64,000 nucleotides of DNA from Antedon mediterranea (taxonomy: Eukaryota; Echinodermata; Crinoidea; Comatulida; Antedonidae): positions 35,907,648-35,971,647 of the forward strand of contig NC_092673.1 of the NCBI RefSeq assembly GCF_964355755.1. The letters are read 5' to 3'. Positions 1 to 64,000 of this stretch are shown piece after piece (the first letter of the stretch is position 1; each line of letters opens with the position of its first letter). The translations under genes were made by a program, and so were the position numbers. Below the pieces are notes generated by a model. The model saw only the letters and a program-made list of their open reading frames with translations. It made no database searches and was not told the DNA's origin.

Positions 1-104
1 TGACTTATTCTGTCACTTCGTGTTAGTAACTATGGTTACTTGGTGATCGATTGATAGGAAATAGATGTATAATTAGGAGTTTTTTTAATTTTTTTTTATT
101 AACA

Positions 105-237
105 ATGCTTAATTGTTCTGTTCGATTCAAGCGACATCTGTACTGTGAATTTGATTTCACACATCATACTCCATTTGTCCGAAATTTTAATTTATGATCA
201 ATCTAAATCACATGTTTTATCACATCAGACTATAAAA
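105..237. repeat. Dispersed 130-bp repeat, copy 1
   Basis: This stretch and 3580-3723 are the same sequence with small indels. Both run from a 'caatgcttA..TTGTT' start to an identical 'acatcagactataaaa' end. Same orientation, about 3.5 kb apart. No terminal inverted repeat or tRNA-like promoter is visible, so the class is unknown. Confidence 0.7.
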
Positions 238-1194
238 TGGTTACTTGGTGATCAATTGATGGTATCAAGTGACAATTTATGCTTTATAAATTATAATAGA
301 TACAATAAGATGACATAAGTTACACTGTTAAAGGTATTCGAAAATGACACTGCTAACAATATTAATAAGATGTCAATTTAATGTGTGATTATTAGTGACA
401 AGTGTGTTTTATACAATATTTAATAAATAAAATTGTTCATGAACATTTATGTTTTTAATTTTAAAATATCCATAATTGTTCATGAACAATTATTGATACA
501 TAGATAATGTAATGACGTCACAAGTAGTAAGTTGGTACCTACCTCATTTCTTGGATATTTGTATCATTTCGTTGCCATGGTTTCAGTAAATATTCAGCAA
601 TATTATGAATTTGAAAACTCTTTTCTTCTTTGCGGGACATTATAAAACCTCGTTTACTATACTCTGGTTTTGATGCTCTGAAGAAGAATAGGAAAAAACG
701 ACAATAATTTTTAGATTCTACATCTATTTTTGATGTATATTATTAATCAGATGTTACATTTCATGATTTAAATTAATTAAATACATGTTTAATGACATTA
801 ATGCTTTGTACTACATTTGGTATCTAAGGGAGAATGATAACAAATAAAGCATCCTTATTTGCATACATAAAACAAGCATACAAAGCTGCTGCATCATTAG
901 CTATTTTCTAACATTTGATATTTATATCATCTTTTGCCAGAAAAATAGTTGTAGCATGCAAATAAAGAATGACATGATGACGTAGTATGTGGTGACAAAA
1001 TAATTATAGAATTAAAAGAACATGATTCGTGAGAGAGATGGATGGAAAATAATAGTGATCTAATCCTAATGTCACTGAAAAGGCCAGACTATACAAACAG
1101 GCTGAGCAGACGACGTAAAAGCCAAAACAAGTGACGTCACTGTATAATATTAATATGTTATGGCGCTGAACCTGTAGAAATAATGGATCATAAC

Positions 1195-1515
1195 ATAGTT
1201 TTATGACATAGAATAATTTGAACCAGGTACACAGTCTCCTGGTACAGTGTTTTAGAATTGTAAAAACATTGTCAACACGGTCAATATACACATAAGCCAA
1301 CATGATAGGGGCATGGAGGGAAATATATGAACCTCCATGATGTGAGGGATGTGAGTAACCTCAAAATGTTTATGACGATATAGAATAATTTAAACCAGGT
1401 ACACAGTCTTCTAGTACAGTGTTTTAGAATGGTAAAAGCATTGTCAACACGGTCAATATACACATGTACGTCAACATAGAAGCATGGAGCAAATATATAG
1501 ACCTCAGACCTCCAT
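1195..1515. repeat. Tandem duplication, two units of about 175 bp
   Basis: The segment starting near 1195 (gacatagaataatttgaac...) repeats from about 1371 with scattered substitutions. Short minus-strand ORFs across it repeat the same peptide, which follows from the duplication rather than from coding. Confidence 0.7.
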
Positions 1516-1731
1516 GATAGGAGTAACATGTCGTCGATAAGCTTAATCTAGTGTTTGATCTTTAACACGGGAAAAAATACCAACATGTTTTTAGCGTTTT
1601 TGTAAGTAATTTGCTAGACTCACTCCCCACAGTTTTCAATAACCGCGTTATAATCCTAACTTGATTGCTAAATAAATTAAAATTGTTACAGATATATTTT
1701 AGGGTTATTTCCCTCAAAGACCAGTTTATTC

Positions 1732-1896
1732 TTAAGCTCTGTTTACATTATCAAACTTTATGTGACAAAAAAATGTGATGTGCCCATATGGACATAATGA
1801 TGATGTCATTATCACTACCATATTTGGACATGATATCACTACCATATTTGGGCAATTTTTGGTCAAACTATAGTTTGATAATGTAGACAGAGCCTT
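1732..1896. mobile_element. MITE-M copy 1 (CTCTGTCTACACTATCAAAC ends)
   Basis: A short palindromic element. The left end reads like ttAAGCTCTGTTTACATTA, and the right end is its reverse complement ending TGTAGACAGAGCC. The interior carries 'gatgtgcccatatgg' and the 'accatatttggg' motif shared by all copies. Other copies lie at 5921, 6242, 15004, 16688, 43284 and 63174. Better copies are flanked by TTA or TAA, which would fit PIF/Harbinger-type (Tourist-like) elements; this assignment is inference. Confidence 0.8.
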
Positions 1897-3579
1897 CGAT
1901 ATAGAAATGGGTTTGGACACAACATCAGTATATAACAGCTGAGTAGCCTACTGCACAATTTTCAACCAATCAATAACACTGCAGATTGTATGATAAGAAA
2001 CATGCATAAGAAAGTAGTAAATATAATCAGTACGTCCATGATTTCATAGATCAAGATTAACATAACATATAGCCTAATATAAAATCAACACAGTTAAGGT
2101 TCTGATGACGTATACATGCAATGGATGTTCAGAGGATTACGATGATGCAACAAAAATGAATATGTTAATGTGCGCATGCGCGTGGTTACGTATAAAGTAC
2201 GCCATGATGTGAACAATATAATACAATTTGAATGCAGTATGGTATGACCTTGGCAAAAAGCAAAACATAATTAACATAAGCATCTGCTTTTTAATTGTTA
2301 TTATAAAGCAATTTAGCTTGATAGATTTAATAGAATGTAAGGCTTGCAGATGTTGTAATAATTTGAATATTTTAGCATTTATTCTTCGTTGTAACTCTTG
2401 ATTTAGACACAACGTTGGTCTTACGTGTGTAGGATCTCACTTTGTTCTTAGTTCATGCTTATTTTTTATATTCTTATTTTAAATATGTTGTTGACTTTTC
2501 CGGATAATTGTCTATAAAAAATATCACTAAATAATGCATTTAATTAATTCAAAATGTACGACATGACATCGACGATGATCATCTTATATATTACATTATA
2601 ATAAAGATTTATAACGCGCACTAAGGTTGCTTAAGACGCTTTTGAATTCTTATAATTTACACTCGCCTTATTATTCTGATTAAACACTCAATCAAATTGC
2701 GACTTTAAAAAGAGATATGTTGTCGTTTTAAACAAGATGTGATCATTCCAGGCAAGATCCGTAACAAACGTTAAGATTTTTAGCTTAAAACATGGATTGA
2801 GGATCGAATAAACTTTGTCCATTATTAGTTCAAACAAATTCCGTCACTTGCCCACTCAATGGATTATATTTTGGTGTAAAATTTAGAGAAAACGTCGTGG
2901 TATAAGTCTTATAGTTACAATTGGTCTTTACAAATGCTAAATAATACGCACAGATTGTGTTTCGAAGTCTTTTCAAAAGTGGTTGTCGAATAACAATAGA
3001 TGAATCAACGGTATAAATTAGCATACCATACTGTTGTTAGTAGTGTGTTTATTGAAGGTAGATGAATATTATGTGCACGCATTGAGCAGTTAGTGCTATG
3101 CATGTTAGTGTTAGTGCATGTTTAGAGGCAAAATACACGAGATAGCTTTCAATGATTAGAAATCAATCTTATAATTGTAATGTTATAAACCTTTTAAAAT
3201 GTTATGATTATGGTTATGTCGCTGGTTATTGAATTAGTTTTATAATTATGATTACCAAAGGTGCTTCGTAATAAAAAAAAAATCGCGGATAAATTTGTTA
3301 TTTAAAACAATTTCATGTGCAACTTGGATCTGCCCGATCGTGAATTAAAGATCTACGGTACTGGCTGATGCTAAATATTCAAATTATACACCTATGGTCA
3401 GTGATTTTACGTTGACCATGATGAAAGCTACTTGGTTTCTTTAAAATTTACATAACAAACACCATTGAATTAGTTCTCGTGAAATGGTATGCAGTACTGT
3501 AATTCCCCAAGGACATACGCCTCTTGTGTGTGTGTGATACTGGGAGTAATAGGCCTTATTTCTCCATGCTCATACTAAC
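1897..3579. other. Intergenic, nothing recognised
   Basis: AT-rich sequence without recognisable genes, arrays or mobile-element ends. A 64-codon minus-strand ORF at 2830-3024 was considered and not called, since it has no homology I recognise and no matching splice partner. Confidence 0.4.
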
Positions 3580-3723
3580 AATGCTTAGTTGTTATGTTCT
3601 GATTCAAGGGACATTTGTACTGTGAATTTTATTTCTCACAACATGTAGGCTACTCCATTTGTCCGAAATTTGAATTTATGTAGGATCAATCTAAATGACA
3701 TGTTTTATCACATCAGACTATAA
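3580..3723. repeat. Dispersed 130-bp repeat, copy 2
   Basis: Second copy of the sequence at 105-237, same orientation. It ends just downstream (in gene sense) of the predicted minus-strand membrane-protein gene. Confidence 0.7.
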
Positions 3724-3963
3724 AAAGTCAGAATTAAAAAATATGGTTTGTAGCAAAAAAATGGAATGGAATTTCTATTAAATTATAATATTGTATTCCT
3801 ATTTTTCTGGTTGTGCCATGAACTGTAAACTTAGAATAATTTCCGTAACTGCTAATTCTGCTGATAAATTCTTCCGCATATTTGAAAACTATCTCACAAT
3901 ATTCTACCTCCGGCAAACAAAAAAGCACTTAAAAAGACAAGCGGAAGGGAAATTACAAAAACT

Positions 3964-6875
3964 TTACGTTTCGTTTCCATTTTTGTTCTTTGACACCACA
4001 ACGACGTTGACAAAACGACGTCTCTTGAAGACCTTTACTCGTCGAACAAGAACATGTGACGCTTTCACTATTTTCTTTGGTTGTTCTTCTGCAACCTTCT
4101 TAAGTTCGGTCTCAGAACTTTTTTGTAATATCTTAGATTCTGCGGCTACCTTTTTTATACTTTTGTTATCAGAGTTGTTTTGTAATATCTTAGATTCTGC
4201 TGCTACCTTTTTTATACTTTCTTTATCAGAGTTGTTTTGTAATATCTTAGATTCTGCTGCTACAATTTCTATATTTTCTTTTTCATAGTTGTTTTGTAAT
4301 ATTTTATGTTCTGCTACAATTTTCTCTTGTTGTAAATTCCTGATATCTGCAATTTGTTCAGTCTTTGGTAAAGAATTAAAATCTGCAAATCTCCCTGATT
4401 GAGGTGTGTGTGTGATTGAACTGCTGCAAACAAAAGATATATTATGACGACGAAAACAAACAGACAAAAACCTATATATTTAAGCCATGCAGTCCTCTAG
4501 TGATAAAGTGTTCAGAAAATAAAAGATGTGTTGTAAATAAATAAGATTACGGGTCACTTATATACAGTACCATTAATATTATGATATTATTACAACAACC
4601 AAAAATAATTCACAGTGTACATCTCATGTAAAACAACACAAAATAACACACGTAAAATAGCACTACGATGTATAGGCTTACGATAAGTAGGCCTATAGAG
4701 AATATTAAACCAGTGCAGGCTGATTGTAGGCTGATGTACTTCTAGTAATAGCAAGTGTATAACCATTTTCAAAATTCAATCAATCAAAGTAACATTTATT
4801 TCCTTCAAATTAAAACAGTATACAAAATGGTGTAAAGAAAGGTAATTAAATTTAATGGATTTGTTTTTTTTCTCTGCCTGTGGTGTTTACGATATATTTT
4901 CAAATTGCGTTTATTCCATTCAACTAATTTAAAATATCTACCAATACTGAAGATCACTATTGCATTTAGATTAATGAAATGTCTGCCTGTAATGCATAGT
5001 CTTTGATTAACACAGCACTCTGTTAGCAGTGAGCCAACATAATGCATAGTCTTTGATTAACACAGCACTCTGTTAGCAGTGAGCCAACATAATGCATAGT
5101 CTTTGATTAACACAGCACTCTGTTAGCAGTGAGCCAACATAATGCATAGTCTTTGATTAACACAGCACTCTGTTAGCAGTGAGCCAACATAATGCATAGT
5201 CTTTGATTAACACAGCACTCTGTTAGCAGTGAGCCAACATAATGCATAGTCTTTGATTAACACAGCACTCTGTTAGCAGTGAGCCAACATAATGCATAGT
5301 CTTTGATTAACACAGCACTCTGTTAGCAGTGAGCCAACATAATGCATAGTCTTTGATTAACACAGCACTCTGTTAGCAGTGAGCCAACATAATGCATAGT
5401 CTTTGATTAACACAGCACTCTGTTAGCAGTGAGCCAACATAATGCATAGTCTTTGATTAACACAGCACTCTGTTAGCAGTGAGCCAACATAATGCATAGT
5501 CTTTGATTAACACAGCACTCTGTTAGCAGTGAGCCAACATAATGCATAGTCTTTGATTAACACAGCACTCTGTTAGCAGTGAGCCAACATAATGCATAGT
5601 CTTTGATTAACACAGCACTCTGTTAGCAGTGAGCCAACATAATGCATAGTCTTTGATTAACACAGCACTCTGTTAGCAGTGAGCCAACATAATGTCCGTT
5701 GCTCTATAAATAATAATAATAATAATACTGTATATTGTTTCAAACTACTTCGTGTATTGTACAACCAATAAAAGAGCTTGATTTGTTAAGATTAGTTTTT
5801 TTAACTTATCACCTTTTGTCAATTATTTAGATTTGTAAACTGTATTATTGACAATAAAGTTGAAAGGAACGTGCCATGCATTTAATTAGCCAATTAACAC
5901 ACTAATGTAATCTTCAACTAAAGTCCTGTCTACACTATCAAACTTTTTGACAACAATTGTGATGTGCCCATATATGGACATGATGATGTCATATAACTAC
6001 TATATTTGGGCATATCGCTACCATATTTAAGCATATCACTACCCTATTTGAGCATATCACTACCCTATTTGAGCATATCACTACCATATTTGAGCATATC
6101 ACTACCATATTTGGGCATATCACTACCATATTTGAGCATATCAATCACTACTAATGTAACCCTCCTCATTCATTATTATATTTTCTCTTCTCTAAAGCTA
6201 ACATGCTACCAATGATGAAAAAACTGATGGAAAAACTAATGTTAAGCTCTGTCTACACTATCAAACTAGTTTGACAAAGTTTGAAGTTCCCAAATATGGT
6301 AGTGATAGGCCCACATGGTAATAATATAACATCACCATGTCCATATATGGATACATCACAATTTTGTGGCACATAAAGTCTGACAGTGCAGACAGAGCTT
6401 AATTGTATTGAAAATTGAATTCAAAACTAAAAATAACACGGCACATTATAATTGTCATTCATACGCTATTCAGCCTTGATCTGATGCCATGCATGAGTTT
6501 ATGTGAATATATAAGTAAATCACAATAGCAATAATAACACTACACAAAAACATAAGTACATATTCACATTGAATTTAACATAAATTGTAGGCACGTGAGT
6601 CGGATAAATAATATACCAAATGGTGTGTTCAATGCTCACTTATTATATATCAATATAATTGTTTGAAGGTCACTTTGCATGGCAAAACCAAATGTTGACC
6701 GCAAACTTTATATATGCATATCAATATTGTATTTATGTTTTAAAACCCAATTTAAATAATTAGTATTAACTCACCTCTTTCTTCGTATCAGCCTATGATT
6801 TCCTTTATAAATTGCCACGATGAATATTACAAGAATGATGGCGGACATACATTTAGTTCGACGACACCTTCTCAT
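3964..6875 (-). CDS. Predicted small type II membrane protein with stem repeats, two exons
   Basis: Not assignable to a named family. Exon 1 is 6875..6775 (ATG at 6875). It encodes a basic cytosolic tip (MRRCRRTK), one hydrophobic segment at about residues 10-23 (MSAIILVIFIVAIY), then a basic flank, and ends in AG|GTGAGT. Exon 2 is 4423..3964 behind an acceptor tttgtttgcag; phase 2 matches and gives 186 aa to a TAA at 3964. The lumenal part has four imperfect units of 18-21 residues containing (A/E)xKILQNN (about residues 69-150), several possible N-glycosylation sites, and a basic tail. The acceptor is a NAGNAG (cagcag), so isoforms differing by one Ser are possible. The topology resembles the anchor and stem of a Golgi glycosyltransferase with no catalytic domain. 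A further exon after a GTAAAG donor next to the stop, or an N-terminal remnant of a larger gene, cannot be excluded. Confidence 0.5.
4991..5690. repeat. Perfect minisatellite, 14 x 50 bp
   Basis: Fourteen head-to-tail 50-bp units starting aatgcatagtctttgattaa. I see no substitutions between units. The array sits inside the intron of the minus-strand gene at 3964-6875. Each unit carries a small inverted repeat (TAACA...TGTTA). There are no spacers, so it is not a CRISPR array. Confidence 0.95.
5921..6160. mobile_element. MITE-M copy 2, right end missing, internal array expanded
   Basis: It starts with a variant left end (aagtcctgtctacactatca), followed by the family interior. The family motif 'accatatttgggcatatcact' is then repeated about seven times in units of 18-20 bp. 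No right inverted end is visible before 6242, where another copy begins. The open plus-strand frame here (repeated LPYLSIS) reflects the array, not a gene. Confidence 0.7.
6242..6402. mobile_element. MITE-M copy 3
   Basis: Both inverted ends are present (ttaagctctgtctacactat and cagtgcagacagagctt). The interior is in the opposite orientation to copy 2. Confidence 0.8.
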
Positions 6876-9800
6876 CTTAGCGTATGGTACTAACCTAAGG
6901 CTGTGTTGATACCTAATGAGTTTCATATTAAAATCCAGTCATCTAAAATATAAAAAGATATTACTGCACCTAAAACAAAATAATGAAGGCCAACTTCGAC
7001 CAGATGCGAAAGGAAAAGAAAGGGAAACAATCACATCATTAAAAGAACAATTAAAGGTTGGACGATGGAACATAAAATGATCACACCTTACAGCAGATGG
7101 TCTATAATGCTAAGGACAATAGCCTGAAACGTAGTGTGAAGTGGTTAACCGCTATGGTTCCGCTTTACACACACCCCACCCATCAATAGGTAGAGCCTGG
7201 CATATAATTGAAGAAATTATGTAAAAACATGAATGGTTAAATATAAAAACACTAGCAATATCGATATTTAAAATATATATCTATCTATTCATCTTTATCG
7301 TTTCAAATTAATTAATTAAATTTCAGTATATCACCGGGCGGTTTAGAATTAATGTTCTTTGCCTCTTGTATCTATCTATTTATAAAATATTTTAAAACGA
7401 GATAGATAATATTGATGATTATTGTCAAGTGTATAGAAAATATAAGAAAATTAATGAAAAAATGGTGGTAATACGGAATTCAAAAATGTAAAAATGTTAC
7501 TGATGAATTGTAACGACATTTGGAATTACAAAAATGTGTTAAAATAATATGATTTTATGTAATGAAATGAGATAATATAAATGTGAATAAAAGTGGTGTT
7601 TGCGCCACAAAAGAGAAAAAAAAGCAATATTGATATTTCAAACTGAATGTCTCATTAATTTTTGTAACTTGGTAGTCACGTGTTTGTAAAAAACTCAAGA
7701 GTCAGAACCGTCAATATTTCTCCAGCTTTGAAACCAATTTACTAATTCATTATGGTATCTGATCATTAAGACACGAATGGTAATGAAATCGATCTCATCA
7801 ACCTAGCTAATTATTCTAAGATCCATTTTGTAATACTCATTCAACAGGGAAATTGGTATCTTATTGTCAACAGGGAAATTGGTATCTTAATGTCAAGTTA
7901 CATACACTATTTTGTGAACTATAACTGAACATAAGATTACAATTTGCTATGTTCGAGTGTTTGGTATGTTGTTCTGTTCGAGTGCCTGGTATGTTCTGTT
8001 CGAGTGTCTGTATGTTTGCTCGGAGGGGGTCTAAACTAAGCCACTAAATGCACATCAAGTAGACAGGGGTTTAAAGGGTTAAGGCTATAATTTCATCCAT
8101 AACCACAAATGACAAGCATTAATGACAAGCATTTAATACAAAATTAGTGTATTTCCTAACATTCAGTTAGTTTATTCTTTCTAACACTTAAATAAATTAT
8201 GTTAGAATAGAAATTTTTAAACATAGTTAGGTCCTGATTTCAGACAGAGTGGTGTTAAAAATAATGATCATATAGAAAGCCATTTAAGAAAATGTAATTT
8301 GTAATTAATGTTTTTTTTTTGGTTGAAATAAAATTTACTTAATTTATTTTTAAGGGAGGTGGTTATTTGATTTGGTGCCTCTATATTTGTTAAAGGTTAA
8401 GTCCTTATACTAACATAACAAAAGTGTAACGTACCGAAAATATTTTATTTTAGAAGGATCAATTTTGTCGTCAAAAATAATAATCGATTAGTCTCTTCAA
8501 TATTATGCGTCAACTTAAGTAAGGTCTGTGTTTGCAATTTAAGAAACTGTTTGTACGCTTGGGCTAAAAGAAGTTAGGCCTAGCCTAATGATGTCTTAAA
8601 CAATCTTTCCACAGGCGTGGAGCAGACGAGTGATGAGATTTTCACGATACGAATTGTTAACAGGCCTTATCGCCCCATAGCAAGGTTACGTACAGGAAAA
8701 GTACGGCTTAAAAATCCGTAATAAAGTCCGGAGCAATGCCATTTAAATTTTAAACAGTATTCATTTCCATTAATTCAATATTTCTTTTACAATACTGATC
8801 TAAAAGTATGATTTTATTAATGAAAATGTATTATATCGTATTTTGTATATACACAGTAATCTAACTAACCATGGAGTATACAATTAGACGATCTAATTTC
8901 ATCTGGTAACGCGGCACTGGGCTTGGCTCTCCCACAGATATTCGTTGGTATTTCTACACAACAAAATTACAAGAAGTCAAGAATAAAACATATTTCATGT
9001 CGTGTTATGAGTTTCTTTAATAACATATATTTCTAAATACAAGGTTTAAAGGCCTAATAATGTTTTATGGTCTGCCATATACATAGAATGCTTGTGTGTC
9101 ATGAATTACATTATTTTATCACCAGAAAGAAGGTATTGTAGTCTTAACAAGATGATAATCTGTACTGAGAATATAATTTAGTTTGAACTAAAGGCAACCA
9201 CAAGAAAAAACCCTGTTACAAGGTTATCGACACTCACCTTATAGTTTGTTTGTTGAATTTAGTATCTTATTCCTATGGTCCGATTGTGAAAATTTGCTTC
9301 TTATAAACCAAACCCGGCAGTGTATACTCTATACTAATCAATAGTTTTAATAAAGCGGAAATGTTCCACATCAGTGGTTTTACAAGGAACAACCGCACAA
9401 TTGTATTTGGCAACTCAAACCAAATGTTTGTTACACAGATTTACATTTTTACATACCTATACATCTGTATTATAAAAAACTGCATAAATGTAACAGATTT
9501 TAATTATCTTTAGTATTTTTTGGTTTATTAATATTATAAACCGCTATTGTACGGTGTTGGAGCATGGAGTAATTCATTTACCCATCTTCATTTATAGTGA
9601 ATACATCTATGGACTTTATTTTTATCTGACTGACGCCCTCTGTTGTTGACTTTTCTGCGAAAAATTCTTCGTAGTCAATGAAGAATGGTAACAAAGTTGT
9701 TTCTTATTGTTTTTAAGTGATATGGCTACAATTTCTGAAATTTGTTTACTTTTTGTATTAATAATATTACAAATTATGATATTTGGTTATCTTTTTACTT

Positions 9801-10242
9801 AACGGCGTGCATTGAATGTAGACTTGATTTAATTGAAAATACCAGTTCTTGTGTTTTGTATGTACCATCACTTTGATAGTGGTACGTCATAGTAAAATTC
9901 AGATCTAGTGTGTTTTTGTGTTGACTTAGATAGTGGTACATCAGTATAGTAATAGTATTATTAACTAGATATTGTGTTTTTTGTGAGGTTCTCTCGCTGA
10001 ACAGGAAGTAAAATTAGTATAAAACATATAAAAATATCTACAAGCTCCATAATAATAGAGATCTCTATGCTCCATGAACCAAGTAGATAGTCTGAATAGA
10101 AAGTATGCAAGGCTGGTTTGGTATTTAAAGAACAATTGTTTAAGGCTTTTAAAAGGCATGAGGCTCAAAAAAGCGCAGTGAGTCACTGATTTGAACAATA
10201 GTGTTTAAATTACATATCCTGGTACGACGATAGAGGATGCTA
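6876..10242. other. Intergenic with minor repeats
   Basis: No gene recognised. It contains a two-copy repeat of 'caacagggaaattggtatct' (7844-7895), a three-copy 'tgttcgagtg' repeat near 7950-8020, and about 9003-9150, which recurs at 10603-10765. On the minus strand, 8875-8955 is bounded by an AG acceptor and a GTTAGT donor and is open in two frames, but I could not link it to any exon. Confidence 0.4.
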
Positions 10243-10598
10243 AAGCTTGATTCCCACTAGCGACGCAACGCAACCTACGCAACATAAGCAAATTCTCTTC
10301 CAATAATTGTGTTTTCCCTCGCCTGCGTGAAATTAAACCTGCTTGTTGCGCGTCAACGTACGTTAGCATGCCGCAGACTAGACTTTGACCACCTGGTTCA
10401 CCGCGCGTACTTTTGAGTACGCGCTGTATTACCGTATGTTTTCTGGTGTTTTCCTTTTTATTTTTTCGTTGTTGAAATCAAACTGATTTGATTTCCCGTA
10501 GCGCTGTTGCGTCGTCGTTTCCTACTATTGATTACGAAATACGGCACTTTGCGTCGATACGTCGCTGCGTTACGTTGCATTAGTGGGAACCACGCTTA
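10243..10598. mobile_element. MITE-C copy 1 (TGGTTCCCACTAG ends)
   Basis: Inverted ends AAGCTTGATTCCCACTAGCG and its counterpart TAGTGGGAACCACGCTT bound a 356-bp element rich in CGCAACG motifs. Other copies are at 14757, 18328-18690, 46081 and 54341. The copy at 46081 is flanked by TTA on both sides, as in PIF/Harbinger-type elements. No ORF is present, so it is non-autonomous. Confidence 0.8.
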
Positions 10599-10602
10599 AT
10601 AA

Positions 10603-10765
10603 TGTTATGAGTTTCTTTAATACAATGTTTCTAAATACATTACAAGGTTATGTATTTTATCAGATTATGAATTCATGTTTTATGGTCTGCCATACATAGG
10701 CTGCTGGTGTATCATGAACCCTAGCCCTAACCCATAATATTTTATCACCAGAAAGAAGGTTCTGT
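10603..10765. repeat. Dispersed duplicate of about 9003-9150
   Basis: Shares 'atgttatgagtttctttaat', 'ttttatggtctgccata' and 'attttatcaccagaaagaag' in the same order with the upstream segment, with indels between. Origin unknown. Confidence 0.6.
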
Positions 10766-11224
10766 ATAATAAGATATAAATCTCACATATCCTATTAGTA
10801 TTAGGCCGATAGAGGATGCTAAATAATTGGAAAAAAAATTGTCATGACATGCTCAGTTAAAGCACAACTAAAACTAAACAGTCCGCGTACAATTCACAAT
10901 ATATGCATCACCTGCATGAAGATATTCTAACGAAAACACGTGTAAGAGTTAGATCAGTTTTGTTATGATTTAGAAAATAAATACTTAAAATCATGCAATA
11001 ATGAATGAAATAAAGTATAATAAACAGTATTATTTTGTCTTAGGCCTATACTACTAAAGACTAATCCTCCTATTCTTGTACAAACCACATTGTGTTCTTC
11101 GTGGGCAAAAACACAAAAGGACCGTATAGTGACCACATGTCCCTCATCAACATAATCGATAATTCCTTTATCCACGTAACTACGGTGACATTATTATTAT
11201 GTTACGTTACCCTCCGTGTTGTAT

Positions 11225-11790
11225 GTCGTTATTTCTGGTTCACACTGCTGAAACAAATTACCTGTGTTGTGTAGCTGGTCTGTCGTTAGCTCTGGGTTAT
11301 ACTGAAACAAATCACCTGTGTAGCTGGTCCCTCGTATCTCTGGTTACACTTAAACAAATTACCTGTAGCTTGTCTGTGGTTAGCTCTATAGTTCACACTG
11401 AAACAAATTACCTGTGTAGCTGGTCTGTCGTTAGCTCTAGTTTACATAACATAAACAAACTACCTATGTAGCTGGTCTGTCGTTAGCTCTGGTTCACACT
11501 GAAACAAATTACCGTGTAGCTGGTCTGTCGTTATCTCTGGTTCACATTGAAACAAATTACCTATGTAGCTTGTCTGTCGTCAGCTCTGGTTGACACTGAA
11601 ACAAATTACGTATACAGCTGGTCTGTCGTTAGCTCTAGTTCACACTGAAACAATTAATTACCTATGTAGCTGATCTGTCGTTAGCACTAGTTCACACTGA
11701 AACAAATTACCTATGTAGCTGGTCTGTCGTTACCTCTAGTTCACATTGAAACAATTTACCTGTGTGATGAGTCTCTGATTCACACTGACG
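11225..11790 (+). repeat. Degenerate minisatellite, about 12 units of 45-50 bp
   Basis: Units of the type 'cacactgaaacaaattacct' followed by 'gtgtagctggtctgtcgtta'. Substitutions and small indels mark an old array. Plus-strand ORFs across it repeat a TETNYLC-like peptide and are not genes. Confidence 0.85.
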
Positions 11791-14385
11791 CATATTACCT
11801 GTTAATGGGCCATTTCTTAGTTTTGATAAAGTTATTCACTTCCACAGAAAAAAGGAGGAAAATAATTTATTTAAATTAATATAAAAAACAAAATGAACAC
11901 AAAACTTGCTGACAGACAAGAGATTCCGGTTGACGAATTTTCATTTACATGTTTTTTATTCGATCCATTTTTTTAGCCAAAATGAATTATAATTAATGTG
12001 ACATTAAAATATTGCATATTTTTAACAAAAATCCAGGGGTCAATACAAAAAACAAAAAAGCAGGAATCTGTCTATCCAATCAAAGAAATGCAGTTTTGAA
12101 TAGTCACTGCAACAGATGGAGTTGCTGAATTCAATTACCACATTGTATATATGAGTTAAAGCAAGCATAATTAATCTCTTACGAGCCGATTTCAATTCTT
12201 TTGTCATGTAGACTCGTCCTCCATTAGTTAGAAGGTTCAATGTATGAATGAAGACCAGATAACATTTTTATCCGAATCTCGCCAAGCCTACCCAAAATCT
12301 ATGACCGCAATTATAGGAAACGCAATACAAAATATATAAATTCGGGGTGGAAGATTTTATTTCTCTGTTTAAAATTAAATACATACATATTATGACCTCG
12401 AAGTTGGCCTCGAAGTTGGCCTTTTGGCATGGACAGTTTGAAACCTTTCTTTTATACAGTAGTTTTATTTGTATAGTTTTAGCATACAAATTAAAGCGTT
12501 ACAGTAATCCATAGTAAACAACAGTGTTTCTGCTTTCAATCGTACAATGCTATAGGTTTAGCTGCTGAATGGTAAATCTCAACCGAATATGACACGGTTG
12601 ATCAGCCACGCATATTAATATAATAATGAACATGTAAATTAACTCTAATTTAGTTCCATAGAGAAATATTTTTAGGGCATGCTGTTGACCAAGAAAAGAA
12701 GACCGGAACAATTTTTAGCTGCACTGCGTAATCGCACTGCGCAACCTCAACTTTGAAGGTCACTATATGGCACGAGCATCTGGCATTGCGTGTGAATAAT
12801 AATTACACAACCAAAACAATCTAAACTACCAGAATCGGTTTTAGTTTTGAGTCATTTTTTTAAAATCATTAAAAATCGGTTTCCATAAAAAATGACCTTT
12901 TGGATTTTTTTTTTGTGTTTATAGAAACCGGCCAAGATACACTTTTGAATAACCAATATTGGTCCATCCAAGATAAATACAGAATTACTCAACTACAGTG
13001 GTACACTATGAATTTAGATAATTTCAGAATACCTGCAAACATATAATTATAGGCCTCACAATACACAATACCATCTAGTGTAACCAATGAGAATATTATA
13101 TCCATATCATTTCCGTCATGTTATAACCTAAGACTGCAGTTTATGCAATATTAAAATAATAAAACAAATAATCGGATTGCCACTATTTACAGGTGCCGTC
13201 TATTAGTACAGTATAACAATAGAGCTATAAAGTATAATAGCTAGCTCCATGGTAACAAATTGTAATTTTCCTCGTTTCTGAATTAATCAATATGCAGTAT
13301 ATTATCGGATGAATTAGAATTTGTTTTGTGGCTATAAATGCTATATATTTGTTGAATAGATCAAACCCTCATAAACTGCTGTATACATACAAGCTGTACA
13401 ATCAAACGACCGAACACAATATGGATAAGCCAGGAACAGTAATAATAAATGATTTGAATTTTCCAGAATGACAGGGGTGTGGTCGGGGTGCATTATTTTT
13501 TTCTCCTATGCTAAGGCAGAAAAATCACTAATAATTCAGAGATTATTATGACATCATTGGGGTCACTATATATTTGCATAGACAGAGATCAAATAGGCCT
13601 ACCTTGCATCAACTGGATCTGTCATGCCAAACAGTGGTCTTGAGGCATAGGCCTCATACTAATGATCTGGCGCTCTGGGTTCGATGCTCATCAAAATCAT
13701 CCGTATTTTGTTTAATAGTTAAGAGATTAGTTAGAGGATTAGGTTAAGTTATATTTAGAAAGTAGGTCTTATTTTGTATTTCTTTATGATAGAAATAATT
13801 GGGTTCATGGATTACTCATGATTTCGCCTTTTAACCGAATACATTAGCAAAAAAAATAATGCGGCCGGTCGTATGTTAAATAAGTCTGAACCAGTAAGTT
13901 TAAATAAATTGAAATATCACATTTATTATAAAGAAGTAAAACAAGATGTCTGTTCAGATCATTTCGTTTAAGATATTTTTGAAAACACGTTACAGTTTTA
14001 TTGTCATTTTATTGATATTTAGTGTCGTTTTTTATTGTCATTAACGGGTTGTCTTTGGTTAGCCTATTTCCTGTTCAGAGTCTAGATATGTTTAATAATC
14101 AACAAACATTTAAAGCACCCTGATCCTTACGAAATAGTGCTATATAAATGTCGCATAGATAGATAGATCTATCCATGGAGGTATTATACCTCCATGATCT
14201 ATCAGGGAGATGTTATATCTCTCTGGATAGAACGATAGATAGATAGATAGACTTCCCAGAACATAATTATATCAACGTTACTGGTACGGAATATTTCCCA
14301 AATGTAGGCCTAATTCATTATGTCATGCTTCCATAGTTACAGAGAATTATTTTTTCCCCCTTAGGCCTATATTGGATCCAAAAAT
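11791..14385. other. Intergenic, nothing recognised except small hairpins
   Basis: No gene seen. Near 14165-14225 two short perfect hairpins sit among GATA repeats: tggaggtattatacctcca, and ggagatgttatatctctc. They follow 'gtgctatataaatgtcgcat', which looks like the 3' terminus of a retroelement. Confidence 0.4.
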
Positions 14386-14520
14386 ATAAGATTTTAGTTT
14401 TACTTTTTGTATCAATTTAATATGCTATTTTTGTAAATTACATGCTTTTAAATAGAAGATTTTTGTTTTACTTTTTCTATCAATTTAATAAGCTATTTTT
14501 GTAAATTACATGCTTTTAGC
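14386..14520. repeat. Tandem duplication, two units of about 68 bp
   Basis: 'gattttagttttactttttg' through 'aaattacatgcttttaa' occurs twice in succession with few differences. Confidence 0.75.
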
Positions 14521-14756
14521 TACGTTGTGTAATATTTCGAATGTTATACAATAATAAAAAAGAATGTTAAGTTTAAGCTTATCAAATTTTAGAAAAGGTA
14601 CGTATTGAATAAATAGTCATTTTAAAGCTAAAAATGTATGCATGATCAAATAAAAAAAAATAATTGCCATCACACATTAATTAAAGTAATTGCATTTGGA
14701 AATGTAAAATCATTTATATAAAACAAAGAGTAATTCTCCACTGACGTAAGTCTCTA

Positions 14757-14895
14757 AAGCGTGGATTCCACTAGAGATGCAACGCACGCACGTACGCGCA
14801 ACGCAAGCGAGTTGACCAATGACAAGCCACCGTTCGAATAATCCATCACATGAACGTCATTGCGCGCGTTGCGACTCTAGTGGAAACCAAGCTTA
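14757..14895. mobile_element. MITE-C copy 2, short
   Basis: Inverted ends AAGCGTGGATTCCACTAGAG and CTCTAGTGGAAACCAAGCTT bound a 139-bp palindromic element with CGCAACG motifs and the shared 'ttgaccaatgacaagc' interior. Confidence 0.8.
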
Positions 14896-15003
14896 AACGA
14901 AACACAATGTGCAGTAATTAAACACTTCATTCCAAATGCTAATAATTTAAATATATAAAAATTAAGGTAGCTCTATTTCCAAAGTACCACACAAACAGTG
15001 TGT

Positions 15004-15156
15004 AAAGCTCTGTCTACACTATCAAACTTTATGTGTTTTTATGTGCCCATATATGGACATGATGATGTCATAATACTACTATATTTTGGCATATAACTAC
15101 CATATTTGGGCACATCATCATCACTTTATTGTCAAACTAGTGTAGACAGAGCTTAA
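15004..15156. mobile_element. MITE-M copy 4, possibly supplies a poly(A) signal
   Basis: Complete copy, aaagctctgtctacactatc to gtgtagacagagctt, flanked by TAA on both sides. It lies downstream of the stop codon of the minus-strand sialyltransferase gene and contains AATAAA on that strand (15125-15130), so the transcript may end inside it. The poly(A) role is inference. Confidence 0.75.
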
Positions 15157-15169
15157 CTCAAGGAGAAGT

Positions 15170-15425
15170 AGACTAACGCCAATTCAAGACGTGCGTTAAC
15201 TCAAAACATTAGCTGGGTTTTACGTCAACTTAAAATGTTAGCCGAGTTATTACGTCAACTCAAGACGTAGTTTTACGTCAACTTAAACGATCGATGGGAC
15301 GTACGAAATCGTAGTCACTTCGTTACGTCAACTCACGACGTATTGGACCGTTACGTCAACTCACGACGTATAGGACCGTTATATCAACCCCAGATGTATG
15401 GACCATTACGTCAACTCACAACGTT
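15170..15425. repeat. Degenerate array of TTACGTCAACTCA(C/A)GACGTA units
   Basis: Roughly eight units of 25-45 bp built on 'acgtcaactcaCgacgta'. The last codons and stop of the sialyltransferase gene (15411-15425) lie inside the final unit, so the protein C-terminus is partly repeat-derived. The unit repeatedly contains TGACGT, the half-site of cAMP-response elements, which may be coincidence. Confidence 0.65.
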
Positions 15426-18400
15426 TGGTTGTTCATCACAAGTACCAACATGCATGTTAAGCACCCCTTTATTATGAAGCTCCAATAAATTGCTAAATTC
15501 CTCAGCGAACTTATGTACCTTCGGCAAGGGAACAAACGGTTTCTCGTAGTAGTGGTATTCGACAGTTAAATTATTGTGGTCCTTGTGAAACGGCCAAAAT
15601 CCATAAAGGTTCACCTTATCACATAATGTCAAAGCAACACTGACCATATATAATCCTAGGGGGTTAAATATAAACGAATATAAATGTATGAATATGTAAA
15701 TAATGAGTGAGGTGCAACTATATACATTTAATCAATATTACCAAATTAAAGACTTAAAAGAATTTTCTGCAATTTTAACCCAATTTACTATTATAGGACA
15801 GATGTAAGAGCATTAAAATAGACTAAGCGTACATACACATTTCATTTGTACCTAGTGATGACAATAAATACTATCGTATCGGTATCGTATATGTTATTTA
15901 CTTGTTAATTGTGTTTACGGTCTAAAATAACTTTATTACTCCCAGACGTAATTCGTAGTCTCACCTGATGATATTCTAGTAGCCGTTATTCCGTTATCTC
16001 TCCAAAAGCTAGTAGATCCTAGGAAATGGCTCGGGTGCATAAACAATGGTTTTATCGGATAATCTTTGGTATTTGTAAATGCTTCTGCTACCTTTATAGA
16101 AAGAGCATATCCATTGGACGTGGCAAACACAGGAATGTAGATGTATGTCTTAAATTCTTTCATGTTATTCATAAATGAATCCTTGTCCTTTTTTCTGTGC
16201 AGGTAATAGTACCTAAAAAAGTAACAGATAACGTCAGGTAGACCCGAAGGTATACATAAACATCACCATCACATCTGCATCGCAATGAAGTGACATTTTC
16301 CTTTCCAATCGTGGTGTATATCAACTATCAACTACTACACACTCCGGTATGTAGTGTCATCTTTTAGGTCATAATATCTTGTAAAATTCTTTAATAGATC
16401 GCTTATATTTCTCTTGTGTTCCTTTTTATCTACATAAATCACTGTAATTTTCCCTTTTTTTCTGATGGATCTACCCTATGATCCTCAATTGACATTATCT
16501 AATTATCCTGTCTTTAATACAGCAGCGTATGTATGTGCTGTTTCTGTCACAGCACAATTCATATACATTTATTTATCAACAGTTCAACAGTTTTCAACAT
16601 AAATTATTCAATCACTAAATTACTAGGTAATAGTTTAGTAGGAAGGAGGGGTTATAATGCAAATATGACGTGACCACGTATCTTGGCTTAAGCTATGTCT
16701 ACGCTATCAAACTTTATGTGACAAAAAATGTGATGTGCCCATATATAGACATGATGATGTCACATCACTACCATATTTAAGCATATCACTAACATTTGGG
16801 AATATCATTACCATATTTGGGCATATCACTACCATATTTGGGAACATCACACTTAGGAATTAGGTTAAACTGACAATACAATTTTAAATATGATAAAATA
16901 TAATAAATAGAACAGGTAAACTGGAAAGTTCGTTAGTGTGGAAGGTCATTTGGGACCAGTTAAAGTAATTGAAAAACCGGATTCTGGAAGCCGCACGAAT
17001 ATTATGAATTATATATTGAGATTACAAACTGATAATACGTGGTTGATTGGTAATGGTAGTTTGTGATGAAATTAAACCTTGTTAAAACTTGGACAGTACA
17101 GTAGTTTAACGATCTTGTATTTTAAGGATTTTAACTGTTTTAAGGAGATTAACGGAAGGAGTAACGATGGCGAAGGCGATTATTCCTGTAATTTTAGTAA
17201 TTTGTTTAGATTAACTTTGAAATCAGAAGCCAAATTATAATACAATACTAATATAGGAAGAACCAGTGTATTATAGAGTGAAATCACAATACGGAATAAT
17301 GAACATAAAACTTAATGCTATTCAATATTCTAATGATTTTGGATATTGAAAAATATATACCGGGAGCAAAATTCTCGTGACAGTAGAAAAACACCTAAAT
17401 AATGTTTAAACTAATAGGTATTGAGGAATAATATACATTCTAAAAGGTTAGGTTATGGGATGCTGTGTTACAAAACTTGTCATGATACTAGGTGCATCTA
17501 GTGAGAATCGAATAAATACTTTGCTATACAATGGTTAAGCTCTTTATGTGTGTAATAAATTACCATTCCCTAACATATAGAGTAACATAGTATTTACATG
17601 AACATTCTAGAATAAGATGTTTTGATTTAATAAACCATGTATAATTAATAAGAACAATCAAGAACATTCCAGAAGTGCTATTAATAGAAACTGTAATCAT
17701 GTAATAATGAGAAGTATAAAGAATGATCTAGAAGGATAGGAGCATCTTGTATATAAAGGGTTGTAAACTATTGTAAGGTTGTTGGATTAGAGGTTGGATT
17801 AGAGGTTGGATTAGAGGTTGGATTAGAGGTTGGATATTATATTGTAAAGTTATTGTGAAACTGTTGTTTAAAGTGCTTACTGGATTGTTGAAAGTTGAAG
17901 TTGATTGAAATTAAAGCTTTGTTTTTGAGTTATTTTACAACTTTGTGGATTTTGTGTGTATACTTTTATGTCACAAGGGAGTTCCTAAAGTATTTTCAAC
18001 CGCTCGGAAACATACGTGAGAGGAGTTCGTGACAATGTGACCAAAAAAGACAGAGCTTAAGAGGCTGAAACTGGAGAACTAACCTTTTTTTAATTATTGA
18101 CGGATTCATTGTTGTCAAATTTGCTTTGATTCCAACGTCTGCTGAGTAATTGGTCAAAGGTGGAAGATTCATCCTGAAATATTCATTCAAATTTATTCAA
18201 ATTAGATATTTTACACTTGTATTGTGTATTCATTAATTTTTTTATTTATAATTGTTTAAGCTTGTCAACAAAACGAATTTTGGAGCATTCTGTATTTATA
18301 AATCATGTGTACTGAAACATGTGCAGCTAGCTTGGTTCCCACTAGCGACGCAACGCAATGACGTAACGCAACGTAAAGCTTGGTTCCCACTAGAACGTAA

Positions 18401-21400
18401 CGCAAGGACGTAAACGCAACGCAAGCGTTTTAACCAATGACAAGCGAAGTTATAGACAGTTAGCAATCACAAGCGAATAAGCCATCACTTGTGATTGGTC
18501 AGTTCACTTGCATTGCATTACGTCCTTGTGTTGCGTCGCTAGTGGGGACTACGCTTAAGTGATTTGCCCAATCACAAGCGATGGATTATTCGAACAGTGG
18601 CTTGTCATTGGTCAACTCGCTTGCGTTGCGCGTATGTTCCTGCGTTGCGCGTACATCCCTGCGTTGCGTCTCTAGTGGGAACCACGCTTAATTAGAAATC
18701 AGTTCATTCATCATTAAACAACCAGCAACAGGTTACCAAATTCTCATCAAACTAAAAGTGCATTAGTGTAATAAGACACCCAATTTTGTAATTGCACTTA
18801 GTGGAACATTTTGTGTTACTATCGACCAGCCTCGAACAATTCATCGTTCTGAAAATTTTAATAAATTATTGTTTATTAGAAAGAACACGTAGACAATAGT
18901 AGGGGCAATTATGCGTATGGAAAAATACAGTGTTCTGAATTGACTGTGTTTACCGTTTGCAAAATACACTCATTTCAAAGACTGGTGGCGGATGGTCTCC
19001 TTTTTACCTATACCTACCTGAGAACAAAATCGGCGTTATCAATTTGTTTACCACAACCACTTCCACCTAAAATCCCACTACTTCCAACCAAACTACACGT
19101 TGAGTAGGATTTCTTTAATGGTACTGCCTAAGAGCAACAAAAAAAGATTATGATGTCAAAGGTCATGCATAGACAGTACAAATTGACTGTGTGATTGCGA
19201 AATTAGTCTTTTAAATCAATACAATTGAAAGAGTTCAATTTTATTGTAGAAAATGTATTTGTAATGATGACGTTCCAATCAATATTTGAGGCGATTTGAA
19301 TGTTTTTACTATTGATTTGGTATAAAATTTCCTGAACGAAAAGTGCAAAATGTGAAGAATATAAATATAATAGTACTGTACTAGCAATTATTGTACTCGC
19401 AAATGGCGGTTTTCCCAGTACAATTCCGATCATTTTATCTCATTATACCCAGGTGTACCTTACACGTTTAGGCATGAATGCATTGAGAACAATAGTGTAT
19501 AACGAACAACACCTACAAACTCGGTCAATGATAATTGGAGGACCATGGAATTGAGATTGGTGAACCGCGGTATTTCCAGCACAAATTATAATTGTAATGA
19601 TATTCTGTAGGCTTACGTATTGTGATAACATGAACGGCAGCAACAGCCAGCATTGTAATGTTAGGCTTTTAAATTAATGATAAATTTGTAATTATTTTCT
19701 TTGGTATTAAGACTGCTACACACTAGGACGATAACGATTGACGATAAATAGATAAATATACATTTTCTTACATAAACCTAAATACATTTTAAAAGATTTC
19801 ATTCTAGAACTGTAGGATAACCATGTATTTGTCCTTGTTAAAAACAATATTATTTTTGAAATAACAATTTACAATAATCAAATGACGTCATGATCAATAA
19901 GAACAATAACATCGTTGTATCGTCACGACGTCATTTGATTGGATTTAAACAAAACATTTTCAAAGAACAACAAAGACATCATAAATAATTATCCTATTTT
20001 CTTTTGTTTTATATAGGAAAATGCACATTTAACTATTATCGTCTCGTGTAAACGGGCCTTTACAACTAAAAAATTCATTTATTTATTTGGTCAATATTGA
20101 TTTCAATATTTCAAGAATATACATTGTAGTACTCACATCTGGTAACAAGTTATACAACTTTTCATCAACAGTGACTTTCGCATTTTTATTAAAATATATG
20201 CCGACCTGTTGGCCTATTTTTATATTATCTTTAGTTACTACAATGCTTCCAGGATCAATGTATGTCAAATACTCTTTTCTAAGAAAGAAAATATATATTA
20301 TTATTATTATTATTGTCTTGCGTTGTCACTTATTAAACAGACCGAGTTCCAACGAACCTTTGTACACCACTGTATATCATTCCATATGTGTAATGTGGTG
20401 AGGTAGTTTCTCGAATGATCGTAAAATACTGGGTATGATCAACTAGCGTTCTTGTCACCAACTAGCCATCCATTCATAAAAGTATTTCTTGATCATGAAT
20501 GAATGATTTTAATAATGATTTTAATATTTCTGCCAACAATTATCATTTATGTTGAAAGCAAAGCAATAAAGCAAAATTAATTAATATGAATCTGTAATTA
20601 AACCACATGAAACTTATTAATTTATTCTTATAGAAACCAACTTATTTGTTATGAATTTACTGATAATGGCTTTTGAAGAATATTGAGTAATTTGTGTTCA
20701 TGTTTATATTTATTATATGTGTTGGTGATGCATGTTCGAGTGGTATTGATTAAAATGATGTAGGCCCTATATTGATATCCTGGATTTATATAGTGCCTAA
20801 TATAATATAATGTTGTGAAACCTCTAAGCGCTGAACATTATTAACCCAGACACTTACTCAAACACGTATGCAAACATACTCTCATAATGTAGCTAGTAAT
20901 CAGCGCAATACAATATGCCAATACAATATGAAATTACTTACTTAAACTTATCAAAATTGAATGTGTTTATTTCATGTGGTACACGGAGTGTTTTAGCTAT
21001 TTCTTGAAGATTAAATTGTTGTTCTTCACTTCTGCTCATAAGGTAACCTCGGTGATCATAATATCTACTCCTAAATGTAAAAAAAAAAACACATTTTGAC
21101 GTTTGAATAAGATAGATTAAATGGTTGTTCTTCACTTCTGCTCATAAGTTAACCTCTGTGATCATAATATCTACTCCTAAATATTAAAAAACAGACACTT
21201 TTGGTGTTTGACTAAAATTAGTCTATATAGACCTTCTTGCAGCAAATTTGATGTAATAATACATTCGTTACAAAGCGCTTTTGACAAAGTTATAACAGCT
21301 ATATAATGTTGTGATCTTACTAGATTTCTTTAGTTTAATTTGTTATGAATATTGAACACATCTACTTAAAATATATTCTATTATTATTTATATTATAATT

Positions 21401-22621
21401 AATTTCTTCAAAATTTAATTTGTATAATTAGCTCCCATATTCATAGTAAATGTGTTCACGGAATTGACTCTGCTCATTACACGTCATAGCCATACCCTTA
21501 TAAATACATGTTATTATGATTAAACTATAATTAAACATGGAGAGTCGATTTAGAATATTTTTTGTTATGCTAATTTATTTTCTGTAGAAATCAGGCTTAT
21601 CATAGTTTTTCTTCCCTTTTCTTGTTTAAATTTACCCTCACCGTTTATAAATGCATGCTATATGATTAAAAATTGAAACATGGAGTCTATCTAAGGGAGA
21701 ATATCTGGGTTTTTTTTGTTATGTTAATTTATTTTTCTGTAAAATCAAACTCAACAACGCTTTATAATGCATTATTGTATTGTATTGAAAGGACAGGATA
21801 TTTGCTCTTATTAATGAATGCTTTTTGTCATATTAATTTTTTTTTCTGTTGAATCAACTTCTATACTCATCACAAAGTAAATATTTTTATGGAGCCAATA
21901 AATCGAATGAATATTGCAGTTCATGATGATCAACTGTACTGTTACTTACATTGTTCCGTTTTTAATCGTTATGTGATAAGGATCCCGGTAACTAGTGCGG
22001 ACACTAGGCCTAGACTTAATGAATCCATGTTATAAGTAAATATTGACCCCTGACCTAAAATGTAGACAAAGTTCCATAACCGACATTGGTTCTTATCGAT
22101 ATCTTTCTCTCCTCCTTGTGTTGTTTTTTTTTTAAAGAAGAGCCCGAGTGCATTGCGTCAGTTTAGGTCCATCTCAGCCCCTGTCTTTTGGATCAATTAT
22201 GACTGATGGCATGCATTCGACACATTGGGGAGGGGGACTTGGGGAGGGGGACTTAGGGAGTGGGGAGGGGTTTAAGGGGGAGGGGTTTAAGAGGGATTAG
22301 GGGGCGTAGGGGGATTAGGGGAGATGGTATTGATGTATTCAACTGCGCCCTGAGACGATTATATATAAATAAATAAAAATCCATTATCCCTTCATATGAT
22401 TTTCTCATAACAAACATAAAACTGCAGACTGAAAACCACTTAATCAGGCATAATGGTTAATAATACACCATTCAATTAATTCACTGTACTTACGTTATCC
22501 AAGAAAGACTAGTGTTTGACGACAAGAACAGGGTGGATGTTAATGCAATAGTGATTATTGCAAACGTGGTACGTCGATACCGAGACATCTTTAAAAAACA
22601 GCGATGGGTCGACATTTTCAT
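15411..22621 (-). CDS. ST8Sia-like alpha-2,8-sialyltransferase, seven coding exons
   Basis: Golgi enzyme of CAZy family GT29, expected to move sialic acid from CMP-sialic acid onto a sialylated glycan. Exons (minus): 22621-22494, 21070-20942, 20278-20137, 19127-19018, 18173-18084, 16212-15965, 15655-15411. All junctions are GT-AG with matching phases; 363 aa. Residues 1-17 are a basic cytosolic tip and about 18-36 the membrane anchor (TTFAIITIALTSTLF). Sialylmotif L starts at C144 (CSLVGSSGIL) and runs through NPSII; motif S is around 281-303 (SSGLYM to YGFWPF), motif III is HYYE at 317-320, and motif VS is H330...E335. The NPSII and YGFWPF spellings are typical of the ST8Sia branch. Odd: motif L has VGSSG where the family has VGN(S/G)G, so the usual substrate-binding Asn is Ser149. 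Acceptor specificity cannot be read. An AG acceptor at 22643/22642 implies an upstream 5' UTR exon. Confidence 0.93.
16688..18060. mobile_element. MITE-M copy 5, apparently split by a 1.2-kb insertion
   Basis: The left end (ttaagctatgtctacgctat) and interior motifs run to about 16850. A right-end remnant 'gacagagcttaa' appears only at 18049-18060. The sequence between (about 16852-18040) has tatataaag near 17751, an ATTAAA-like signal near 17911, and an end 'gttcgtgaca' like many Gypsy LTR ends, so it could be a solo LTR. I could not find a matching TG start or target duplication. It lies within a sialyltransferase intron. Confidence 0.45.
17778..17835. repeat. 13-bp tandem repeat, four to five units
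   Basis: 'ggttggattagag' units in a row, within the putative LTR-like insertion. Confidence 0.85.
18328..18690. mobile_element. MITE-C cluster: one fragment, one complete copy, one half copy
   Basis: About 18328-18375 is a left-end fragment. 18376-18557 is a complete copy (AAGCTTGGTTCCCACTAG to CTAGTGGGGACTACGCTT), and 18558-18690 is a further right half ending CTAGTGGGAACCACGCTTA. The cluster lies in the intron between the two exons that encode sialylmotif L (19018-19127 and 18084-18173). Confidence 0.75.
21117..21222 (-). pseudogene. Decayed tandem copy of part of sialyltransferase exon 2
   Basis: 106 bp duplicating 21011-21116, which covers the exon 2 acceptor and its first half. The copy keeps the acceptor context (atttag-like) and the S-R-Y-Y-D-H start, but a G-to-T change turns the next codons into a TAA stop. 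Exon 2 itself (20942-21070) stays intact, so this is a pseudo-exon in intron 1. Inclusion would truncate the protein. Confidence 0.8.
22223..22326 (+). other. G-run tract, potential G-quadruplex
   Basis: About 100 bases with more than ten runs of three to five G (for example ggggaggggg and gggggcgtaggggg) in otherwise AT-rich DNA. It lies in intron 1 of the sialyltransferase gene, with the G-rich strand opposite to the transcript. Confidence 0.7.
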
Positions 22622-22952
22622 TACTTCTGTAGTTCTTACAACCTGCAACAAAATAACATTTATCAAATATTGTCCAAAAGTGTTGCGACGAACTCTTTCC
22701 GACCGTCTCTTTTTAACATTTTTGTTTTAGTTTTACTGTTTTAAACTAAAAACAATTATACCTTTTTTTTACGAGATTATGAAAAGTTTGATTGAATATG
22801 ACTCATTCGAACATTTTGGCGCTGGTGCTGAAAATGGTGTCAATATTTCATGTTTTCATATATCTTTATTTTCAATATTATACCAAAAAAGTGATCAAAA
22901 CTCTGAGATTAAAATGAAATAGTATAACATGGAAGGAGGCATCAAGAGTTGC

Positions 22953-23612
22953 ACACACAAAGGCACTAATATAACGAATACTAAAGTGTTGGTAAATAAG
23001 TTGGTAATGGGTTTGTATAGGTATCATGGTAGATATTAGGTCCGTTTCTTCTAACACAAAGGCATTAATATAACGAATACTAAAGTGTTGGTAAATAAGT
23101 TGGTAATAGGTTTGTATAGGTATCATGGTATGATATTGGTCCATTTCTTCTAACACAAAGGCATTAATAACGAATACTAAAGTGTTGGTAAATAAGTTGG
23201 TAATGGGTTTGTATAGGTATCATGGTATGATATTGGTCCGTTTCTTCTAACACAAAGGCATTAATATAACGAATACTAAAGTGTTGGTAAATAAGTTGGT
23301 AATGGGTTTGTATAGGTATCATGGTATGATATTCGTCCGTTTCTTCTAACACAAAGGCATTAATATAACGAATACTAAAGTGTTGGTAAATAAGTTGGTA
23401 ATGGGTTTGTATAGGTATCATGGTAGATATTAGGTCCGTTTCTTCTAACACAAAGGCATTAATATAACGAATACTAAAGTGTTGGTAAATAAGTTGGTAA
23501 TGGGTTTGTATAGGTATCATGGTATGATATTGGTCCGTTTCTTCTAACACAAAGGCATTAATATAACGAATACTAAAGTGTTGGTAAATAAGTTGGTAAT
23601 GGGTTTGTATAG
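22953..23612. repeat. Minisatellite, seven units of 96-99 bp
   Basis: Units containing 'aacgaatactaaagtgttgg' and 'aagttggtaatgggtttgta' with few substitutions. The period is mostly 99 bp, so long minus-strand frames stay open and repeat a 33-residue peptide. It starts about 300 bp upstream of the first sialyltransferase coding exon; no coding role is supported. Confidence 0.9.
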
Positions 23613-24027
23613 TTTGGACGATTGTGCTGTGTTTTTTTAATAATGTCAATTTCGTCACAAAGGATTTTGTTCCATGGGCATGGTTTTGGACTCCTGTGTG
23701 TGGAAGGCCTACTTGCAGCATACAATGTGAGTTAAGTGTGCATTTTAATGGAAATGCCTACCTAAAATGTTAACATTTGAAAATCCCGCTCCTCACCTCA
23801 AAATATGTTGCAGCACGCCACTTATAGTTATATTACGTCACAATAAAGTATTTCACGCCGATTCATCCTTATTTGGAATATATTGTTGTGACGTCAATTG
23901 TTTTTTACATCTCTGTGTCTAACCCACAAATATAATTAATTTGATACTCGTTGTGGTATGATAGAAGTGATACCAATAGTGTTTTGACTTAATAAGTTAA
24001 TAGTAAATAGTATGCTCTTCAAAACTA

Positions 24028-24235
24028 ATTTCAAAATTAAGTTCTTCAGAAGCACCACCAGTTTCAAAATTAAGTTCTTCAGAACAACCAGTTTCAAAAT
24101 TAAGTTCTTCGGAACCACCCGTTTCAAAATTAAGTTCTTCAGAACCACCAGTTTCAAAATTAAGTTCTTCGGAACCACCAGTTTCAAAATTAAGTTCTTC
24201 GGAACCAAATTGAGCTCTCCAGAGGACCACCAATT
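24028..24235. repeat. 30-bp minisatellite, six units plus a degenerate one
   Basis: Units 'tttcaaaattaagttcttc' + 'ngaaccaccag'. The 30-bp period keeps frames open on both strands (SEELNFETGG on minus). No exon boundary or homology supports a gene. Confidence 0.9.
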
Positions 24236-26788
24236 TAAAACTTAAGTTCTTTAATTCAAAATAACATTTATTTACTTCCTTTTAAGATTGAAACAATAAT
24301 GGAATAAATAAGAAATACTTTTGATTTAGTTTTACCATAAAAAGGTCAACAAGGCATACCACTGCAGAGCACAGTGCACATACTATATTAAAAAACAACA
24401 CTAAACAACATACGGTATTTATGGCACAAACTATAAATTATTGTTATAGGACACAAGAAGCCGGCGTTATCAGGAATTCAATGTATGTTGCTGCCAACTA
24501 TTTTAAGCGTTTGTTTTGCCCTACTATAAACAGGTAGTAGTTTAGTTAGAGACCAGAGCCTACAATTACATTATAGTTCTAGGCTTAGAATAACTCGAAC
24601 ATGATTCGCAATGTTCTGTTTAAAAATCACAACTATAATAAGGTATAGATATTGAACAGAAAGGAGGCAATATTGAGCAAAACAGAGAGGCATATAGAAA
24701 CTGTTCAGAATGTTGAAACGAACAGAACACACCCATTAAGTCCAACCTAGGCCGGCTTACTTATACGTCATGAATATCAGTTCGAGATTCTCCTACAATT
24801 ATATCATTAAAATGGGCCAAGAAATACACAACTAGTTGAATATTCCTCTCACAATCGACACTACCCAACAAAAGAGCTTAGGATAAAGAAATAAATAAAC
24901 GGAGACGCATGCGACATTAGTTTGCAGCAAGCAGTTACACACGAAGGAGGATTCCTCCGCCTCAGCTGTCTTGATATAAATTATCATAGTATTTGATAAA
25001 GACACTCCCAAACCAACATATTCAATAAATAAAAACAGTACTAACCTTTTAAAATCCTTTAAATGTCGTGATCCATGTAAATTGTCTTTGTATAATATAT
25101 GATTGTTACAGTTATTGTAGTAAATGCGTGTGTTGATCAGTCCGTCTAGCTTAAGTATGAATCACACTCCAGTGCGTTTTCAAGAGTTCATCAAAAGCTT
25201 TCATAATAATAGTGCGCATGCAACCGTGTGTAACACTGAAATGCCTATTGTTTCCCCCTGGATTTTACAAATCTACTTCACGGTCACAAAACACTGAGTA
25301 AACCTAGATTATATGGTTTTATGGCTTCAGTAGTGACTATAATTAATTTTATTGAATAATTTACGACTTAATCAAGTCTGCTGGTCTCTTTGCAGACGAC
25401 AAAGCATGAGCATGAACTTTAAACTTTTTTATAATCTTTACTATTACTGTAACCGCGCTGATGTCTTGATTTCCCCATTCGCTAATATTGCCCCACCATG
25501 TGGCTCAAATACTTAGTGTCTGGCCCTCCCCCTATTTAAAAATCCTGGATCCGCCCCCTGTGATTGTCGATCACCCAAATTTTTTACAGATGATGCTTGT
25601 AATTTAGAAAGTTATTCAAAAGAGAAACAATTGAGATTGTTTCCCACCGACGAACAACTGGGACTGACCGAAGAAACAACATTCCTCAGGGCCCCTCTCT
25701 GACTATAGTTTCTTTGTTATTTAGTTCGACGTTCCGCAAACTATGGGCCGCGAAAGATTTGAAGGGCCGCGGGAGATGGCTTAAGAAAAAAAAAAAATGA
25801 TGTTTTCCCCAGCGTCGCATCGTAGCGCCTTTATTTTTACCAAAACGCAGCTTACATAGCAAACAGTGAAATGTCGAGATGATGTTTGATGTTACACGGT
25901 TATGAGTTATATGGTTTTTGATCTTGCCGAAAATTATAAACATTATAGGTTATCAAACGGCGGCTAAAGTAGTTTCGATCGCGATGTAATGAAAACGGTG
26001 ACGGTGAGTGACGCGTCGTGTGCGTTATAAAGGGGAAACTTCGCAATGTTTACCCGTCGAAATAAATTACAATTTCCGGAAACCTACTGGTCTATATATA
26101 TGTATATCGAAAATGTTCTTACCTCAACCATGGTGGGGCTAGATAACAGACTAGGTGTCAGACTATTTTACGTGCCACGTTTACGTCTTCACGTATTCAT
26201 TAATTTTTTTTTTAAAATAAGGAATAATTAACTTAAAACTTGCTTCAATCATTCCATCGGATTATTTTTTAATTTTTTTTATTACAATCTACATCCAACC
26301 AATCGTAAGCCGGTATTGTCTTAAAAACAGTTAAAAACCTAAATCTTTTAGACAAAAAGCACTGTAAAGAAGGTTAATTTATTTTTATTTTGTGAATATT
26401 TCGTGAGACTCGACTACAAAACTACGTGTTGTGGTAGGCCTATATGATCATCGTAAGCTGAGCTCCCTCCCCTCCGCCACCCAGATTACGCTTGCTTCGT
26501 CGTTATTCATCATTTGCAAACGAACGGTGCGGATGAATTTTGACAATGAGCCTTATTACTTAAGTATGCGTACTCAACCAATCCAAGTTTTGAAATTTTC
26601 TGAAATTATTGTAAGAAATATGTAAAAATATAATATAATAAAAATATAAAAAACTTGTTTGAAATTATATATTACAATAATCAATGCATATGTATTTAAA
26701 CAAATAGAGAGAATACACTAGCCAGGCTAGGGATCGGCATCTTTACATTTCTAATCATTTGTTCCTAATTTTCTGACATAACTTAGGT
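24236..26788. other. Intergenic, nothing recognised
   Basis: No gene or clear mobile element seen. The 85-codon minus ORF at 25686-25943 lacks recognisable domains. GC is locally higher around 25740-26050. Confidence 0.4.
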
Positions 26789-27290
26789 GTTCTTAAAATT
26801 GAGGGCGCCAAACATAAAATTTACTAAATCGGGAACTCACAGAAAAAAAATATAGTGTGCTCCCTTTGCTTCTAGCACGGTAAGGCTCTCTCACAGCCTT
26901 GGGTCAATTACCACGACATCAGATGCTTTGATGTTATCGCCTCATAATGCCGTGGTGGAAAGGGAGACGTTCAATTTGTGAACCCGAAACACAGAAGCTC
27001 GCAAAGCTATAACTTTTTTCCACCGATCGGCATGGGGTTTGAAGCAATGATAATCGTGTTCCACGACGCTCTACCGACTGAGCTATCCGGTCCTCTGGTT
27101 AATAGCGAGGTTAAAACTAGATTCGTTTGTTCAAAATTACGTCATAAATATGCATATTTGTGACGTAACGATTGGAATTACGTAATATGAAGCGCGTATA
27201 AGAATACTATTGTCACCCTTCATTACTCGTGTACAGGGTGTGGAATAACAGGTAATGCTCTTTAACTAGCTGGGGTTCGAATCTCTACGG
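26789..27290. mobile_element. Two-headed tRNA-like repeat, copy A (complete)
   Basis: Begins 'cttaaaattgagggcgcca'. At about 27015-27095 it holds a tRNA-like head on the minus strand (ATAGCTCAGTCGGTAGAGC A box, degenerate B box). At about 27235-27290 there is a second head on the plus strand, with B box GGGGTTCGAATCTC. The heads point away from each other. Other copies are at 29540 (right half), 34931 and 44841-46371 (reverse, interrupted). This copy shows the uninterrupted site used to date insertions into the last one. Confidence 0.7.
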
Positions 27291-27437
27291 ATTTTTTTTT
27301 AAATAAATATAATTTTTGTTGTTGAATGGTATAACTTCGATGAAATTAAATTAATCATCTTCTACCAATTATAGGCTTCCGTACTCATTTTCAACGGTTT
27401 TTTTTTTAAATTATCATACAGTATACCAAACAATATT

Positions 27438-27605
27438 AAGTTAAACCCATGCAGCATGGTAAACACTCATAATCAAAAATACCGCCAAGATAAGTTAAAC
27501 CCATGCAGCATGGTAAACACTCATAATCAAAAATACCGCCAAGATAAGTTAAACCCATGAAGCATGGTAAACACTCATAATCAAAAATACCGCCAAGATA
27601 AGTTT
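27438..27605. repeat. 54-bp tandem repeat, three units
   Basis: Three near-identical units 'aagttaaacccatgcagcat' + 'ggtaaacactcataatcaaa', each with the short palindrome ccatgcagcatgg. Confidence 0.9.
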
Positions 27606-27830
27606 TTAAACGCTTAACCTACGCTTAACCAAACAGTATTTGGTCACACAGCCCGATAATCCCGTAACTATTCTGTTTCTGAAATATGCTATCTTGGAAT
27701 TCCATCTTTTAGCTATAATATGGAGGTATATTCAGAGCGTCATTCTGACGACTGGAGCATTCTCTAATTCTCTACGGAGCGCCATTTATGCCTTTATTAA
27801 CTTCAATAATAGAAATAGTACAACGGTAAC

Positions 27831-28990
27831 TGCTCAAGTGGACCCAATTTAGCATCAGGGTAGCACAGTGATATAAAATAGAAATGAAAGTCACTACTTT
27901 TAATATCGTTTCGTATATACCCATATCACAAACTGACAAACAGAAACATCTTGGCATTCATATTGATTCAAATTTATCTTTTTCTTTCATGTAAATAAAC
28001 TCCGTTCCAAACTGGCTTGTCCATCTTCATCTTATCGCGTGCTCGGTCATTTCATTAATAAACACACATCCATACCCCTCTATAACACTATAATCCTCCC
28101 AAACATTGACTATTGATGTAGTGTTTGGAAAATCAGATCGAATATTGACCGAATACAGACCATTCAAAATAGAGCATTTCGCATTATCATTAAAGCTCAT
28201 CCTCTCACACCACGAACTAACATTTACAACACCTTAAATCTTAATCTTAAATCATACAGTCCAAGATCGCATGCATCTACAACTGGGCTGCCTTGCTTAC
28301 AGGTCTGCAAATGGTCTTGCTCCGGAATACCTTGTCCTGCGTCTTGCCAGAATTCCAAATCATCGATGTACCCGAAGTGTCAGTGAGAGGAAATTTGTCG
28401 TCCCTTTCCCTAAAACTGAAACTTTTAAGAACAGCTCCATCTATAGAGCACCAACATACCTGAATTTGCTACCCACAAAACTAAGGAATGCGGTAACAAT
28501 AAATAATTTTAAGTCTGCTCTAAAAAAATATTTAATCCCAAAAGAAAAAACTCAACGTTTTATATATATAGTATACGCTATATTTTTTGGATATTATGTA
28601 TTTTTATATTTTTTTAACATAGTTCATCCGTTTTTTCATATATGTTTTTGACTGTCTGCATATGCTAAATGTTTAGGGTCACCCTCACAAAATAAGGTTT
28701 AATAAAAAAATAAAATAGAAATAAAGTCACTACATTTTAATATCTTTTCGTATGTTAATACAATGTGCTCAAGTGGACCCAATTTGGACCCAGTGGAGCA
28801 CAGTGATATAAAATAGAAATAAAGTCACTAAATGTTCTTATCTTTTCGTATAAAACACTGTGCTCAAGTGGACACAATTTAGTACCAGGGGGGCAGTGAT
28901 ATAAAATAGAAATAAAGTCACTCAAGTTTCAATCTTTTCGTATGTTAATACACTGTTCTCAAGTGGACCCAATTTGGCGCCAGTGGATTT
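27831..28990. repeat. Roughly 95-bp array interrupted by a retrotransposon
   Basis: Units contain 'ctcaagtggacccaatttgg' and 'gatataaaatagaaataaag'. One unit lies at 27831-27914. The array resumes at about 28707 and runs three to four more units to 28990. The interruption is the non-LTR fragment at 27915-28707. Confidence 0.75.
27915..28707 (+). pseudogene. 3' fragment of a non-LTR retrotransposon reverse transcriptase
   Basis: A decayed reading frame shows typical C-terminal RT features. First comes KHLGIHIDSNLSF, then LPNIDY followed by an in-frame stop, then (frame shifted) a region with NGLAPEYL, YLNLLPTKLRNA and FKSALKKYLI up to about 28550. This order is the usual tail of CR1/L2/Jockey-group elements. 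An A-rich tail 'aataaaaaaataaaat' precedes the resumed array. It is 5'-truncated, as is usual for target-primed insertion. Clade not assigned. Confidence 0.75.
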
Positions 28991-29099
28991 TTTTTAATGG
29001 AAAATAATGAATATTGTTTTTCTTTTTTCTGAAAGAGCGATATTTTGAGGATTGTAAATGTCAAATGGACCTTTTTTTAAAATCAGAAACAAAGTTGCA

Positions 29100-29310
29100 T
29101 AGACATTATTTTCCATTAAATAGACTGCCATAAAACCTCGAAAAGAAGCCCATGTGCTCCTTCATTTTTAGTACTCTTGGGTGGGCTTCTTTTCCACATG
29201 GAGTTCTTTTCGAGATTACTTTTGCAAACTAAACGAGGGGAACTGCTAGCTTCCCGCCCGGAAAATATTTTATTTACATGATTTGAAAAATCTTTGTAAA
29301 TAATTAACAA
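29100..29310. repeat. Repeat with internal foldback, copy 1
   Basis: Contains 'cctcgaaaagaagcccatgt' facing 'cacatggagttcttttcgag'. It ends with 'cccgcccggaaaat'. A related copy is at 35460-35640 and the 3' part recurs at about 29815-29890. Confidence 0.65.
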
Positions 29311-29325
29311 CATCAAAATTTAACA

Positions 29326-29530
29326 GTGTGGCGTGTTGACCATGAATGACTAACATACCATCTTTACCAATACACCTGCACAGACTCATTTGCATAACAA
29401 CGCAGGCACGTCACACACCAAACTGTTTAAAATAGAGCTACAAGGTACCCGAAAATGACATCTATTATGCTTTCAAACAACATGCATAAGAATCTTCAGT
29501 ACCTCACCATGCTTGGGGCTGAGCAAAGAG
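29326..29530. repeat. Dispersed repeat (GTGGCGTGTTGACCATGAA), copy 1
   Basis: Shares 'cacctgcacagactcatttg' and 'ggggctgagcaaaga' with 29930-30125, and its first part with about 34785-34880. Repeatedly found next to the two-headed repeat, so probably part of one composite element. Confidence 0.6.
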
Positions 29531-29539
29531 AATAAAGGC

Positions 29540-29735
29540 GACTGAGCTAACTGATCGTTTTGGTTTTATCAAGGTTAATAGGATATTTATGAAGTAATGA
29601 TGAATTACGTAATACACGTACGTATAAATAGACAATTATCAGCTGTTCAGTCATGTTTCAGTTTGTGGTGCAACGGGTAATGCTCAGCGTTGAGTAGTAT
29701 CAGCTGAGGTTCGAACCTCTACAGATATTTTTTTT
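29540..29735 (+). mobile_element. Two-headed tRNA-like repeat, copy B (right half)
   Basis: Starts inside the minus-strand head (gactgagctaactgatc), then 'ggttaataggatatttatga'. It ends with the plus-strand head: A box TGGTGCAACGGGTAATGC, B box AGGTTCGAACCT, then a T run. The left half is missing. Confidence 0.7.
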
Positions 29736-29929
29736 ATAAATATTGTTTTTTTTTTAAAGAGAGATATTTGGAGGGTTGAAAATGCCAGGCCTAGGCAAGT
29801 GGACCTTAAATCATAAACAAAAGTGGAGGAGTTTCTAGATTCCCGCCCGGAAAATTGTATCTTTACATGATTTGAATTTCTAATAAAGATTAACAAAATC
29901 AAAATTTAACTTTTAAATTTAATTTTGTG

Positions 29930-30125
29930 GCGTGTTCACCATGAAGGACTAACAATACCATCTTCCCCATTACACCTGCACAAACTCATTTGCATAACAA
30001 CGCAGGGCTTACCAAACTGTTTAAAATAGCTACAAGGTCCCCAGAAATGACACCTATAGTATTTTGTAACATGACATATAAGAGTCTTCACTAACCCCAC
30101 CATGATTGGGGCTGAGCAAAGACAA
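29930..30125. repeat. Dispersed repeat (GTGGCGTGTTCACCATGAA), copy 2
   Basis: Second full copy of the 29326-29530 sequence, same orientation, with about 10-20 scattered differences. Confidence 0.6.
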
Positions 30126-31230
30126 TTTAGAAAAAAATATTTATTGAAATATGAAATTAAATATTAAGTCTCCAGTTAAGCTCACCATGGTTGGGGCAGA
30201 GCTAAGAATGAAATCTTAGTCCCCGGAAATTAAGAAACGACCAGCCATAAGTCCAGTCAATCTAGTGATATTTAGAGGTAAACCCACCACAAATTGCAAT
30301 AGTAACGAAACATTAATTTTTTCATTCAAAATGTAGTTTATAATGACATATTAAAAGTCACCAAAAATTGAAGCATTGGAACACATTATTTTTTACGTAA
30401 TCTCAACAACTATATAGTGATTTTATTCCATAAATATTTTGGGGTAGGGGGTAACATTTATGCCCATAACTTGTGGTTTTATAATCCAATCTCAATAATC
30501 TTGATATCAATGTGTAGAATATATATTTTTTTCTAATATGCAATTTACAAAAACAAAATACAACATTTATTTATATAACTAGAGGTCAAAAGGTTATTGA
30601 CCTTTTACAAAAACTCAAAATAATTAACTGTAATATTGTGCCATAATTGTATATGCATTTAATCAAAATTGTGTTTTATCTGTACCTATCGATATATAAA
30701 ATAGCAAACATGATGTTAACTAGAAGAATTTTAAAAGTAATGATGTACTATTCTTATTGAAATTGATTCTTGATCAAATGTAATGTAAACAATTTTGGGG
30801 TAGGGGGTAGCGTTTATGCCTATAATCCATTGTTTTATAATCATATCTAAATAGCTTTAGTACCAATGTGTAGAGTATATATATCCTACTAATAATATAC
30901 ATTAAAAAAACAATTAATAACAGTTATACGTAACTAGAGGTCAAAAGGTCATTGACCTTTTACAAAAACTCAAATGTTCTTAAAATAGCGTAAAACTAAA
31001 TTATGTTTATAGCCTATATATTATATTTATATTTTGGAAGTATTTGGTGCAAATAATGTTTTTCTTGTACCTATTGTATCGTCATGAAATAGGAAAAATG
31101 ATACTAGCTAGAAGAAAATTGAAATTCATTAGCGGTATGTACTATTGATGATTAATTAATGAGTCTTGATAATTTGGAATCAACTCATGATTTACTATAG
31201 ATAGATTTTTGATAATTTTAGTATCAACGA

Positions 31231-32390
31231 ATGTACGTAATGAGAAGTATTTTATCTTCGCAGGGTTGCGTCTTCTCTCCTCTCTTGTATATTATATACA
31301 CGGATGACTGTCGGAGCAAACAGGACAATCTTTTCAAATTTGCTGACGACACTGTCTTGCTGTCTCTCCTTCAAAATTCACAGGACGGTCATGGTTCCGC
31401 ATTAGATGGTTTTATCCAATTTTGTGGAAACTCCTACTTGGAACTCAATGTCACCAAAACCAAGGAGATAATTGTAGATTTTAGGAAGGAGAAAGGACGC
31501 AGCCCTCTGGTATCCCCCACAAATGACGAACCAGCGATATTGTCCATTCCTTTAAATACCTAGGTACTATATTTGAGGACAATCTCAGCTGGGAATTAAA
31601 TACAGAGGCAATAGTAAAGAAAGGACACCAGAGACTTTATCTGTTAAGGAAGCTGAACCATTTTAATGTCAATAAAGTAATTCTCATGGTTTTTTATAAT
31701 TCCTTTATTGAGAACGTTTTAACTTTTTTCCTTTATATGCTGGTTTTTTAGTCTTAGGGTCAAAGAGAGAAACTCACTACAAAGTTGTTAACTTAAGTTC
31801 TAAATTAATAGGTTGTCAACTTCGTAGCTTGTCTTCCTTCTGTGACATGCAAACTCTAGAAAAAAAGTAGAGCTATTCTAAAAAAATGTTAACCATGCCT
31901 TGTTCAGTGATTTCGAGCTCATGCCTCATGGGCGTCGCTTTCAATGCCCGGCGTGTAGAACAAACTGGAAAAGAAATTGTTTTTGCCAGTTGCCATCCGA
32001 CTCTTAAATTCTTGAACTTTGACTCTTGTTATATTGTACTGTATATTGTGATATTTTTGTATATTTTGTAAGATCATTTTAATCCAGACCTTTTTATTTG
32101 AATTGCTCCGTGTGGGATGATATTGTTTAATCCTTCAAATAGAAAAGCACTCACAACTTATATGTCATCAGTATCACTTTCTTGTTCGGGTATTAGTACA
32201 GTGCAATGCCATTGCATTCACCACATGTAGTTCTAGTTACCCCTGAATGCTTCAAGGAGATACTCAGGCTCTGGCTTTAAGTCTGTGTGTAGAGGAACCA
32301 TGTTTCCATCATCTGATCTTCCATCCCCAATCCTCGGTACACATATCAACCCCACTCCATTGCTAAAAGATAACTTGAACTTGAACCTGA
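31231..32390 (+). pseudogene. Rex1/Babar-like non-LTR reverse transcriptase fragment
   Basis: The frame starts at the RT core: QGCVFSPLLYIIYTDDC, then the catalytic FADDT block, then a NSYLELNVTKTKE segment. A +1 shift near 31555 continues as KYLGTIFEDNLSWELNTEA and KKGHQRLYLLRKLNHFNV, ending at a stop near 31750. A third frame (about 31910-32000) gives a FELMPHGRRFQCPACRTN-like C-terminus. The order matches Rex1/Babar (CR1 group) elements. The fragment is broken by frameshifts and stops and lacks its 5' half. The 'aacttgaacttgaac' run at about 32370-32386 looks like the simple-repeat tail. Confidence 0.8.
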
Positions 32391-32399
32391 TGTTAAGTA

Positions 32400-33950
32400 C
32401 CTTGGTTGTGGTACAATTATGAAGTTGGTGATATGCGAGGTTGTACTTGTAGATGGGATGGAGTCAAAGGCATTCCATGTTGTCCAGGTAGTCCATTGTA
32501 CAGACGCACTAAACCATTTTCTCTAGCAACCACAATGTCATCCTTTGTAGCTTGTTTGCATTTGAAGTCTACAGCATAATGTCAGAAATAAGTGCAATGA
32601 CAAGCTTTTTTTAGAGCCACTTGTTTTCCAATTCTGAAAACTCTGGATGTTTTGTCACCAGTATCGCATGAGCAAACAGAAGGTTATCACAGATGTCTCT
32701 CAAATGTACTGTTTGAACCAGTTTGATAGTCCAGCATCTCAGCTCCAGTCTAAAGAATATCACAAGATGTTTTAAATGCTTGACTGCAGAGGAGCACTAG
32801 TAGATCCGTGTCATCGGATAATGACAGCTGTTTTCCTGTTTGCTGATTCAATGGTTTTTTGTACTATCTGAAAGAACATCTGCATCAGCAGCTGCATTCA
32901 CTCATTGCCATGTTGTTCAAATACTAGTTACGAAGATTTATAAATTGTTGTTTGTTACAGAAAGTGATCCTATTTTGTGGAACATGTCACTGGTAAAATG
33001 TACAGGGACACTACCACCTGACCCGCCTTACCATGTGCGCCGTCTTTGGTGGACGAGCCGCTTTCATAATTATCAAAGACTATGCAGAGCAATATTTTTT
33101 ACAGATCTCTACACTATTCCATATGAATGCTGTGCAGTAGAGCACTACCATCTAAAATGTAGGCCTACTGGACATCATTCAATGAGTTGGATGTATTAGA
33201 CTTTTCAGAAGAAGTTGTTTCCACGTGGCATCATGTTGGTTTATTAGCTGAAAGTATTGTAAGTTGGTAGTTTCAAAAAGTGGTGGTGGATAACAAAGTC
33301 ACCTCGAGTCTCCTCTGGAACTGTAGGATTGATGCACACATATGACTTTATTGCCAGGATCTTGAATACATTAGAAGACTTTCTGGCCAAAATATTCAAT
33401 GCTTAATACCACATTGCTAATATTCCGAGTCACCTGCAGTAACTCCCGTGTCAATGGTATGAAGTCTCTGAGTCGTAACCAAATGGATTTTTCAATTGCC
33501 ATTGTGTTCCTGACGTGTGGCCATAAGGTCTTATGTTGGCCGCTGCTGCTCTGGAGTAACGCCCTGGTACTATTACAAGGCATTACATACATTTCAGCGC
33601 AGATTTGGTCTGGATGTACGCATTCCTATATTTTCTTGTCAAACCTCTTGTTTTCTTTGAGGCTTCTCATAGAAACTTTTCAATCACCTGCAGGTCTGTT
33701 GACAATCCAGCCCAGATGGTCCGAACGTCATACAACATGGAGGTCATTGTCAAACTGCTGTTGAATATCTTTGTATTTCTACTGGTTAAAAAATACTTAT
33801 ACATTCCAATATAAATACTGTAACCATGGCAACACAAATGCCAACTGGAAAAAATGGAATGTAGATCATCCAGAAGCAACAGAAACGGAGATGTCACTCA
33901 TCTGCATCTTGAACTGGTCATGTGTATCGCGTTGGACTGAAATGTTCACC
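32400..33950 (-). pseudogene. Decayed ORF of a multicopy invertebrate family
   Basis: No intact frame remains. In pieces on the minus strand I read VFDNYESGSSTKDGAH (near 33060) and SDDTDLLVLLC (near 32800). These fit the VFDGY...STKD and DTD(L/V)(L/V)VL blocks of a large multicopy invertebrate ORF family that I recognise by pattern but cannot name. It lies between inverted repeats, so it may be the coding part of the 4.1-kb element. Confidence 0.5.
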
Positions 33951-34930
33951 CCAGGGAATCCATGTGTGTATACCATTGTTGTTTACAGCGAAAACAACAT
34001 TTTTAGCCAAAATTGACACATTATGTTGTGTTTTTCCGCAAAATTGACATTCTAAATAAAATGTTATGACTATAAGTTTGATATCACTGAATAGGAAATT
34101 TAATAAGCTTTCGGATGACATAAATCCCACTTGTATATAATGTATTTTAAATGGTTAAATATATGTAATTAATGGGGCATATTAATTTTGACTTAAAATG
34201 ACCTTTATTGACCTCTGATCCCTTGACCCAATGCTTGGATTTTCGGTGACTTTTAGTATGTCGTTCTACAAATTATATCGAATTCAAAAATACTAGCTTT
34301 GTTACTATTGCAATTTGTGGTGGGTATATCATTAGATTGACTGGACTACAATGGTGATTGTTTCCCAAGTGTGAGACATGCAATGCACGCGGCCGTCCGT
34401 GACAGTAATTCAACAAAACAAATTATGAAATAAAAACAGAGCTAGCGCACAAAAGCCTACTTACTAATTTTAATATTTCTATAATTTAGAAAACAATAAC
34501 AATTATCACCTTTGATAATTATAATGTTAAATTTCAACTATCCAGATGCGAATTTTAGGTTGGGTTTTTAAAAAACTCGACTTCATATATGCTTCAATTT
34601 CGAAGATCTGCTTAAAACATATTTATTTATTTATTCTGCCATAAACTTTATTCACAACATAGTAGTAGGCCTACAATACAATATCTTGCATGAAACGGAT
34701 ATTTAAAAGTAGCCTACACTATAATGTGTAACGGTAGAATTACAATTCTAATGTAAAAGATTAACAAATAAAAATTGAAAAGTGTTGTGCGTTGATCGCG
34801 AATAACTAACAATACCATCTTTCCCACAGCACATGTGCACACTCATTTGCATAACAAACGCACGGCATACCAAACTACGATGAGATAAAATTAATTATAT
34901 TTAAATTAAATTCCTTTTTTTTTTACATTA

Positions 34931-35430
34931 AAATAAATTGAGGGCGCTAAACATAAAATTTAAACCATCAAAGCAGTTGGCGAGAGTCAAAAAAAAAAAA
35001 GATGGTAAATGTGGGGTAAATGTGCTCTACCTGCCTCAGCACTAAGGCCGCCTTTTGGGGTCGTTTCCACCACATCACCAGATGCATTGATGTTTTCGCC
35101 TCATGTGTGGTGGAAAGGGGGGGGGGGGACGTATGATCTGTGAACCCCAAACACAGTGGCTCGCATAGCCTTAACTCTATTCCACCGACCAGCGTGGGAA
35201 TCGAACCCACGACATACGTGTGTTAACACGACGCTCAGACGACTGAGCTAATTCTGATCATTTTGGTTTTAGCAAGGTTAATAGGATATTTATGACGTAA
35301 TGATGAATTACGTAATACACGTATAAATAGACTATTATCAGCTGTTCAGTCATGTTTCAGTTTGTGGTGCAACGGGTAATGCTCAGTTTTGAGTGATATC
35401 AGCTGGGGTTCGAACCTCGACGGATATTTT
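34931..35430. mobile_element. Two-headed tRNA-like repeat, copy C (complete)
   Basis: Starts 'aaattgagggcgctaaac'. The minus-strand head at about 35180-35260 is well kept: TAGCTCAGTCGTCTGAGC A box, GGGTTCGATTCCC B box, and a GATCAG/CTGGTC acceptor-stem remnant. The plus-strand head at about 35362-35425 has TGGTGCAACGGGTAATGC and GGGGTTCGAACCTC. About 100 bp with a conserved 'gacgtaatgatgaattacgt' palindrome lie between the heads. Confidence 0.75.
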
Positions 35431-36272
35431 TTTTATGAATATTGTTTTTTTTTTTTGTATGGCATTTATTTTTCCATTAAATAGACACCATAAAACCCCA
35501 AAAAGAGCCCATGTGTTCCTCATTTTTTAGTACTCTTGGGTACGGTGCCTTCTTTTCCACATGGGGTTCTTTTCGAGATTACTTTTGTAAACTAAAGGAG
35601 GGGAGTTTCTAGATTCCCGCCCGGAAAATTGTCATTGAAATGACACCTATAGTATTTTGAAACATGATATATAAGAGTCTTCACTACCCTACCATGATTG
35701 GATCCTCTATCGTAGAGGGCTCATATCCATTAGGGGAATTTCCAAAAATGTATTTCTGATTTGGTTTTTTTTTTCGATGGTTAGGCCTAGTCTAGTTGGT
35801 CGGTTGTGTTCATGTTTGCCTAAATAATCAATTGTGATGTTCAGTTCCACTTTTTTTAAATGATACACTATATCCTGAGCCATCTACAAATTGGTAACAG
35901 TTGATTTGTATATGTCTTTTACCGTATATTTTTGTGTACCGATTGACTGGTTTTGTTTAGGCCCACTGAAGTTACACGTCTAGGCCTAGAGAGGTCCTAG
36001 TAGGCTGTATCTAGCGTGCCTATTTATGAACAGTCAGTCCGAATCGTAGCCTAGGCCTAGGGTGCAATGGGAAGCCCATCCAGTGCAACTAGTAATTGGC
36101 CTGGTACTACTACTAGGTTAACTGAAACCAAGTCATCAATCCTTTTACTTATGACATGCTCTTTAAAATTTATAAAATTAATAAATGGAGTAGATTTTAT
36201 TTATTTGTTGAAAGGTAGGCAGATTAAATAAGTTAAATGGTTGTTTTTTCAGAAACCATTTGTTAGTTCAAG
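35431..36272. other. Repeat copy, then putative upstream region of CARD gene A
   Basis: 35460-35640 is a second copy of the 29100-29310 foldback repeat, and about 35640-35705 carries the tail of the 29930 repeat. After 35710 the sequence is unique. An acceptor (ttgttttttcag, ending 36252) sits 20 bp before the CARD-A start codon, so an upstream 5' UTR exon is expected here or further left. No promoter motif is obvious. Confidence 0.5.
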
Positions 36273-37422
36273 ATGAAAAGAAAACAATGCATAGTTCTGG
36301 AGCATTGCAGAGATTTCATAATTGAAAATATTGATGGTAAACGGCTTCTAGATCCAATGGTAGAAGGAGGCATTTTTAGTACAGATGATGATGATGAGAT
36401 CAGATCCAACCAAACAAGAAAGGTGACCGCAAAACTCCCAATTCTTGTGATCAGAAAGAACCTGTATAATAGATGGAGTAATAGTAGTGTTGGGTCGAGC
36501 AGTCAGGGGTAGAGGTTAGGGGTAAATAGGATATTACCCACCTTCATTGTCTTCTACCAACACAACATCAAAGAAATCTGGCTACTTGAAAAGATACCGT
36601 TTTGTTTCACTTTTTGACACCCACCCTTAGATTGCTACATATCTGTGCTATGGTAGACTAATTCCATTGCAGTTCAACTTCATTGTAACATACACAATCT
36701 ACAGCTATGATTGTTACCAAGCAAGATATGGCACCAAGACCCCTCATAGTTTATTGTTTCATTTTATTTAAAGGCATGCGCAGAAAGGTTCTACGAAAAG
36801 TTATTGCAAAGTAAACATGACAACACTTATGACACTTTTAAGACGGCTTTGAAAGTATGTAATGTGGACTACATTGTAAAAGAGCTTGAAAAATACGAGA
36901 AAAAGTATGAAAATGAACCAGAAACCAATCTTCCTGATCCCAGAAAAACAACTGGTATGTGCTATACCTTGAATTCCTACTTATTTTTCGTTTAAATTTT
37001 TGTTAAAGATGTATTGTCCGGGTCCCCCTGAAAAAAACTGTAATTTAAAGCAAAAAAAAAGAACAATGCAGCCAATGTGTTTTTGGTTGAATGATGGTTT
37101 TATATGAGAACATTTTTTTTTTATGGAAGAGATTAACTTTATCAAAATAACCATTGAAAGTCTGACCTAACTTATTTTCATTTTTCATGTTTTTGGGGAA
37201 CAATACATCTTTAATGTTTTTATTTCCTGAGATATTGCTCAGCCTATATAAAGACCAATGTGTTTTTAGGTGAGAATGTTTGTAACATTTAGTGGATGAT
37301 GATTTCATTTTTTTTCTCTTGCAGGTGGGAAAGTTCCATCTTCAAGTAATGTAAAGATTGTTGGGAGTAAAAACAGTGTAATTGTTGGTGGCAGTAACAT
37401 TTCTATTAACATTAATAACTAA
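36273..37422 (+). CDS. CARD protein A with C-terminal amyloid-like (RHIM-like) tail
   Basis: Exons 36273-36422, 36774-36954, 37325-37422; 142 aa. Residues about 5-90 read as a CARD. Seen: CRDFIIENI, LLDPMVEGGIF (helices 1-3), ACAERFYEKLL (helix 4), YDTFKTAL (helix 5), VDYIVKELEKYEKKY (helix 6). CARDs form helical signalling filaments by like-like binding. Intron 1 (phase 0) falls in the CARD after helix 3; intron 2 (phase 1) precedes the last exon. That exon encodes mainly a tail N119-N142, NVKIVGSKNSVIVGG then SNISININN. Alternating beta-branched residues with Gly and Asn resemble RHIM or other amyloid signalling motifs. Nothing enzymatic follows, so an adaptor or nucleator role is inferred. 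Its paralogue is CARD-B, 5 kb downstream on the same strand. No canonical RHIM tetrad (V/I-Q-V/I-G) is present, so 'RHIM-like' is a shape argument. Confidence 0.8.
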
Positions 37423-37908
37423 GACATGATATGCATACATTTATTATTTTACATTTTGGCAAATGTATAGAACATTAGGGTTGGTTTAATGTTTAAAATT
37501 ACATTTTAATTTTTTTATAACATACTAAAATCCTTGATCTGAGAACTGCTTATAATTATGTCCAACAAAAAAATATTTACTGTACTGTATCTCTGAGTTT
37601 TGTGTTAAAATTGCTATTTTTATATACATAGTATAATTGTTAAGCTCCATCTCTATTCCTTCTGTTGTTTAACAAATACCTTACAATTTGGTCTATGTTT
37701 TTCCCATCATTTTTGGTAACATTTTAAGTGGCGGTGGCTGGACAATTCATAAATCAATTACATCATGATTGGTCAAATTTCGTCATTGCGCTGTATGGAA
37801 ACTAAGGGCGTGTTCAGACATACTGAGTTATGTATTTGTATCGTACAAAGCTTTAACTTTAAACCATTGGTTTAAGCACCCTCATGTAAAAGACGGTTCA
37901 TGTTAGTT

Positions 37909-37987
37909 AGATGGCTGTATGTATCATCATGTATTGCTGCTACTCTAGATGGCTGTATGTATCATCATGTATTGCTGCTACTCTAGG
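37909..37987. repeat. 38-bp tandem duplication
   Basis: 'agatggctgtatgtatcatc' + 'atgtattgctgctactct' occurs twice without change. Confidence 0.9.
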
Positions 37988-38244
37988 TTCTAGATTGAGT
38001 TTTGAATTAATATTAGTAAAACGATAAATACTTTGGAACATATGGTGTTTCATATGTTTACTATTTCCGACTGACATAAAAAAGCTACAGACTTGGGCAA
38101 GTATATATTGTTGCATGCACCATACAGATATTACAATGTTAACTATTATCTGTATGCACACAGCAATGCAATATTTGATTAAAGAATACTTAATTCAATT
38201 TAAAAGCAATTTGCATTTTTCTTTTTTTACAGTACTGACAATAC

Positions 38245-38525
38245 TGAACTCATAAATATTCATAAGTCAATATGACTTCCTTTGTGAATTACTTTAACTA
38301 AATCAGTACACTAATAATAACTTAATTTATAAGCAATGCATTGTTCCTTTTTAAATACTTTGATTACAACATTTTTGTTTTCCATTAGACAATACTGAAC
38401 TCATAAATATTCATAAGTCTATGATGTGTTTTTCATTAGACAATACTGAACTCATAAAAATTCATAAGTCTATGATGTGTTTTTCATTAGACAATACTGA
38501 ACTCATAAATATTCATAAGTCTATA
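38245..38525. repeat. 54-bp repeat, three adjacent units plus an outlying one
   Basis: Units contain 'gacaatactgaactcataaa' + 'tattcataagtc' and, in the adjacent ones, 'tatgatgtgtttttcatta'. The first unit, near 38240, is separated by about 130 bp. Confidence 0.85.
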
Positions 38526-38703
38526 TGATGTACTTACGTTAGTACTGTATTGTACAATTTAATTTAAAAAAAAAACAATTTGCATTTCGTTTTTTTTTAC
38601 TTTAATAGTCTGTTCGCCCTTTTATTGTCCATTTATAGTTTTCTTTCCCGAATTATGAAAAACAGAAATAAAATATTAAAATGTTTTTATGTATGTCAAC
38701 AAA

Positions 38704-38830
38704 TAATTCTTGGTCCTCTCTCCATAACAGTCACATAATTCTTGGTCCTCTCTCCATAACAGTCACATAATTCTTGGTCCTCTCTCCATAACAGTCACAT
38801 AATTCTTGGTCCTCTCTCCATGACAGTTGT
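38704..38830. repeat. 32-bp repeat, four units
   Basis: 'ataattcttggtcctctctc' + 'cataacagtcac' repeated four times, the last slightly diverged. Confidence 0.9.
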
Positions 38831-39639
38831 CATATAATGCTTTGTATTTCTTTTCTTTTTTATTGTATGTATATGTTTCATATAAACAGTTTGTCTGAAA
38901 ATAAAATAAATTTCAATATTGTAATATCAGATGACAATTAAAAAGCCGAAGAATTGTATAGCAATATCTTTAGTGAGTTCCAGTCTGTATTTTAGGACAG
39001 ATAAAATAAATAGTTTTTCGTTTCCCTCTACCACAAAAAAAAAAAAAAAACAATTTTAAAGGCAAAAAAATAAGAGTAAACAAGAAATATTTCTTACAAA
39101 AAACGCTGCTCGCTTATTGAAAAATATTTTTGATTTAAAATGTTTTTGAATGTGTCATTTTATTGTCACATAATAGTTTTTTTACCCGAAAAAATGTAAT
39201 TTAAAGCAACAAATACTTAAATTGTCTGTCAGACAATGGTTTTTGGGTTTCTTTTCTTTTTTTATATGTTAATAAATATTATTTTTTTGTTACAGAAGTG
39301 AATACTCAATTTCTGTCACTTTAGTTAATTTTATTGCTAAGGTCAAGTCTGGGTTTCACTTCATCACCCTAGATATTTCAAGTGTGAAGTATCCTATTAC
39401 AAACACAAACTTTAATGGACTGTTTCGATAATAATTCAATGAATATCTGACAGTGAATTACAGTCAAAAGTCAGTATTATTATAGTCAAATGGGACTCAT
39501 AAATACCAGAAATGCTTTGGGATTTGTAATTTTAGCATGACATGTCCTAATAGACTCTTTTCCCAGACGTTTTTTTGGGTCTAGCAGCTGGAAATCTATA
39601 AATTATAGTGGAAAATTTCGCAAAACTGTCGTCCTTAAG

Positions 39640-40019
39640 CCCGGCGCACACTAGAGCTTTCGGCTGAGCCAACTGGCACGAGCAAAGATTATATAGCGCC
39701 GCTATACAATCTTTGGCACGAGTAACACTTGGCTCACTAAAAAATTTGCCGCAAACTGTGATCGCGTTCTGTTGGACGCACACTAAACGCCTCCAGTACG
39801 CGATTTTCTGATTGGATAATTACTTACTACGCTATACGGCACGCGCTGAAATATCATAATAAATCAGAAAATGTCATGCGCAGAGGATTTTTCTAGTGAG
39901 CATGCAGGAAGCTCACGTTCGGCGCACACTTGAGGAAAATGGCACGCGTGCCAAAAAATATTAAACACGATAGGTTGGCCAATTCCTCACGAAATCCCCG
40001 GCGCACACTGTGAGGCAAG
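39640..40019. mobile_element. CCGGCGCACACT repeat region hosting a 33-bp mini element
   Basis: Three 'cggcgcacact' motifs (about 39643, 39919, 40000) and one inverted 'gacgcacacta' (near 39776) bound palindromic segments of a further MITE-like family whose ends I cannot fix. Inside, at 39685-39717, is the mini MITE-A described separately. A minus ORF across this area (39547-39783) is not supported as a gene. Confidence 0.45.
39685..39717. mobile_element. 33-bp minimal MITE-A, 7-bp target duplication
   Basis: CAAAGATTATATAGCGC followed by CGCTATACAATCTTTG is just the two MITE-A ends joined. It is flanked on both sides by GCACGAG, a perfect 7-bp direct repeat. It looks like a complete insertion of an almost interior-less element. 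Confidence 0.75.
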
Positions 40020-40668
40020 CAAAGATTATATAGCGCCGCTACGCGGCGCAAGATAGGTAACTGTTGCCAAGCTCCTATCTTATAACACTACGCGCCCAGT
40101 AAATCCATGGACGCCATTCGGGCGGACAGGTTATTATTGTGATTTAAATGTAAATGGTTTAAATTTTGCGGTCCGCCTCGAAGTATCTGTGGTTAACCAT
40201 CTTTATGATTGATTCATGGAAAAGGGAAGAAATTATGTAAACAAAGTAAAATAAAAGTTTCTTTGGGATCTGGACACTTTCCGATTAATTCTGTGTGTTT
40301 ACATTGATATGTTTGGTTAGACAACTTCGTTCTTTAACCGAAACATCGTGGATATTGCCTTGACAACGACTTTATTCCGGTTCAAACTTGTCCGCCGGAA
40401 TGGCGTCCATGGATTAAGGGCCTTTCACACCTGCTCCGGCACGGTTCCGGTCCGGCGACGGCAAATCCAATCGAACGTCAATGTTTCGTTTTCACGCGGC
40501 TACGCGCATATCGATTGGTGCTTGGCCGCGTGGAGCGTCGTAACAACGAAACATTTTGTGTTCGATTCGCCGGACCGGAACCGTGCCGGAACAGGTGTGA
40601 AAGGCCCTTTACAAAGGTCTCACCCAGTTACCTATCTTGCGCCGCGTAGCGGCGCTATACAATCTTTG
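40020..40668. mobile_element. MITE-A copy 1, carrying a nested MITE-B
   Basis: Ends CAAAGATTATATAGCGCC and CGGCGCTATACAATCTTTG. Just inside each end is the hairpin gcgccgctacgcggcgc. The interior matches copy 2 (40685-41142) in reverse orientation except for the 192-bp MITE-B at 40417-40608. No ORF of coding character. Confidence 0.85.
40417..40608. mobile_element. MITE-B copy 1 (AGGGCCTTTCACACCTG ends), TTA duplication
   Basis: Inverted ends AGGGCCTTTCACACCTG and CAGGTGTGAAAGGCCCT, followed inward by the pair GGCACGGTTCCGGTCCGGCG. It is flanked by TTA on both sides, and the empty site (ccatggattacaaagg) is visible in reverse complement in MITE-A copy 2. A 3-bp TTA duplication is the PIF/Harbinger signature. 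Non-autonomous. Confidence 0.88.
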
Positions 40669-40684
40669 CGAGTAACACTTGCCT

Positions 40685-41142
40685 CAAAGATTGTATAGCG
40701 CCGCTAGGCGGCGCAAGATAGGTAACTGGGTGAGACCTTTGTAATCCATGGACGCCATTCCGGCGGACAAGTTTGAACTGGAATAAAGTCGTTGTCAAGG
40801 CAATATCCACGATGTTTCGGTTAAAGAACGAAGTTGTCTAACCAAACATATCAATGTAAACACACAGAATTAATCGGAAAGTGTCCAGATCCCAAAGAAA
40901 CTTTTATTTTACTTTGTTTACATAATTTCTTCCCTTTTCCATGAATCAATCATAAAGATGGTTAACCACAGATACTTCGAGGCGGACCGCAAAATTTAAA
41001 CCCTTTACATTTAAATCACAATAATAACCTGTCTGTCCGCCCGAATGGCGTCCATGGATTTACTGGGCGCGTAGTGTTATAAGATAGGAGCTTGGCAACA
41101 GTTACCTATCTTGCGCCGCTACGCGGCGCTATATAATCTTTG
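40685..41142. mobile_element. MITE-A copy 2, uninterrupted
   Basis: 458 bp from CAAAGATTGTATAGCGCC to the mirrored CTTTG end, head-to-head with copy 1, only 16 bp away. Copies 1 and 2 therefore form a large inverted repeat centred near 40676. Confidence 0.88.
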
Positions 41143-41813
41143 GTACTACTAGTACGTACTGGATACGCGCGATGACATGGATTGATGAGATCATCTACTT
41201 TCATCATCCCACGTGACCTATTCTCAACAAAGGGGAAATCCCCATGTCGCAGTTCATACAAACATTACATCATACAACATACTGCTGTGTGTACATGTAG
41301 TTGATTGTCATAATATAATAGTTAATATACGTTGTCAGAAGTTATTTTTTAGGTTGGTTTGTACAGTATTTGTATTTAATTCACCAATACTATTCCATAA
41401 TCAGTTACTACTTAAAAAGCAGGAGGCTCAAAGAGTGAGTTCACAAAACAAAGCTAGCCCAACTGAAGTGGCTTCAACAAGCCTCAAACATCTTGCTAGT
41501 GCTCTACTCTCTACACTTTTTGGGCTGCCAGTACACGCTAAACGGACCTGACTGAACTAGGCCTAGCGTAAAGCGTCCAACTGACAGTCGTTGTACTGGT
41601 TAGGCTTAAACTTGAGGTATGGTTAATTATGTGCAGTTAGTTGCTTGGAAAACACATTTGTTATTTTAGAAAGATTTTGTTCAGTTCAGTTACTATTTAC
41701 TATTATTAATACTGGAAATAAAATAATTTAATATTTATAGGCCTAACTAGTGATACATTTTGATCATTCTTACTTAATTCTTTTCTAGTGATATTTTTGT
41801 ACTGAGCACTATA
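41143..41813. other. Intergenic, nothing recognised
   Basis: Unique AT-rich sequence. The plus ORF at 41213-41551 has no recognisable domain and no splice support. Confidence 0.4.
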
Positions 41814-42444
41814 TTAAAGACCCCTTCCCTGCAATTTTGGACGTTTTTTGGAAAATAATACATATATCACTTTAAAAACATTAAACCATGTCATTCCTTG
41901 TCTTAAATGTACGTTTTATGATAAATTATGATAAAAAGTGAGAAACAATGCACTACCTAAGTAGCTCGCGGCGATCGACCTCTCATGGACGGTCTTAAGC
42001 CTAGCTAGGCTTAGTTTTGTAGGCCTAGCTGGTAAACATCGGTAACGTACGAACATCATACGCTTGCTATATATCTAGCCTGACGTTGTATAGTTGCTGC
42101 ATTAATTGTCTTTCTATTTTTGCCAGACTCCGTTGATACAAATTGAGGAAAACCCGGTATTTTCGCTGAAAAGTTAGGAGTCTTCCGTTTGTTTTGGCCT
42201 CATATCATGATCGATCAAAAAGTGGGCGAAATACAGGTGAAAAACAAAAATATCAATCCGCGCGCAATGCATTTTGGGATTTATAGCGGGCCGCTATAAT
42301 TATTAGAATCGACTTATTTTTCAAATTTTTAACTGTTTAAAGACGAAAAAAGTTATCGCAATAGGACCATAGTATTATTTTTACATTAAATATAGTTTGT
42401 GATCTTAAATTAGATCTAAAAAACGTAGGGAAGGGGGGCTTTAA
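41814..42444. mobile_element. TTAA-flanked MITE-D copy 1 (630 bp)
   Basis: Bounded by TTAA at both ends, with imperfect inverted ends AGACCCCTTCCCTGCAATTT and CGTAGGGAAGGGGGGCT. Near-identical copies lie at 58251-58885 and 61611-62243. TTAA target sites are typical of piggyBac and Kolobok elements. The GC-rich centre (gcgggccgctataattatt) is conserved. No transposase. It ends about 90 bp before the CARD-B start codon. Confidence 0.88.
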
Positions 42445-42537
42445 ATGAAAAACGATACTATTATGCAATAAGTTTATGATTTATGATTCATTTTCAGTAT
42501 ATAGCAGATTTTAGAGTTTTTAATTTCAAGTGTGACC

Positions 42538-43975
42538 ATGAATATGAGAGATAAATACCGTCTGACTTCAAATAGAACATATCTACTAGACAACGTGGAT
42601 GTACAGCATGTTTCTAATTGGCTTTTAAGTGAACAAATACTAACTGAAGATGAGCAAGAGGAGCTTTCTTCAATTTCTAACCCACGGGTAAGATGTCAGA
42701 ATAACATGCTAAACAAGTGTGACTTGCCCTATTTTTAAGCCAATGATTATTATATGCATTGACTGCTAGGATGATAGCTTGTATGATCAAAAACATTACC
42801 GGTCGAATCCATCATCTCTCATACAAATAGGTTTCGTAACAGCTTTTATCCAGCTGCCATTCGACCACCGAATGCTTTTCCGTATACCGTACGAGTGATG
42901 TGATACTTTGTAATCTATTTTTTAAAAATTTATTTATCTGTTTTTGTATATCTCAGATAAGATTTCTATGTATATTTTATATGCAAATGACAATAAATGG
43001 AAGTAATTTTCCACTGTTTTTTTTTGTCCTAGGATCGTTGTGCTAGGTTACTAAATTGGCTACCAAGAAAGGGGCCATCTGCTTATGGCAACTTCAGAAG
43101 AAGCCTTGACGGAAGCCCCACTCAAATGCATATTGGTAATGTACTTGATGCAACAGATACATCATCAGTAAATGCAACTGGTATGTAAAGGTTTACATAC
43201 GAGAACATTAAATAGGTTTACATTTAAAAAAAACTAGTACATCTAATTCAATTCTAACCCTAATTTTGATAGGTGCTCATCTCTTTAACCTTTGTCTACA
43301 CTATAAAACTTTATGTGACAAAATAGTGTGATTGTTTGTTTTATCTTTATACTGGGTGACCTCTTCAGTCAAAGACTGATCTCCCAGAGGGCCCAGTTGG
43401 TGATCAGTGGCTGTGATGTACTAATACACCGGGGTAACCCCCTACTCGTCTCAAAAGATGTACTAGGTTCTTTAAAGTGCACACGAGCAAGTTGTGTACA
43501 CTGGACCTACGGTTTATACTGTAGTCCTTATCCGAGAAGACTCGTTCTACCACCAGAACCATGGAGTGAGTGAGCCTCGAACCCCTGCCGATGTTATGGC
43601 TACGTGATTACGGTTCCACTGTCTTAACCGCTCGGCCACTCACTCACTTGATGTGCCCATGGTATTGATATGACATCCCATATATGGGCACATCACATAT
43701 TTTTGTCACATAAAGTTTGATAGTGTAGATAGACAGGTAGACAGACCTTAAAATATACTATTACATATAATTTAAAGATTTTAATGGGGTTTTTTTTTCT
43801 GCCAACAGACACATCAGATGCAAGACCAGTAAGAGTAAATGCATCCGCAGCACAGCAGTCACAACATCCACGACGAGGTGTAGGAGCATCAGCAGGATAT
43901 AACATACAAGTCTCTGGAAGCCACAACGTAGTAGTGACAGGAGGCAATGGAAATATTATTAACATCAACAGATAA
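42538..43975 (+). CDS. CARD protein B with C-terminal amyloid-like (RHIM-like) tail
   Basis: Exons 42538-42687, 43033-43180, 43809-43975; 154 aa. The CARD covers about residues 8-90: RTYLLDNVDVQHVSNWLLS, QILTEDEQEEL, then RDRCARLLNWLPRKG (the usual 'kar.LLd.L..kg' block) and YGNFRRSL. As in CARD-A, exon 1 encodes exactly 50 residues and ends in phase 0 inside the CARD; intron 2 is phase 1. A low-complexity linker (D100-G129, rich in Ala, Ser, Arg) leads to a tail Y130-R154 containing NIQVSGSHNVVVTGG then NGNIININR. The tail aligns with that of CARD-A (GSxN, V.V, GG, then I.IN). IQV followed by G and N is close to, but one residue longer than, a RHIM core. AATAAA at 44178-44183 is a good poly(A) candidate. 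Intron 2 holds a MITE with a nested SINE. Function inferred: oligomerising adaptor. Confidence 0.82.
43284..43735. mobile_element. MITE-M copy 6, split by a SINE
   Basis: The left part (cctttgtctacactataaaa, 43284-43332) and right part (gatgtgcccatgg to gatagtgtagatagacagg, 43650-43735) are one MITE-M copy separated by a tRNA-derived SINE. It lies in CARD-B intron 2. Confidence 0.75.
43333..43649 (-). mobile_element. tRNA-derived SINE
   Basis: On the minus strand it starts with a tRNA-like head, GAGTGGCCGAGCGGTTAAGA (A box, Leu/Ser-like), and a B box ggGGTTCGAGGCtc at about 43572-43582. About 240 bp of unrelated body follow, with an imperfect palindrome around 'cactgatcaccaactgggcc'. Inserted in MITE-M. 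Confidence 0.75.
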
Positions 43976-44177
43976 AAACATTAATTTTAGTTTCATAAAC
44001 TGCCCTCCGGTTATTTCTTTTTGTGGTTACAGACTCTAAACCATACCCCAATCAATCTAATTGGAATACTCATGGTGAGGTCATGAACTATATATATACA
44101 TATATATATAACTGTTGATATATTTAAATTAGATTCAACCTGTTAGTGGCGGTTTCATCGCTGTTGGTTGTCAACTG

Positions 44178-44183
44178 AATAAA
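44178..44183 (+). promoter_or_regulatory. Candidate poly(A) signal of CARD-B
   Basis: AATAAA about 200 bp after the CARD-B stop, before the 41-bp repeats. It is the first canonical hexamer downstream. Confidence 0.5.
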
Positions 44184-44193
44184 TGTATAGCTA

Positions 44194-44321
44194 AAGATTG
44201 GTTCACACTAGCGTAAGTGCAACTGAGCAAGTTGCAAGATTGGTTCACACTAGCGTAAGTGCAACTGAGCAAGTTGCAAGATTGGTTCACACTAGCGTAA
44301 GTGCAACTGAGCAAGTTGCGT
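44194..44321. repeat. 41-bp tandem repeat, three units
   Basis: Three identical units 'agattggttcacactagcgt' + 'aagtgcaactgagcaagttgc'. The start resembles a transposon end (GGTTCACACTAGCG), so the array may have grown from one. Confidence 0.9.
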
Positions 44322-45244
44322 CCAAGTGGCAACAAAGCTTCATAACAAATTATGTGAAACTCCCAACATTTTATTACTATTATATTTTAATAGAATATCG
44401 CATAAGCAAGCGTTCAATGAGATGTACATAAAACTGAACTTAAGCATGGTCTTAAGTTCCGACTTAATTTGTGACACATTGATTTTTTTTTAAATGTTAC
44501 ATCTTAATAAAATACTAATTGATTTTGATAAATGACTGGTCACGTTTTTATTCATGTAGTATTTATTAATTAAAACTACCGCACCTCATTATACAGCACC
44601 TAAATATAGGTAAATATTTGTCATAAATGTCTTAAATTGCTAAATTACCGTGCCATTTTTTACCATATGCATGACATGTTCCGAAATTAATTTCATTGGG
44701 TGCAATAGTATAAGAATGGAGGTACAGTAGTACTGTATTATAAAATGTAACAAATAAACAGAATTATTATTACTTAACTGACGGACTCTAAATATCTCTC
44801 TTCCAAAAAAACCCAAACATTTATATTTATTTTAAAAAAAATATCCATAGAGATTCGAACTCCAGCTAGTTGAGCTGAGAGAATTCAAACGATAGTTACT
44901 AGAGCACTACCTGTTATGCCACAATGTACACGAGTAATGAAAGATGATATACGCGCTTTATATTACGTCATTCTTATCGTTACGTCATAAATTGGCATGA
45001 CGTCATTTTGAATTTGAGGAAACGAATCTAGCCTAGTTTTAACGTCAATACAAACCAGAGGACCGGATAGTTGGAACACGATTATCGAGGGTTCAAACCC
45101 CATGCCGGTCGGTGGAAAAGAGTTAAAGATATGCAAGCTTCTGTGTTTGAGGTTCACAGATTTAAACGACCTCCTTTCCAATCATTATGAGGCGATAACA
45201 TCAAAGCATCTGATGTCGTGGTAATTGACCCAAGGCTGTGAGAG

Positions 45245-45699
45245 CAAAGATTGTATAGCGCCGCTACGCGGCGCAAGATAGGTAACTGGGTGAGACCTTT
45301 GTAATCCATGGACGCCATTCCGGCGGACAAGTTTGAACCGGAATAAAGTTGTTGTCAAGGCAATATCCACGATGTTTCGGTTAAAGAATGAAGTTGTCTA
45401 ACCAAACATATAAATGTAAACACACAGAATTAATCTGAAAGTGTCCAGATCCCAAAGAAACTTTCATTTTTACTTTGTTTACATAATTTCTTCCCTTTTC
45501 CATGAATCAATCATAAGGATGGTTAACCACAGATACTTCGAGGCGGACCGCAAAATTTAAACCATTTACATTTAAATCACAATAATAACCTGTCCGCCCG
45601 AATGGCGTCCATGGATTTACTGGGCGCGTAGTGTTATAAGATAGGAGCTTGGCAACAGTTACCTATCTTGCGCCGCGTAGCGGCGCTATATAATCTTTG
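45245..45699. mobile_element. MITE-A copy 3, 7-bp target duplication GTGAGAG
   Basis: 455 bp, ends CAAAGATTGTATAGCGCC and the mirrored CTTTG. It is flanked by GTGAGAG at 45238-45244 and 45700-45706. Copy A of the host repeat carries the site once (GTGAGAGAGCC in reverse at about 26887), which proves insertion into that position. Family-wide features: hairpin gcgccgctacgcggcgc near both ends. A 7-bp duplication is unusual; superfamily not assigned. Confidence 0.9.
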
Positions 45700-45708
45700 G
45701 TGAGAGAG

Positions 45709-45888
45709 CCGTTCACACCTGTTCCCCCGGCACGGTTCCGGTCCGGCGAATCGAACATCAATGTTCCGTTTTCACGCGGCTATGCGCCAATCGATATGTG
45801 CGTAGCCGCGTGAAAACGAAACATTGGCGTTCGATTGGATTTTCCGGCGCCGGACCGGAACCGTGCCGGAACAGGTGTGAAAGACCCT
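45709..45888. mobile_element. MITE-B copy 2
   Basis: Left end diverged (gccgttcacacctgttccc), right end GAACAGGTGTGAAAGACCCT. It has the family's CGGTTCCGGTCCGGCG inverted core. Confidence 0.8.
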
Positions 45889-45892
45889 TTAA

Positions 45893-46080
45893 AGGGCCTT
45901 TCACATCTGTTCCGGCACGGTTCCAGTCCGGCGAATCGAACACCAATGTTTCGTTTTTACGACGCTCCACGCGGCCAAGCACCAATCAATATGCGCGTAG
46001 CCTGAAAACGAAACATTGACGTTCGATTGGATTTGCCGTCGCCGGACCGGAACCGTGCCGGAGCAGGTGTGAAAGGCCCT
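45893..46080. mobile_element. MITE-B copy 3
   Basis: AGGGCCTTTCACATCTGTTCC to CAGGTGTGAAAGGCCCT, immediately after copy 2 and joined by TTAA. Confidence 0.85.
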
Positions 46081-46264
46081 TAAGCGTGGTTCCCACTAGC
46101 GACGCAACGCAAGGACGTAACACAACGCAAATGAATTGACCAATCATCAAGCGATGGCTTATTCGCTGGTGATTGCTAACTGTTTATAAGTTCGCTTGTC
46201 ATTGGTTTAAACGTTTGCGTTGCGTTTACGTCCTTGCGTTACGTTCTAGTGGGAACCAAGCTTT
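46081..46264. mobile_element. MITE-C copy in the nested stack
   Basis: AGCGTGGTTCCCACTAGCGA to CTAGTGGGAACCAAGCT, with TTA on both sides. Directly abuts MITE-B copy 3. Confidence 0.85.
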
Positions 46265-46421
46265 AGAGGCAAGGAAGCACACCCATAATATTTTTTTTTT
46301 CTGTGGCTTCCCCCGCCTCCTTTCGATCTAGTAAATTTTATGTTTGGCGCCCTCAATTTTAAGAACACCGGCGTTGCGTTGTAAAAAGCAACGATAATTT
46401 TACTCTCGATCGATGATATAG

Positions 46422-47337
46422 GGCCCGGGGGCGCGATTTTTTTTTTCGTACATAAGTTGGGGACCCCCTCATGAAACGTCACAAAATAAACATGAATAAT
46501 TCATCAGTTAAATTTTCTTGTTCCGTGTGCACCCAAGCGTATAGCAACAAGAAGTGATTACAGTAGTTTACACAAGTGCGGTACGATTCTAGGCCTATCT
46601 CCGCTGTGGTTGCCGCGTGCGATTTCATAATAGAATAGCGGCGTTTTGTGTGGATTGTCGAAATAATCAGCCTTTAGTTTATGGTGTGTTTAATATAATT
46701 TATTACTAAAGAATTACGTGTTAAAATTATAGTTTCTATTGATACTATTAGGCCTAAAAACTATTCTCTAAACCCATGTCTATTCTAGTAGTAGCTGTGT
46801 TGGTGTGTGTGACGTGTGTGTTAGAGTCAGCAAAATTAAACAATAAACATTACACAAAAATACATTTTTTATTCTCGTGGGTCTAACCTTCCCATCTCAT
46901 GTGTTCATATACGCGCAGTTCCTTTGATTACATGCATATTGTTTGATAATAAAATAGCAGAATTTAAAAAATACAGTACACAAATTATACACATTCTTTA
47001 TTCTTGTGGGTCTAAGCTTTCTTTGGGCTATGTCCAATGAATTACTACTTAGTGTAATGTCTTGCCTAGCTGTCGATTAGCCTCGACTCGACACATTTTG
47101 CATAGTGGTGTGTGTGTGTATGAAGAAGAGTGCGCGAAGGCAATCACGTGAATTGACTTAGAATCCTAGGCCTACTGTAAAAGTATCGTATCGCAGTTGT
47201 GTAATCACTTCTTGTTGCTATACGCTTGGGTGCACACGGAACAAGAAAATTTAACTGATGAATTATTCATGTTTATTTTGTGACGTTTCGTGAGGTGGTC
47301 CCCAACTTATGTACGAAAAAAAAAATCGCGCCCGGGG
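46422..47337. mobile_element. Inverted-repeat element just upstream of DCLRE1A
   Basis: Arms of about 140 bp: 46422-46565 (gggcccgggggcgcgattt, acaagaagtgattaca) match 47197-47337 in reverse with few mismatches. The 630-bp interior has 'tattctcgtgggtctaa' twice and no ORF of coding character. The right end lies about 85 bp before the DCLRE1A start codon, so the gene's 5' UTR or promoter must overlap or abut it. No clear target duplication. Confidence 0.75.
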
Positions 47338-47422
47338 CCGGAAATCCCATTTAAGTATTTGGCGCGAAATATTAATAGATTGTATATTGGAGGAACATAA
47401 TATAATTGTTTCACAAAATACA

Positions 47423-50400
47423 ATGAATATGGACTACAGCAGCAATGATGAAGATATTTGGGATTACAAGCCAGCGGCAAGGAAGCCTCAGGGCGGTGAC
47501 AGGTCGGCATCCATCACAATCGACCAACAACGTAGTGAAAAGTGTGGAGAACGACGTAGGCCTAGGAGGCCAAAATCCATACGACGTAAACACAGTTCTT
47601 CATCAGGAGGAGGAGGCGGTGCCAGCGGTGATGTAACACGTAGTAGACATAGGCCTAGACCATATAGCGATGTTGGGACACCTGATAAACACAGTCCTCC
47701 GACCACATTCAAAGCTGGAACATGTAAATCTAAATCAAAATCTACTTCCAAAGAAAACAATAATTCTACTAGGCCTACTCATGGAGTAAAGACTCCATGG
47801 CCTACTACTACTAGTCAGATTAATAATAATAAAAGGGAGAAGATAAATGATAATAATAATAAAGCTGATGATGATGATAATTTCTGTCCAAATTGCCAAC
47901 TTCCACTTTGTCTCCTGACAGTTCAGACACCGACATGGCATGTTGAGCAATGTCTTAATCAGAGGACTGGTTTATTGAATATCAACAAAAAAGGTATGAA
48001 TGAAAAGTTTTTATTGATTTTGTGCCTGTCTAATATAGGCTACTAGATTATAATATTTACTATTAAGTTCGCTGAAGTTGAGAAATAAATGTAATTAATA
48101 TCTATTTACTACAATCGTACTTAATAATACCAGAAAGGTGGCAATCCTGTTTATACTGACACTCTATACACTCTTAACATAAATTGCATAAATCAAATTC
48201 AAATAAACTAATTTGTCATTTGTTCACTTTCTGTTCTTTTTTTTAGAATGCCCAAGTGGACTTGACTGTGACTCTACCATTGTAGTACATTATAGCAATT
48301 TCACTCACAAACTACTTGCTATCGTTAGGGCTGGTGGGGACGTTTCAGATTTCTCTGAAATAGATGAACCATCGTCCAATATAAAAAAGATAGAAGCATT
48401 GTTTAGCTCAAAAAACACCTTTCAAAATCATGCAAAGGGAATCTCAAACAAGACTAAACCGCAAGGCATCAATAACAATTGCTTGCACCATAATAAGATT
48501 TCTTCAACTCAAAGTAGTCTGTCATCAAAACAGGAATTGTCAAGTCAGAGACACCAGAAGTCCAGTCAGTCAACGCCAAGGAAATTTGTTGTCGGAAAAT
48601 GTAGAAAGACTTCTGAAATGAGCGAAGCTTCATGCTCCCAGCAGCCTTCAATTTTATCCTTTTTTAAACCTACTCAATCACCAAAAGAAAAAACCTTAGA
48701 AAAAAAGACAAAAAACAAGACTGAAAAAGATAATGATTTTGAATTTGAAATACAATATTGTTCATCTGATGATTCGGTGGATTGTATTTTAATGGATGAA
48801 GTTGTTCCATATTATGAAGAAGACGAATCATGTGAAGAAAAAAAGATTTTTGATTTAACAGATGATGTTTGCTTGTATCAAAATAAATATGAAGTTGATG
48901 CTTTATCTTCTCCTTTAATTCTGTCTGAATGCAGTACAGTGCAATACAATAGTCCTGGTGGTGAAATTCACAATGAAAACAATAAGAGGCAACTTACATC
49001 TGATGAGGATAACGTAAGTGAAGAAGATATATTTTCACCTTGTCCAAAGAAAACCGCTATGATGTCATCACCCAGTACTCCAAGTAGTGTTGATACATTT
49101 TATTCAAATAAGGAAATCTTTAGTTTGGAAAAAGAGGACATGTGCCCAATACGAATTGAAATGAAAACGGAGAAACATGACATGAATGATTTGATTAACA
49201 TAGAAGAGACTGATAATGATCTGATTAACAGAGAAGAGACTGATAATGATCTCATTAACATAGAAGAGACTGATAATGATCTCATTAACATAGAAGAGAC
49301 TGATAATGATCTGATTAACATAGAAGAGACTGATAATGATCTGATTAACATAGAAGAGACTGATAATGATCTCATTAACATAGAAGAGACTGATAATGAT
49401 CTCATTAACATAGAAGAGACTGATAATGATCTGACTAAAAACATAGAAGAGACTGATAATGATCTCATTAACATAGAAGAGACTGATAATGATCTGATTA
49501 ACATAGAAGAGACTGATAATGATCTCATTAACATAGAAGAGACTGATAATGATCTGATTAACATAGAAGAGACTGATAATGATCTGACTAACATGGAAGA
49601 GACTGATAATGATCTGACTAACATAGAAGAGACTGATAATGATCTGATTAACATAGAAGAGACTGATAATGATCTGATTAACATAGAAGAGACTGATAAT
49701 GATCTGACTAACATAGAAGAGACTGATAATGATCTCATTAACATAGAAGAGACTGATAATGATCTCATTAACATAGAAGAGACTGATAATGATCTCATTA
49801 ACATAGAAGAGACTGATAATGATCTCATTAACATAGAAGAGACTGATAATGATGATCTCTGTATGGTTAACATTGGTGAAAATCTAATTGTTGATGCTCT
49901 AGTACCGTCCAGCTGTTTTGACATTAACAGTAATAAAACTGCTACATTCTCTTCAATATTGGAGCCTACGCATGAGAGCCATGATGTAAATTCTGCTGTA
50001 AAGGAAGATATAGTGAATGATGATAGTTCATCACAGGTTACCTGTTCTCCTAGGCAAGACCCATCTACTGACGTTAAAGTAGAATGCAATACCGGCTTTG
50101 AAAATGTTCCATTTGATTTTGAATACTTTGATACCAAAGAAAATCTTGAAGAAGAAAAAGTTGGAATCGGCGATGATATAGTACTTTCGACCAAAAATAT
50201 ATCGTTGGAAAAAGCTACCAACTCTGATTTTCACACTGATATATTAAAAGAAGAAATTTTTAGTGAATCGTCAAATGAATTTTTTGATTGCCAGGAAACT
50301 ATTTTCAATAGCTTTAAGAAGGTTGATAACATCAAACAAGATTCTCGTACAGATTCTTCCCAATGCTCCTTCAGTGATTCCGTCAACAATTCATCTTGCG

Positions 50401-53400
50401 TTCTGAGCAGGCTGGCATCTCAAGTCTCCTATGATAAATTCATACCATTTAAAAATTATTTTTTTGGCTCAAAAAAAGAAACATCAACAAACTCAAATGT
50501 GCAAAATAACAATGAAGTTACAGAGAGTACAAGTCTATCTTCAAACATGGCTGGAAACTCTGCAGATTCCAATAATTTTGCAAGACATTTTTCAAATGCG
50601 TCAAACTCGGGAAACAATGGGAAACAAAACAAGTGGTCACGTTCTGTATGGAGTAACCCTCATAATAGACATTGTCCATTCTACAAAAAAATGCCAGGTA
50701 CAGTTTAAAATGCGACTTCTGCGCCACTTTCTTGATATTTTTTTTTCAAGTTGCATTTTCTCTAACTGATAACTTCCGATTTATATTATGTAGTTTACTT
50801 TAGACAGAATGCACGACTACAGTCATTTTTTAATAGATAATATACCATATTTATATAGGGCCCTTTTTGTGAAAAATGTTGCTATAGATGTATTTTTAAA
50901 AGTTATTAAATTTTTTTTTCAGACACATCGATTGCTGTTGATGCATTCAGCTATGGCACCATTCCTTGTATCAAAGCTTATTTCCTGAGTCATTTCCATG
51001 CAGATCATTATGGAGGTCTTACCAAACATTTTAAACACCCAATTTACTGCAGTAAGGTAAACAAGCATAGCTTAATATTGGTTGACACATTGTCTTTAGA
51101 TTACTAGTTAAAAAACTAGTTTAACAAGTATAGCTTGACTGTACTTACTAGTTTAACAAGTTTAGCGTGACTACTTTTTTTACAGGAAACTGGGAATCTT
51201 GTGATTTCCAAGATTAGTGTTGCTAAGACTTTGGTTAACACACTTCCAATGAACACACCATGTATTGTAGAAGGTGTACAAGTTACACTACTACCTGCTA
51301 ATCAGTAAGTCCAGCTCTATATTTAAACTTGCTATTTTGTTCAATATCAATTCCTTTGTTAATTATTAAAATAGAGTCAACTCTGCCAATACCAGACTCT
51401 CTGAAAACCAAAAACTCCCCCTGACTTTTCTTGTCCAAAAGGTTCATTTTTACCATAAAAAAACACTTTCCAGAAAACCAGACATATTTGGCCAGCCCAA
51501 AGGTTTCAGATATTGTGAAAGTTGACTCGCTCTACTTATGTCTCAGCAGACTTAAGTTTCTTACTTTTCTGAGGCCAAGAGGAAGTCAACCACCTTCCCA
51601 ATTGAAATGGTATAATTTGTTTATGTATGTGTAACTCTGATAGGTAAATAAAGTAAAATCAAATCAGTCCCTTCACAGCATACCTCGGAAACCATTTATT
51701 AAAACATTAACTGAATGTCTGAATTATCACTAAACCATGTACAATTGTGTTTTTTTTATTATAGTTGTCCCGGAGCAACGTTGTTCCGTTTCTGTTTGAA
51801 AAATGGTAAAGTTTACCTTCACACTGGGGACTTTAGAGCAGATCCCACCATGGAAGATTATCCTGCTCTTGTTAACTGCCATGTGAACACACTTTATCTC
51901 GATACTACGTAAGTATAAGTGTGAACATGACACTATGTAATGTAATGTACAAGTATTAACATCTGAACATGTGATACTAATATGTTAGATTCATGTGAAC
52001 AAACTATACTGAATGTTAACCAATTTATTCTATAATTCAGCAATCATCTCATTCAATGTGAATCCTACATTTTTATAGATACTGCAGTCCTGAATATAGA
52101 TTTCCAAGCCAACAAGAAACTTTGCAATATGTTGTTGATGTGGCTAGAAAGCATGTTGAGGCCAATGAACGAACTTTAATAGTGTGTGGAGCTTATACTA
52201 TCGGTAAAGAAAAGGTGTTTTTAGGTAAGAAATGTATGAAAATGTAAAGCTTTTTTAGTACTATACTATAACTGTTATTACATATGTGAAGTACAGTAGT
52301 TCAGTAGTATTTATTGGTTAATTATCTACCTTTAAGCTTTCTTTAATTCTCTACCTTTAAACTTTCTTTAATTCTCTACCTTTAAGCTTTCTTTAATTCT
52401 CTACCTTTAAGCATTCGTAACTCATACAATTTCTTCTCCTTTAAATCTCTTTTGAAAAAACACCTGTCTCTCTCTGATTTTATTTCTTTTTATCCTTCAT
52501 TCATTGTTGGCCTACTGTATATTTATATATATATATATTAATTTTTTTATCTTTGTTAATTTTGTGTTTTTATAGTTTATTTTGTATTTTCTGTTTGTAT
52601 TGTTTGAGGGTCCCTAATGATCAGCTGATGCTTGATGGATCACCCTCATAAAATATTGTTGAAATAAAGAAAAATTAATTTCTACCAAACAGTATGATGC
52701 TACTACACGAATTATGATATATCTTTAAATAAGAAATTTTTCCTACTTTTTCCTACAAATATAATGAATGCTGGGAATAAATAATGGTGTAAACATAAAT
52801 TATTATAAATGAAATAGAATTTGAGTGTACTTGAGATGATGCATCTGTTTTTAGTCTCTTTCAGTTAACATTATTATTCGGTTTAACATTATTTTAAATA
52901 TTTTCTCAGCAATAGCCAAAGCCCTTGCCTGCAAAGTGTGTATAACCCGTGACAAGCAAAATGTTCTGAACTGCCTTGAAGATGAAGATATGAAAAGTTA
53001 CTTAACATGTTGTAAGACTGCAACAAGACTTCACGTTCTGCCGATGGTGTCGATTACACATCCGGTATGTGCACATTTTATGAACCTGAAATACTGTCCT
53101 TTATTTATTTATTTGTTTTTTAAATTTCATGCGCATTCAACAGCGAGCACAAACTCGCCAATTACAGGATGGATAAACTACTTTATAATTTATCGTGCTT
53201 GTAAACTAAGTCTCATTTGAGGCTTAGGGAGTGGAGTTAAATGAGTTGTGAGTTACAACCCAGTTCAGGATTGAACCCCGGACCTTGGGATTTGAAGGCA
53301 AGCATGTTAACCACCAAGCTACAGCTCCACTATGATTAGTTAGTATTATCAAGATCATTACAAACTATAAATAAGAATAATGTTAAAATTGATAATTTGT

Positions 53401-54258
53401 GTTTCATTTCTTTTTTTCCACAATTAATAACCCGCTTAATAAAACTGTAAATACAGTATTAACAATTTTATAATAATATTCCAGAAATTGAAAGAGTATA
53501 TGAGTCGATTAAACCAACGCTATACACAAGTGGTTGGTATTAAACCCACAGGGTGGACACACAGTAAGAAAACTACTGGTCTACTGGATATTAAGCCATC
53601 AGTCAGTGGCCTCAATTTTATTTATGGTAAGAAATCTATGAACTTATTGCTTTTAATTAATTTTCCTTATTTCTTGAGAAATTACATCTTTTTTTTTCAA
53701 TTTTGTTTTTAATATGCCATTTTAATGTCGCATATAAGTTATTCACTTTGACCAAAAACTGGATCCGAAAAAAAAATTATTTACCAGAAAAAAATGTAAT
53801 TCAAAGCAAAAAGTACTTAAATTGTCTGTCAGACAATGGTTTTGGGTTAAAATTAAACATTTCTTTTGTCTTTGTATAAGTGAAATAATTATTTTTGTGA
53901 ATAACTTTATTAAAACTGCAAAATGTCCTATTTAAAGTTTGATTTTATTAATCTTCATTTTTCATGTTTTTTGAAGACAATACATCTTTAAATAAATGAA
54001 TATTTTGTTGTGTTCTTAGGAATACCTTACAGTGAACATAGCAGTTACAGTGAACTGGAACGCTTTGTGAGATTCATAAAACCTGACAAGATTCAGCCAA
54101 CCGTGAACGTTGCTAAGGAAGATTCGAGGAAGAAAATGAAAAAGATCTTTGAATCTTGGATGAAAGAGGATGTTACTATGCCAACCAAACGAAAATGTTC
54201 TACCATAGCAACCATTGATACTTTATATGGTAAAAAGGTGAAGAATGAAGAAAATTGA
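47423..54258 (+). CDS. DCLRE1A: DNA cross-link repair protein 1A (SNM1A), nine coding exons
   Basis: 5'-to-3' exonuclease of the metallo-beta-lactamase/beta-CASP family that digests past interstrand crosslinks, in the nucleus. Exons: 47423-47993, 48247-50697, 50923-51056, 51186-51304, 51765-51908, 52079-52224, 52910-53064, 53485-53626, 54020-54258; all GT-AG, phases match, 1366 aa. N-terminal DEDIWDYKP matches vertebrate EEDIWEYK. UBZ4 finger: C155, C158, H173, C177. PIP box: Q323-F330 (QPSILSFF), for PCNA. Residues about 505-727 are 22 decapeptide repeats. CPFYKKMPG opens the catalytic half. Metal ligands: HFHADH (H1031, H1033, D1035, H1036), H1092 (NHCPGA), D1114 (HTGDFRAD), with D1138 (LDTTYCSPEY). 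[11 protein letters not shown] and [11 protein letters not shown] (H1294) are beta-CASP/DRMBL signatures. All key residues are present. Start: ATG 47423 or 47429. Possible poly(A) signal AATAAA at 54601. Confidence 0.96.
49186..49854 (+). repeat. Coding minisatellite in DCLRE1A, 22 x 30 bp
   Basis: In-frame units 'atagaagagactgataatga' + 'tctgattaac' give [10 protein letters not shown] repeats. Variation is mostly ctg/ctc, att/act, one I-to-R, one I-to-M, and one inserted AAA codon (Lys) after unit 8. Each unit reads hydrophobic LINI followed by acidic EETDND, similar to a SUMO-interacting motif, with Thr in a CK2-like T-x-x-D site. The function is inference. Confidence 0.95.
52320..52680 (+). 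mobile_element. 3' end of a non-LTR retrotransposon in DCLRE1A intron 6
   Basis: After a run of 'ttctctacctttaagcttt' repeats, the sequence reads like the last FK..LK-type residues and 3' UTR of a CR1/L2-group element. It ends 'gatcaccctcataaaatatt' + 'gttgaaataaag'. The 'gggtcaccctca' block also closes the fragment at 27915-28707. Confidence 0.6.
53090..53340 (-). mobile_element. tRNA-derived SINE in DCLRE1A intron 7
   Basis: The minus strand reads GGAGCTGTAGCTTGGTGGTTAACATGC..., then a B box GGGGTTCAATCCTG at about 53265-53280. The body runs to the left, ending in 'tttatttatttatttg'. Confidence 0.7.
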
Positions 54259-54340
54259 TACAAAAAGTTGCTAAATTTAGATGACATTTTATTTATTTTA
54301 TTTTTTTTTTATTTCACCTTATTTATAGAGGGTGACCCTA

Positions 54341-54547
54341 AAGCTTGGTTTCCACTAGAACAAAACGCAGCGATGTATTGGCGCAAAGTGCTGTATTGCG
54401 TAATAACAAGTGGGAACCGATGACGCAATAGTGCTGCAAACATTGCTGGTTTGATTTCACGCAGGCAGGGGCAAACAATTATTAGAAGAGAATTTTCTTA
54501 CGTTGCGTAGATTGCGTTACATTGCGTCGCTATTGGGAACCAAGCTT
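54341..54547. mobile_element. MITE-C copy downstream of DCLRE1A
   Basis: AAGCTTGGTTTCCACTAGAA to TCGCTATTGGGAACCAAGCTT, with CGCA-rich interior. It starts 82 bp after the DCLRE1A stop, so it is probably within the 3' UTR. It holds an internal 'caagtgggaaccga' suggesting an older nested end. Confidence 0.8.
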
Positions 54548-54609
54548 AAACAGCGTATGCTGACAGTCATGGGTCTCAATGTATTTATGATATATTCTAT
54601 AATAAACAA

Positions 54610-54970
54610 TACTGTGATACTGATCCACATTCTGCAATACTGTGATACTGATCCACATTCTGCAATACTGTGATACTGATCCACATTCTGCAATACTGTG
54701 ATACTGATCCACATTCTGCAATACTGTGATACTGATCCACATTCTGCAATACTGTGATACTGATCCACATTCTGCAATACTGTGATACTGATCCACATTC
54801 TGCAATACTGTGATACTGATCCACATTCTGCAATACTGTGATACTGATCCACATTCTGCAATACTGTGATACTGATCCACATTCTGCAATACTGTGATAC
54901 TGATTCACATTCTGCAATACTGTGATACATCCACATTCTGCAATACTGTGATACTGATCCACATTCTGCA
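54610..54970. repeat. 28-bp minisatellite, about 13 units
   Basis: 'actgtgatactgatccacat' + 'tctgcaat' with almost no variation; one unit has a 4-bp deletion. The period is not a multiple of three and all three minus frames are open, so overlapping ORFs arise without coding. Confidence 0.95.
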
Positions 54971-57331
54971 CTGATTATTAAGATAATAATTCCTTGTTAA
55001 ACTGATCATGTGTATTCATCTTAATGTGGATAAGTCCATAATTCTTCCCTTATCATCCACTCAAAACTGATACATTAGTATTGTTACAAAACAGCCTTTT
55101 CTTAAAGAATTGACAAATAGAATAAAACAGATTTTATATACAGTATATAGTTACAAAAGATTATAGTTCACCTTAATATAAATATGTAATGTAGATTAGA
55201 TTATGATTATATAAGATAATAGTAAATTAATTTAAATATTACATATCAAACAATGCAATAGATTTTGTGCTGATTATTCCCAGTGTTTACTGTTTTGTTA
55301 TATACCAGTGTACACAATTATCTACCTTAATAATATAGCTGATGTAGCTATGCTACATAATACTTGGATGGGTATTCTGTCTTTTTCCTTTTACAGTACT
55401 AATAAAGGACTAAACAAAGAATTTAAGTTGTCATTTTCGAAGTTGTCCTTTTTTTTCAGTTGATTATTTGTAAATTCCATTCAATGATGACAGCATTAAA
55501 CAAAAAAGTCCTATGCTTCATACTATTATTACTTAATATCTGTGGAATAATTTATTATCTATATACATAAATGGTTTTCTCAGAAGAATAATATATTTAT
55601 AAATTTTATAAATAAACTGCATGATTGCTAAACCCTCTAATCGGCCCCGCCATGTAGAATATTATCAAGGACATACAAAGGTCAACGCCCGTTACCAAAA
55701 CATTGAAACGTGACTTGTCAGTCGATGATGCAATGTTCACCATTTGAACGTTCTAGAGATTGTTTCAAATGTGGTTATTAAATTATAGAATTCATTTAGA
55801 TGTGTTAGATAAAATTTCAGATGTGTAAAATCTGTTTTTATAATGCATTTACTTATTTTATTTGAATATTTAAGGAAGAAATTTAGTGATTTTTATTAAG
55901 TACGTTCTTGTTACTCTTGGATACATAGACGTTAGAGCTAAAAATAAGAATGTCACGTGGTAACTCGTGACCAATGACGCAACAATCCTGCTTTGACTGG
56001 AAAAGACGGGCTGGACTTGGACACTACTGAGAGAATTATATAATTCGGAGAATTATATAATTCGGAGAATTATATAATTCGGAGAATTATAACAAAAATA
56101 GGAACTTCAATTTGTTTTTTTTATTGCATTACTGTTAAATTACTTGATATAAAGTTATATAATACATATTAGATATATGTTTTAACATTTACCTATACAA
56201 ATTACTGTTAGTTTTGTCATTAATTTCAATGATTTGTTATAAATTCTCGTAACCGTAAGCAATCAATCAAGGCGGTTCGTAGGGACGAGCCCCCAAAATG
56301 ATGACATCTGATTGGCCATATGCTAATTTTGCCTCATCAGCATATTTATCGAGATATCACTGACAGGACCATAACAAATCCTCCTCCGAAGAAAAAATAA
56401 TATTTTAGGGGAAATTCCACTGTTTTGTTCCGAGGAAAAGAGTTTGTTTAATATTTGTCGTGAATTAAATTATAACAACTGTAGTACATTGAGGATTTAT
56501 TTAATATTGTTCTGAGACTGGAAATTGTTGAAATTAAAGGTAAGAATATCAGTAATCACAAGGTAAATAAAGAGTATAAAATGTAGTGCTGTGTCATTCG
56601 ATCGAGGCCGTGAAAAGGTGGTTGTGTTGTCGTATAAAAACACAAACAAAGGCTGCTGTGCATGTACAGCAGTTGAGACTGCCAACCCAAAGGTTTAGAC
56701 TACCAGGCCTAGCCAGCCCTAGTACAACAAGTTCAAGTATACTCTAGACTTCGTCAAATAGCCAGGTGAATGCCAAATGAATCTGAATCTTGTTTTTGTA
56801 ATAATTGTTTAAATATAACCATTTTTTTTAATCACAGACATTATTATTATTATTATTATTAATAATAAATTTAAAAAATAATAAATTTAATTCTATCCGT
56901 TTTTATAATTTTGTTTAAAAGATTAAAGAAGTCTGCACCTAATCTTCATTATAAGTATGTGGCATTATTTTCATTAGTTAGAATGCAATTCTTCGTAAAT
57001 TACTATGTTTTGGGCCTGGCCTAGAGTAGTACTAGTATAACCATAATCACCAATATTATATATCTAACCATAATAAATATACACTGCAGTACTTTTCCAT
57101 ATTTTGTGTGTTAGTGGCCTACACTGTAATACTATATCTAATGAATTTTGGGAATTAAAAGTGGTATTTCTGAAAACATATGCTTTTGACAGGTTGACCC
57201 ATTTCTCACATCAAACAGCTGGTGGGAGGAAACAATCTGCTGATACACAATCATTACAACACCCACTACTGTGTAACATTAAATGAATGGTGCACAACAT
57301 TAACAAATAGATGCACTGATTATGTTTATAC
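54971..57331. other. Intergenic, nothing recognised except a short array
   Basis: No gene seen. 56033-56092 holds four units of 'gagaattatataattcg', each a palindrome (GAATTATATAATTC). 56230-56420 is less AT-rich and could be a promoter region, but I see no defined motif. Confidence 0.4.
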
Positions 57332-57484
57332 TGTATAATAACATAGTATAAAACTGACTCCAAATAACCAGAGGCAAACCATGATTCAACGTTTCAATCT
57401 TTATAATGATGATCAAATAAAGATCGAAACGTTGAATCATGGTTTGCCTCTCCTTATTTGAAGTTTTATACTATGTTATACACA
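57332..57484. repeat. 153-bp foldback, arms of about 68-72 bp
   Basis: 57332-57403 (gtataataacatagtataaa ... gaggcaaaccatgattcaac) is matched in reverse by 57417-57484 with few mismatches. The 13-base loop is 'aatgatgatcaaa'. RNA from either strand would form a long hairpin. Confidence 0.9.
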
Positions 57485-58250
57485 CAACATGTGTAAAAAA
57501 GTTTTAAACTCTGTATCTATTATTATATTGTGGTAAGATCCTGAGAATATATGAACAAGTTTTCATGTGAAGGAGGCCTCTTCATAAAGGACTACTTTCA
57601 CTTTAGTCTTGGAAATAAACAAAATCTTTTTCGTAAAATTGTGTGACTCAATAAGGATGTTTAAAACCAAATTTAAAATATTTAGAATCGAGTAATTCAA
57701 TTACAATATGTCTAGGGTAGGCCAAATTGTAGAACAAAAAAAAAAGTGAAAAAGGTGAGTCATAAATTTGAAAATATGATTTCTACAAAATTTGCCTTTT
57801 CTGCTTTTTCATAAAAAACAATCCTGTTTAAAGATTTTATTTTGGATGAAGCTTGAAAACAAATTTGCTGCTTCTTCTATACAAGTCATGTTGTACTGAC
57901 ATAATGTGCACTGTCATTCCCACAACAATTGCTAAAATGAAAACATACTGTAGGCCTTCTATCTGACAGGTTCATATTGTGAGACAGCCAATGCTCTGTA
58001 AGTATACTCAAGATTTTCAGTTTAGTTTTGTGAAAATCATACAAAAAATCATTTTAAAAGAAGTATATAAATACAAAATCTGTTAGAAAATCAAATAAAG
58101 AATATCTGTATCTCAGTGTTTCCCATACTTGGTAGGGTAGATAAGTTGGAAAGAAAAATAATACGATAGATGGATCCTTAAAACAGCCATGCGTTCTTAA
58201 ATGTTCAATAATTTAATAGGTATGAACCTACTGAAGGTAGGTTGCCTGGT
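57485..58250. other. Intergenic, nothing recognised
   Basis: AT-rich unique sequence, no ORF of coding character and no repeat ends. Confidence 0.4.
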
Positions 58251-58885
58251 TTAAAGACCCCTTCCCTGCAATTTTGGACGTTTTTTGGAAATTAATACAT
58301 ATATATCACTTTAAAAACATTAAACCATGTCATTCCTTGTCTTAAATGTACGTTTTATGGTAAATTATGATAAAAAGTGAGAAACAATGCACTACCTAAG
58401 TAGCTCGCGGCGATCGACCTCTCGTGGACGGTCTTAGGCCTAGCCCAGCTAGGCTTAGTTTTGTAGGCCTAGCTGGTAAACATCGATAACGTACGAACAT
58501 CGTACGCTAGCTATATACCTAGCCTGACGTTGTATAATTGCTGCATTAATTGTCTTTCTATTTTTGCCAGACTCCGTTGATACAAATTGGGGAAAACCCG
58601 GTATTTTCGCTGAAAAGTTAGGAGTCTTCCATTTGTTTTGGCTTCACGATCGATCGAAAAGTGGGCGAATTACAGGTGAAAAACAAAAATATCAATCCGC
58701 GCGTAATGCATTTTGGGATTTATAGCGGGCCGCTATAATTATTAGAATCGATTTATTTTTTCACATTTTTAACCGTTTAAAGACGAAAAAAGTTATCGCA
58801 ATAGGACCATATAGTATTATTTTTACATTAAATATAGTTTGTGATCTTAAATTAGATCTAAAAAACGTAGGGAATGGGGCTTTAA
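58251..58885. mobile_element. TTAA-flanked MITE-D copy 2
   Basis: Same element as 41814-42444, bounded by TTAA, same orientation. Closest to copy 3; both share tacatatatatcac and the shortened ggcttcacgatcgatcg. Confidence 0.9.
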
Positions 58886-59195
58886 CCTTTTTTCTTAGTG
58901 GTACTGTATAAAAAGAATTATGTAATCTCTTTCGTACAAACAATATATTTATAGAATAAGAATAAGGCTTTGATTACCAGTAAGTTCCTTGCTTTAAAAG
59001 ATCTGAATAAAGATTGAATAATTTATAATTGAGAGATAGTTATTACATTTATAGGCTACTAAATCTACTTATGTCATTTATAATTTAGATAAATTATATT
59101 TTAGTTTTGTTTCTTATAATTAAATTAGCATAGGGATCTTTTCTATGCCTTTGCTGAATAAAATATAAGATTGATTTAAGTTGCCATAGTAATCA
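58886..59195. other. Short intergenic gap
   Basis: AT-rich sequence between MITE-D copy 2 and the 33-bp array; nothing recognised. Confidence 0.4.
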
Positions 59196-60130
59196 ATTTA
59201 ACATTAATAATGTTGTAGTAAGGTACAAAATAACAATAATGTTGTAGTAAAGAACATGAATAACATTAATAATGTTATAGTAAGGTACAGGAATAACATT
59301 AATAATGTTGTAGTAAGGTACAGAAATAACATTAATAATGTTGTAGTAAGGTACAGGAATAACATTAATAATGTTGTAGTAAGGTACAGGAATAACATTA
59401 ATAATGTTGTAGTAAGGTACAGGAATAACATTAATAATGTTGTAGTAAGGTACAGGAATAACATTAATAATGTTGTAGTAAGGTATAGGAATAACATTAA
59501 TAATGTTGTAGTAAGGTACAGGAATAACATTAATAATGTTGTAGTAAGGTACAGGAATAACATTAATAATGTTGTAGTAAGGTACAGGAATAACATTAAT
59601 AATGTTGTAGTAAGGTATAGGAATAACATTAATAATGTTGTAGTAAGGTAAAGGTGAGGTGAGTCCCGTGTTCTCTGAACGTAGGTGAATGAGCTGTTAG
59701 GAGCTCATTGTACTAAGCCTCGGCATTATGTGGTAGGGTGGCCAGTTCCTTTCCACGCCGCCTTTTTTCTCCCTAGTATTTTCAACCAGGTACTCATTTT
59801 ACAGCTGAGTGAACTGGGAGTTGTCGGGCATTGAACCCGGGTCTATCTGTACGACAGTCAAGTGTCCTAACCACTCGGCTATCCAACTCCTGTAGTAAGG
59901 TACAGGAATAAAAATAATAATGTTGTAGTAAGGTACAGGAATAACATTAATAATGTTGTTGTAAGGTACATGAATAACATTAATAATGTTGTAGTAAGGT
60001 ACAGGAATAACATTAATAATTTTGTAAGGTACAGGAATAACATTAATAATGTTGTAGTAAGGTACAGGAATAACATTAATAATGTTGTAGTAAGGTACAG
60101 AAATAACATTAATAATGTTTCAGTAAGGTA
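59196..60130. repeat. 33-bp minisatellite split by a SINE
   Basis: Units 'aggtacaggaataacattaa' + 'taatgttgtagta', about 13 before and 7 after a SINE at 59651-59889. Each unit has the near-palindrome aacattaataatgtt. Period 33 keeps frames open on both strands, which explains the long repetitive ORFs. Confidence 0.93.
59651..59889 (-). mobile_element. tRNA-derived SINE with intact acceptor stem
   Basis: On the minus strand it begins GGAGTTGGATAGCCGAGTGG (A box), has B box GGGTTCAATGCCC, and closes the tRNA-like head with CAACTCC, pairing all seven bases of GGAGTTG. The body follows to the left (ctgagtgaactgggag; tactcattttacagctgag). Flanked by 'tgtagtaaggta', but this is also the array unit. 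Confidence 0.8.
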
Positions 60131-60317
60131 CCGAATATTTTATAAACATGATGGATACAAGGTATATTTTGAAATTTAAATGTTAATCCATTTTGTGAAA
60201 AAGGTTGAAAGTTTGTATCAGCTAAAAGGTCAAGGACATGTTTGTTATTGTTTTGTATGAGAGGAAACTATACTGCACACTATGGGTCTGTACTGTTAGC
60301 AATCAAAAATGGAAATA

Positions 60318-60600
60318 TAACAGTACTGTATACTGTAGTACTGTATACTGTAGTACTGTATACTGTAGTACTGTATACTGTAGTACTGTAGTACTGTATA
60401 CTGTAGTACTGTATACTGTAGTACTGTATACTGTAGTACTGTATACTGTAGTACTGTATACTGTAGTACTGTATACTGTAGTACTGTATACTGTAGTACT
60501 GTATACTGTAGTACTGTATACTGTAGTACTGTATACTGTAGTACTGTATACTGTAGTACTGTATACTGTATACTGTAGTACTGTAGTAACCTGTATACTG
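60318..60600. repeat. 15-bp minisatellite, about 18 units
   Basis: 'gtactgtatactgta' in tandem, with a few units shortened to gtactgta. Self-complementary (tactgta/tacagta), hence open frames both ways. Confidence 0.95.
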
Positions 60601-61610
60601 TTAGGTTAGCAATAAAAAATGGATACATAAATCAAATATATGTACTGCTGTAATGTATATGAGAACCCAAGACCACTTCTAAGTTCTACCACATATAATA
60701 ATTAATAGCATTTAATAATTCTTTTAGCCTGGTCCATATAATTATTATTAAGACATAAGACATACTTTATTATCTCCAAAAAAAAAAATTTCAGGAGCTT
60801 GAAAAAGAAACAGATTAAAAATCAGTCCTAAACACACCAAAATAATTTTTGGCTTTGACATGACATGCAATCAAATTTACATACACAGTGACATTTTGAA
60901 ATCTGTATGAATTTGCAAGTCGTATGATTATTTACTCAAGGGTGAACACTATTTATTAATTAAGAAAGTAATACAGATTATTATTTTTTTTTTTTTCAAA
61001 TAAAAAAGATGAGTCATCAAATCATCAATAATATTTTTTATAAACAAATTAATAGATTAATAATGTTTTGTACAGATATTTTTACTACGATTTAAATACA
61101 TTCAACAGAAAATGAAATATTTCTTCTAAGAGTACAGTGGAAAATATGAACCTGTTGGATTATACTAGCAAAACATTGTGCAATCCCAGCTAGCAATTAT
61201 TTTCATTTCCATACAATGGTTGAGCAAGAACAACCCTGGATTGGGCTGTGCTCGCTTTGCAGGTCAGGTCAGGAGAGATGAATAATAATTGTTTTCATGC
61301 TTCAGTGCACATGTACAAAACACTCTGTAGCTGGGTCAAAACACTTTACCAGCTGACTGATGTAAACAAAGGCTTTCGGTTCAGGAAGATAGGGTATTTT
61401 ATAGTGAATATCTCTATGATTTCAGGGTAGGAAGATAGACTATTTTTGTAGGTAGGATCAAGTATATAGCTAGGAAGGAGAGGTGAGATAATAATATCTG
61501 TTTAGAATAAGCATTTTAGAAACAGTGTTAATCCAAAATAATTACTCTAATTAATAATTATTAATTATGTTGGACTAGCTATAAAACAACCATACCATCA
61601 TGTTTTAAAC
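60601..61610. other. Intergenic, nothing recognised
   Basis: AT-rich; no gene, array or mobile-element end seen. The 60-codon plus ORF at 61248 has no support. Confidence 0.4.
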
Positions 61611-62243
61611 TTAAAGACCCCTTCCCTGCAATTTTGGACGTTTTTTGGAAAATAATACATATATATCACTTTAAAAACATTAAACCATGTCATTCCTTGT
61701 CTTAAATGTACGTTTTATGGTAAATTATGATAAAAAGTGAGAAACAATGCACTACCTAAGTAGCTCGCGGCGATCGACCTCTCGTGGACGGTCTCAGGCC
61801 TAGCCTAGCTAGGCTTAGTTTTGTAGGCCTAGCTGGTAAACATCGGTAACGTACGAACATCGTACGCTAGCTATATACCTAGCCTGACGTTGTATAGTTG
61901 CTGCATTAATTGTCTTTCTATTTTTGCCAGACTCCGTTGATACAAATTGGGGAAAACCCGGTATTTTCGCTGAAAAGTTAGAGTCTTCCATTTGTTTTGG
62001 CTTCACGATCGATCGAAAAGTGGGCAAATTACAGGTGAAAAACAACAATATCAATCCGCGCGCAATGCATTTTGGGATTTATAGCGGGCCGCTATAATTA
62101 TTAAAATCGATTTATTTTTCACATTTATAACCGTTTAAAGACGAAAAAAGTTATCGCAATAGGACCATATAGTATTATTTTTACATTAAATATAGTTTGT
62201 GATCTTAAATTAGATCTAAAAAACGTAGGGAATGGGGCTTTAA
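61611..62243. mobile_element. TTAA-flanked MITE-D copy 3
   Basis: Third copy, TTAA at both ends, same orientation as the other two, very close to copy 2. It lies about 300 bp upstream of the orphan exon at 62540. Confidence 0.9.
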
Positions 62244-62539
62244 GATAGAGGCATGAATGATGAATTCACATTTTACTAATATTATTTATAAACATTTGTT
62301 TCATATTGAATGCCCTATTTTTTTTATCTTTGTTCGGAAAGTGAGTTTTGACCATAAATACGAGAGTTATTTATTTTCGGAAACCATTTTTTGACCTTAG
62401 TTCACTTGCGATTCTTCATAACCAGCCTATTAGTGGCGATGATTTGCTTTTGGAATGAAATTAAGAAATAAAAAGGACATAAAGTGTATGTAAAGTAAAA
62501 GGTATTTATGTAAAGTATCTATATTCTCTCTTATTTCAG

Positions 62540-62930
62540 GTGTGAATCAACAACATTCTATATAGCAATATTAACACAATCAGAAGACGTGGATAAACTA
62601 GTCATTTCAAAGAACATATCGGCCTTTTATAGGCCTCAGGCGGAAATAGGCCAAAGGTCAGAACGGCAGAACATCAAGGTCTATGAGGGCGGCTTAACAA
62701 AGTATTCCAGCAGCGCTCCATCTGAAACAAAATCAAAACCAGTGTCGTCTCAAATCAGTCGAACTCTTCCAAATCCGTACCTACCAGAGGCAACGGAGCG
62801 TGCATTTAGCAATCAAGCCACCAGGTTTAAGACGTCATGCAAAACTTTTCATCATAAGACAAGAAGGTGGTTGAATAGAGATGGTGGTGGAACATCTTTC
62901 CATTCATCGTTAAATCATTTACAAACTAAT
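62540..62930 (+). CDS. Orphan internal coding exon of an unidentified gene
   Basis: Open frame between an acceptor (ttatttcag, ending 62539) and a donor aat|GTGAGT at 62931. The first base completes a codon from an earlier exon; 130 codons follow and the exon ends in phase 0. The peptide starts CESTTFYIAILTQ and includes AFYRPQAE, a Ser/Thr/Pro-rich middle, NPYLPEATERAF and a basic FKTSCKTFHHKTRRW segment. No signal peptide, membrane segment or known domain is seen. Partner exons were not found, so the rest may lie to the right of this window and in the stretch on the left. Not recognised. Confidence 0.55.
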
Positions 62931-63173
62931 GTGAGTATCAATTATTGATATTTATTTTATTTCATTTCAAGCACGACACACGAAATTAAAATTGTAACAT
63001 TGTAAAACAGAGAAATGAAACAGGGACAACCACAAAACAAGCAAAACAGCTTTTACAACTAGTGGTGCCCTAAAAATAGAAAACAAGAAAAATTAATATC
63101 TAATTAACACTAAAAGTAAACAGTAAATAGCTGCTAATTATATTTTTTTATTTATATATCATTCATTTTAAGC

Positions 63174-63414
63174 TCTGTCTACACTATCAAACTTTATGTG
63201 ACAATGTGATGTGCCCATATACTGTATGTATGGGCATGATAATGGCATATCACTACTATATTTGGCATATCACTACCATATTTGTGCATATCACTACTAG
63301 TACCATATTTGTGCATATCACTACCATATTTGTGAATATCACTACCATATTTTTGCATATCACTTTTTTTTTTGTCAAAACTATAGTTTGTTTGATAGTA
63401 TAGACAGAGCTTTA
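63174..63414. mobile_element. MITE-M copy 7, expanded internal array
   Basis: AGCTCTGTCTACACTATCAA to GATAGTATAGACAGAGCT, flanked by TTA on both sides. The inner motif 'catatcactaccatatttg' is repeated about six times. Confidence 0.85.
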
Positions 63415-64000
63415 GATTAGATAATTATTGTTAAATTGCATGTCAATCATTATACAGTTCAATGAACACAATGTCACTGTCTTTGACAATCGCATGATGT
63501 ATGATTCGATATCTGCTGCTATTTTTGTTCTGTATTTATCAGTGAAAAGTCATTAAGTTGTATTATGACACTGTACTTTAAACCTGTTAATGTGTTTGGT
63601 GGGTTTCATAACTAGAGACACTGTATTTCCCATGTTACATAACATCCAGACAGTATGGTGCTCCTAGTGTATTTTGCAATACTAAATATTATACTTATAA
63701 AGAAATAAATAAACCAATTGTTACATATTATGTATCTATTCAACTTCAGAATTTAACAGCTAGGTCCCATTTTTGGCAATTTATTTATTTATTTATTCAA
63801 CTTTGTTTTACAAGGATAGTACAGTACTACAGCTGTACTACAGCAGTACAGCTGACTTGAAGAGGCCCTCTTTAAAACAATACAAAAATATACAAACAAC
63901 ATTCAAACAAGATACAATAGGAATCATACAGATACAGATACAAAATTTTAAAATTCATACATGTACACAAACAAAATTACATGTTACATGTGTAAAAATC
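63415..64000. other. Right flank, nothing recognised
   Basis: AT-rich sequence with 'atttatttatttatt' and a 'tacagctgtactacagcagtacagctg' palindromic run near 63828-63855, possibly an element end continuing past the window. Confidence 0.35.

Follow-up and report, generated by a model that had tools for sequence, protein, structure and literature searches.

Two neighbouring CARD genes of Antedon mediterranea share a C-terminal tail that may be RHIM-like

Introduction

The caspase-recruitment domain (CARD) forms signalling filaments. In Drosophila, Imd is a small non-enzymatic adaptor with a death domain and a cryptic RHIM-like amyloid motif, and together with RIPK1 it exemplifies the known pairing of death folds with amyloid motifs. 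RHIM-like motifs have been noted in flies (PMC7889193). Vertebrate RHIMs are defined by the core tetrad V/I-Q-V/I-G (PMC12119088), and the monomeric RHIM is disordered and stacks upon assembly (PMC12133306). RIPK1 with the RHIM tetrad has been reported missing from echinoderms, tunicates, and cnidarians (PMC12119088), and the RHIM has been reported missing from ambulacrarian RIPK1 (PMC11507063). Homologues of BCL10 share a proline-rich C-terminal motif (PMC5978004). In fungi and bacteria, adjacent genes with a common terminal amyloid motif are a known arrangement of signalling pairs, in which one partner is an NLR (PMC7889193). Here, we compare with these systems two neighbouring genes of Antedon mediterranea whose predicted proteins consist of a CARD followed by a short tail.

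Results

Structure of the two genes

The window, that is, the whole stretch of 64,000 nucleotides that was analysed, corresponds to C4:35907648-35971647 of a 354-Mb genome in 18 contigs. The intron-bearing genes of the window are animal-like. Genes A (36273-37422) and B (42538-43975) are neighbours on the + strand, 5.1 kb apart, and each has three coding exons, with predicted proteins of 142 and 154 amino acids, respectively. The exons are as follows, in window positions and with a slash at the splice sites.

36273..36422, + strand: gene A coding exon 1, N-terminal half of the CARD; 150 nt, phase 0 end, open frame, donor GAAAG/gtgacc
36774..36954, + strand: gene A coding exon 2, C-terminal half of the CARD and an acidic linker; 181 nt, phase 1 end, acceptor ttaaag/GCA, donor AACTG/gtatgt
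37325..37422, + strand: gene A coding exon 3, which encodes the tail GKVPSSSNVKIVGSKNSVIVGGSNISININN and the stop codon; acceptor cttgcag/GTG, tail aligned to the gene B tail (11/25 identical)
42538..42687, + strand: gene B coding exon 1, N-terminal half of the CARD; 150 nt, phase 0 end, donor CACGG/gtaaga
43033..43180, + strand: gene B coding exon 2, C-terminal half of the CARD and a linker; 148 nt, phase 1 end, acceptor gtcctag/GAT, donor AACTG/gtatgt
43809..43975, + strand: gene B coding exon 3, which encodes the tail SAGYNIQVSGSHNVVVTGGNGNIININR and the stop codon after a low-complexity linker; acceptor gccaacag/ACA, tail placed by the same alignment

All six exons are open, the frames are intact, and every intron follows the GT-AG rule. 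The second exon ends in both genes with AACTG/gtatgt, including the same last five exon bases. Judged by gene structure, A and B are old tandem paralogues, since the first coding exon is exactly 150 nt long in both and the intron phases (0, then 1) match. That the tail exon is spliced onto the CARD exons in both genes is suggested by the splice sites, by the agreement in phase, and by a gene structure common to the two paralogues. An in-frame TAG is located two codons 5' of the ATG in gene A and eleven codons 5' of it in gene B, and a candidate splice acceptor lies just 5' of this stop in either case (...TTTTTTCAG ending at 36252 in gene A, and ...TTCATTTTCAG ending at 42497 in gene B). If these acceptors are used, the in-frame stop that follows them means that no N-terminal coding extension is to be expected. 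The simplest reading is that both genes have an upstream 5' untranslated exon and code for a stand-alone protein, and would not form the tail end of a larger gene, which supports the proposal in the initial annotation of stand-alone CARD proteins.

In the joined proteins, Pfam CARD (PF00619) was found at residues 9-89 of A (27.2 bits, E=4e-6) and at residues 9-76 of B (37.1 bits, E=3.2e-9), both exceeding the curated cut-off of 23.9 bits. The nearest solved structure for the CARD of A was Apaf-1 (E=0.02), with BCL10 not matched, and the nearest for the CARD of B were RAIDD (E=6e-4) and then BCL10 (E=0.012). The genome contains at least one other CARD, a single-exon match to residues 3-96 of B at C9:24350750-24351031, and this match spans the position of the mid-CARD intron of A and B. 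As A and B have this intron and at least one CARD elsewhere in the genome is matched within a single exon, the two genes can be grouped as one lineage.

The proteins end in similar tails

The last 25 residues of A and B, SNVKIVGSKNSVIVGGSNISININN and YNIQVSGSHNVVVTGGNGNIININR, align in a gapless register with 11 of the 25 residues identical, and in both proteins the tail forms the exact C-terminus.

37345..37419, + strand: gene A, core of the tail (25 residues); strands NVKIV, SVIV, and ISIN, separated by the turns GSKN and GGSN
43898..43972, + strand: gene B, core of the tail (25 residues); strands NIQVS, VVVT, and NIINI, separated by the turns GSHN and GGNG

The layout in both is thus three short hydrophobic strands that are parted by GSxN and GG turns. 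In 200,000 shuffles that preserved composition, the gapless score was never reached. When 26,778 open 25-residue windows from all six frames of the window were compared with the tail of A, the tail of B lay 7.1 SD above the mean, compared with 4.3 SD for the next unrelated stretch. Because of these two results, the likeness between the tails is not due to chance. Together with the GT-AG introns, the open frames, and the Pfam CARD matches, the tail alignment confirms what had been proposed at the outset, namely two spliced genes encoding a CARD followed by a shared tail. The pattern given for this tail needed correction in one place: N, G-S, N, V, G-G, and I-N-I-N are invariant, but the V-x-V element was misaligned, with V-V-V-T in B standing opposite S-V-I-V in A. 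A recurrence of strand, N, and G positions with a period of eight was weak in both tails (p ~0.04 and ~0.07, uncorrected).

Over their full length, A and B are only weakly similar, at 20% identity with a single-pair E of 1e-4. Identity amounted to 44% in the tail versus 22% over 79 aligned CARD positions, so the shared tail is less diverged than the rest of the protein. The linkers differ almost completely. Different synonymous codons are used at 6 of the 11 identical tail residues, and pS/pN was 0.66/0.40 for the tail and 0.84/0.54 for the CARD. The lower divergence of the tail and its synonymous codon turnover suggest selection on the tail, although this is suggestive and not proof for two sequences near synonymous saturation.

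Relation to the RHIM

The human RIPK1 RHIM (IQI-GAYNYMEIGG), whose sequence was confirmed letter for letter in PDB entries, aligns in register with VKIVGSKNSVIVGG and IQVSGSHNVVVTGG with a single-residue gap. The alignment had a shuffle p of 0.0016 for A and 0.03 for B. However, unrelated open frames of the window scored equal or higher, and the resemblance, being weak by score, is for this reason treated as a lead. The hallmark of a G-x-x-N turn with hydrophobic strands on either side is present in both tails, with GSKN between NVKIV and SVIV in A, and GSHN between NIQVS and VVVT in B. The tetrad V/I-Q-V/I-G is absent from both, A reading V-K-I-V-G and B reading I-Q-V-S-G, with one extra residue before the G. 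Neither tail matched the Pfam RHIM (PF12721) at E<=10, and across the whole genome this profile gave no match over the cut-off of 20, the best reaching 18.1 bits at unrelated places. No known domain was recognised in the tail, either by Pfam at E<=10 or by profile searching of the PDB. AlphaFold2 returned an unstructured monomer of low confidence for the last exon of gene B (pLDDT 55), which is compatible with RHIM-like disorder but uninformative.

Distribution of the tail

The initial annotation had suggested looking for the same tail on other signalling proteins, and we did so in this genome by means of two protein searches and five degenerate DNA patterns; around other CARD genes, degenerate tails were covered within 1.5-kb flanks. 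The outcome was negative, as no NLR, TIR protein, or kinase with the tail was found in the 354 Mb at the sensitivity reached. The protein searches with each tail recovered only the tail itself and were too insensitive to link A with B. The two main degenerate patterns had 17 and 40 matches genome-wide, and among these the motif occurred at a C-terminus after a CARD only in A and B. The two next-best matches lay in a COBL-like actin regulator (GYNVNVVGSANIVEMDEG) and in a proline-rich gene (PIEVNGTGNVVVNGDGATNI), both of which were taken as chance matches because the reversed control patterns matched more often (22 and 69) than the main ones. Patterns for GD/GN variants, for a canonical RIPK1-type RHIM, and for the third strand gave no convincing carriers in the genome. 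The inspected matches to the RIPK1-type pattern were minisatellites, an Ig domain, a DCTN6-like hexapeptide, and a reverse-transcriptase-like frame.

An exact-pattern scan for bacterial relatives in the genomes of 84,980 prokaryote species resulted in 23 exact matches, none of which was C-terminal; this number is about what we estimate for chance, and several of the matches were RTX-type repeats. In viral contigs, no relative of the tail was confirmed. Within the sequence searched, which comprised this genome, the prokaryote genomes, and the viral contigs, the tail is thus private to the A/B pair, and no third protein of the genome emerged that could serve as its partner upstream or downstream.

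Discussion

Our main reading, to which we assign a probability of roughly 0.5, is that A and B are stand-alone CARD adaptors with a RHIM-related homotypic tail, through which they co-assemble. The tail itself is probably RHIM-like and homotypic. Assuming that both genes are expressed, their products would be minimal signalling adaptors in which a short linker joins a single CARD to a putative amyloid tail of 25 residues at the C-terminus. The tail would be disordered in the monomer and could form a stacked beta-arch (strand-turn-strand-turn-strand), with GSxN and GG as the turns. Co-assembly of A and B through their tails is proposed because the CARDs have diverged while the tail stayed alike. 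Such co-assembly might bring two CARD-binding branches, one caspase-type and one BCL10/RAIDD-type, with CARD partners presumed from the nearest structures, onto one nucleated scaffold; alternatively, one of the two proteins might seed the other. The pair may act in cell death or immunity.

The tail could instead be a conserved non-amyloid element, either a C-terminal peptide adding a beta-strand to its binding partner or a short segment capping the fold, on otherwise ordinary BCL10/RAIDD-type CARD adaptors. We regard this as possible but tentative. It would fit with the unmatched RHIM profile and absent tetrad, with the lack of the tail on any other gene found in the genome, and with the way the tail stops exactly at the C-terminus in both proteins, as a docking peptide would. 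However, the Gly/Asn/beta-branched make-up and the fixed spacing of the turns resemble a beta-arch repeat more than a docking peptide, and the side chains outside the strands are mostly unconserved. Equally tentative in our view is the reading that the tail represents a metazoan amyloid-type motif distinct from the canonical RHIM, by which tandem mini-CARD adaptors would template each other and cross-connect two CARD pathways. An unlikely explanation is mere paralogy, in which the shared tail would be one ancestral exon under no special constraint and variable in other species. A and B are clearly tandem paralogues, and conservation was gauged on one pair, that is, on two sequences only, but a tail that is 44% identical with synonymous turnover, next to linkers that are almost wholly different and CARDs with 22% identity, argues against it. 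A gene-model artefact or pseudogene, with a tail exon that is not spliced to the CARD exons, is very improbable, for although the first donor of gene A (gtgacc) is weak, none of the six exons has an interrupted frame, GT-AG borders occur at every intron, and these long-diverged paralogues agree in intron phases and in the length of the first exon.

Returning to the reading as RHIM-related adaptors, the layout had initially been put forward as undescribed in metazoans. The coupling of a death fold to an amyloid motif as such has precedents in RIPK1 and Imd, but a CARD with a C-terminal RHIM-like tail, present in a pair of genes, appears to be new, and no description of a CARD followed by such a tail was found in the open-access literature searched. 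If the main reading is true, A and B may stand for adaptors of immunity or cell death whose layout is new. Proteins of this kind, with a CARD and a divergent RHIM-like tail, would offer a concrete, small, and testable candidate for the way in which an animal couples death-fold filaments to an amyloid template without RIPK1/RIPK3, and both tails are short enough for peptide synthesis, which makes the question cheap to settle.

Among the known systems, the arrangement of the pair resembles that of the fungal NWD2/HET-S and bacterial BASS pairs, in which adjacent genes likewise have a short terminal amyloid-type motif in common (PMC7889193). Those systems pair an NLR with a membrane-active effector, whereas A and B are both predicted CARD adaptors and no NLR with the tail was found in the genome. 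BCL10 and RAIDD are, like A and B, small adaptors with an N-terminal CARD, but the C-terminal part is a proline-rich motif in BCL10 homologues (PMC5978004) and a death domain in RAIDD, and neither has the tail of A and B; in turn, a BCL10-type proline-rich stretch is absent from the ends of the A and B proteins. The tails are like the RHIMs of RIPK1 and RIPK3, which form the necrosome, in the succession of strand, G-x-x-N, and strand, followed by GG in the case of RIPK1, in nearly the same register. These RHIMs are also short and disordered as monomers, and RIPK1, too, has a death-fold domain. Unlike them, the tails have an extra residue before the G and lack the V/I-Q-V/I-G tetrad, and the Pfam RHIM profile is blind to them; moreover, A and B have a third strand, I-N-I-N, at the extreme C-terminus, and no kinase. 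Compared by description, Imd has its death domain at the C-terminus with the motif upstream, whereas in A and B the CARD is N-terminal and the motif C-terminal.

Tail-like and RHIM-like sequences elsewhere in the genome

The following loci lie on other contigs (C1, C2 and C10) of the same genome.

C1:34715341 (L056/L080), COBL-like protein with GYNVNVVGSANIVEMDEG in a proline-rich region
C10:2431700-2433000 (L110), minisatellite
C2:38822400-38823800 (L109), minisatellite
C2:34738900-34739700 (L112), minisatellite

The GYNVNVVGSANIVEMDEG stretch of the COBL-like protein is close to the tail core of the two CARD genes A and B, but was taken as a chance likeness and rejected as a further tail carrier. 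The open frames of the three minisatellites read as tandem RHIM-like repeats (IAIGIVNV; IAIGQQNN) or the related short repeat MGDNIV. Their RHIM-like reading is probably also due to chance, and such repeats could mislead motif scans.

Other features of the window

15414-16262, minus strand, two open frames
22881-23757, 54520-54996, 59196-60176 and 60226-60631, tandem-repeat arrays
40020-41142, nested foldback element in the interval separating gene A from gene B
47294-54255, plus strand, probable SNM1A/DCLRE1A-like DNA-repair gene

In the foldback element, one pair of arms (298 nt) is 99% complementary and another (110 nt) 97%, and the arms enclose additional inner inverted repeats. The four arrays are open in at least one frame, on one or both strands. 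By eye, and without a profile search, the two minus-strand frames look like sialyltransferase, and the probable DNA-repair gene was recognized from a zinc-finger-like exon and metallo-beta-lactamase-like exons; its open frame at 48207-50705 (833 aa) includes a 10-residue tandem repeat of ~20 copies.
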